From contig OU612065.1 of the NCBI GenBank assembly GCA_914767715.1, positions 14,694,001 to 14,758,000 of the forward strand: DNA of 64,000 nucleotides, written 5' to 3'. Of the stretch, positions 1 to 64,000 are shown one piece after another; the first letter of the stretch is position 1, and every line of letters begins with the position of its first letter. Below the pieces are notes generated by a model. The model had not been told where the DNA came from. It searched no databases and was given only the letters and a program-made list of their open reading frames with translations. Source of the stretch: Membranipora membranacea (lineage: Eukaryota; Bryozoa; Gymnolaemata; Cheilostomatida; Membraniporidae). The translations under genes were made by a program, and so were the position numbers.

Positions 1-2087
1 TGCATAATATTCAAAGCAGGCTCAGTAGCATCAGTGTGTGTCTATTCAACTTGCCAGTCAAGTGAGTATAGGTTACACAGAGAGAGTCAGATTGGTTGTT
101 ATCTGTAAGTTCACTACCCCAACTCACTCTTATCCTATAACTGGTGGTATACCCAAGTAGAGTAGGTCCAGTTCAGTATTGAGTGTAGTACTGTAGGTAG
201 TGTCAGCTGAGTCTGAGGACACAGAAAGTAGACTCTTAGACTAGAGTGGCTGACTCTCACTCAGTCAGCCTTGTATGAGTGCCCTTTCTTTTGCTCTTAT
301 AAACTGCAGTACCATCCAATATATTTGAATATCAAAAGAGATAATATTTAAGTGATGTGTGGATATTGCTGCACAACCTCACAGTCAACAGTAGAACTTT
401 TGGAAAAATTATCTTCTCAACTAGATCTTTACCAATTCCAAGTTTTCTGTAGAAAATGGATTGCTATATTACCTACTGTATAATCCCAAAGTAACAAAAG
501 CCTCATCACCATTCTAAGAGTGCGGTAGGAAATAACCCTCCTGATTGTCTTCAAATAAGCTTTGATAATACTTTAACACCATAATAAAGACATTATCCTC
601 TAGAAATAATTAGCATAAACTGATCACTATTGTATTCAATTTATTTTCAACTGACAGTTAGATTTCAAAATTAGTATAATTGCCAAAGCACAAGGATATA
701 ACTTTCTCCGGCGAGCAGGAAGCTGTTTGGCGGCTATATAGTACCAAATCATTACACCACCCTCATATCATTCCTAAAGTGAAACTGCATCGATGGAAAT
801 GCTGTGTGTGTGGAGGCAGGGAGAGGGTGGAGGTGGAGGGTACTGAACAAATTCAGCAGAGTGAGAGGCTGCATCCATAATCCGCCTATGCTTGCATGAA
901 ACTCCAAAGAGGTGTCCTGGTAACCAGGATTCATAATACAGCCGCTGTTCCATACAAACAGGGAGGGGTTTTTTTTCTGCATTTATTTAGCTATATATAT
1001 AGTATATAACCTGAATATAAAGTTAGTTACTAACATAAGACCACTAGCTAGGTCTAGGACTAGTTCTTCATGTCAAGGAGGAGTAAACTAAGTATTGTAT
1101 TTATTTGTTACTGTAGTTAGCAAGGTATTTTTATAGTAATTATAATTTATTATACTGGAAAATAGGTAAGGTAGAGAGGTCTAATGTGAACCTTATTCTG
1201 AACTCCACCATGTCAGAGGAGAAATCAGATATTATTACTATATATATTATATATATCTGAATCTGATTGAAAATGGTAAGTAACTACTAGTACTAACACC
1301 TCATAGACATACTGTACAACTGAATGGAAGAAGGCTTTCTGTTTGTCATTGGTCTTATAAGCGCAGAGGGTATGTAGTTGTATATTTCAGTCACCTGCAT
1401 AGCGAACTGGGTTCTCGAGTATATTCTCACTAGGCTTTTGAAACATACCCCCTAGGCATTAACCTGTTTCACCACAACCGACATTGACTGAGGAAAACAC
1501 CATGACTGTATTCTTATGTCTTGTACTGACAATGACGACGAGACTGACGCTTGTGCGCTTAACTTTCCGAAAGCGTTGATTGCAACAAGCTTTTACTGAA
1601 ACAAGCTCAGTGCAGCATCAGTTATCAGTTAATCTTAGGGATGTAGATTTCCTTGCAAAGTTGGTATAAGTTTCTCCAACTGCTGACATTGCCCATGAGA
1701 GGGTCAATGGGCATTTCAGCAGTACCAACAGGTCAACCATTCTGGTGGACATTCTTGAATGTTTGCAGGTGTTCTCATGGCTCAACCAAGAGTTTGGCGC
1801 AGTCTCCAAGGTGGTTTTGTGTAAATCGCTGTACTGACCAGCATGCATATGCTACTGTGCCTGATGATGTGTGATAGAAATTAACAATGACAATGAACAA
1901 CCTTGAGACCGCTGCTGTAGGACCTCTGTGATAACATTAAATTAAAAGGAATTCCAAGTGAAGAAGCTTCCAAAATTCGAGTGCAAAAAATCCCCTTTTG
2001 GTCTGAACCCCTCACAGATTGCTCATCAATTTTTATATGTGATTTGCAGCGAAAAAAGTTTATGAGGAATGTTGAATATCATTTGAG
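1..2087. other. Left flank without a recognised gene
   Basis: About 2 kb upstream of the ATAD1 coding start. I see no open frame with recognisable protein similarity, no tRNA-like boxes and no strong repeat, only a short AT-rich run near 1222-1255. A splice acceptor (polypyrimidine run, then tatag) ends at 2130, five bases before the ATAD1 start codon, so an untranslated first exon and the ATAD1 promoter should lie somewhere in this stretch. I could not place them. Short frames here, for example 1653-1874, look like chance. Confidence 0.5.
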
Positions 2088-2135
2088 ATGGTCCACATTC
2101 ATTCAAAACTTGTGTCTTTTTCTTCTATAGGTGCT

Positions 2136-5100
2136 ATGGGTAATGCTGTATCACATTCAGGAGGAGGCCTACAGTTAATCAAAGAGAAAGCCTCCGGAAT
2201 GTCACCCAAGGCTCAAGAGATCCTTTTAACATTACTCTTAACTGGTTTATCAACGGGGGCAGCATATCTTATTCTTAATAAGATTCTGGCGAAGCTGGAT
2301 CCAACAAACAAGGACAAGATAAAGTCACAGGAAGTAGTGAGTACTGTCATGTGTTAGTTGTGTGTATGTTTAGTTTACATTTGCATCATTATTGTTGCCT
2401 TTTAAGTTGGCAGACGGTTGTTATGAGAGGCTTTTTTTGGGGCTTAAAAACATCCCCTCAACTGTTTGAGCATATTAATCAAATAGTTCATTTGAATTTG
2501 TATGTAGACAGACAGCTTTTAGGTACTTTGCGCAGAGATAGTTAAGTTATGTGAGCGATTTAATGTAATTTTGAACATGTCTCTTGGTATAGAACACCAG
2601 TACTTTGGCTAACTTCAATTCCCCTATATATTTGATAGCGCAAATTATCTTGAAGCTGGGAACGTGGATACCGGTAGTCCCTAGTGCTTCTCATTATTTG
2701 AAGCTTGTTGACATTTTAGTGATGGTAAAAATTTATAAGTCTTTGTAAGCTGTGACACTAGTACTGTTATATTGGGGGTAAGAGAGAAAATGGGATATCA
2801 CAATGACTATTGATTGGCTATTAATGTGGCCATTGATTGTTGCTATTTTTGAGACCATACTTCCTGTAACTCCACAGTTCCGTCTTCTTCAACAGGATCT
2901 TTCAACCCGTTTCCATTTTCATATACATTGTAAAATTCTACATAAAAAACCATATCAGTATTCAGGTCAAGTTGAAATCTGATGCAGCTGCTTTGAGACA
3001 ATTACAATAAATATTTGGGCTTAGCCTTTTCATGCGGCCAAATGAGTTGCCGGGTGTAAAGGCTAGTTTGGTCTACCTTTTGGCCATAGAGTTGAACTGA
3101 CAGAAACATATCTATGCTCTATCTATCCAAGGAGTACTTGAACTATCAAGACCAACTGTATAAGTGCCGAAATGTAAATGGGGATTAGAATGAAGCAAAA
3201 TGAATCTAAGACTGATCCTCTTAGTCATACCCAGCTTGTTTATGGTCACATGTTATGTGTATTTAAGGCAGCAGACCTCATGAATAGAATAGGTATCGAG
3301 ATTAAAGGAGATTTGAATGACTACGAGCTTTGCATCGCTTCCAATCTTGTGGACACAAGAGACATAAATGTTAATTGGGAAGATATTGGCGGTCTGCAAT
3401 CAACTATTGATGAGATCAATGAAGTTGTTATCCTGCCATTCACCAGACCTGATCTCTTCAAATCATCTGAGTTATTACGTCCTCCAAAAGGTATGAAGCT
3501 TTCCAGGTTACTGATTCACGTTTTATTGCCATAATTCTCCCTGGTAAACATTCCAAAGTTTACTATTCTGCTTGTGTAAGGATTGTACAGTATTTTTCGT
3601 TCCACAGCATCCCTGATTTTGTTATTGCACTGAGGAGTCCTTTCCAAACAAATAACATTTCGATTGAATAAATTTCTGTAAAACACGTGTGTTTTCATCA
3701 AAAAACCTTACCTTTTATCAGTATTGATGAGCAAGGAGTTAGAGTGAACTAGGTATGAGAGGTAGCTCAGTTGGTTTGTGGGAGGTGGCTCAGTTAGTTA
3801 GAGCGACTGCAGCGGGATTAAAACTCAAGATCTCCAACACTTGCGCATTGGATATCTTAGGTTTGAATCCCGCTGCAGTCTTCCAACTACTGGGCTCAAT
3901 TGACGCCCCAGGTGTGCTCCCCCCTGCCTGCACACTGAGAGCAACTTGGCGCCAAATACGGCGGCCACGCCCTTAAACTACTGCTGCCACCCATGCAAAT
4001 TTGTGCTCATTGAATTCTGCATAGCTCCAAGATAATTAATTGAGACTTAAATCTCATAATTGTCACCTAATGGGCAAATAATTTGCACAAACTGATCTTT
4101 AAAATCAGGGCATGAAATCTACGCACCAGCTAATGACGTGTACAGTATGCATTAGTAAGACGGTAACTACGTCACCCGTGCCGGTAGACAATTAATTTCA
4201 TACCCTAGTTTTGACGATCAGTTTGTGCAAGTTATTTGCTCATTAGGTGACAATGCTGAGATTGCAGCCTCATTTTATTAGTTTTGAGCTATACAGAATT
4301 CTATAAGCACACATTTGGCTGTGTGGCAGCAGTGGTTTAAGGCACCTTCATTTCTCAGTCTTCGGACAGAGACAGACTTACGATTTTAACTCCTTTACCA
4401 CACTTGCAATGTCCATCATAGTTGAATTACAACAAATGGAATGTTTTGTAGGAGTCTTACTACATGGACCTCCTGGTTGTGGGAAAACAATGTTAGCCAA
4501 GGCTACGGCTAAAGCATCAGGGGCACGTTTCATCAATCTACAAGCGTCAGCACTATTTGACAAGTGGTATGGCGAATCCCAAAAGAGAGCTGAAGCCATA
4601 TTTTCATTGGTGAGTGTTTGATATATCATTTCTAAGGTCTATGCATGGTTTTTTTTATAGACAGTTTTCTGTGCTCTAATTTGAGCCTCTATTCGGAGTT
4701 GTCCTCTCACCCTTTCATTAAATTTTGAGTTACAAGTTTGTCCAAGGAGTTAACTCCTTGGTTTGTCACAGTATGTCTAGCAAGCTGTTAAACTTACCTT
4801 CTCTTAATCCTCATTTTTTTCTACGAAATCCCTAAGCATAAATCATAGCTAAAAAACCCAATTCTAGCATAAATTAAGTAATGACCCCTCCCTATATAAC
4901 CTTTTTTTCTTGACTATTTTTATGATGTGATTATAAATAATTTGTTGCATCAGTTTTACACACACAGGAGTTCATCACATATGCAATATACATGTTCTGA
5001 ATAGCTTACACCATGGCAAACCAGATGAATGAATCAACAATTAAAATATATCGGCAGCATTCTATACTGATTTGTTCTGATTATTGAGTATGTCAGGCAG

Positions 5101-8025
5101 GTTCTAGGAAACAACCTGCTTCGATTGTTAGCTGAATTACTGATTCCTGTTTGATTGTTCTCTGTTTCTAGGCTGCCAAGATAGAACCAACCATAATATT
5201 CATAGATGAAATAGGTGAGTCATTCATGCATTGTGGAAAACCTATTGTAGGGGGAAAACTCTAGGGTCATCATATCAGGCAGTAATATATTATCCTGGAT
5301 GCACATTTTGAGAATACATGATGAAACAGAGATAGTATTTAGTTCTTGGATAAACCCAGCGAGGGACTGACACATTTTATTATATTGTATATGTCGCTGT
5401 CAACTCTTTAATAGTCGTCGCAGCTGTAAGGTGACAAAAATAGATTGAAATTTCACAAAAGTTGATTGATGTTATTCCTAGAGCCCTCACCCCTACAGTT
5501 AGGGTTCTAGTTCAACAAACTATGTCATCATTACCAGGTTTGCTGGTTAAGTTCTATATTCTTTAGTGATATGGATTGAATTCAAGTGTGGGACCTTTGG
5601 TTTAACATTAGGTAAATAATTGAATAACGTTTTATTTTTTTAAAGCAGACATTCCTTTCACTTACACAGTCACATACACTGAGTTTCCATGGGATCGAGC
5701 TGGGCAAATTTCGGAGTTGTTCAACCCATGGGAATGCCTGCCAGGCAGAGCTGAGCTGGAAAACTGAGCTCGCACTAAATAAATAAACTAAAATGATGGT
5801 AGAACTGCTCATCATACCAGAGCAGATAACAGAAATCCCTCCCTCGCCACTTTTTTTACCGACACCTCACTTCAAGACGGTGTAAAGAGAGCTGCACATG
5901 GTTCAGAATTTTCCACGACAATAACAGCTTTGTCTTACTATGTTTTCAATCAATAGTTATCCTATTTTGTAGATGCATTTTTGCGGGCTCGCTCCGAAAA
6001 TGACCATGAGGCTACAGCTTTAGTGAAGGCACAGTTTATGACTCTGTGGGATGGTCTGACTACAGACTCGGACTGCAGTATTCTTATAATGGGTGCTACA
6101 AACAGACCTATGGATGTTGATCCAGCCTTTAGGAGAAGAATGCCTTGTATGCTTCAGCTGTCATTGCCGGTAAGTTTAATAACATATAGAATGATGTATG
6201 TTACTGGTATGTACCTAATAATAATATCATTGTTACATAAGGGGCAACTCCTGACATAACCCCATTACATTACAATGTAATGATCTATCGGTTGGAGTGA
6301 AAAATCTGGCTGTTATTAAAAGTCCATCAACGGGATAATCTGGGGGGGGGGCTAACCAATAGCACCATGTTGTGCAGAAGAGTCTTCTTCATACCCCAAC
6401 TGATTTCCGTAGCTTTCAGTGCACTTAGGGACTCATGACAGCTTGTCAAACACAACTGTGTCTAGCAGCACCGACAAAAACATACACCAGCTGAGGGTAG
6501 AAAGCTGTGACATATGCTCTTTCAGGATATGTTTTTGTTTACAGAATGTGTGTCATTGTTTACATCTTATGATGTTATTTGATTGACCATAATTATTCTG
6601 CAGGAAACATCGTTTTTTATGTCATTTCCTCAGATTGCTACTTGAGAACTTACTAAGAACTTTCATGTCTCAGGGCTAGGAATGTAGGGTTATAAAGATA
6701 GCAGTCGTTAATTTTATGTTATTGCTGATAGATTTGTTCTATACTCTGTCTGTCACCTCATTTAACTTGTTTAATTCAACTTAAATTCTCATTCACTGCC
6801 TACTCTGCTGCTCTAGTTTTCCTCTTTTTACTCACTGCGAGGTTTAGGTTTGATATGCAAAACCTCCCTTTTCCCATTCGCAATTTTTTACATCTACTAT
6901 GATAAACTTTTGGGTTATGAATTGCAGAGAGAAACTGAAAGAGCATCTATATTACATGTCATCTTGAAAAATGAAGCAATTGAAAACAAAGATCTAGTCA
7001 TAGAAGAAATGTCACATAAGACCGATAACTTATCGGGTAGCGACCTGAAGGAGTTGTGTCGCCATGCAGCACTTTTCCGGGTCCGAGATTACATTAGTGC
7101 AGAGATTCAGTCTGGGTAAGTACCTTGATACTCCTCTATACAAGGAAATTAATAAGTTCAAGTGGATATTTGTGTCTTTCTTATGGAAGTGTATTGAGCA
7201 AAACCATTATCATACAGTTGAGTGGGAATTTCCAGCCAATAGGGATGTTATGCAAGTCAAGGAAAACTGGAATCATCCTTGTGTCAGTCAGATGAAGTCT
7301 GGACTGAATTGATAAAGACATAAATCAGTCTGTGTAACAGGCATCTACATTGTGTCACTGTCTCCCTGCTTTCAGTGTATCAGATATCTTTGTGTTGTAT
7401 ATGCAGCATACCATGCCTTGCTCTGGCCAATGATGACACTCCCAAAGTATAGGTAATGACATTTCAATGATTACAGGGCATGAACATGGCCTTGAAAGGT
7501 TTCCCTTAATACACAAGCATTATTGGCCATGAGCAATCTTTCTTGGATGATGAATGTGTTTAAATGACAGCAGATTATTGTGTTGTCAGCTAAGAGTTGT
7601 TCTCTCCTGGCATTGTTAGAGTTTGACAGTTCGACAACTCCTTGTTATTGTAATGCTTCGATGCCCGAAATTATGAGTGAAATGTCCATTTTGCAGTAAT
7701 ACCTATACAATTCGATAAGAGTGTGTTGATGAATTTCATATTTTACTCGCCTTAGGAGAGCTTAGGAGTAGGTTCATCTATGTTGTACCCTTGTATCCAC
7801 TAAACCTTGCCAACATAATTCTTTGGTTGTTACATTCATCGGACGACATTCTAGATATCATTGATATTTTGTAGGGCTGCGAACAGTCGGGGAGATGGTG
7901 CATGTCCTATACTAAGGAAAATGAACCTGCAGGATTTCAACAAGGCATTGGAAAAGTTTAGAAATTCATCCATACATGCTGCACATGTCACCAGTTTACA
8001 AGAACTTCATGATGCAGCTGATTAA
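2136..8025 (+). CDS. ATAD1: ATAD1/Msp1-type outer mitochondrial membrane AAA ATPase
   Basis: Seven coding exons: 2136-2336, 3268-3490, 4452-4609, 5172-5214, 5973-6169, 6928-7115, 7875-8025. Phases agree and give 386 residues, against about 360 in mammals. ATAD1/Msp1 is an N-anchored AAA+ translocase that extracts mislocalised tail-anchored proteins from the mitochondrial outer membrane and peroxisomes. Seen here: a hydrophobic anchor at residues ~28-48 followed by LDPT; a linker ending NWEDIGGL; Walker A GPPGCGKT at 147-154; the pore-loop-type KWYGESQK segment; Walker B IIFIDEID at 202-209; sensor-1 Asn in GATNRP (~252); arginine fingers RRRMP (~262-264); and a C-terminal [12 protein letters not shown] helix. 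All key residues are intact. The start is the ATG just after an acceptor at 2130; the frame stays open upstream to 2088, but that part lies in the intron. Intron 2 carries a SINE with a nested fold-back element ending only ~60 bp before exon 3. The gene is tail to tail with HIF1AN, with 395 bp between stop codons. Closest alternative: another Msp1-like or katanin-clade AAA; the anchor and motifs favour ATAD1. Confidence 0.95.
3761..4390 (+). repeat. tRNA-derived SINE (family A), split by a fold-back element
   Basis: In ATAD1 intron 2. An A-box-like stretch TGGCTCAGTTAG near 3787-3798 and a B-box GGTTTGAATCC at 3860-3870 mark a tRNA-derived pol III promoter. The A-box region is partly duplicated (ggtagctcagttgg at 3761, ggtggctcagttag at 3784). 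The tRNA-unrelated body (agagcaacttgg..ccaaata..cggccacgc, 3937-3972) and the 3' end (ggcacc..atttctcag ... cgattttaac, 4341-4390) reappear at 45069-45187, which defines the family. The body is interrupted at 3977-4336. It is not a functional tRNA: the A-to-B spacing is long and I see no proper cloverleaf. Confidence 0.75.
3973..4340. mobile_element. TTAA-flanked palindromic fold-back MITE inside the SINE
   Basis: Two arms of about 145 bp (3977-4118 and 4195-4336) are imperfect reverse complements around a ~75-bp spacer. Ends match as ACTACTGCTGCCACCC at the left and, reversed, ACCACTGCTGCCACAC at the right. Each end abuts TTAA (3973-3976 and 4337-4340), as expected for a 4-bp TTAA target duplication. 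Such duplications are typical of piggyBac-type elements, though the terminal bases are not the usual CCC. It has no coding capacity. The SINE relative at 45069-45187 shows the uninterrupted site. Confidence 0.75.
4657..4712 (+). repeat. Terminal fragment of the palindromic MITE seen at 34521-35038
   Basis: In ATAD1 intron 3. About 55 bp beginning atagacagttttctg and continuing through attcggagttgtcctctc matches the left arm of the palindromic element at 34521-35038 with few differences. Beyond 4712 similarity stops, so this is a solo end or truncated copy. Confidence 0.65.
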
Positions 8026-8302
8026 TAACTGCAGTTTTATGTTTGACCAATGTTTACTCCTTGGTTTAGCCTCTTTCAATTCATGCTTGTCTAGTGTTTT
8101 TGTTAATCACATTGCTAATATCTTTCATGATTTCAGCCAGTTGTTCAAATCTGAAGATTTTACTGTCTAAGTCATTTCCCGCTCAGGCGATAAATGCCGA
8201 TGTGTATACGTATTTTATGTGCTAAGAAGTTAAAGCTGTTCTGCTAAATCCTATAAGTGAAGAAGTGCTAACTTTTGTGTAATTTGTACGTATAAAGAGT
8301 GT

Positions 8303-8308
8303 TTTATT
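8303..8308 (-). terminator. Poly(A) signal for HIF1AN
   Basis: The minus strand reads AATAAA here, 113 bases past the HIF1AN stop. It is the only canonical signal I see between the converging ATAD1 and HIF1AN stop codons. I found no clear plus-strand AATAAA for ATAD1 in this gap, so the two 3' ends probably overlap. Confidence 0.6.
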
Positions 8309-8420
8309 ACAATAATTCATAATATAAAGTATAAGTAAGAAAGAATCAACTTGCAGTACCTAGTAATTTTGTTCATGATTTTACCAGCAACCATCCACAA
8401 GTTGTATTAATTGCCCTCCA

Positions 8421-12193
<3,773 letters not shown>

Positions 12194-15100
12194 GTTGCAC
12201 TGAATGATGTGCAGAGGTAGCACTAAATTTTTGAGCAAAATATATAAAAAAATAATTAGAAAAATAAATTTTCATTTATTTATGCTGATTAATATCAGTA
12301 TGACTTCAATTGAACTTAAAAATTATCATATATTTTATTAAACAAAATTTGCTAAACAAAAGGTTTTGTCAAGTCTAAAATATTGTAATATTTTGCTCAA
12401 GAGGAGAAAACTTCTTAACATACTGTGTACCAATCAGGGATGATAAATCCTGATTACTGAGATTTGCCCATCCACTAGCTAGGAGGGTGGGCCACTCTAC
12501 CCTACCTGCGCTAGCCAATGTGTTGGCTCTGATTGGTTTCCGATCAGAGCACTTGACTATGCTAAAACAAATGACTGCTCCTACTTGCTTCCCATATGAT
12601 CAACCACCTTCCCCACTCCCGCCCCCCAGCAATACACAGCAAAGATGAACTTTTAGCGAACTTTAGACAATCAGCTGAGTCCTAAGTTATATCAAACAAT
12701 GTCAATCATTTGCTTATGACTATGTCTGGAAGAATTAACCAGCCCTGACAGACTATACCAAGTCTAAAGGTGGCTATAGCAGACATGCATATCATCGCCA
12801 TGTGATACACAATTTGGCCTTCGATCTTTCATGGAGTAGCAGCTTAATTACATGAACTCTTTAATATTAACCTACACAAATATGTGAAGCCAGCCAGTTT
12901 TACTTTTTACAAATTTTGTTGGGTTAAACATTTGAATTGACTTGCCTGGTATCTAGGAACGGGTTTTATCGATAACATGCTGGAGCTCATAAATGGACAA
13001 CAAAATCCCCAGGTCGGGTTGGGCAGCTTATACGCAGGAAATCAAAAACTATAACACTGGTTTTCAAAGCCAATGAGCAATTCTAATGCAATTTAAATAG
13101 CTTAACCGACACCAATTTTATGAGTTGTGTCAATCTGATGAATAACGAATCCAGCGTTTTAGCAATTGGCTGAAATATGGTCTACTGTAGGAAATAACCT
13201 CCCACATGAGACGTCAAGGTATGACGCAAACAGAAAATTCTGAAATCTACCTTGCATTGCAAGTGGTCTTGTTTTATCCACCATCACTAAGTTCACAACC
13301 GTAAAATAGGAATACGATACAAAAGTATTTGCCGCTTCTCAACTCATCCACAGCACAGAAAATTTGTAATGTTTCATTATTTAAAGTTTTTCAGTATTTC
13401 AAAATTGTAAGACATCCATTGAAAAGGCTGCTGCGACTCTTGAAATTATTCTCAGGAAAATTTGAGATCTGTCACCTAACCTGAATGGCTGTATTTCTTA
13501 ATCCATAATGCAAAGTTACAAAATCTAGACGCAAGTCCAACCAATCTTATTGTCAGCTGATTTCCGTCATGGTTGTTAGTCTGAAGTTCAAAGCCGATTT
13601 AAAAATGGATAATTTGTGGTGACTCATAATTTCAGTAGTGTGAAAATCTATCCACTCAGCCCTAGCTGTCTATTTATTGAAGCAGGGAGTTTGTCTCTAC
13701 CTCCCTGATTTAAGTCACACATCAATCCCGTAAAAACTATAATATGGAGTTGTCTACTGGCGCTCCATGAGGACGTGCCAGCAAATCGCTATAACCTACC
13801 ACTTTGCCCAATCAATAGCAATATGAGGCCGTTGAACGTCGATAATTACCATGCCATGCTTGGTCGCATTATATATTCTTACTAGTCATAGAGTATTATA
13901 ATATGCATGAATGCTTGGACGTTCACAGTTTCCTATTCACGCAAATCTACATAATAAATACGATCAGACCAAAATCAGATATCACATCATTATTATAGAG
14001 TGCAAGTCTGATCTGAGAGAATGGGAGATAGGATGGTAATTTAGTGTGACGGGATAATTATATACTAAACAACAGTAATCACTGATCAATTCGTTCAGAT
14101 TAGTCTGTGTTGCTCTTCAGCAAAGTGTTGTCATAATTTGTCGGATATTTATCTTGGATTAGCTGGGAACGGTATGTATAAATTTTTCTTCTCACGGAAA
14201 TACTATACTGGGTTGTAAAACTATGTAAACTTGTAAATCCATGGTGATAAAAATAGGGATAGGATATAGGTATAGATGGTGATAAGTTTGCATGGAAAAC
14301 ATCACCCTATATATCTTAATCTGGGACTTTTTGTCATCTCCATTCGCTTACTTTCAAAATGAGCTACGCGTAAAGGGGGAATACATTACATAATAATACT
14401 ATCTGTAAATGAGTCATAGTGTGAAATGGAGATGCCACTGTCTCTTTGAAGTAACATTTTGTTGGAAAAATATACCTGTACTTACTGAAGGTTTGTACCT
14501 GTCATACAACTTACACATCAATATCCATGGTATCAAGTGATGCATGCCAAAATATGCTTGTGTCTAGCATTAATGTGCCAATCGACTCACACGACCACCT
14601 ATGATGGATATCTGTAATGTGTAATAATTCGAAGAAATGTTTTCTATTACTCCATCAAAAATGTTGTATGTTTCATGTTCTGAATTATGTGCAAACTAAT
14701 AGCATAAATTCAATGTGGGCTCCTGAGAAAAAGGACACATTTCTGAGCAACTTCTACTTTGATCCGATTGATCCACTGTCGTTGTTTTGAAGGCATATGA
14801 CAATTAATTGTTCACGCAAGCCAAGGTTTTGTTTTAGCATTCCTCCACTGCTGGCATCGGTAATCAGTAAATTATAGATTCTACCTCCAATAATGGCGGA
14901 TCAGTTTTGGATTCAAACTCTAATAATTGTAGGTAGGCCAAATGTTGACTTAATCTATGGTCAATATGCTGCAGTTAGTTAAAAAAAACTGGCATGTAAT
15001 TTTTGTTTTAAATACGTGGGTATTCATTTTCCATTGGGGACGGATTATACACATTAATCAAGGATAATTAACTTCCACAACCTAGGTTACCCAGCCCAGA

Positions 15101-15662
15101 CCACCCTCATGTATAACCAGTATCCCGCCATGCTTCGTGCAAAGCCATAACTGTTACCGCATACTTAGCTTCATGTTTCTGGTAGTGGGAAGCCCCCTGA
15201 ATTTTGAAATACAGCTGCAGGTTTCTCTGACCATGGTTGTTATGGAATACAGACTCAAGATTAATAGAGATGGATGGGTTCATGTTTTAATAGCTGGATT
15301 GCTCGCTAGTCACACCAATGTTTCATGTCATCGATAAAAATTAACACCATGCAGTTGTTGTCTGCGCCCCAGATTATGAGTCATATAATTTAGAGATCTG
15401 ATATCAGAAGGCAATTGTTGGCGCTTACACCATGTCTTATCATAGGTAGGTAGAGTTTATGAGTTAGTCTTATCTCACAGTTCAGTAACTGATTACCCTC
15501 GTAGTCACACCAGTGAGCACCGTGTACTGTCAAGTACCGGCTGGAATAGTCACCTTCAGGTTTGCTTTGTTGTAACTGGTAACAGCTGGGAAACCATCAG
15601 GTGAGCGGTGACCTCTTTTTCACAGTCTTCCTCATTAAAGCGTACCTTACCTTACTCAATAC

Positions 15663-15741
15663 GGGATACTTCAGTAGAGCTACTGATTGTGGGGGGTATA
15701 GGGATACTTCAGTAGAGCTACTGATTGTGGGGGGGGGGGGG
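15663..15741. repeat. Tandem duplication of a ~38-bp unit ending in a G run
   Basis: The unit gggatacttcagtagagc..actgattgtgg occurs twice back to back. The second copy ends in a run of 13 G (15729-15741). Confidence 0.85.
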
Positions 15742-15793
15742 TCTATAGGGAAAGAATGGATAGGATGTCAGGGTACAATAAGAGCGATATGTA

Positions 15794-16027
15794 TGAATAT
15801 CAAGGGACCTTAATCCTTCCATATATGAGTACTATAACTGCAACCTGACACCACATGTCTAAGCAGTACAATTATAGATTTACGATCTGACCCTCTTTGC
15901 AGCTCAAGTGTTGAAAGTATACAGAGTTGGTTTATGCTAGGCTGACAAAAAATCTGAGTGTTTTGGCCTATAGCGAGCACTTGTCAGCAAGCTTGTGGGA
16001 CTATAGCCTCTGTGTTTGTTAGCTCTA
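15794..16027 (-). repeat. 234-bp dispersed repeat, copy 2 (inverted)
   Basis: Reverse complement of 10875-11108, 4.7 kb away in intergenic DNA. The near identity points to a recent insertion or duplication. Confidence 0.85.
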
Positions 16028-19000
16028 TATTGATTACCACTGCTTAGAAGATTACCCTCAAGTGGGACTGTGTATAAATATCCACGATAAAGTTGTAGTA
16101 AAAAGTTGTTAAAATTGCCGACAATATCAATATAGTCAGCAATGGAAGTGCTAGAATATTCTCCGTGTTAGAAGTGGGTTTGACATTGCTGTAGAAATTA
16201 GCGCATGAAAGTAATATCAAAGCCATTTGCAAATCAATAATTTGTCAGCAGCACTGCAGCTTCCTCTGATATAAGTATGTACATAGTATCTCCCTGGGTT
16301 GCACCTTAGGTGCCAATGAATACATACTAGAATGGTAACTGGTAACCTGACCTGTACTTTTACCAAACCAGCTTTTGACTGTGCTTGGATAACAAGCCAT
16401 TAGTGAGCTATGTAGTGCCAGATGTTGACAAGATTTCCTCACAATTTGTGAAACAGGCTAGCAGACTGGTCTAAGGGAAATATGATTCCTCGATTACTTA
16501 TAAGAAATATTATTGGTAAATAGTTCAATCCTTCATTGACTAAAGCCATGTATGTTTTTAGAAGTATACATCATTCTTAGGATTTAAAATTAGCCGGCTC
16601 ATGATTAAAAACCTTTTAAGTCGGCACTCATTAGCTTTGTTTTTAAGCAGCTTGTTATAAGTTTACATAATACCTTCACTAAGAAACTTTGTTTGAATCG
16701 ATGTGTTGAAATTGCCCCTAAAGCATTTGAGAGTGACATTGAAAGTGCTGAGGTCAAATCATCATTAGCTTTCGAATTTTAAGTCAACAGAATTTACATT
16801 AATGCATTCCAACTTGATGTCCCTTGTAATATCATCTTGGGAACATCGGTAAATTCTTTCTTGGCACTTGTCCTATGTTAATCAACAAAAAACCTGATAG
16901 CCAAACTTGGCAACATTGACATTTTGGTCAACAAAGCTAAACATTGGAGCTCACTGCCCAAGTCACATTGATTTGTCCAAAGTAGATCAACCCGTAATGG
17001 AGTTTAACAATAGACCGCTTTTGGTAATGCATCTTATGTTTACCCAATCATGTTTTATTAGTCCTGAAAAAATAGGGTCTGTGCAAACATGAATCGAGGT
17101 TTGCATAGTTTCCGTTGTTGTATATCCTACTGAGTTTTTGTCCATTGTTGTTGAGAAAGAAGCATGTGAAATGTGATCGATTGTTTATAAATTGGATAAG
17201 TTTTGTATAAGCTTGTCCTGCAAATCCCAAGCCATTTACTCAAACCTGCCTCTCTGTTTGGATAGAACATACTTTGCTGATGTTTTCCCTACATTGACTA
17301 CAATGCCCGTAAATTCTAAATCACGCTGAAATATTTAATTGGTTATTGAACAGTGCCTGACAATGTCCTTATTATTCAAATTCATGAAACGCAATTATGG
17401 CATAACAATGAAATAATGTCTCAAAGTAAGGATGTGACAATTGCCACAATTACTTTATAGATTTATGAGAGGCAGTGCCACATGTATTTTAGTATTGCCA
17501 CAAACATCATGCAATGAATGATATTTTGTAGTTTGGAGACTAGCAAACAGGCACATTGAAGATTGTGGACGGTAGACTTGCACAGCACATCTCCAGAGTT
17601 TTTCTGCTACAAGCGGATGTAACACAGGGTGGTACAATCCTTGCCATACTTATTTGATCTCATCTTCTTCATGATATTACTGGTGGTAAGTAGAAGACTG
17701 ATTCTAAAGTGGTACAGTTTAACTAATATGGATGAAACATGTTACGTTTTGAAAAGTCGGCAAGGTATTGTGGCGCTTAAGTTCGAATTCAACCGTTATT
17801 TTGTATTTGTATTAACCGCGTAACATGCTTTTCCATGTTGGTTATCAGTTAGAGTTGTTGCGAAGAGGAGTGTCCAGGTGTTGTTGAGTTCCTGTTTGTT
17901 ACATTACAGGTTATGTTATGGTAATCACTTTCCCATGGCTTAACAAAAAATAACATATTCATATTGTAGGATGACTATCTTTTTCTAATCACTCTTAATT
18001 ATGCTAATTAAACCAAAGCAGATTAGCTGATTGCCGATGATTAGACTCCAACTACAAAGTAGTGAAGGCTGAAAGCAAAAGAAGAGGGGTTTTGATACAA
18101 AGAGAAAGGGATTCTCCCATAGTACTACTGGAGTACTTCTAACTCCTTCACATCATATTAGAATGCTGTTGGCATCTTTATATAATATCAATGCGACGAA
18201 CTACCTCTTCAATGGGCAACGTTACCATGACAAATGGGACAGAAGAAATGTCACTGAATTTCTAATTAAATTCCTCTGCGTTTGGTTACAGTTACAAAAA
18301 AGCGGGCGCCTCAAAGCTCAACATACGCTGGTTGTTATTGTTTCCATGCCATAACCTATTTGTTTGAGTATGTTTTGCACTCAGTATAATGGCTTTGTAT
18401 AATCAAGGAGTTGGTATAATCAAAGAGTTTGCATAACACAATGAACACTAGATACAGCTATTTTGTGATAAGATCAGAAAAAAGTAATAATGATGGCAGC
18501 AATCCTTTGATCACTGACGGACTGGCAATGAATGCCTAGTCCACAACAATGACTTAGTGATGCAGGGACGCTATAAAAATAGCAAAATCATTTAAGTGTT
18601 TCTACATCTTTTTTAACTGGTTACGTTAGGCATTCAGCTCCCTTCAATGCTCTAGGACTTAGTAGTTGGCACAAACCTCAAAAGAAGCAATTTGGTATTT
18701 TTATTATATAAATAAATCAAAGCGCATGGGATCCATCCAAAATACAGCGATTGCAACCTACATTTTTTTCCATTGACCCTCTTTTTTCCTGGACATGGAG
18801 CGTTTAAGTCTTGATTCACATTCACAGACAATTAGTTTAATATTTAATGATGCGGGCAGGGCAGCTGCTAGCTACGTCAACTGCATTCGCAATTGTTACA
18901 TTTTAATATCAGTGAGAATCAGAACGTAAGTTAATATGCTCAATCAGCTGAGCAATGCGGGCGATAACACATGGCAGCATCGAGATCTCAGATCCTGGTA

Positions 19001-20335
19001 ACTGTCGTGTCAGGCCTTGGCATATCTTGGCAGGTGCTTCATTGCTCAACTCTAGATTAGCAGGTATCTGGGTGTGCATCATAAAAAATAAATCGCCAAA
19101 CTAACCTTTAGTATATCATATGCACTTCATCATTACATCGGAATGCTCTAAAAAAACAGACAGTGTTTTGTGCATAATGCTTACACAAGCTCATACCAAT
19201 GATATACGCACACTGTTTATACAAAAGATAACAAACTGTGCTACCATTAAATCGGTGAAGTCAAAGTCAGCAAGACAGCGGATTAATTAGCATCAGTGAT
19301 ACGAGGCATTATCTATCATCATGATGCCAATTACAGTCTAGATCACAGAGGTACATACTGACATACACACATACGATACTATTTATTATATTGTGGGTAA
19401 GTCTTTGTTTTGCAAAATACCTCTCACATTTTTAGGTGTACAATGTCTTGAGAAACATTTAGTGTAGCATTCAAGAGTGGCAAAGTCACTGTTAATGAGT
19501 TCTAAATTGGGTCATTAGGCTGAAAGCAATCAATAAAAAGTCATTAGAAAACTGTAACATTTTTCTGATTGGCATTTCACTAAGACAAAGCCGTGTCATC
19601 ATTGGAGGTCTGCATAGACACACACATATGGTACATGTGGCATCACAATAAGCGTTACTGAAAGTATGGCAGCATCTGATGTCCAGTGGTCATTAAGCAG
19701 ATTAGAGAGGACTGCTAGTTTGCTACTGTATTGTGGCTAAGTTGTGTTTTACTCCGAGGGTGCTCTGGCTTGGGCAATAAGGATCCTGAATAATATTGCG
19801 AGAAAACCCTACTAATAATTTCACTGGTGGTCTTTTAGGGGCTGCAATAGACATGGGGGCTGCAGTGGCACTCGCAAAATTTTGATATAAAACGATAGGC
19901 ACTGTATTTTAAGAAAGTAGCACAGTAGTCTGAAGTGCGATTTTACTTTCATGTACAATTTACCCCATTATACTATATTGTGATAAGGTATTGTATATGA
20001 AAACTCAAATGAGGCTGTTACATGAATATCAGTGCAAATCCGTAGGATGTCCCAAAAGAATAACTGATTGCACAGTAAATCAAAATGCAATGTTGGCGAG
20101 CAAACACAATGCAGGCATATAGATGACTTAGGTAACAATCAATAATACACTGATTTATCTTGCTGCCTTTGATTAAAGAAGACGGGGAGATAAGGGCAGT
20201 GACATATCGCCACCCGCATCTGCCTCACAAATCTGAAATTATTCCTAATTTGTCCTTCATTCCATGGTCTGCATCTCTCAACATTGACAGCAGGTTTGAA
20301 TGATGATACTTTTGTGTTTTCTTGTAGAAGTTATC

Positions 20336-23300
20336 ATGATGTTCTCACAGAGTTCACCGCTAGCACCTCTAGCATTACTTATATCTTTGGCCACTATTAT
20401 TTACGGTAAGTGCAAAACACCATTACACACATGCAGTATGTGTCATACTATACCGGAACAGAGGACATGATCAGCTGGTCAAGATGCACTTGGTATCATG
20501 TTTGGACAGACAATAGTCTTTGTTCATTCAACTAAGCTAAGCAAAAGATAGAAGTTTCCCTCAAACAAAACACAAACATAAACCCATAAACATGTTTTGG
20601 AATTACCTAAACAGTAACATTGTTTTGTATGTAAAACAGGTAGGTTTTCACACTTTCACTGTCATGACACCTGCTCTCATCTGTATGTTGTATCAGGCAC
20701 TGAAAAGCTGGAATCAGAAATGTTTTTATAGCCCTTTGTGTTGACAATTCACTTGAGCTAATATTCATGATTATGAATCAATTATAATGCATTTAATTGT
20801 ACCCTTCGTTAATAAGCATAGAATTGACCAGAATGGATTTGTTAGGATTTAGTGCTTAGGTCAACGGATTAGAGGAATTTTAAAAGCAGAATAGATCCAA
20901 TACCAACTGCTTCCGAGGCAATTTAAACTGCTCAGTTCATAACCTAGGATGTCATGACATTCTATCTTGTAGCTGACATTATTTTTGGCATTATCAGCAT
21001 CAACAAATAAAACTCAGGAATGTGTCATCATCAATAATTTGGATTTTGCAAAATGTTGATCGAATTAACCTTGTCAGCAGGTTACATCACATATGAATAC
21101 GTGAGAGTTCAGCCCATGGCTTCACAGTCCTCCTCTGAGCTGTGTTAATTTTGCTGTGAGGTATTGCCTCAAGGCGTACTTCAAAGTCATGGCCTATCGA
21201 TATGAAGGGATCATGAGATATGCTGTTGTTATACAGCAAGTCCCATGAGATTATAAGAAACTGCTGTGAAGATCAGAATGTCTGATACGCCTATTATTGA
21301 GAGAATCACAATGTATTGATCAATAACTACTGGGTAACTGTGTTATAGCTGTCCTGTAGCATGGGCTGCTGCTGCGAATCCTTTATAGTCTATTGATGAA
21401 GAATCTAGTGCCGATCTGTTAATGACATGTTATGCTGTGATGTTGTCAAGTTGAAGGGCACTTTCTATCTGATATTATCAAATTAGCCAGGGTGTAGGAT
21501 TCAGTGTTTTGTCCGTTTGGAGACAATCATCCACAAGGATTACTTTTGTGCTCTGCCAGGATGCATTCTCAATTTAAAAGCAGATGTTGCTCTAATTCTG
21601 CTACTTCGTTTATCCATTATTATCTGTCATTAGGACCATTATCATGAAATTATGGGCCTAGTTGAATGATGTCAGGTGCGTTGCCATGTCAAATTGAGGC
21701 AATGATGACAACAATGACCCAATTATCACTATTTGCAGTGTCTTGGAAATAAAAAGGCGCTATTACCTGGCGGCTTTGCCCTCTGTATTAGTCTGTCTGA
21801 AATCAATTTTTCTTTTTTTTTTTGCAGGCCAAGAGCTGATAGATGCCCCTCCTGTGATTATCTCACCAGCAAACCTAGACAAGCCAGAAAATCTTGTGAC
21901 TATTGGAAAAATTTCTGAGCAAGTAAATTCGTTGACATGTACAGCGAGCAATGCTGAGACAGTGGAGTGGGTATACTTAGATGAAGCAAACTCACAGACT
22001 TATAAAGTAGTATCAAATAATGTATGGACAGTGTTACCTCCTGACACAGATGGTGATACTGGAGATGTGTCCAGAACAATAACGGATCAGGGAATGACAA
22101 ACAATGCTGAAAGATCTGATCAGACTGGATATTACAAGTGTATAGCTAAAACTAGTGTTAATGGCAATGACTATGTGACAACTACCCCACCCATCAGGTT
22201 CATCTCTCCAGGTGAGAATTTTAATGACATATTGGCGACTCGCAGCTTGAGCCAACTTTTTGATTTAAAAAAGGCATTTCAAAATTGTTCCCACAATGCA
22301 TCTGTAGTCTGATTATCAGGTTGATCTATTGGGTACTCCCTCCTGGACCTAAAGCAACTTGCATCATGGGATACCTTCACATTTCTTTCTTGTTCAAAGT
22401 TATGATTTCAACACTATAAGATGGTGTTACTCATAATGATGTTTGTTAGAGACCAGTGTGTAAGGTCATAGTGTAAATAGATACTTTAAACTGTATGTTT
22501 TGTGGTTTTAGTTACCCTGGTCAGAGGAGATAACTGAGAATACTGTAAACACTTATGTTTGTTTTATCCAGGGAGGATGGTTTATCACTCATTTTCATAA
22601 CATGTCATAAACCATTATCTGATAAAAAAAAGAGTATAGGTTTTGGACCCAATAGCACCATCTGGGATTATGAGAATCAATTTTATGTCTCTCAGTCTCC
22701 CTTTGCTCCGCAAAACATGGCAGACAAAGATGCCAACTTTAGACTCAAAGTGCTAGCAAACCATAGTATATCAATCAAGTGACTATAAGCCTGGCCAAAT
22801 CCCATACTGGAGCAAAATGTTGGTGAAAACTGCGGTGGTCTTATCAGCTTATCTTGTTTGTAAAAAAATATGTTTTTTTTTACATTTCTACAGCTGTGAC
22901 AATGAGAGGCTCATATGTACCAGTGAGAGATTCTTCAGTGGGACAATACAGTCCTCATTCGCTCAAATGTATCGCTGACATGGAGATCAAGCCAAATGAC
23001 CTCTTTGATTTCAATGTGATAAAATTTGTTTGGTTCAGATATGGTGAACAACTGCAGGTGATTGAGGAGGATACTCGTGTTACAATTAATCCAAAGACAG
23101 GTACATAAAACATTCATACAGTCATAGGTTAGCCTTGTCAAGCGGCCATGGTTTTCTGGCTTTTTATGGTGGCCGTGGCTAGTCATAGGTACTATACTAC
23201 TGTCAGGCAGCAAAACTAACAATTATTTTGTATAGATTTATTGTATTGGGAAATATATTGATAGAGATCATTAGTTATCTCATGACTCATCCTCTTCCGA

Positions 23301-26300
23301 TAACATAGAACTTTGATTGATTTTTATATAGGCTTTATTCCCCCCTCCCGCTCAAAATAACACATGAATGAGTGGTTGTAAGATTGTATATTATTCATCT
23401 TTGTTCCAGGTGATCTGTATTTCGCCTACATTAAGGAAGACGATAGCACTGGAACTGGGGATGGTGGTGATGAGTACCAGTGCCGTATATTCGTGGCAGA
23501 TCAAGTGCAAGAGACAATAGCCAGTAGATATAAACTGGCAGTCACTGCTAATGGTGACGATGAGCCTCCTTATCAACTGGTCTATCCAAAGGAATACAAA
23601 GATAGAAAAGTGTCTTGTATAGAAGGAACAGACTGTACGGTGACCTGTATATATGCTGGAAGGTAGGGGGTCAAAGCCAATCCTTGGTTGTGCAGGAACT
23701 GGTCTCAATAAAAAAATGTTCACTGCCGATAGGTAAAAGCCAGCAACTAGGAAATGAGCTAAGATTGGGGCTGAGGCTGGAGCACCTTTATCAAAAGCTC
23801 TTCAGAATTCAAATTTAGATGAGTCATATCTTTATATGTCTGTCACAACTCTGAATCATAACTCCCCCCATTATCACTGGATATTTCATTATAACAAATG
23901 GAAGGAATTGTCAAGTATTCACAATTAGCATCATATTATATTATTTTAATGCTGTTACCCATGTGATTTGTAATTTTTGCAGAGAGTTAGGATCAGACCC
24001 TCCTAATCCTAACTTTGTACCTCCGAGCAGCACTTTTATCACTGACTATAAAGGGAACAATGCTGAATTCCAAGCTATAGATGATGCCGAAGGAAAGTGG
24101 CAATGTAATATTGATTCAGATCCACTGAAAGCTGCTGAAATAGACGTGAGTTGATTTCTTCATCTTTGTCTGTCTTGTTGGCATTCTTCAACCTGCCGGG
24201 GGTCTGTCGGGCGGGGTAAGAGGCTAGAGGGCTCAGACTAGGCTATGGCTCAACTTGTTCTGATATTCACCCGATCTTTTTTCCATGAATTTTTTGTTTT
24301 TTTTTACAGGCTTATGTCATATGTAGCTGTTAGGTAGAACGCTATATTTATACGTTGTGATTGAGCTCTAAAGAAATATTTGTTCACCGTATTTTAGACA
24401 AGCTTCTTATAGACAATCCATTGCGTCACTCTGTCCGATGTACTTTTATCAAACATGTGAGAGCAAATTATGATTGATTATCAGGTGGAGATAAGAAACT
24501 ATCCTTCTGTTCCTGCTGACAATATGGCTGACCAGTTTGTTGAAGTTGGTACTGATGTAGAGTTTGAATGTAATGCAGATCATATCAATATCAGGGATCT
24601 TTTCTTCTACTACAATGGTAATCTGATCCAGGCACCCGCAACTCCAGGAGGCATAGGTAAGTCTATATATGTAACTCTGTAGGGCTTCTCAGTAGGGCTT
24701 ACCATGCTTGTAAGCTTCAAACAAAGTGCACAGGACGACTGTATCCCTATTTCCCTGACATTCTACAGTGTGAGATGTTTTTTTACGCTCCTTGGGTCTC
24801 AAAAGTGTCTGCAGTGTTAGCAAGGGAACTTGCTTTGAGTTGGAGTGATGTGTAGTAGAATTACGCTGACTCGCTGATTATATTGTTTAGAGGCAGATGG
24901 TTGAAACAGCACCATCTATCCATCTACTTGCAGCTCTTGAGCCCAAATTTGGGTGTGAATGTCGAAAATGTAAGGCAGATGTTTGAACCATTTGATGTGT
25001 TTTGAGGAAAAACAGCTACAGAAAATACTCACATATTGATTTTAAGTCTGGACTAAGACATTCACACTTTACAGTTACAATCCAATATTTATACCTAGAG
25101 GGGAAATTTTTTGACAATACTCTCTAATATGGCGGCCTTGATATAGATTGTTGTTAACCAGTGACCCACGCCAACAACATGAATTTTGCTACTAGTGCTG
25201 TCTAACAATCGATTTGCTGCCGACTTGTGCACTTTTAGGTTTTTGCTTCACATAGTTATTGAATTGTTTTTAGGATTCATAAATTTCACAAATAACCTAA
25301 GTGCAAAGCTATTGAAAGAGTCATGATCGGATATTATTTGACTTTTTAGTTTCAGACAACTATTGTAAGTCAATACATTTATGTAACAGTCAAGGCGATA
25401 GGTAGTCATATACTTGGTGATATGTAGATAACTTTGTGGCCTAGTGTACATAGGCAGGTGATAATCTACAACCATTACACAAAAGTTACGCGTTAGAACA
25501 CAGACAGAGTCAATATTTGAACAGTTGCTTGTTAGTCATACCAACCACTACGTGTTGTGTGCGAGTATGATTTCCATTAGCGACATCTGGCTCTTTGTAC
25601 GCACCACGGAAATGATGTTTGATCTTATAAAAAACACTGCATATGAGAATCGATATGCTATAATTGAGTTGGCGGTTGTTGAACAAATTGGTTTTGTGTG
25701 TGGCCTCACAATTATAGGTGAGTTCAACATATCTGTCAACCTAAATATGATGTACAACGTTCAATTTATCTGAATCCGGGCAAAGTTACCGACACCATTA
25801 TCACATGGTACCAGATCTCTGCTAGTATTTTTCCCTCATTCCATATTCACATTGTCTCTTTTAGGTAACCCACCCCATGTCAATTATAAGGCAGGATCGA
25901 CAGCTATCAAAATTTCCAATGCTCAGAGAAACCACTCGTCTATGGTATCATGTATGGCAATCAACTCTGCTGGAACCAAATTTAAAGCTGCTCAGCTGAA
26001 CATATATGGTAGGTGAATGATGGAGTGTATTTAGTCCCGTGTAACTTTACAAAAAATATTATAAACATCACAAGGAAACTATGCAGATGACTCGCTAGCA
26101 CAAATAAAAGTTTTGTTACGATGTTATGAATATAACCCTTTTGCATCGCATGCAATAACTGATTTTTTTTAAATATTCCAGATAAACCCAATATTACATT
26201 ATCCCCTGCTACTGGTTATGAAATTACCACAGATAGGAAAAACACCTCTATAGATTATAAGTTTGAGTGCATGGTTGAGATGGATCCTAAGGTAACTGAT

Positions 26301-29300
26301 GCCACTATTCACTGGAGGACCAATCATACAGACGTCGAACTGAGCGGACAAAAGATCACAGGAGAACATGACTCAGGGGTCAAGGTGAGGTGTTTATATA
26401 ATAAGTTGAGGAATGGTTTGTTCTTATCCAATCTTAAAAACTTACTCCAGGCTCCTAAATTTTTATGAAGTCCCAAAAAAATCGCAATATCGATTGATAC
26501 TCATGCACATGTTCAACTGCTGCATTGTACTGTAAACCTGTAGTGGTGTATATATGTTTGGCATCTGAATGTAAATTCGCAAAAAAAAAGATGTGTTGAC
26601 AACTGCAGCATGTGGAGTATGATAAACATAATATATTATTCATCATCGTCTCTCTGATGAATAAATCACACTGATGTCAGCACGTACACTATTAACTCAG
26701 TTGGTCTGAGTTTACTGCTGGTCTATAGTCAATCAGTAGGTCAATTTTTACTTCTGTGATAGTAAGTAAGGCACGGAGAACATCATGCTCTTCGTAGAAA
26801 TATAATATACATGTACATATTATATATCAATGATGTTATTGATTCCTTGCCATATTAGATTATGTTAAAGGATCGCTGTGTAGTTTCATCTCCCTAAACA
26901 CAGAAGGGCACTTCAAAGACTGTACTTGTTAAATTAATCATATTTGTGTAAATTTGTCCTTTGCTTACATGAAATTGATCCTGACCTGGATATACATTGC
27001 AATCTCAGACGTCTTATATCTCAAAACAATTTCTTGGGAGATTAGAAGGTGCAATGTCATCAAACTACAACAAATAATAATATGTAACTGATACAATAAC
27101 TTTATGAGGTCATTCTGGGTAATGTTTCGCTTTCGCAGTTCCCAGGTTTGTGTTTTTTAATGTCTTGTTGTCAAGTTCTAATTAGTTACTCGATCTCTCT
27201 ACTATCTAAATGCGGGTAACAAGATCTGCAAATGGTTTAGTTGCATATTTTCAGATTTCTGGTTAATAAAACTGACAAGAAAGAGCACTACATGTTGTCA
27301 ACAGCAGAAAAATTTTGATTGTTTTCAAGCTGGACATATACATCGTGATTTGTTCAATGCAAAGAATGTTAGAGGAGAGTATTATAGGGCAGTGCACTTA
27401 ATTATATGGATACATATAACAGAAAGATCAGACAATAATGGAAATCCCTGTCTGAGTTCGATCTATAAATGTAATCGTCAACATTAGACAAATTATGTTT
27501 ATATTTAATATTGTATCTTCTTCTCTTTTTTAGTCTGTACATACATCAAAGTACAACACAATCACCTATCAAATAAGCTCAACCTTGACATTCCTTGTGG
27601 ATCTAGACACACAAGATAAGATATTTGGTGGACATTGGGAGTGCGTTGTTGAGTTTGAGATTCCAGGCAGTGCTGGTGATTTAATATCTAGTAGTGAACC
27701 TGTACCTTTTACAAGTGCTATAGGTGGGTGTCTTATATTCATGGAGAGTTGTGCGAACTTAGTACACTACGTTATCAAACTTCAAAATAGAACAACTTGA
27801 ATGAGCTGAACACCGATAATGTGTTTTCCTCAAGGTGATTGTAACAGTCAGTACCGCTCTCAGTCTACCCTGATGATAATGGTGTGAAATCTGGAGGCCG
27901 TATTTGCAATCATCTTAGGTTGACCACTGAGATCCAAGTATCATATGGCCGAGATGAGAAGTACTTCATGACGTATACTTATATACACATTTTGTAATTG
28001 TTGTAGCTAACAAGGGCAAAGTAATCGCAGCGGCAGGCTTCAAAGACTGGTGGATAATTGGAGTCGTCGTGGCAATCTTCTTCTTACTGCTGTTAGTTAT
28101 TCTCATTGTTTGCTGTGTGAAACATCACAAAGGTGAACAATATTACGGTGAGTCAACCTATTATAGATACCCATGCCAAGTATTTTTTCTCTTACTTCCT
28201 TGTCTATTTAGTGCTGCCTTGCCCTGCCTTCTCTGAGTCAGAAGTGGGGTTTGGAACTTGACCAGCTGCCAAAACCTTTTTTGCTGTGAGGCATCTGAAT
28301 GATTTTTTTACTTCCTTCTTTGACGCAGGGCACACCTTCCACTGATTTGATTACTCATTTTATAGAGGGGTCACCAAAACTTTTTTTTACAAAATCTTCA
28401 TATAATGTGGGAAATTTTCCACAGTAGGATGTTTTCATTGGCTGGAGTGGCTATCCACAGGCCAGTGAATCAGACATCAAAATGAACTGCCGCTAGTCTA
28501 TATGCCCTCAGGGTATTTTGAATTCTATCAAGACTGAATAAGTCTCAAATGACACTAATAATTGTTCATTGAACAAGATATGAAGTGGTGTTTAAAATTC
28601 TTCATCTAGCAGCTCTAAAAAAGGTTGTTGACTCAGGGTGACAAAAGAAAGCAATTTCAGCGATCATCTTCATTAATTCCAAAGTCAATATTAGCTGTCA
28701 GTGTGAAGAGATAACTGCGACAAAGGTATTGTGTAATAGTGTGTACTGCATGGGGCTTAGGGCTTTGCATTATAATGTGGTGCCTAACTTCACACTTAGA
28801 GCACTGATTAGTATCATCATTGAATCATTTAGAACTAAGGATTCCCTGAGGCCAGGTAATCAGCTAGTGACAGGACATTTATCCTAGTATATGACAATCT
28901 GCATCCTTGAGACACTATTCTCTCCAGTTGATGTCATTAAGAGAGTTCTTCGGGTTAACTGATCATCTGTTACAAAGAAGACATGTCTTCTAACACACCC
29001 ATAATGCACTTGTCATTTATTAGCTAATGTATAATTGGTAATTTTATAACAGCACCTTTTTTCTTTATAGTTGATGAAAAAGAAAGAATGGCTGGACACA
29101 ATCCTGAAGAAGAGATGGGGCTGTATGGATTTAGTGATTATAAGAGACCGTAAGTATTCTTTATAACTAAATAATAAAAAAAAACTTGAAACTGGAAGTT
29201 GGCTATGGGTTTTTTGAAAAATATTAGTTTATGTACTGATGTTTCGTTCACACAGTGAGGAAAATCTGCCATCTTCCAGTTAACAGTTTTACTTAATTAG

Positions 29301-31304
29301 TTTTTCTCAGCTTGTAGAAACCCAGCGCCCCAAACCTTTACTGTTGATTGAAAAGCTAAATGAATTTCATGTTGTCAAAATATCTTGCAATATCAAAAAA
29401 TAAATATTAAAAGTTATCTGCTCAGTGGAACAGGGAGGCTAACTCTCCGTAATCAAGTCAAATTTTGAGATTATCGCGCTTTTTTCCTTGCGCATTTTCA
29501 AAATGTGGCAGTCTGCAGATTATTATATACACCTCTACCCAGTCTTGTTACCTTCTCGTACTTTCCAGTTTCTATGTTTTGTGAATATTTTGTGTGTCTT
29601 TTATCTAATAGAGCAACAGGAGGCTATGTGCCAATGTATATGAGGTATAGTTAAATTTCCATTAAGCTCTGTCCTTATGCCATACCTGTACTCAATTAAT
29701 TTTGCATTCCTGTTAATCATCTTGCCTGGTCATATCAATGTTGTTGGGATCTGAAATCTCACTACGTTGCCTCATTGTTGTGTATGGGTTGATTTTCATA
29801 CACTATAAAGTCTGGTGTTCGCGTCCTTAATACTTATGTTCACAAAATATGTATGGCTGTATTCTGTCTGGTGTCAGGGCTCTCCGGATTCTTTACCACC
29901 TGGGTCAGGCTGATGCATTGAACTTAGCCTGTCTTGACAAACTTTTTTCGGTGAGGTTTCGTTTCCCCTCCCCTACTGAACGATGCTTGTCAAGACAGAC
30001 TACATTGAACTAAGAATATAGACTTCCTAATTCTTTTCTCTCCAGTCTGTGAATGTTCTAATACCTGTGTTAGATGATGATTTTCCCTCTCTGGTTATAA
30101 CCCTATCTCCATGTGTGTTAATTTCTTCTTACTGTGTGGTGGTTGGTGCTTGTCCAGGAAAATGATGCAAATTTACACAAGTCATAATATGCACCATTTT
30201 GGAGTGTTTACGATTAGCCAACATGTTGGCTCGCATTAGCTGAGAACCAACATAGTGTCTAATGGCCTCGGATGACCTCTAGCATAGTTTAAAGAAAAGG
30301 CTGTATTAAAATGTTTCTTTTACAGATAATTGTAATTCTGGCTTTTCTAGTTAGAAGATCATACTCGTGGTATGGCAATTCAGATAAATTAATTAACATC
30401 ATAATGATACTAAAACTTATTCATCTTCCATGCTTTTGTAGCCATTCCAATTCTCCAGCAGATATAAGCTTATTAAACGAATACTTGTAATAGCCCATTT
30501 GCTGAAACTATAAAACTACCAAATGCCACCACAGAGCGCAGACGCCCTAAGTACATCATTTTGAAAATTCAATTATATGCATGTTGCCTTCCATTGGTCA
30601 AAATTGCAATCCATTTTTTTCTCCCAGATAGTTTAGTAACTGCATCCTCATACCCACACACTTTGTAGTCATTGAGTCATATGGAAGTCCCTATATAAAT
30701 TTTTAAAGTGGGCAGCAACATATATGAATATTGACTTGGTCATACATATATAATAGATCTCTAAGTGTGTATGGTGCCAATATCCTGCTGGCAGCGATCT
30801 GCCTGCCCTTATTAATTGTCCAAGTTGGGCCAATTCGCATGTTTTAGTATATGAAAAAGCTATTCTGATGTCGCAATGAAGGAAATGTCAACATTTATAT
30901 TTTTCATTTTCTGATTAGGGAGTGTCCCATCTTTGGCCAAAGGGATGCAATTGGACCAGTTATCTGGCTTAATCTTGTTTTAGAATGTGCATGACGATGG
31001 TTAGAGGGAAATGGGATGGTTTAGTTAGACCAATAACAGAGAAAAACGTTGGATCTCATCAATGATTTGATGGATCTATCAAAAGTGCCTGAGTGACATC
31101 CTTTTGCAAACAAATTCTCTTTTCTATTTTAGTGATCAAGACCCCATAAAAGGAAGTAGGACTTCGATGGACATGAGTGATAAACCTATGGAATCAGAAG
31201 GAGGAAGCATGGATGAATATGGTGATATCGACCCGGGAAGATTTAATGAAGACGGATCTTTTATAGGAATATACGGAAAATCTTCAACAAACATGGACGT
31301 CTGA
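20336..31304 (+). CDS. L1CAM/neuroglian-type Ig cell adhesion molecule without FNIII repeats
   Basis: Thirteen coding exons: 20336-20405, 21828-22211, 22894-23100, 23410-23662, 23983-24145, 24485-24656, 25865-26008, 26182-26384, 27534-27723, 28007-28147, 29071-29149, 29612-29644, 31133-31304. Phases agree and give 736 residues. Order: signal peptide (1-23); five Ig-like domains (Ig1 C61/W71/C128; Ig2 with LKC, FVWF, GDLYFAY and YQC; Ig3 and Ig4 lacking the core Trp; Ig5 with FEC, HWR and WEC); TM at ~610-633; tail of ~100 residues. Ig2 GDLYFAY is typical of L1-family Ig2. The tail has KHHKGEQYYVDEKE like the L1 juxtamembrane region, then YVPM (674-677), DEYGDID and FNEDGSFIGIY (717-727), matching the L1 ankyrin-binding FIGQY segment at 10 of 11 positions. 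The C-terminus MDV fits a class II PDZ ligand. L1 proteins link homophilic adhesion to the ankyrin-spectrin skeleton; this role is inferred. Bilaterian L1s have six Ig and several FNIII domains; none of the latter is visible here. Four NxS/T sites lie in Ig4-Ig5. No symbol given because orthology is untested. Confidence 0.9.
29612..29644 (+). other. 33-nt symmetric microexon (exon 12) encoding GGYVPMYM
   Basis: Exon 12 of the L1-like gene. It follows acceptor ctaatag and precedes a weak donor, gtatag. It enters and leaves in phase 2, so including or skipping it keeps the frame (CC|A..AG|T, or CC|T). It encodes A-T-G-G-Y-V-P-M-Y-M. If the following intron is retained, the frame reads MRYS and stops at 29653-29655, losing the ankyrin motif. 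Confidence 0.75.
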
Positions 31305-32560
31305 GACTGAAGTCTATTACTTGCTCAATCTGCCAATTTACCTTTAGTCAACAATCTACACTTTGTACTCGTTTATAGATCGAACCATTATGAAAATTTA
31401 AAGGAGCCCGATCCTTGGATGCTTGTTGATCTATTTTTGCAGTTTGGTCGGTGCTAATTTAAGGGCTGATGGTACTGCATACGCCTGTAACAGGTGAAAA
31501 GAGTGTAGATCTGGCTTAATTCCTATAACCACTCTTGGTGTATGATCTTTGGTGTGATGCAGCAAATCATTTTAAAGTGCCATATCATTTTCTGTTGATG
31601 TCGTTGTTTTTGACAGATCTGTGTAACATTATTATTACGTTACAATGCTAATGCATCACAGGCTACTCAGCTCAAATGTTGAGCGCCGATCTTACTCGTA
31701 GATATCACTCATTTAAATACCACTGTTAAACAGTGTTCAAAGGTTCGCAACCAAATTATGTCAGTGTTGTTTTTCAACTGCTGAATGCTAGTCATAAAAT
31801 TACCGATATTTGATACACTAGATTTTAGATGTTGTAGTTTCAAGGCAGATAATTTGCTTTGACAATCATCCGCATCAACCCTTGTTTTGTATTTTGGGAA
31901 TAAGGAGTTAATTTTGGTTGGTACAGTGGCTGTTAGTCTTGTTAAGGATTCAAGAACTATAGAATGACGCCAACCAGCTGAGGTATTTGTGTTTGCCTAT
32001 ATATTGTACTATGAATTTTCCTGTTGTTACTGCTGCTGTGTTTAATTTTGCTCGCAACTATGGCTGCTCGTAGTCACTAGAAAATCGTATTTATAATTTT
32101 TATCGATGAGTAATTGTCTATTAGGATGTTAAAAACTACCTAATATTTTTGATTCATTTTATATTTTCTATGGAACATCAATTTATATATATCAATATTC
32201 TTTTGTTGTACATATGTAATTTTCGTTTTTATGTATAATAAATATATTATATGATAAAATGAAGTCAACTGTCAGCATCACAACTCAAGAGTTTCATCTG
32301 CAGGAGAGAATATCTTAGTAGGTCAACATGAAATGTATTTAGAATTAAAATCTTATAGTGTTGTGATACCCTGGTCAGCGCGATAAGTAACTCGGATTCT
32401 CTTAGTGACTCTACTGAAAAATACTAGCAACATATATGTACCAATCTCCAATATAAAAACTCACACCGATATATTGATACTCAATAAAATATATGGTAAA
32501 ATGAATGTTGGCTAAAAACAAAAACTAAAAATGTCATAACTTTTAATTTCAATAAAAAAC
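31305..32560. other. 3' UTRs of the L1-like gene (+) and EXT1 (-)
   Basis: Non-coding sequence between two convergent stop codons. The plus-strand UTR appears to run ~940 bases to the AATAAA at 32237. The remaining 300 bases are AT-rich and should contain the end of the EXT1 message on the other strand, for which I see only an ATTAAA (32547-32542) very near the stop codon. Confidence 0.6.
32237..32242 (+). terminator. Poly(A) signal for the L1-like gene
   Basis: AATAAA in an AT-rich context, 933 bases after the stop codon; no earlier canonical signal was noticed on this strand. Confidence 0.65.
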
Positions 32561-35500
32561 TCAACTATTTTCCAGCAAAGGATATCGTTTTCTCCATCGA
32601 GCCACTTTATCCTTGAACAGTGCAGGGTCCATTCTAACCTGAGAAAGCTTTAGAGGCATGCAACCAAATTTTTTATACATGATGTTCACACAATTATCTG
32701 CATTAGACATTGTATGATCATAAGCCATTGAGTTAGAGGACGTGTAACTTAGCCTTTGTCCTACTTTTATAGGAGGAAGCCCCGTTATGTCGCTGACTAT
32801 AAAGTTGAGCAATATATCAAAGCACTGTTCTACGCTGTCACTATCTGAACTGTTCCATGTGTCTATGTGTGTGGTCAGTAAGTGAAGATAATATCTGTAA
32901 ATGAGAAGAAAGTTAATATTACATATCAACCAAACCCGCAGGTAATGTGCCAACGACAGCAGGGCGCCAGGAGTCGGTCTAAATTCTGATATTTATGAGA
33001 GAAAGCTTGAAAGAAGGTACCATGAATTTAATGTGGGAAAGTTATCTCGTGTTGTGGTTAGAGAGAACACAATAACGAAGCCATACCTGTATTATAAGAT
33101 AGCGCCAAGAGATAGATGCTGTTATTTCTAAGGATACTTGTAAATAGGTCACAGTTAATTAACACTATATATATACAAATCAATCAGTAATCCCAAAAAA
33201 ATGTCCCTGATCCAGTTGGAAAAATCAAAACATCACGTATTTAGTCTGTCAGGAATGTTATTAACCAAAAAAATATTAATTAATTAATTGAAATTCTATC
33301 GATGGCAATCTCGATTAAAAGGTTCTTTCTTCCATGCCAGAGCACCATATTTATTTACCATAACTATTTTACGCAAAGGATGTATGTCACATACAAACTT
33401 TTATGTCAGCAAACTAATCTTTAGTTTAAAACTGATACTTTATTACTGAATTTAAGAAGTCAAAACAAATAAGGGAATATTTTCAATGTGAAATGTCATA
33501 AAAGGCAGAGAAAATCCACCTACTTGTGTATGACGGACATGTCTGATAAGACTATTGAGTATTGATTGAACACTTTTGAAGTGTAGTGATATTTCTCCTC
33601 TCCATTATGCCATAGATGTGATCTAGAGAGATGGCCAACGATCCTCTCTGGATACTCTTTCCAAACAGAAAACGCAAAGTCGATCTGAAAAATAAAAAGG
33701 TAGTAACAAATTGGTAGTTGTCCTGCCAACCTCAAAGTGGAAATAACTCTCTAATTGACAATTTAGACGGTTGAGTTTACTTGAAATGATGAAACCTCCC
33801 TGATGAAATGCACCTGATAGTAGTATAATGCAACTAAAATATTACTTTTCATGTCCGTTCTTAGTCATTTTTGACTGTCTCATACTGTGACGTGAAAGCC
33901 TTAAACGATGAGATTAAACTTATTATTGCAGACATGTGTTAGAAACCTAAATCTTCTCTTAAAAAGGAAACATTGAATCAGAACAATTCATTCCAGAATA
34001 ATGCAAAGCTTTATTTCCCTCCCCCCTTCCCTGACATATGGTGGTAGGTATTTGTTATCATAAAGTACTTGTTTGGCTAGTAGGCGACTTCAAGTATGTC
34101 CACCAGCTAACAATGCCTACAGATCCCTAAGTGATACACCTCATCTCTCCATAGGCCATTACGACATGCTTTGTTATGCGTGCGAGGGAAGGAGAGCATT
34201 TATTGTCCTCAGTGCAGTTATATTCTGTAACATCAGGAATCATGCCTGCTAACATGTATGTTGCCACGTAGAACAAGTTTGATCCAATTGCCTGCATTCC
34301 TGTTGCTCCCTTCCACTGGTCACGCCGCAGGCAAAGGGATCAAGAATTAACTACCAATCCATAGGGATTGTCTTGATATATGCCCATGCCAACTGATTGT
34401 ACCTTTTATACACAAAAGTGTCGAGAGAGGCAAAGCATGATAAGTATGATTTTTTCAGCATTGCAACATTTGCTGATGCTCCCAACCTATATAATTCTTT
34501 GAACTCAATTAAAAGAGGGTGTACACTATAGACAGTTTTCTGAGCTCTGATTTAGGCCTCTATTCGGAGTTGTCCTCTCTCCAGTTTGGTACTTTTAACC
34601 CACGCCACATAGGAAAAACGTGCTGAAAAGAGGGTTATCTTGAAATCCGCTTATAGTAGGATAAAAGGATTTTTGATTCAGAATCTGCGCCATTGAAAAC
34701 TGATAGGGACATAGTTTGGAAAATATTTTTGGTATTCGGTTAATCAATTTTATCAATTTCTGCCAGTTTTGCGGACCATTTGGCAGAATTTTTCTTGAAT
34801 TTCGTCATTAAAATTAAGATTTATCAACATTCAAGTCTCCAATGATTTGGAAACCCTGTCTCCCAGGGTTTTCAATGGTGTGAATCAAAAATCAATCTTA
34901 TCCTAACATAAGCGGTTTTCAAGAAAACCCTCTTTCAGCACGTTTTTCCTATGCTGCGTGGGTTAAAAGTACCAAACTGGAGAGAGGACAACTCCAAATT
35001 GAGGCATAAATCAAAGCTCAGAAAACTGTCTATTGTACGCCATATTACTCACAGGAATCAGAAAAGGCCATTATGTCAGACATATCTCCTGATTTGTAAA
35101 ACTAGAAATGGCTGTTGACTGTTGCTGATAATATTATCTCAGACAATTTGAGAGGTAAAGAAAGTTGTATTATAGACCAATGGAGACAACTCCGAAAATT
35201 GTGTGTTGGCATCATAAGGAAGGGTTACACATTTTACAAGATTTCTCAGCTCGTAGTTTATATTTTGGAAAAATAATTCCGTATTTGGAATCCTCATACT
35301 TGATTACATATTTTTTATAGTCTGTCACACATCTCCTGCTAAAAAAATTAAGTGTCCACCAACTGTCCACCTGGGAGCAGACAATTACCGCAAAGTGGTA
35401 GTTAATTCTTGGTCCCTTTGCCTGCGGCGTGACCAGTGGATCGGGAGCAACTCAGAATGCAGGCAAATATACCAAACTAGTTGCCACGTGACTATTGTCA

Positions 35501-38500
35501 ACATCACAGTTATCTTCTCTTTAACTTTTTAAAGCAAACTTTCTCCTTGCCTACATACCACACTTAGACCACCCTGATACCACACTACTAAGATTTCAAG
35601 GGGCAATTACCTCTTCAGTGAGCACAGAGTCTCTGTGATTGATTATTAGCACCGCTTCTGTGGGGAACTCCTTGTATAAACCTAAAGAGTCCACAACAGT
35701 CTGCAATCAAAAGAGAATGAATATCCTATACGAGATCCTATACACATCTAAAACAAGGTACAGGCTTAGACCAAGTTTGATCCAATATGCCTGCAGATCC
35801 TATCCTACTGGTGAGCCGGCGGCGGCTCAAACACTAAATACAGGCAAACTAGATCATGCTTGATCTAGTACAGGCTGGGCTTTGGAAGTTTTGGTTATGG
35901 CTGCGCAATATCAAATATTTACTTGATCGTGTTTTGAGAATAAACGTGACACTAACATATTTTGTTCAGGAAAGTACATCTAACAAAAGGATGATGAGAC
36001 GAATTCAATCCGCTGCCAGTTGGATGTTATGCAAGCTGACATGTGTGCGAATCCTCTCAAGTGTAGATATGGCTGAAGAAATTCATAGAATCAAAATTAA
36101 GCAGCAGTTATATTGATTCAATATTATGAATAAAACATGCACGTTCTATAAATCTGTTTTTTATATACAATAAAGTTCTGCATCACAGACAAATTTATAG
36201 AGCGTTGCTTCATATGATATGGCAAACACAACACATTAAAAGTACCAAACCCTCCATCATCCTGCAAACCATATGGAAATTCTATCAAGCTTGCAGTTAT
36301 AGGCAGAATATTTGTGGTATGTCACATGTCATATCTTGAAGATGGTTAGTCTCTAAAATATTCAGGAATGACGAATTATGCAGTGTAAAACAGGTACTTA
36401 CATTGATAAATTTGACATGGGTTGGCTTGCTTTCAATAGATTTTGCCACTGAGGCCACATAAGGCAGTACATCATTTCTTCCGATAACAAAAATATAGAG
36501 CTACAAAAATAGACATAATAAGTAAGACTAAACAAGAAATTCCAATGGTTTAGATTTTCACAATTTATCTGGTAATTTAATGCAGGACAGCCTGTGGAAA
36601 AAGTTTAATTGGGATGAGTTGATCACTATAAGTACATCAGCTGTTAGGCAGCCTTCAGCTTTTTGTCAACGGCTGATGGAAAAATTGAATGTTTATAAAA
36701 TTTTTTTGCAGCACATGTTGATCACTACAACTCAATCACTACAACTGAGTAGACATAAAATACCTACACTACTACACACAGCCAACTAGCTGAATAAATT
36801 GGATCAAGATACACTTAACATGTGTTCAACAGATGCATTGAAAGGCATTTCGTATAAATCCTAATCAGTACAAAATTACATTTAAACAACATACCATAAT
36901 ATGGAAATATGGACAATGAAGGTTATGCTTTTCATATTTGAAGCTTGTTATTACCGTATAGATATATACTATACCGTATTACCATATAGTATGTTATCAT
37001 TATAAATGTATATGTTTTTACCGTATGTATATGACTAGCAGTCGATATGCTATCTATGACATGTTTGAGGGACATGCTGCGCTCCCTTATGTAGAGTAGA
37101 GCTGTGAACTGAGTGGCTGAGTTAGTGAGAGTGAAAAACGGGAATAGTGAGAGATCCTTTGAGTACGTAGTAGTAAGAGCGTAAGCACCGGGGTAAGTAT
37201 TCCAACTGCCAACTGAGTGAGCTTGATGTTTATCTACTCTGTCCTTGATTATCTGAAAAATAATGAATACATTTAATTATTATAAAGATCCAGGAGAAGA
37301 ATGATACAGCGGCCGGAACAATCCATCATAAAAGCTCCGACATAAGGTCTCAAACCCATGCCTCCTGAAGTGCCAATTGCCTCACAGTGAGTAGCAAGCG
37401 CTCATCTCGCCATCTCGCCATCGCAAAAAGAAAATGGGTTGATGGCGCTAATCAACAAGCTTGAAACTTGTTATCACCAACAGCCAACTAGACGTGGAGT
37501 GTATCAAATTTAAAATGATGATGATAGAACTTGGTACAAACTTGGAGAGTGGTTAGAACAATCTTCTCTACGGAGGAGAAATACTTAGTCCACAGAAGTT
37601 GTGATTGCTGTTGAAGTGAGCTGATTGTAGAAAAGGGTATCGCCCTCACGGAAAACGGCAACTACGAAAAAAGGGAAAAGAAAACCTTTATTAATGATAA
37701 GGCGACTCTCTCAGCTATTCATATTACAAGAGAAACATTTCGATCGTGACATTTGATATTTTGTGAAATTTGATGAGCCGGAAGCAAAAGTTGATTTCAC
37801 GATTGCCTAACTTATTATGTCAAATGTCAATTAATGTAGTGAATTAATTGAAATGAATAAAGAGCAACTTTCTTAAAAGTCATGAACAGTGGCTTTCTCT
37901 GTAAAAGAGTTAATTAATTAGATCACATTATCCTGCAAAATGGGCATAAATGACACCAAATTTCTCAAAACAATCTTCGAATAAAATTTATAGGTCAGCT
38001 GGTACTGGTAATATATCAGCTCCTGACGTTTTATTAAAGCAGGCTAATATAAGCTATGGAAATCATTGATTTGAGCTTATACACACTTTATATATTTATT
38101 ACACATGCGGGATATCAAAATCACTGCTGGCTTAACCAGTGATGATACCCAGTAGCTTAGACTGCATCACTTAGTAAAATGAGTACTTTATTTAATCACT
38201 AGGCGCACATTCTAACCAAGGTCAGGTCTTTATGGCGCATGCTGACTAAGTAGCCTTAATACTGATAGCAATACAGGGCAAGTCAGTGCACTCCCGGAGG
38301 CTAGATTTTGAATAGGGCAATTTTAGCAAAATATCCACAGCCTAATCCTCTTGTCAACAAATAGGTGATAAATCCCTCTAGAATTATACTGAGCGTATTA
38401 TACTTGCATTGTTGGCTGTGCTGTCAAACGTTTGAACTGTACAAGATTGAAGTGTTTACAAGATTTGCAAGTGTCCCAGACATGACTAGCCTGTATACTT

Positions 38501-41500
38501 TCTTATTCAATTATCCCACATGTTTCTGCTGCAGGGCCTCGAGTAACTGGGGTTGTGATTTGATGATGCCATTACAATACCTGATATAAAAGGCTCTCAT
38601 CGCCCATTATTGCAGCCTTTCTCCAGTCTATGACCTCAGAGAAAGGTAATTCCCAATTATCACTAAGTAGCACCGGTATACAGCCATACTGCAGCACCTC
38701 CAGAAACCTGAAAATAACAGTAATATGGATTCGTCTATCGGCCGTTAACTTCAACAAACAATCATGAAGCTCAGTGCACTCACTGTATGACAGTGCTTGA
38801 TTTCTGATACTTTTGAAAGCAAAATCAGCATGAATAATTGAAGAGGTTTTTGAAGTTCAGAGAATCAAACGGATGCGTTTTGAAGCCTAATAGCAGCGTT
38901 ACCAGGAAACAAGGTTATTAATTTGAATTGGTTAATGTAAAGAGGTATATTTGGCAAGACAATAACAAACGGATGTGCAAGAAGATTGTGAGACAAATGT
39001 AGAATGCTAACAGGTCTTCTGAGAATTTGTAACAAAAAATGTAATTCAGCATCTCCATTGATATTTAGATAGACTGTTTTTTCGGACTTAAAAACACTGA
39101 TTTCAGACATGAGCACAGACAAAACTATTTGCTTAAAATTTTGAGTAAGCATGCCATAGCTCCAGGATTTGAAAAACAACAAAGCCCAGTGATTAATATA
39201 ATAATAACATCATAACAAATATCCTTTGTTCATTTTTGCCCTCAGTTGACAAACTAACCTCCCCTACCATTATTGGTAGGTCAGTCACTCACAGCCATTC
39301 ATTTGATTCATTGAGAACTTGTTTATAACAGTTTCATAACTATTAGCTAATTTTTGTAGCGCACACCCTCCCTTTGTGGCTGAGAGGCTTTAAAATTTCG
39401 CAATTACTCGCTAAATATGCTAAATTCACAGTTTTAGTAATCAATGAGTGATACCAGTGCTCCAACAGCCCTAATGTTTTATACCCTTTCTGTGTTTATT
39501 GAATGTAATGGTACAAGCCAATGGCATGAGCCAATGACATGAGTCAATGACATAAGCGAACATAGTTTAAGTGCTCAAATGGTGCAAGATGCTGGTAGAG
39601 GCATTTCATTATCAACCACTTTCTCTCCGAGGGGAGAAAGTGGTTGATAATGAAATGCCTCTACCAGCATCTCGCACCGTTTGAGCACTGAAACTAGAGC
39701 GAACAGCTAGAATAGTCATTCACAGGCTTGCTTAATAACGCTGTGAATGGCTTTAGTTAGGGCGCTTGTTATGCACTGTCAACTAATCAGTGTCACAAGA
39801 GATGTGTGTCATAGTGCCATTTGGGATTGTTTCAGCCTCCAGCACTCTGGTGTGTATCTATTCCGGTCCAGACATAGATATGGCAATCGCTGTCTGAAAC
39901 TTGTCCCCCCTAAGGGGTATCAATAATTTAGTTTTACATTCTTCTAGACGATGAGGTCACTTTTAATTTCTACTATAACAGGAATGGAAAGACTCCTGGC
40001 AGGGAATTTGGGGGAAACACCTTCCTAAGTGTCTCTTCTATAGCAAGGTTAGCGTTTACCTAACACCTATACATGTATTATAGTCATATTTAAATGTGTG
40101 GTAAATCTTATTCTTGTACTGTTAGAGCACAATGCAGCTTAATGACGCAACCAGTAAGCAGTCTGGTTAGTTCGGCCAATTTCGATTTTGTGACAAAAAC
40201 TGAGACTGCGGGAGTGTGGGAGTGTGGGAATGTGGGAGTGTGGGAGTGTGGGAGTGTGGGAGTGTATACAGTTATACAGTTGAGACATGAGGGATGCTGC
40301 TCACCTGAATGACCCGAGACGTCTCCCTCGAGGAACTAAACAGAATGTAGAGTTAGCTAATAAGTCTAGGTATTCATATCTGAAAAATGAAGAGGAATTT
40401 AAATTAGCAGATAGCCGATGGGAACAATAGGATTGAAATGCTTCCAGTCATGAAGGATTTGGTGCCTAAACTCAAAGGCTAGCCGGGAATAAACATGAAA
40501 TATTCAACAACGACAAAAGTGCACATAGACCAACTGAGTCACTGCGTCTCCAAACAACAGTGCAGATCAAAGGGGATAATTGGGCCACAACAAAGATTTC
40601 ACAAATGCTCCTTAATTTTGAAAATATCAACATGAAATATAATTGCGGTCCTCTAACATTATCAACTGTGGTTACATAAATTATTATTTATGTTCCTAAT
40701 TAACCAGTGGCATGAATTATTACTGTACTGTCAACAAAAAAGATGTGATATGAAGACTATAACAGATAGGAGAGGGGGGGGGGGGGGGTGCATGGGGAGG
40801 ACTACTCATTTTCACATTTGTATGCAGGTGAGCAAAATGAACAAAGAGCAGGATATACTGAGTGTACTGAAATCTAAGAAGCAGTAGAACCAGAGACTTT
40901 AGATATCCATAGTCTCTGGTAGAACTAAATAGCCATATAGAACACAGGCTGATACTTTGGTGCTCAGGTTTTTAATACCCAGATACTATTTCAAGATGTT
41001 TATACATCATTATAATTGTTTTAGAAATGAGCTGAAGTTTATCAGGCACTTATGTCATCCACTATCACAATTCACTTTTAGTCTTTTCACTCATTCAATG
41101 ACCTGAGGCATTTTTCTAGAAAAATAGTGATACTACTCCTTTATTACTAGCTGCTGAGCTTGCACCTGAATAAGCAGTATGCTGTTGAGAGTCAGATAAA
41201 AAGCGGCTGGCTTCTCAGGTAATTTGGTCAGACTATAATTAAATAATTTATAAAGACCCAGGGGCAGCAAAGCAGTTTACTAATAATACATCAACACTGC
41301 CAATACAACAGCAGCATCAGCATTCCACGTTGTTAGCCTTATCAGGTGGCCATTGTCAACCAATCGTCAGATAACTTAGTCAGAACAGAAGCAAATTATC
41401 TTATTAGTACACTCTCTAATTTTTTTTACAATTTAACACTCACAAGCCATTCTTGTGATAATGTAATGGAGCATGAATTAGAAATCAGAGAACTTCAACT

Positions 41501-43105
41501 AGCAAAAAGTGATAGACAGACAGGAATCATTATTACAAATGACAACTGCCTACAGAAAAGCTTATATTATGTCTGGGTCAGCCAAATAACATGGATAATT
41601 ATTTCAAGAGTAATATTTTGTATCTACAATACAACTGAGGTGCAAATATTTTTTGCTCTTATCCCTTCATAACTCAATACTCATTACACTGAGACTCTGA
41701 TTTCAATCAAAGTTATATACATACATATGTGAAGTTTGATTTAATTATGTTATCATCTACAGTATTTCACTTACTTATCATAGAGCTCGTTATCCTCAGC
41801 ACACCTATCATCAGCGACTTTCTGCCAGCCGGTGCCATGTCTACAAGTGGTCAGCATGATGATATCCTTGCCATTCATCATATGATGCAGTCCATTCCTA
41901 CTCACCGAACCGACCCCTGATAGATACCTCTTGCCTTTAAATGCTAACATGTACTTCTTATTGGATGGAACTTTTAAGTTTTCAAGTTTACCTGGAGCCC
42001 CTGCTCTTTCAGGTAGCTCTTTGTGGAAAAGAGGTAGTGAAATGTCAAACCCTGCCCTGAATTTCTGAGTACTAATACTGGCCTTGGCTAATACTGCTTG
42101 TCCTATATCGATACCAAAGTGTTCCGAGTACTCAGGCCATGTTCCTGAGTATAAATTGTATATCACATGGTTTCTGCCGTTATTCCAGTAAGGCAGGTTG
42201 GTAAGCTTCTGTTGTAGGTTTGATACATAGTTTTGGGACCCGGTGTCCCTATCTAAAGTGTCTACTCCGCTTATAAATATACATGCTTTGTTGACATCTG
42301 AAGTAAAAAATGGTGATGACTTAATAGTGTTGATTATTTTTAGATAAGATTCGGACGGAGGATTTTCTGTTTCTGATAAAGGGTATACAAAAACCTTGAA
42401 GCCCTGTTTGCACTTGGAAAAGTCAAAGCAGTTATCCATTCGGCAATCGGCCGCTATCTTTGGTTGTGGAGTGAAGGCATCGTTTATTAGGGCTGGTATA
42501 TTTTGCGGGGTAAACCCAGTGTGATACGGTGTGATGTAAGAGTGAGAGGATATATACACTGGAGGTACGGGGAGACTGTCTGCAGTGTGTACTCCGTCGG
42601 GCCTGGATAACGGAGATAATAATACTATGTATATACTTATATCAGTATTGATAAACTACCAGCAGGGAAAAAAATAGTACCAGCATTTGAACTAAACAAC
42701 TTGTTCAGACTAAGCCTGTTGGGTAACCATGGAGTCCAATCCAATGAACAAGCAATTAACTCACTCAGGTATAATAAATTTTTACAACACTGTCTGGAAA
42801 CTTTACCACAAAGGAGGAATAATTTTGTCTCAGATAGCTGTTTGTCCTTCTGTTACATAAAAACCACCGGGTAAGACACAAAAGAGCATAGCTCAAGGGT
42901 ATCGTAGTATGTGCATGGGCTCAAATTAGCAACTTGTCATTCAGAAGATGACATAAGATTATAATTGATACATAATATATTTGGAATACATATATATTCA
43001 AAATTACACATTGGCTACTAACCTGACACATATTGGGCGGAATACTATCAAGCTGATCACTGCTAAACATAGTAAGGCTGTGTAGATAAAAACACGGAGT
43101 TGCAT
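32561..43105 (-). CDS. EXT1: Exostosin-1 type heparan sulfate glycosyltransferase
   Basis: Ten exons on the minus strand: 43105-43023, 42602-41775, 40379-40305, 38707-38581, 37661-37542, 37252-37022, 36500-36402, 35700-35611, 33684-33524, 32894-32561. Phases agree and give 715 residues (human EXT1 746). Golgi type II protein that with EXT2 polymerises heparan sulfate from GlcA and GlcNAc. Seen: N-terminal anchor (residues ~4-24); GT47 domain from [12 protein letters not shown] (81) through [45 protein letters not shown], then [17 protein letters not shown] and [12 protein letters not shown]; linker [14 protein letters not shown]64 domain with [38 protein letters not shown]. It matches EXT1 better than EXT2, e.g. 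the SQxRxDPxLFKD..RKxY terminus. The GT64 DXD site is altered: where human has DEDTVL this reads HRDSVL (543-548), with one extra residue before it. GT47 looks intact. Introns are repeat-rich (34275-35870, 37311-37430, 39518-39696, 40210-40265). Confidence 0.95.
34275..35480. repeat. Inverted repeat pair (~85-bp arms) enclosing a palindromic MITE
   Basis: In EXT1 intron 8. The left arm at 34275-34356 (aagtttg..ttgcctgcattc..gttgctccc..ccactggtcacgcc..aattaactacca) is closely matched in reverse complement by 35396-35480. The 0.5-kb palindrome at 34521-35038 lies between the arms. A third, more diverged partial copy lies at 35771-35815. The outer limits and any target duplication could not be fixed. 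Confidence 0.7.
34521..35038. mobile_element. ~518-bp palindromic MITE
   Basis: The arms, each well over 150 bp, are reverse complements, from gtacactatagacagttttctg to cagaaaactgtctattgtac. Both contain the shared segments ggagttgtcctctctccagt, the gtactttta..ccca stretch, and aaaacgtgctgaaa with gagggtt. The centre (about 34690-34860) is less symmetric and AT-rich. No coding frame was seen. A fragment of the same family lies at 4657-4712, so it is dispersed. The target duplication is unresolved because the flanks are themselves GTAC palindromes. Confidence 0.8.
35771..35870 (+). repeat. Third copy of the outer repeat plus a small palindrome
   Basis: 35771-35815 (ccaagtttgatccaatatgcctgca..ctactggtgagccgg) resembles the arm at 34275-34356. 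Just after it, actagatca-tgct-tgatctagt at 35848-35869 forms a perfect 9-bp stem. Confidence 0.5.
37311..37430 (-). repeat. tRNA-derived SINE (family B), copy 1
   Basis: In EXT1 intron 5, sense on the minus strand like the gene. Minus-strand reading gives an A-box-like GATGGCGAGATGAGCGC, then a B-box-like GGGTTTGAGACC and GGAGCTTTTATGATGGATTG. The same order of motifs occurs on the minus strand at 57341-57440. The spacing suggests a Ser/Leu-type tRNA ancestor. This is not a functional tRNA. Confidence 0.55.
39518..39556 (+). repeat. 13-bp tandem repeat, three units
   Basis: Three diverged units of ccaatgRcatgag / tcaatgacataag in EXT1 intron 3, only a few bases left of the long hairpin at 39563-39696. 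Confidence 0.7.
39563..39696. repeat. Near-perfect 134-bp hairpin (65-bp arms, almost no loop)
   Basis: In EXT1 intron 3. Left arm tagttta-gtgctcaaa..gcatttcattatcaaccactttctctcc; the right arm is its reverse complement with about four mismatches. The symmetry centre lies at 39629/39630. There is no coding capacity. Confidence 0.9.
40210..40265 (+). repeat. 8-bp G-rich minisatellite (GGGAGTGT), seven units
   Basis: Seven consecutive units, one with GGGAATGT. It lies 39 bases inside EXT1 intron 3 from the 5' splice site at 40304. The plus strand has enough spaced GGG runs to form a G-quadruplex; the transcript carries the C-rich strand. Confidence 0.9.
40774..40788 (+). repeat. 15-base G run
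   Basis: Homopolymer in EXT1 intron 2; the length may be affected by sequencing or assembly. Confidence 0.8.
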
Positions 43106-46100
43106 TACATTGCCAAACTAAGTAATGTTACTTCCTCAGACAGTTAAAAGTGACTTGTTTTATGTCACAGCTTGATTATCTCTTAATTGAGATATAAAAA
43201 ATCGACACAAACAACCAAGACGTGAATCACCAGCGCTCAATTCAGTATCCTATTGTATTCATTCAACAGCCCTGAAATAAAAATAATAATGTGTGTTAGA
43301 TATCAACCCGGACTAGGATGACCAGGATGATATTGTAAAAGTATTTATATAATATATATATATGGATGTGTAAACTTGTAAAGTGACCAAAAAAGCGTAT
43401 GCCATCACATTGCAGAAATAAGAACGAGAATTAGCCTATACCAGCACTCCTAATCAAATTGGTAGCAAAATCCGCAAAGTATCTGCAGTCAGTATGAATA
43501 TTGAAAGTTCTTTAACTTGAATGTATTTGCTTCCATGTACCCACATCCAAAGAAAACAGCTAAATATCTTCTCTTTTTTAATCGACCCGCTGAGCAATTA
43601 TATACAAGCAAACATGATACAGTAATTATGCAAAGAGCAAGATTTTATAAAGTCAGTCCTCTCTAAGTGTCTAACTGGAAATAATTATTTAATGTATTAA
43701 GAAAGTTCGATTTGTGAACACATTCAGAATCTTGATGTCAGATCTTGGTCAGATTTCCCTGATTGATTAAGAAGAGGGCGAATGAAAACTTCAAAACTTG
43801 CCACACTCCCTAGAGCCTAGTGATTAGATTGCATAACATTGTACCACAGGGATAACCTGTTGGGCCCACTCCTAGATTGTAGTACACAAATTACAGCCTA
43901 TATTATTGCTTGAACGACATTACCTGCCAAATTATAGGTAGGCTATATTATATAGATACTACCCAGAGATAGGGTGCAGATGAGCGGCAATAATTTTTCC
44001 AGTATAGATATTGTTACTGATAGCATTGTCAGCCTAACTGTTACAGTTAGCAATCATTGTCAGTACGAGTACTGTCAGCTCTAGCAGTTTTAGCATACAA
44101 TCATAATTAATAAAGGCTGATTCTGATTGACACTGCTGATCTGAAGTTTGAGATATACAATGATGAGACATATATTAACATACACATTACATATACATCA
44201 CAGACCCCTAAAGCACAGTCTTTGAGAACTATATATATGACATGCTTATAGTTACTTACTTAATACAACAGCTACATCATGTTGTGATGATGAGTTGTGT
44301 AGTACACAAAAGGAGCAAGCATTGCAGCTACTAGAATCTTTGCTAGAATATATATAACAAGAAAATTAAAAAAAAACATTGAGTACATATTGGACTAGTT
44401 CACTTACCTCAAGCTCTTGGTTATCAATTATTTTCTGTCTACCAATTTCGTGATGTAACAAGCTAAGACTAATAAATAATGTAGTATGTACTCAATATGA
44501 TTTGTGTTTTTTCTCTCTTTTTTTGGTAAATAGACTGAAAGGCTAGTTACTTTCTAGGCAGGTAATTTTCATTTTATTGAACTGATATATTAGTAAGTTT
44601 AAATATCAGACTAACATCGGGTGGTTGTCCTTGACATTGGCAAACTCACTGGGCGTGGTCTCATTTTCACAGCTCACCAAAAATTGTCCACTAAACCTAG
44701 AGTTGCCTTCTTTTGTGTATTGACAAGACAACTCCTTCTAATATGAGATAGACTTTTTGTTTTGTCTACACCAGGGAGGGTGGTACCTTCCCTGTCTACA
44801 CTGCCTCTTCTGACATAAAAAAAACCATCTGTCAATTCATCAAAATTGTTCAACAGGGCTAAACCTGTTGGTACCTGTTGGTACCTGCTGTTATTCATTG
44901 GCATAATGCTAACCACATAGTCAGGCTTCTATTATTTAACATTGGACCTCTTGTGTTTTGCTAGATGAAATGACAAATGCACATTGCACTGAATAAAGGT
45001 GTTTGCCACTATAGAAAATAGCTAGGAATACCTATTCTGTGGTTTTGTGTCAAGGTTTCCCAATAAATACTAGCTCAGTTGGTTAGAGGGACTGACCTCA
45101 AACGCGAAAGAGCAACTTGGTGCCAAATATGTCGGCCACGCTCATAGGGCACCTCTATTTCTCAGAGACGAAACTTGCGATTTTAACCAACATTTTTCAT
45201 GCAAAAGAGTATTTTCTGAAGATTTTCGACTTATACAGTCTTGTTTGAGATGACCCTGTATTGCGAAAAACCTGACATTTGTTAGGTTTGTTGGAATTAT
45301 GATCAGAAATGAAGATGTATGAAGTAAGTACCCGCCCACCCCTATTGCGTCCACATAGCCCATTACAAAATATCACCAACAATTTATACATCATTTGTAT
45401 TGGGGTATTGTCAGCTCTTCTTGAAGATTTATACTACTGGGGCTTAGGGCAACTACTTGTCTTCAATCACCAGCATTGCAGCTTAATCTCCAGAATAACT
45501 GCTTAAAACCACTCACACTCATGTATCTAGTGAAGCATTCCATCAACCTTACTCCTCAGTTTTAGCAACCACCATCTTTTATTTGTAAAAATGAATTTTT
45601 TTGTTTTCTGACACCAATAAACTCCCTCATAGGTCACATGGATTTAACTCAATTTAAAACCCAAAACCTCGGAAGGGTGTTGAAAGGGGTAATGTGAAAT
45701 GACATCAATAAAATTATAAAATACATGTCTGTGAGCATAATAGAGTAAGCTATTTATTTTTCCACACACTCAAATAAATTACAATTGGTACAACCACACA
45801 AGCGGCATGAGACTGTACAATAGATATTGACAAAATCAGGTTATTCCTTTGTCAATTAATCAAAGCTGTGGTTGACAACTACCAGCAACCAGGGCAGGGT
45901 TTGAGCACTTACACAGGAGCTATATATAGCCTTAATGCAGAATTCAGTTATTTGGGCCATATCGGTATATAAGGCACTACTGCACAGGTGTCAAGATTCA
46001 CACAGGGTTCATATCAAACCTATGGTGTTTGTTCTATTTCCCTTATCTTGACAGGGTCTGAGTGTTCAAATAGCAGATTAACCATTTAGCTAAGTGAGAT

Positions 46101-46165
46101 AGATCAGCATTTTCGATCTCTCTCAAATCCTGAGCCTACCATCAATCTGGCATAATCTATCAAAT
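43106..46165. other. Intergenic region between EXT1 and ENOSF1 start codons
   Basis: A 3-kb divergent intergenic region that should carry both promoters. No recognisable exon was seen. It contains a family-A SINE at 45069-45187 and a short direct repeat (ttggtacctg, 44878-44889). The longest frame (44674-44916, minus, 80 codons) has no similarity I recognise. Confidence 0.5.
45069..45187 (+). repeat. tRNA-derived SINE (family A), internally deleted copy
   Basis: An A-box region tagctcagttggttagaggg at 45070-45089 is joined directly to the SINE body (agagcaacttggtgccaaatatg, ggccacgctcatagggcacc, atttctcag, cttgcgattttaac). The B-box part present at 3761-3972 is missing. At 45141-45152 it shows the uninterrupted version of the site where the TTAA fold-back element sits in the other copy. 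Confidence 0.75.
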
Positions 46166-49100
46166 ATGGTTCATCCAAAAGTTACCAACTTCATTGTGAA
46201 AGATGTGAGATTTCCGACATCTTTAGAGCAGCATGGGTCTGATGCAATGGTGAGTAAATGAATAATAAAAACTGGCATGTGTACTTCTAAATAGGGTAGA
46301 TTTGTTCTCTGATTTGTGATCGTGATATTATTTAAAATTTTATTGCAGCACACTGATCCAGATTACTCCTGTGCCTACGTGATTGTCCATACTAATGACT
46401 CCTCGCTATCTGGGCATGGTCTCACCTTCACATGTGGAAATGGAACACAAATCAGTAAGTTAATAAATCTCATCACTTTTCCAATTTTTGTAAAATTTTC
46501 GTGTTTTATTGCATTGGATTAGCACAGGTCAGCTGTGCACTAGTCTACAGAGAATTTGTTTAGTAGTTTCAGTACAACGCAGGCACCATATCATGTCGTT
46601 CTATGAACATTATCGACTGTTGGCAATATGACATTAAATTATTGTCAAATGTCAAAGCTGATTTTTATATATTATCTAGTTGAGGTGTTTGATTTTTGTA
46701 TTCCGCCCTCAAAACAGGAATCACAAGAGGAGTTTTGTGGAACCTCACTCATGTGAAACAGGGGGGGGGGGGGGGGGGGGCAACTTTTTTACTTTTTTCA
46801 AAATCCACCTTCCAATACATTTCTTTGACCTTTGGTGAAAGTAGTCAGTATTTTTAGATTATACTCTTGATATCTCATCCTGATAGTGATACCATCAGCT
46901 TTTTATAGAAATTAAAAAATCACCTACTGAGATTGATGATGTGCTGCCAACAGCACAATGTCATGCTATCACATGCTTGTCAGATAAACTGAATAAGCAG
47001 AAATTATCTGTCATTTCTAGAGAGTGATCATTGAAAAAGTATTCAGATATCTTGGATCAGTTGGAGGTTATAATCAAGTCATTCCAATTATGCCCTTCCA
47101 TATTTACTATAACATAACCCCTGCTCACATGACAAATCCAATATTTTTACTACAGAGCGGGCTTTTAGGCTTATCCCCTTGGTTCATTTCATTCCAAAGC
47201 ATCTGATATCAACACAGGATCATTCAAGATCATTAAATCTTCTCCCCTTACCACAGCTTGCCAGTTATTTCTCTGCCATTTATGGCTATAAAATACTTAA
47301 TATGTTGGCTCCAGGTTATATATGTGAGCAGTTTTCATTTAATATACATCGTTTTTAGATGAGAGACGAGACACGCATTATCTGAAACCTCCATCGAACA
47401 ATTTTCTTTGCAATCTTTGTATAATTCTCAATGGCCTTCCGCAACATATCAGGTCTGCAAACAATTTAAAGTCATTTCGACAATATGCATCTATGTATTT
47501 CATGCCTAAGACATAATCATTTTCATTGTTAGTCTTTATCTTCCATATATCTTCGTTATTTATTTATTCCATATTTATTCAATTTTATGTTTTATCTTGG
47601 CACAAAAGGAAGAACATCATTTTAATGATGAAGATTGCTTGTCAATAAACGTTTAAAAAAAGTGTAGTGATTTGACATAACGCTATTAATGCATTGTTCA
47701 TTGTGAATTATATTGTAATAGTTTTGATAAAAAAAACAAGTTGTTGTTGTTGTTAGTGCACATTTTTTATAAATTTGAGACCTGTTGCAGGTATACCCAG
47801 GTAAATAATGAAGGATAACTTGTCCACCAAGATCATTTTTTTTTATTAAATGTCAATTGATTTTTCAGAAAGATCGAGATCCCCGAAAAATATTCCATTT
47901 TTAAGCCTAATGTTAAGATTTTGATTGCCTGGGGAGGTTAATCAGTTAGATATAAATGTCAGTGAAATTCTCTCAAGCTAAACCATGAGTCGATAAAGTT
48001 GCTAGTTCAGCCGATAGTTAGTACAACCATCAAAGTTGATACATGCTGCTGGTTCACATCCTAATTTTCAAGAGTGCACAGTAATTGGTTGAACAACCTT
48101 TATGGCCACAAATATCAGTACTTGATTTTATGTTTGAAAGAGCATGTGTGACATCCAGTAGTACAGATGTCATTCATTGAATTCTGATCACTCTTCATAT
48201 ACTAGGCACTTACATTCCGCTGTGCCACTGATATATAATATATGGATTAGGGGAACATATCTGATCCTTAACTAGCATATGGCTATTTATGTATGGTTGC
48301 TGGATAGCATTTCTCATCTTTGATTGGAACACAAGTTCAGGAGCGTGTCGTAACGATCACTTTAAAAAGTTTTTTTTTTAGTTTTTGTTGGTTGTTATTG
48401 GGATATCAATCAAAGCATGACGTAAAGCTGCCAGATTTTAACTAGTTCTAATTACTGACACAAAGTTACATACCATTGATATGAATTGATGGATCAGTGG
48501 TCTAGTACATAGCATGGCTATTTGTGGAGATATGTCAGCAGTATATATCTTAGTGTGAGTAACTGGATCAAGCTGAAAATCTGACAGCTTTTCCGCTATG
48601 CATCGATTGGTGTCCAAGTAACAACCTTCAAAAACTCAGACAAGCTGCTTGTTAAAACAGCTAAACACTAAGAATTTGCAACACTCACACACAATAATAT
48701 TGTCGGCATTGTAGAACGTTACATCAACTCACTCCATTTATAAAAGGTTTATATTTATAATGACTTTAATATACATATACAGTTTTATTTGCATTCACCA
48801 TCATGCGCAGATGTTCTCCCTGATGTGCAAAAAAATAGCAAAAGCTAACTCAATCCATTGAAAACTAAATATCGGCAGCTTTCATCGCAATGGTTGATTT
48901 TGAATTAAGTTCTCCCACCCATTTTACATGAGTGAATTTCCATAAAACCCCCTTGTGATTCCTGTTTTGAGGGCAGGATACAAAAAAATAACAATTCTAT
49001 TAGAAAACATACGAAAATTTCAGCTTTTACATTTTTGAAATGAGTTTTGACCCCGGGATCTATGAGCACATTCAACTGGCAATATGACATATTTCTATTG

Positions 49101-52100
49101 ACCCTTTAAGTTGTTGGTGCTATCCATGGCTTACTCCGCGTCGTAAAGGAGCTGGACTGGAGTTTGGAGCAAATATTTGAGAATTTCGGTGAATTTTGGA
49201 GAAAACTTACCAGTGACAGTCAAATGAGATGGGTGAGCTATAATATGTTTTTCTTTTAATATATTCAATTTAATTAAAAAGTTTTCAGCTGAAAACAAAA
49301 TAATAATTGCTTTAGATTGGATTAGATTCACCTATTTGGTAATATTGGAAATTACTAATAATAGTGATAGTGCTGGAATGTCTTTGTTATTTAAAATCCT
49401 AATACTAACTAACCAGCATAAAACTATTCAAAAATCTGCTGGTCCTAACTTTTGGCAAAAGGTATTGGGATCTTGGGCGTGAATAGCAGTCATTTAAAAT
49501 ATGCTCATCCCAGTTGACATAGTTTGCGCTTTCATTCTTAAAAATCATCCTCTCTCTCCTTGATATTATAATTGGTTCCAGTGTATGATGAGCTTCTATA
49601 ATCCTCTCTACCTTTTAAAACAATAATTATGTTATCAGACAAAAACCAATGTACTGACAAATATTTTGTTGTGTGATGTAGCTGAATTTACACTTTTTCA
49701 TTTAGCTTGGACCAGAAAAGGGAGTGATGCATCTGGCAACTGGAGCTCTTGTGAATGCTTACTGGGACTTATGGGCTAAGATTGAGAAAAAACCTTTATG
49801 GAAGCTCCTAGTTGATATGGTGAGGCTTATAAAGCTCATTTATAATAATCATAAATTTGTGACTTACTATGATGACACTATACTATTCATTGCATTCTCT
49901 GTACTGTCAGATCAAATTTATACATTAAATTGTATCTTGATCGACAAATTAAAGTAGTCACAAACAAAACCAAATAAACTTGGTGCGCTGCCTTGACAAT
50001 ATTGTCTTTTGTGTAACAAAGTATTTACTACATATATACATGAAAAGTTATTGCAGATATTTAAATCTCATTTTTCTGTCCTTGTCCTCCATAATCGTTG
50101 TTGTCATAAACTTTGTTGTTGACGAAGCCTGAATAAAAGATTTCAAATTCGTCTACACACCTCATGATAAGGCTAATGAAAATTCTAAAGTCAGGTAAGC
50201 AAAGCAGTTTCTTGTGGTGAAACATTGATAACACGAAAAAATGGTTGAATATTTTTGTCCATCTTTGACCATTGTTGTTGTGTTTGTGTAAACAAAAACA
50301 TTCAGACAACTATTTGACAGGTTACAAGATGTGCTTAACCATTGTGTAGTCTGAGTCCCCAGACTCTGCCCCTCCCCCCTTGGCCAAGGAGCCTTAGTGC
50401 AGCTCTATCGTGTTCTATATTATGACTATCCTTCCTTCATATTCCATTTTTTACAGACTCCTGAACAGCTGGTTAGTACTGTAGATTGGAGATATATGTC
50501 TGATTTACTCACCAAGGAAGAAGCTATAGGTTTGTAATGCCAATAATCTATTATTACAGCCATTACAAAGGCACAGTTATTTTTAGAGGAAGACAACTTC
50601 ACTGCCAAATATAATTGCAAATTGAACAACTTTCATTGGTTCATCTCATTACCACAAAAGGCAGCATTATTACCTTTGGCATCATATTTCGCATCTTAAC
50701 ATATCATTGTAGAAATGCTGAAGGCTCGAACCTCGATGAAGGCTGAGAGGGAGGCTGATGTCAAGGTTAACGGTTATCCTGTATACATCACGTCAGCTGG
50801 TTGGTTAGGATATTCTGATGAGCGTATCAAACAGGTTTGATCATCGGTTTTTCCTTTGTCCCTGAAAATAAAATTCTGCATAGAAACCACACTTGAAGTT
50901 TCTATACGATAGGGCTAACAATTTCCAAATTTTTATACTTACTATATTATGTTAGTCATACTACTATAGCTATATTTTCAGATGTAATGTCTCATTCTAT
51001 GAATCTGACCATTTTAGCTGAATTAATTTCCGTATGGTATGTCACCTGTATGTGCTCATAAAGATCTTGCTGGACTTTGCATTGGACAAAGAAGAATTTT
51101 CTACATTTTCACTTGTGAAGTGTTTTTTTTTTAATTCTAGCTTTGTCAAGAAGCATTGAGCAAAGGATTCAGCAGATTCAAGTGCAAAGTAGGAAAGAGC
51201 AAACAAGGAGATCTTGCAAGATGTAAAGTACTGAGAGAGGCGATAGGACCAGATTGCATTCTGGTAGGTTCTAATCAGCCGATAACTAATCAACAAATTA
51301 TAAGATAGAAATAGTGTAAGGACTGCTGGAGAAGCTGTTTAACAAACAAGCATCAGCTATGATCAAGATTTAAGAGCACCATGATTACACTTCTACTCGA
51401 CAATAATGGAAATAATGATTGATACTTCCTGTGTCCACTCTCTACATTCTTTTTCGCTCACATCTGCTGCTAGAGTGAAAAAACGAGAAAATAAATATTT
51501 TTTTCGAGTTGACAGCTTCTTGGCTGAAAAGTTCGAGAAAATCAAGCTATCACATACTCTGTTGTTTAGATGACTGATGCTAACCAGGTATGGGATGTAC
51601 AAGAGTCCGTGGATTGGATGAAGCACCTGGCTGAGGTCAAGCCTCTCTGGATAGAGGAGCCCACAAGCCCTGATGATGTGCTTGGTCATGCTGAAATAGC
51701 TAAGGTAGGTGAATCGATCATTCTTGGTTGAATTCGTATAGCCTTTAGCCTTATTTAAACAAGACGTCTTGGATCTTGGACAATTTCCTAAAATGACTTA
51801 AAAAGGGCAAAACTTGATCAACAGTTTTGAGGTGTGATATTGGAGAATCGGACTGCCAGGACAATGTTCATTGACATCAGCAGATTGTGAAACCCCTAAA
51901 ACATGAAAATCGAGATTTTACCTATTTATGTACATGGCAAGTAAACTCAAAGGGAAATATGTGGCGTTTCACAACCAATAGGAGCCACTTGTAACACTAT
52001 CGTTTTATTTATTAAACGCCATGTAGCAACTGAAACCCTACGGGATTGGAGTAGCAACTGGAGAGATGTGTCAGAACAGAGTGATGTTTAAGCAGTTCCT

Positions 52101-53116
52101 GATGTCTGGTGGCATGCAGTTTTGTCAGATTGACAGCTGTCGTCTTGGTGGTGTCAACGAGAACATTGCTGTCATGCTTATGGCTGAAAAACTCAACAGT
52201 GAGTTGAACGCCTTTGATTGCTTTTTTATTGTCTGCATGTCGTTCTGCTTTGAACGTTATACAATTTTAGATCGAAGATATTGCAACACACTTTTACTTT
52301 ATATGTCAAAAAAATTTAATTTAAAAAGATCATGAGCATATAAACATAAAAATTTAACTGTTATGGAGGAAATAAATTCCTATCTTTATTATATTGCCAA
52401 TGCCAATCCTGAAAACAATTAAATTGATGTTTTATATTATGTTTCAGTTCCTGTAAATCCTCATGCTGGAGGAGTTGGTCTGTGTGAGATGGTTATGCAT
52501 CTGTCCATGTTTTATTACTGCTGCGTCACCAAATCTATGGAGAACAGGTGACAATTGATATATATTGATAGATTTAATCGATTCTGTCATCCTCTCATTA
52601 CAAGGTGTCCCTTAGTTATAAAACGCGTATTTTTGTTCCCTAATACCATAACCAGTAGTACATATTACGAATCCGAGGTAAATTTACAAATTGTTTGATA
52701 TTGTAGATTTACCGAGTTTGCTGATCACCTGCATGAGCATTTTGTCGACCCTGTTGTTGTGAAAAATGGATGCTACCAGGCCTCCTCGGTAAGTCTGTAG
52801 TTTAAAAATAAAAGTTGAATCAGACAACACAACTAATAAGACGTTCAAATGAGAATGACACAGTAAAGGAAAAATCAGATCAAGCCTTATATAGATTGTA
52901 TTCTCATCACATGTTGGATCTACCTTTTGATTATACTTCTGAACACTGATATGGTGTTAGATTATTCTATGTACACATTTATGAAGTTATTGACTGTTTC
53001 AGATGCCAGGATACAGTACCGAGATGACTAAGGAGAGTCTGGCTCAGTGGGAGTACCCGTCTGGTACAGAATGGCAGAAACTATTTGCTGCTGGAACATT
53101 CAAACCAGAATACTAG
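46166..53116 (+). CDS. ENOSF1: ENOSF1-type L-fuconate dehydratase (enolase superfamily)
   Basis: Twelve exons: 46166-46249, 46349-46454, 49111-49232, 49706-49819, 50457-50529, 50713-50834, 51141-51263, 51570-51704, 52027-52198, 52448-52547, 52707-52788, 53003-53116. Phases agree and give 448 residues (human 443). The family member of known activity dehydrates L-fuconate to 2-keto-3-deoxy-L-fuconate in L-fucose breakdown; in mammals ENOSF1 is mitochondrial. Motifs: N-terminal [57 protein letters not shown]; catalytic KxK as FKCKVG (K221, K223); metal ligands Asp in MTDANQ (~251), Glu in [10 protein letters not shown] (~277) and Glu in ATGE (306); catalytic His in [10 protein letters not shown] (356); C-terminal PGYSTEM. 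All active-site residues expected of the mandelate racemase subgroup are present. Oddities: ATGEMCQNR where human has ATGEQCHNR, and no obvious targeting peptide. Intron 2 (2.7 kb) holds inverted repeats and a LINE remnant. No thymidylate synthase gene, the mammalian antisense neighbour, is visible here. Confidence 0.95.
46761..46780 (+). repeat. 20-base G run
   Basis: Homopolymer within the left copy of the inverted repeat. The right copy has only a short ccaccc-type run at the same place, so the tract expanded after the copies separated. Confidence 0.85.
47370..47660 (+). mobile_element. LINE (non-LTR) 3' remnant
   Basis: A short plus-strand frame (about 47366-47508) reads ..[30 protein letters not shown].. 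and then stops. This resembles the last residues of non-LTR retrotransposon reverse transcriptase ORFs (WNSLPxxIRxAxxLxxFK type). An AT-rich tail follows, with a small stem (catcatttta-atgatg) and caataaacg. It is a 5'-truncated, decayed copy inside ENOSF1 intron 2. Confidence 0.5.
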
Positions 53117-53172
53117 TTTCACAGCTCTAATGAGTTATTCAATTATCTCTCCTGTGTGAAAGGTGGATGAAC

Positions 53173-53276
53173 AATAAACTGGTTAAGGAATGTGTGGTTG
53201 GCAAATGTTGCTGCTTATGACAGGAAATAATTTTGAACAGTTAATCGTAATAAACTTCCTTTGTGGAAACAATAAA
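53173..53276 (+). terminator. Two poly(A) signals for ENOSF1
   Basis: AATAAA occurs at 53173-53178 and 53271-53276, 57 and 155 bases after the ENOSF1 stop, suggesting a short 3' UTR with two possible ends. Confidence 0.7.
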
Positions 53277-54700
53277 CTGTAAGATATGTTTAAAAATTCT
53301 GTACCCAAGATACTTGATTTCGGATTTGAGATTTATCTATGTGAACAATAACTAAATTTTTGGACATCCAGAAAACTTAATGTTTGGTTATGGAGCGATA
53401 ATAATTCTGAATCCAGTAGACAACCACCAACATGTGATGCGAACACGTAATTTTGTAATGGTATTAGGAATACCTGTATGTTTGATCACAAACAGTTGCC
53501 TTGCGGTTGAAGTTGTTTGCAGGGGTATTACATTGCAGCTTGGTGGAGCCCTCTAACATTAAGCAATCCGTCAGGCCGTCAGTCAGTCCGTCAGTCAGTT
53601 TGAAGAGGGGAAAGGGTGGCTAGGTGACTAAGTACTGATAGTAATAGTAATAATGATAATATGTTTTTTACTCGATTTTGTCAGGCTGAGACACGAAGTT
53701 CTCGAAGGTCTTTGACCTTTTAAAAGACAAATACCCAAGCTTTTTTGTATTGATTTGATTGAAGAGTGTCATGGACAATAAACTGCGTTTTGAGACTCAC
53801 ATCGCAGACAAAATATCGAGTGCTAAACAACGCCTGTATCTAGTCAAGCAGTTTAAGGTTTTAGGGGCCAGCAATCAGTTTCTCAATCAGATTTTTAGTA
53901 GTTTCGTTGAATCCTGTTTTTTCTATTGTTTACTAGTCATTTTTACCAATTTATATGATAGAGACATCAAGACAATCCGTAAAGTATACAAAACTGCAAG
54001 CAGCTATGGCCTAGAGAACTGTGGTTTTGACTGCATCGTCAAAGATAGAATGAACTCCTTTATTAGCCACATACAGAAGGATGAACACCATCCTTTCCAC
54101 TCATTCTTGACTAAACTCCGATCTGGAAGGCTGCAATCATACAAACATCGAGCAGCAATCGGTAGTGACAGCTTTATACGGCATTTTATAAATGTCTGCA
54201 ATAATTCCAGTAAACGCTAATACAATGTTCTAATTTAGTTTGTATCTGTGCTATTTTTTTATTTTCAATTACTTTTTATCATTTGAACCTTTTGGTTTTT
54301 TAGTCATCAGCGGCAAATCCATATATCATTTCACTATATTATGTATTACATGTATATATGTGACAATGAATTAAACCAAAACAAACCAAACCAAATCCAA
54401 TGTGTATCCAAACAATGAACCAATGAATTGAATGAACTCCCTCTCATTGATCCAAGCAAGGAGTCTTTAACTCCTTGATCCAAACACTGGTTGATATTTA
54501 TTTCACATGGTTGTCTTCTCTTGTAAATGTGAGAGAAAATGAAACTGACTTGGCTAGCTATAAATTCTGAGACCTTGACCTTCTTATTTGGGAATAAGAA
54601 TAGTGAGAGAAAAATTAAAAAATGAACACTAAAAACTGGAGTTTTAAAGGAAAGAAGCAGTAACTACTTATAGATAGTGGTGAAAGCAACTTATACAAAC
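53277..54700. other. Intergenic region between ENOSF1 and CTR9
   Basis: About 1.4 kb between the second ENOSF1 poly(A) signal and the CTR9 start codon, with both genes in the same orientation. It holds the LINE fragment at 53700-54400 and a short tandem run near 53572-53600 (gtcagtccgtcagtcagt). The CTR9 promoter and 5' UTR should lie in the last ~250 bases. Confidence 0.6.
53700..54400 (+). mobile_element. 5'-truncated non-LTR retrotransposon (CR1/L2-like 3' end)
   Basis: An open frame ending at 54220 (about 150 codons) reads as the C-terminal end of a non-LTR reverse transcriptase: MDNKLRFETHI (the usual LGVxLDxxLxF..HI segment), KQRLYLVKQFKVLGAS, FVESCFFYC, RKVYKTASSYGL, then HPFHSFLTKLRSGRLQSYK. 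The catalytic RT core and the endonuclease are absent, as expected for 5' truncation. An AT-rich 3' region ends near 54400 in ccaaaacaaaccaaaccaaa, the short-motif tail common in CR1/L2-type elements. This is a dead copy. Confidence 0.75.
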
Positions 54701-57700
54701 ATGGCAACAGTTGGAACCATTGAAATCCCTCTCAAGGACACTGATGAGGTAAGTGAGATGGAAGAAAAAAAATCATCATCATAGATGATAGAAGAAGAAA
54801 TAGCAATGGGAATGAATCAAATTCAATGAATGAATGGATTGATGAAAGTTATTTTGTAACAACAGAATGTTCTCAATTCTTATCCATCATTTATTATTCC
54901 TACTATATGGCTCACAGAAAGTCATTGAGTGTATGGCTAGGCTTGACAAATTTCAATTGGTAGGCCCAGGGTGAGTGCTTCGTTTGTTTGTCTTGTTACA
55001 ACATAACTATTGTTTGTATATACCAAAGGAGATTTACCAGATAGCTCAAGTCCGTATTAACAGCATTGAGTCATCCCTTTACACCATGCACATATTCTAC
55101 TTTCAGGTGATTGAGTTGGACCTTGAAACTCTTCCAGATGGAGATGAAGTGCTAACTATTTTGAGGCAAGAGGCTTGCCCTCTAAATGTGTGGGTCACTC
55201 TTGCGGTAAGGAACGACATTGTTGTTATATGCATGAGTAGTATGTTCAAAAACATCTTATGTATTCACAAAATAAATTGGGGGAAACATCATGCCTACAA
55301 AGTCCATGTACACTCATTCTTAAGACATTTTGAACAAAAGTTTACCTCTTGCAAATCTATCACAACCTTTTTGTTCAGTCTCTTTCAACAATTCAGTGAC
55401 TTAAACACTAGCCTTTCATCTTTTCTCATTTATTAACCCACTTACTGCTGTTCTAGATCGAGTACTATAAGCAAGGAAAAGAAGAAGATTTTGTGACGAT
55501 TTTGGAATCCTCCCGTACAGATGCCAACTACAATTATGGTGATTATGAAAAAGATCAGATGAAGGCTTTGGATACTTTAGCTGCTTATTATGTGCAGCGA
55601 GCACATGCCGAAAAGAACAAGGAAAGAAAGAGGGAGTTGTTCACCCAGGCAACTCTTCTCTATACTACAGCTGATAAAATCATCATGTATGATCAGGTGT
55701 GTAATGTGTTGCCAGAAAATTACATCATTGTGCAGCTATGAAGATGATTCAAATCATCATCGGAGTGAAACCTGGCATTGTGCAAAATGATATTATAACG
55801 TCGCAAGTTCCTTCCCGTAATCTTGTGATATTATGATATGGTTTGATATGATAGTTGATTAATTCAGAGACACTCTTTATGACTTGCATCATCCATCACA
55901 GGAGTAAAATTGCACGTGTTATCACTCCCTCGATGATTGGACAGCAAGATTGCGAAGGGGGGTTATAAGGACTATGTAATGTCGATGTCCCCCTGTGCTC
56001 AGTAAGCAGACAGTTCTGAGGCAAAATATTCAGTGGACTTTAGTGGGGTTCATACCTGGGAACAAGTTTTCTATGCCATAAACCGGATGCTCTAATGAAA
56101 TGTGATGCTTCCAACTTATATTTAATTGTGCTCAATTTTGTAGAACCACTTGCTGGGTCGAGCCTATTTCTGTTTGCTGGAGGGTGATAAGATGGAGCAG
56201 GCTGATGCACAGTTTAACTTTGTGCTCGGTCAGTCACCCAGCAATATACCCTCTCTCCTTGGTAAGGCGTGTATTGCATTCAACAAGAAAGATTACAGAG
56301 GAGCTCTTGCTTACTATAAGAAAGCGCTCAGGACTAATCCCAACTGCCCAGCCTCCGTAAGACTGGGTATGGGTCACTGTTTCCTCAAACTTAACAAACC
56401 CGAGAAAGCCAGGTATGTCATTGTTTATTTGTGATTGAAGTTTTAAGATTTGGAAGTTTTAATTATTTCCCAAAGGAAGCTTTATGCCTTAACGGTTTTC
56501 TGGCTCAGTCTCAATGCACTCCTAATCAAGTACTTCATAACCGCTCCCACCTGTTATATGTCAAAACTTCTCTTTATTATTTTAACAGACAAGCTTTTGA
56601 TCGTGCTCTGCAGCTTGATCCACATTGTGTTGGAGCTCTGGTTGGTGCAGCCATCATGGAACTGAACAACAAGACTCAGGACTCTATTAAGAATGGTGTA
56701 CAGCTTTTATCTAAGGCTTACACAATAGATTCCTCTAATCCTATGGTACTAAACCATCTGGCTAATCACTTCTTCTACAAAAAGGTAGACTACTTCAACT
56801 CTACTTTGATATTAAATGGCTACTGATGATATTTTCTGCATGAGATGTGTGTTTATGTTCTTGAACAACCTAAATATATGAATTGAATTAAAAAAGATTG
56901 TAATACTAAGCCATGATGCATGTGTTGAGAACTCACCTAAACCAGGCAATTGTGATATATAACAAAACACAGTTCTGCACATTGACTGTAAGTGAGTGTT
57001 TTTTATTGTAGGATTTCCAGAAAGTGCAACATTTGGCTTTGCACGCGTTCCACAACACAGAGAATGAGGCTATGAGGGCTGAGAGCTGTTACCAGCTAGC
57101 CAGGGCCTTCCATGTACAGGAGGATTATGACCAGGCTTTCCAGTACTATTACCAGGCCACACAGTTTGCTGCCGCTAACTTTGTGTTACCTTACTACGGG
57201 CTCGGGCAGATGTACATCTACAGAAGTGATACCAATAATGTAAGATCTACAGTTCAATATTTTGAGTCCATTTGCCTTTTATTCACTCTGCTTGATGGCA
57301 TGTTATTTGGAGGTATCTACACCCGAGGGTACTGAGAGCTGCAACAATCAACCTTGAAAGCTTCTCCAGTGGGACTCAAACCCACGACATCTGCAGCACC
57401 GATTGGCAGTGAATATCAAGCCATCTCACCATCCTCATAAGATCAGTATGCCTGGAAATCTTGAATCTTAAATCAAACTTGAAACTGATGCAGCCCTATA
57501 CTAGACACATAATGGTAACATATAGCATATTGCTTATATACATGAACATTGATATAAATAGGCCTCGCAGTGCTTTGAGAAGGTGTTGAAAGCTCAGCCC
57601 AATAACTATGAGACAATGAAGATCTTAGGATCCCTGTATGCTACATACACTGAGCCGGAGAAGAGAGAGCAAGCCAAGGTGAGCTCATAAATCATACCTG

Positions 57701-60700
57701 TTTCAATATGCAGTACTGCGCTTTTATGTGTATACTTCTCATAGAGTGCATTGCCCTGAGGTTGTTTTAAGGTTAAAAATTCAAAAACTTCTCAGTTGCT
57801 GCTGTGTTGAATAAATGAAGCACATGAATGTTCAGCATTAGAAATGAAATTAAATGCAGTGAAATAATATTAGTGTCATTATTGTTCTTAGCAACATCTA
57901 CGTAAAGTGACAGAGCAGTACCCAGATGATGTCGAGGCGTGGATAGAGCTGGCACAGATACTAGAGTGTAATGATGTTCAGGTGAGTATGTTCCTCAGTC
58001 CAACTTATTCATATTATACACCGTACGTTGCTTAGTACCAGCACCATAGAACATTAATGTTCACTGTAGCGGGGTTTTGATTTGGATGGTGTAGATTTAC
58101 TGGGCCTATCTAACTTAATTCTTCACACGAATAACAGCTATTCTGTTTTAATGTTTACAATGCATTGTGAAACATGCCTAGCTTGCCTGTTTCCGGAGCA
58201 ATGTAACAGTGATGCAGCAGCAACATGTACTCAAACTTTGTTTGTAATATGAGTAGATACATCAATTTAATAAGTGGAATTACTGTGGAATTTGCCTCTA
58301 TGTTAACAGGCAAAAATTAAAACTTAAATACCTTTCCAGAGACAATGATTCTATTTGAAAAAGAAAATCTTGCCTCAGATGTTGATCTGAAACAGAATTG
58401 AGACCTGGGATTAAAAAAATACCTCATTTATTGCTCGCAATACAGCTGTGCGACCTCCCTCCTTTACAAAATTTGTTATAGTTGTCAACCATGGTGTCTG
58501 AGACTCAAACTTCTTATGCCATCTTAGCTTGATTAGCTGATGGTTGACGGCTTCAAAGGGCCAAGCATTGACGGGAGTTATTTTTCCTTTGTCTACCAGT
58601 CACAATGAGGAAACAACTCTTGGTCAACATACCTGATGCTCAGGGGATATGCCTTAACCCTTTTTGAAGCTCTGGGACTAAAGATAACCATGGATTGTAA
58701 AATAGTCTAGTGTGTTTGAATATTTATGTGTACTGTGTAATAATAATAGACCTAAAGTATAGAAGTTATTCACATGTCTTGGATACTCTGTTTTGTAGGG
58801 TGCCCTGACGGCTTACGGCAAAGCCACCAGTATTCTCAAAGATAAGGTAGAGGCAGATGTCCCCCCAGAAATTCTGAATAATGTGGCAGCTCTTCATTTC
58901 AGACTTGGCAACCTCAATGATGCAATGGTACGTTTGTGCGACCAAAATCATTGATTAGAAATGTCTAGAATATTTATGGTACTATCATGGACAAATATGC
59001 TTGTTGCAAAACGCTGAAACCGTTACTAACTCGATACATTGAAAACCCTTGCTATCTCGTTATCGACGTATTTCTGTTTCGTAGCCTTTTTTACTCTGAT
59101 TGCAGACGTAGTTGTGAGTTAATTATGTGTATTGAAACACATGGTAGGGGTATGTTCTAATCAAACTCAACCATCTGAGCTTTTGTGAGTCTATTGGAAT
59201 ATGCGTTCCCAAAAACATGTAGGAACAATGGTTGTCATACTGCATATTTCATGTGGCTAATATGAGGGTTTTACTTTTTTTTTAATATCTGAGGTTTTCA
59301 CTTAGTCACGCTGACATATTCCTCGCAGGAGAAGACGAAGTTAATGTAATTTTAAACATGTTGACAATAGGAAACAAGTCCATAACATATGTGTATATCA
59401 CTTGTTTGAATTTCTATTCATTCCACAGAAATACTATGAAGCCTCTTTGGATAGATCTAAGCGTGAGAGCGAGCACGATGAGAACTATTATAACGCTATC
59501 TCTGTGACCACCACATACAATCTGGCTCGATTATATGAATCTATGCATGAAGATGACAAGGCTGAGAAGTATTACAAAGGCATTCTGAAGGAACATCCTA
59601 ATTATGTCGACTGTAAGTAATGTAGCAATTTTACCTATAGCTTGCTATATGTTACCGAGCTCATAGTGATTATTTTTCCCTGTATTTAGCGTAGGAACAT
59701 GCTTCAGAGAGACAGAAAACCCGCTTTGAACTGATTGCTCACTCTTATTTGTGTTGAAATTTGTATATGTGTGTACAACACCGGTTATTTGTGTGCATTG
59801 ATACAGTGTTTGTATGAAAGAATGTATGTTACCTGCGGTGATGATGTTTGTAATATGATGTAGGTTACCTGAGGTTAGGATGTATGTCTCGAGACAGAGG
59901 ACAGATTTATGAGGCTTCAGATTGGTTTAAGGAAGCTTTACAGATTAACCAGGATCACCCGGATGCCTGGTCTCTAATCGGTAACCTTCATCTGGCAAAA
60001 CAGGAGTGGGGCCCTGGACAGAAGAAGTTTGAGCGAATCCTGTCCCGACCCACGACAAAGGATGACCCATACTCTCTTATTGGTATGTCTCTGTTACCAG
60101 TTAAAAGTATTACGGAGGAAGAAATATGAGCCCGGGTTAGGTTTAGCTGGTTATGAGTGGACTTTGTGTTAACCGGCACCAATTTTTGCTAGCTGAGGTG
60201 GAAGTTTTTATATAGTATTGAGACGGTGTAAATATTTGCTTGCAATAAATTTCACATTTATATTCCTGTGCATAATAGCAAACTTTTTCATCCTGTGAAT
60301 GTGTTACTCCTCTAGGGTAAGCTGCTTGGACCTGTAATGAGCTTCCCAGAAGCAAATAAAAAATGGAGCCTGGTCAAAATAGTTTAAAATTGCAGTGTGG
60401 CTTATTTTTAATCTTAAGTTGTAGATCCCCAAATATGTCATTCTCTACCTATTTATTGATCTCAATGTTTAGGATATTGCAGTACAGAAGGTTGGGATGA
60501 CTATGCATTTTATCAACTTATGTAGCGGATTACAGCCTTTTGTAGGATTTTGTAGCTATTTCATTTTCATTCCTCACTCTTATTATTTTAGCGCTTGGTA
60601 ATGTTTGGCTTCAGACATTACATGCTGGTATAAAGGATAAGGACAAGGAGAAGAGACATCAGGACAGAGCTCTAGGAATGTATAAACAAGTACTGAGGAA

Positions 60701-63700
60701 TGATAACAGAAATATCTGGGCTGCTAATGGCATAGGTAAGTGTGCTTCGATTCGCCAATTGTGACAATAGGAAACACTAAAATTTTGCGATATAAAGTCC
60801 TAGTCAGGCTCACACTGACATCGTGTATCTCTGATCGTTAGAATCAATTTAGTAGCAGTACCTAACATGTACCCACCCCTAATTAGTAAAGTTGAACACA
60901 CGTCGTCACACCGAATTCCTTGTGATGGTACTCTTGCTAAGTGAATTAATTCACTCTCTATCGATCAGAGATATGCATGCAATAGTATATCACGTGATCA
61001 GTGTGAGTCAGGCTACTACCGGAGTGTCAGTGAAGGAGTTTTTGAAGAGAAACTGAAGGGCGATATATCACGTTAAAAGGTCAATCTATTCTATTCTATT
61101 TTTTGTCACCTTACAAAATATGACTATGGCTGTAACAGAACACATTGCCCAATAATCTCACCAGCACTATTTAGAGATTCATCACTAGCAACATATTGAA
61201 TATTTTGAAATCTATTGGCAGGCTGTATTTTGGCACACAAGAACCTGCTGAACGAGAGCAGAGATGTGTTTGCTCAGGTTAGAGAGGCCACAGCTGACTT
61301 TTCCGATGTATGGCTGAATATAGCTCATATATACGTCGAGCAAAAACAGTACATCCCCGCTGTAACCATGGTAAGTTCGTGGCTGTCTGTATAACATAAC
61401 TGTGAGGACCAATGTTCAGATTCTGGTCTAGTGGCGGGCAGGTGAAGATGAAGCTGACCACAACACCAGAAATTGTTTTGAAAACAGCTTTGGCTATCCT
61501 CTATAGAGTGCTGTACAATAAAACCAAATAGTTTAAAGGGTTCTATTGATGACTGGGGATATAGCTTGGCTAGTTTAGTTTGTGCTTGTGCCAGGCTGAA
61601 TTTTCGCAAAGTCGAACACTTCTCGAGAGCAGTGGACTTGCTGTCGTCGGTGGACAGCTTTTGATGTCATCATAGGTTTTGACTGGCCTTGTTACCTCAA
61701 ATTATCATCGCCTTAACAAATACAGAGGCTCCCACACTCTGACAATTATGGTTATATATTATTATTGGGTTAAATATCAGACTCATAATTTTCAAATAAG
61801 ATTAAAAAGGCATGAAAAACCAAACGTATCACTCTTTGATCACGCTGCAATTAAATAGTGTATACTCGATATCATATACACTACTCTAGGTGTTTATTGT
61901 CAGAGAATAGCACCTTCTCATACATTACTTACTATTTACACATTATTACTGTCAACATTACACTGCGATACAATATTCCAACATTTATGTGCTGTTGTAG
62001 TATGAGAACTGTCTGAAGAAGTTTTTCAAGCATGACAGTACAGACGTACTGCTGTATTTGGCGAGAGCATACTTCAAAAGTGGCAGACTGAAGGAGGCTA
62101 AACAGACACTGCAGAAGGTGTGTATCGTGGCTAACATGTCCTACTCAGTGCCCTGCTCTGCTGATACGCTGTTTATATTTCAATAAAAATTTTAATTGAC
62201 ACTAATTTCTCATCATTCTCATCATCTCATATCCAAACACTTGCTCACAACTTAAATTTGCAGCCAGCATTCCAAATACCCCTCATGCTAAGAATATTAT
62301 CTAATTTGCTTATCTGATTTATTTTTGGTTGGTCTATTTTATATGAGACTTATATCTTGCCAATAAAATGTACATCATGTGCCAAGATTTTGTTACCGGA
62401 TATGTCAGTGCATCCATGAGCTTGACCCTGTCTTTCTATGTGCCAAATTATCATGCGAGGTCCCTGCATAGCTGTTGTGTATTGGAGCCTGCTTAACCTG
62501 CGAATGTATTTTAAGTACTTAAATTTCTTTATACATCTGACCATCTCAATACTCGCATTATGAATGATAATATTATGTTGTTTTACCCTTACAGGCGAGG
62601 CATATACAGCCTGGTGATACTATATTACTGTATAACCTGTCCCTGGTGATGCAGCAGCTGGCTACTAATGCGCTCACTGATGAGAAGAGTAATCTCACTG
62701 CTGTGTTAGGCGCTGTACACGACCTCGAGCTTTCTCACAGGTACCCAACCTATATTCTCGATGCATCTGATGGCCAGCTGCGTTTTTCTGAAGTTATGTG
62801 TTATAGTGCTAAATTTTGCACTCTGAAATCTTTAAAGATCTAGCTTTCTTGTATGGGAGAGGAATAGTTTTTCTTTCATATCTGGCTCTAATAGGAATAT
62901 GAATGTTTATGGACTGATCAAATAATATCATTCATTACTGTCCTTATTTTACTTGCAAGAAAAACAGATGAAGCACGTTCATACTCCGATGATTTCACAT
63001 CATCATATATCTTTAACTGGTGATCCAGTTATCCAAAGTTACTGTGCTTAGCCTTATTTCGATCACAAATTTAAATTAAAATCTCTTATACAGATACTTC
63101 ACACATTTGAGTCAGCACGGTGACAGGACAAGGTTTGACCCGGCACAGGCAGCTGCTGAGGCTCGTCAGTGTCTCGATCTGCTCAGCCAGGCTCAGTATC
63201 ACGTCGCTAGAGCTAGGAAGATCGACGAGGAAGAGCGAACATTACGTAAGAAACAGGAAGAGGAACGTGAGGCTATCAAACGCAAACAGCAGGAACATGA
63301 AGTAAGTAGTATAGTTGTTGGGGAGGTTGTTGAACAATGCAAGATATGACAATCCCTCGGTTCCAGGAAATGTTATTCTGTGACATTATTATACGACAAC
63401 ATCTCTCTACCTGATCTCAGCGGGAAGTTTGGCCAAACTTCCTGATCTATGAGTCTGGGAAAATATGATGCATTGTCAGAAGTTGCTTTACCTATTAATA
63501 TAAGGATGCAACTGCGAATCACATAAAAACACCAACTGGAGAGTTGTCCCTTACTCCCTGCTACAATTAACCCATAATAACATATCATAGGTATATAGGT
63601 ACCGCGTCTCAGTAGAAAACACCCAGGATTTCACAAGCTTTCTACTGATCACCTAAATGTACTTTGTAGGCAGAGAAGAAGAGAGATAAGGACGAGAAGA

Positions 63701-64000
63701 AAGAGAAGCAGCTGGAAGAGAGAGCCAAATTTATTGAGAAGACGAAGAAACTGCTTGTGTTCAAAGATGATCCTGATGATGAACGACCTGCTAAAAAGGG
63801 AAAGGTATGTTACCCTTGTAGATGTGAGACTCGGGTCGTTACACACAATGACTCAGACCAAACAATTATCCAAACATGAGTTATGATACTCATTATTTTA
63901 TTGGATTATTATCAATAGTAAAGAGAGGTTTTGCTAGGTAGGATTCTGATGCTGTAAAGCGTCATAGTAAGGATGAAATAGAGAAACAACTGGGTAATTG
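54701..64000 (+). CDS. CTR9: CTR9 subunit of the PAF1 complex (3' end beyond window)
   Basis: Eighteen exons, the last cut by the window: 54701-54748, 55107-55205, 55457-55696, 56144-56412, 56589-56784, 57012-57239, 57562-57678, 57892-57981, 58799-58927, 59429-59612, 59864-60082, 60592-60735, 61222-61370, 62001-62117, 62595-62740, 63094-63301, 63670-63804, 63942-64000. Phases agree over ~925 residues (human 1173). CTR9 is the TPR scaffold of the nuclear PAF1 complex, which travels with RNA polymerase II and supports elongation and histone H2B ubiquitination and H3 methylation. Hallmarks: [10 protein letters not shown] at the start; [193 protein letters not shown] Lys/Glu-rich coiled coil starts at exon 16. 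The acidic Ser-rich tail of the family must lie to the right. Very strongly conserved. Confidence 0.97.
57341..57440 (-). repeat. tRNA-derived SINE (family B), copy 2
   Basis: In CTR9 intron 6, antisense to the gene. The minus strand reads GATGGTGAGATGGC (A-box-like), then GTGGGTTTGAGTCCC (B-box-like), then GGAGAAGCTTTCAAGGTTGATTG. The arrangement and 3' sequence parallel the copy at 37311-37430. Confidence 0.6.

Follow-up and report, generated by a model that had tools for sequence, protein, structure and literature searches.

A 13-exon L1-family gene in Membranipora membranacea

The window, i.e., the whole 64-kb stretch of Membranipora membranacea DNA that was analyzed, contains a gene of 13 exons at 20336-31304 on the + strand (Table 1). 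In this gene model, which was built from the sequence, every intron starts with GT and ends with AG and the open frame encodes 736 residues; the exon positions and the protein length given in a preliminary description were correct. The Watersipora subatra protein P0001 aligns with the product from the signal peptide through the C-terminus (38% identity over 99%). It is filed as 'neural cell adhesion molecule L1-like isoform X2' and has the same layout without fibronectin type III (FNIII) domains. Because P0001 aligns throughout and a second gene repeats the exons (see below), the Ig and tail ends are assigned to one gene.

Table 1. Features of the 13-exon gene, with window coordinates.
Feature	Position	Strand	Content	Basis
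Exon 1	20336..20405	+	Start codon; signal peptide at residues 1-23	GT donor, open frame
Exon 2	21828..22211	+	Ig1	Splice sites; alignment with Watersipora Ig1
Exon 3	22894..23100	+	Ig2, first part	Splice sites; Ig2 HMM
Exon 4	23410..23662	+	Ig2, second part, with GDLYFAY; beginning of Ig3	Splice sites; Watersipora identity 34.5%
Exon 5	23983..24145	+	Remainder of Ig3	Splice sites; alignment with Watersipora Ig3
Exon 6	24485..24656	+	Ig4, first part	Splice sites; Pfam I-set 374-463
Exon 7	25865..26008	+	Ig4, second part	Splice sites; Ig4 HMM
Intron, 173 nt, phase 1	26009..26181	+	Site of absent Ig5	Length and phase
Exon 8	26182..26384	+	Ig6-type domain, first part	Splice sites; Ig6 HMM
Exon 9	27534..27723	+	Ig6-type domain, second part (WECVV)	Splice sites; Watersipora match
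Intron, 283 nt, phase 1	27724..28006	+	Site of absent FNIII	Length and phase; FN HMMs silent
Exon 10	28007..28147	+	Membrane helix and juxtamembrane start KHHKGEQYY	Splice sites; helix in model of Watersipora relative
Exon 11	29071..29149	+	Tail, VDEKERMAGHNPEEEMGLYGFSDYKRP	Splice sites; second gene 75% identical over 28 residues
Exon 12	29612..29644	+	Tail, short, ATGGYVPMYM	Splice sites; similar Watersipora segment
Exon 13	31133..31304	+	Tail end, ankyrin motif, stop codon	Bravo_FIGEY 48 bits; Watersipora 70% identical
FNEDGSFIGIY, predicted ankyrin-binding motif (FIGxY)	31242..31274	+		Sequence

The protein consists of a signal peptide, five Ig domains, a single membrane helix, which was read from the sequence and is also modeled for the Watersipora relative, and an L1-type tail of the ankyrin-binding type. 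Pfam matched Bravo_FIGEY (PF13882) at residues 634-730 (E 2.8e-16), bearing out the L1-family kinship and the ankyrin-type tail proposed earlier, and I-set/Ig_3 at residues 374-463. The previously listed motifs KGEQYYVDEKE, DEYGDID, FNEDGSFIGIY and GDLYFAY are all present, and the distance of ~40 residues to the membrane could be retraced from the last Ig cysteine (C569) to a hydrophobic stretch beginning at about residue 610. The juxtamembrane KGEQYYV keeps the KG, Y and V of the L1 motif, which is spelled KGGKYSV in an excerpt of PMC3796554. The ankyrin motif reads FIGIY and not FIGQY, the differing position being A, D or Q in related proteins, and FNEDGSFIGIY aligns, with a weak E of 0.06, with the neurofascin segment of 7xce (neurofascin and ankyrin-3).

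Ig slots were assigned with HMMs of individual L1 domains over 16 proteins with the FNIII-less layout, here called short forms. Control domains scored at least 35 bits, far above most domains of the 736-residue protein, and are no proof of accuracy at low scores. For the 736-residue protein, the Ig2 HMM scored 17.2 bits (residues 178-269) and the Ig4 HMM 20.4 bits (residues 369-465), and the fifth domain scored 13.1 bits with the Ig6 HMM compared with 1.7 for Ig5. The Ig1 HMM was negligible on the first domain (3.7 bits; Ig6 HMM 4.9) and the Ig3 HMM reached 1.0 bit only, and both slots were assigned through alignment to relatives only; in the other 15 of the 16 short forms the Ig1 HMM ranked best. 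Near ties occurred in slot 2 of P0018 and P0020 and in slot 4 of P0001 (Ig4 28.8, Ig5 28.3), and the fifth domain was ambiguous in P0028 (Fn1 5.6, Ig6 4.1) and weak in P0023 and P0024 (4.1 and 3.0). The five domains appear to fit Ig1, Ig2, Ig3, Ig4 and Ig6 of L1 best, in an order taken partly from the relatives. The count of five made in the preliminary description stands, refined by the missing Ig5 that it had overlooked. AlphaFold with an alignment of 4 rows gave an unusable model (pLDDT 33); a run with 27 rows, which modeled the Watersipora relative, worked, 12 of these rows being FNIII-bearing L1.

No fn3 model was found in the 736-residue protein by Pfam at E up to 1. FNIII HMMs were built from up to 18 full-length L1 proteins and scanned against six-frame open stretches of at least 25 residues, which gave no match at E<1 in the 13-exon gene; the sole FN match at this threshold in the window (9.7 bits, 51875-51991) lies outside it. 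A rough FNIII motif pattern had no match on the + strand of the window. The intron that separates the last Ig exon from that of the membrane helix, with its 283 nt, leaves no room for FNIII exons. The lack of FNIII reported in the preliminary description is thereby upheld, and Ig5 is absent as well, with a similarly short intron at its site. The surroundings of both genes, i.e., the window and 30 kb of the contig of the second gene (C2), were checked with L1-derived HMMs. On C2, two weak Fn1 matches (6.3 bits at E 0.57 and 7.5 bits at E 0.24) were obtained, which are taken for chance. They belong to L005 and precede exon 1 of the second gene by more than 10 kb.

Short forms in the genome and in other animals

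The L1-tail model matched two places in the genome, and both are FNIII-less genes. In the second gene (C2, around 22.819-22.829 Mb), 12 of the 13 exons are repeated with identical phases and a candidate for the thirteenth is present, but it differs in having two tandem membrane exons and an extra residue in the motif (FINGQY). Of the domain HMMs, only Ig1 (3.7 bits), Ig4 (8.5 bits) and Ig6 (4.3 bits) matched it. The genome also contains an ankyrin gene. No full-length L1 was found by a search with a full-length L1 query in which 36 of 73 candidates were scored. Among these 36, the strongest matches elsewhere in the genome lie on contig C4 and presumably represent titin/twitchin-type muscle proteins; no L1-tail match was found at these loci.

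The short layout was also identified in 14 further proteins, including those of octopus, argonaut and abalone, and nine of them come from contigs of 2.1-4.4 kb, whose length suggests transcripts. The Octopus, Argonauta and Haliotis proteins (P0018-P0020, P0023, P0024) have five Ig slots, a membrane helix and a FIGxY tail, with no fn3 model among their listed domains. They differ from the bryozoan proteins in coming from another phylum and share 22-23% identity with the Watersipora form. This sharing with molluscs had been missed before. The mollusc short forms are filed as 'neuroglian' or 'neuroglian-like', names that mask the missing FNIII; such database names can conceal a different molecule. 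Of two tail motifs, which were picked post hoc, one occurs in 14 and the other in 16 of the 17 short forms, compared with 0 of 122 other proteins. A tail-only protein search with 10 candidates gave two matches and says little on absence. In a limited literature search, which makes for a weak claim of novelty, no FNIII-less L1 was reported in the titles and abstract starts of the matches listed, and no paper on bryozoa and L1CAM was found.

Grouping and origin of the short forms

In a tree of 17 short forms (the 16 and the second gene) and 12 full-length L1 proteins, the two sets were split with a support of 100/99. The 12 rows were kept from the 18 used for the HMMs, leaving out near-copies and the long-branched nematode P0099; another tree contained 16 short rows and all 18 full-length rows. 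The tree of Ig1-4 and that of the tail agree on the grouping. In AU tests, for which groups were defined after the tree had been seen, three placements of short forms among full-length rows were rejected, and an arrangement in which the bryozoans join the full-length rows and the remaining 14 short forms stay united was not rejected (p-AU 0.368). The trees are unrooted, with the midpoint root landing on the long bryozoan branch, and their full-length rows include no identified spiralian L1. The FNIII-bearing six-Ig form was found in vertebrates and ecdysozoans (insects and a nematode).

It is concluded that the 13-exon gene probably encodes a single-pass adhesion molecule of a spiralian (bryozoan and mollusc) L1-family branch without Ig5 and any FNIII, and that these domains were most likely lost once. 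Since full-length forms occur in vertebrates and ecdysozoans, short forms branch apart and their fifth domain is Ig6-like, the short form is most simply regarded as derived within bilaterians and as younger than the adhesion-ankyrin link; as the trees are unrooted, this reading draws on the distribution of the two forms among animals and not on the tree alone. Of the two origins considered in the preliminary description, secondary loss is thus favored over a minimal or ancestral architecture, and a derived short form does not date the origin of the adhesion-ankyrin link, on which it had been thought to bear. On balance, we lean toward a single loss before the bryozoan-mollusc split, with full-length L1 wholly replaced in bryozoans and perhaps in molluscs, and with horseshoe and ankyrin tail being sufficient for an L1-type molecule.

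It is unlikely that FNIII (and Ig5) were lost independently from a separate full-length L1 in bryozoans and in molluscs, whose short forms would then be alike only because both groups are spiralian. The long bryozoan branch, the lack of an identified spiralian full-length L1 in the compared set and the arrangement that was not rejected would fit such losses, the latter being equally allowed by one origin, but the same pair of non-adjacent deletions is found across the short forms, and the post hoc tail motifs, the strongly supported split and the three rejected placements also argue against them. That an unrelated contactin-, Robo- or Dscam-like Ig protein gained an L1 tail via exon shuffling is quite improbable, as the relatives match L1 slot by slot including Ig6 (with L1 HMMs only) and the Ig1-4 and tail trees give a concordant grouping. 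An ancestral minimal L1 to which FNIII was added later is very improbable: its simple layout and the midpoint root on the bryozoan branch, with no root being inferred, are compatible with it, but vertebrate, insect and nematode forms share Ig1-6 and FNIII, so that, barring parallel gains of FNIII and Ig5, the bilaterian ancestor had both, the fifth domain is Ig6-like, and an excerpt of PMC3796554 describes the overall L1 domain structure as conserved across most metazoan phyla. Missed or collapsed FNIII exons in the gene model or assembly can practically be dismissed, since, although the 13-exon gene is known from genomic sequence alone, the intron at the critical place is 283 nt and the layout recurs in the second gene, in Watersipora and in the 14 further proteins, nine of them on transcript-like contigs.

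Predicted function and comparison with canonical L1

For the spiralian branch, the most likely route of Ig5 and FNIII loss would be the deletion of exon modules between phase-1 introns, by which the reading frame is kept. Adhesion, ankyrin binding and expression of the product are predicted from the sequence. Ig1-4 would fold into an adhesive horseshoe, which may bind the same or a related molecule on the facing cell, with Ig6 as a putative short spacer. The tail would bind ankyrin via FIGxY, thereby linking the cell contact with spectrin-actin, and phosphorylation of the tyrosine would be a likely off-switch. A second link to the cytoskeleton might be provided by the juxtamembrane KGxxYxV. 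As there is no stalk, membranes are predicted to be held closer than by canonical L1, giving narrower spacing at contacts where the short form works, and FNIII-borne functions should be missing. If this reading is true, the short branch is a natural experiment in which the stalk is removed and the core for adhesion and ankyrin binding is kept.

L1CAM, NrCAM, neurofascin, CHL1 and the insect and nematode neuroglians have the same Ig1-4 order, membrane-side Ig6 and one helix, and the Bravo_FIGEY tail with FIGxY of the L1 family is likewise present here. In full-length L1, Ig6 adjoins FNIII. FNIII is treated as a constant L1 component in excerpts of PMC2346466 and PMC3796554, and the former describes leech Tractin as a spiralian L1-type protein with a FIGQY tail which, by this description, has six Ig domains and FNIII, unlike the short form. 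Canonical L1 contains six Ig domains and three to five FNIII between Ig and membrane, whereas the 13-exon gene encodes five Ig domains, without Ig5, and no FNIII, and its outer part comprises about 600 residues compared with roughly 1000-1200 in canonical L1.

Gene structure and product

The exons and motifs named in the preliminary description were present in the window sequence and, joined in frame with GT..AG at every intron, the 13 exons gave the proposed 736-residue product (Table). Pfam identified residues 634-730 as an L1-type tail (Bravo_FIGEY, E 2.8e-16) and recognized one clear Ig domain (residues 374-463), with no fn3 match at E up to 1. FNIII HMMs from up to 18 full-length L1 proteins likewise gave no match within the gene at E<1. 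FNIII domains lie between Ig6 and the membrane in L1 proteins, and the intron at this position, from the last Ig to the membrane exon, is 283 nt long; together, these results uphold the claimed lack of FNIII. A second intron, which separates Ig4 from the Ig that follows it, measures 173 nt. Both introns are phase 1, therefore dropping whole exon modules there preserves the frame.

The best database match was a 719-residue protein of the cheilostome bryozoan Watersipora subatra (P0001; 38% identity over 99%), also without fn3. This match makes a bryozoan origin of the window probable. The alignment spans the signal peptide through the C-terminus, which argues for tail and Ig exons in one gene and against separate genes. 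The Ig domains share 30-43% identity, the membrane region 50% and the tail 65%, indicating that the tail is under the stronger constraint. The neighboring exostosin-type gene is arranged tail-to-tail with the L1 gene.

Coordinates of the L1 gene, its neighbors in the window and the ankyrin gene
Feature	Position	Strand	Remarks
Exons 1-5	20336-20405, 21828-22211, 22894-23100, 23410-23662, 23983-24145	+	GT..AG introns, in frame
Exons 6-9	24485-24656, 25865-26008, 26182-26384, 27534-27723	+	GT..AG introns, in frame
Exons 10-13	28007-28147, 29071-29149, 29612-29644, 31133-31304	+	GT..AG introns, in frame
Exostosin-type glycosyltransferase gene	32564-42655	-	GT47 41774-42655 and 38575-38856, GT64 32564-32992 (Pfam)
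Open frame	3178-3531	+	by eye resembles an ATAD1-like AAA protein; no Pfam match
Open frame	53759-54217	+	by eye resembles the end of a LINE-type reverse transcriptase; no Pfam match
Open frame	56395-56823	+	by eye resembles a CTR9-like TPR protein; weak TPR match (Pfam)
Ankyrin gene (L018)	C2:24523239-24523771		ZU5 exons matching ankyrin-2

Short relatives and their Ig domains

Besides Watersipora, a tail-only query matched solely an octopus protein (P0018). With P0018 as query 279 proteins passed, and among the 120 matches listed 14 (592-688 residues) had no fn3 model: five belong to Octopus bimaculoides, O. sinensis, Argonauta hians, Haliotis rufescens and H. rubra, and nine come from other sources. 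The remaining 106 of these 120 carried fn3, and those named came from vertebrates, insects and a nematode, with no mollusc among them. The nine short proteins from other sources lie on 2.1-4.4 kb contigs and are therefore probably transcripts; the short form P0027 begins within Ig1. The short L1 form is common to bryozoans and molluscs.

Domain HMMs (Ig1-Ig6, Fn1-Fn5, tail) derived from 18 full-length L1 proteins were run on the window protein plus 15 short relatives, and the best match was recorded for each of their 80 domains. Ig1 was best in slot 1 of 15/16 proteins (in the window protein Ig6 scored 4.9 and Ig1 3.7 bits, both meaningless) and Ig2 in slot 2 of 15/16 (P0018: Ig3 27.5, Ig2 27.3; near tie in the short form P0020, Ig2 20.1, Ig5 20.0). 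Slots 3 and 4 were assigned to Ig3 and Ig4 in all 16, though the window protein scored 1.0 bit in slot 3 and P0001 was close in slot 4 (28.8 versus 28.3 for Ig5). Slot 5 matched Ig6 best in 15/16 (exception the short form P0028, Fn1 5.6, Ig6 4.1), at 13.1 bits versus 1.7 for Ig5 in the window protein and weakly in the mollusc proteins P0023 (4.1) and P0024 (3.0). Ig5 was best for none of the 80 domains. When vertebrates, the nematode, the full-length protein P0071 or the insect-like group were left out in turn, the HMMs correctly identified 90/90 Ig domains, taken from 15 of the 18 full-length proteins; this control is kinder than the window case because full-length domains score much higher and the underlying alignment was kept.

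L1 and ankyrin genes in the genome

In the genome (339 Mb, 18 contigs), PF13882 matched at the window gene and at C2:22828694-22828849, and the tails detected with a full-length L1 query, for which 36 of 73 candidates were scored, fell at just these two loci. Both genes are FNIII-less, thus no full-length L1 was found among these candidates. The second gene (L003:106-9886, contig C2) encodes 761 residues and has counterparts of 12 exons in identical phases, plus a candidate for the short exon 12; FNIII was not found in it, and 643 nt separate its last Ig exon from its first membrane exon. Its Ig domains score just 3.7-8.5 bits on the L1 HMMs, and their assignment comes from an alignment with the window protein. 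Its two tandem, near-identical membrane exons (L003 6457-6597 and 6632-6772) may be alternatively spliced, and the one-residue insertion in its ankyrin motif (NEDGSFINGQY) could weaken ankyrin binding. The genome contains an ankyrin gene, with ZU5 exons matching ankyrin-2 at 3.4e-31 and 1.6e-11. The strongest matches to the full-length query were long Ig-FNIII open frames with few introns on contig C4 (20274397-20301568, minus strand; L006, L007), which we take to resemble a titin/twitchin-type muscle protein.

Origin of the short layout

Short and full-length rows were split in trees of the membrane helix and tail (16 versus 18 rows, 93/88), of Ig1-4 (17 versus 12, 94/88; 65/85 with two rows shortened) and of Ig1-4, Ig6 and tail combined (100/99). 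With the combined data, placing the bryozoans with vertebrates, P0071 or the ecdysozoan-like group was rejected (p-AU 0.004, 0.020 and 0.012), in tests whose groups were named only after tree inspection. A split that groups the bryozoans with the full-length rows, apart from the remaining 14 short forms, was not rejected (p-AU 0.368 for Ig1-4; 0.347 in another run), and a single origin of the short form is compatible with it as well. The tail motif [VI]D[EK]KER occurred in 14/17 short forms and a DPEKELADSGFHD-like string in 16/17, each in 0/122 other proteins; both were picked after inspection of the sequences, and Watersipora has neither.

Of the two preliminary options, a minimal or ancestral architecture was not borne out: full-length L1 occurs in protostomes and deuterostomes alike, therefore the short form appears derived. 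A spiralian L1 branch that lost Ig5 and FNIII is the likely explanation, held with good but restrained confidence because the trees are unrooted (the midpoint root lands on the long bryozoan branch) and the Ig scores are weak. The window gene is real, correctly described and L1 kin by descent, though outside the canonical layout: canonical L1 proteins carry Ig5 and FNIII domains, whereas the window protein has neither.
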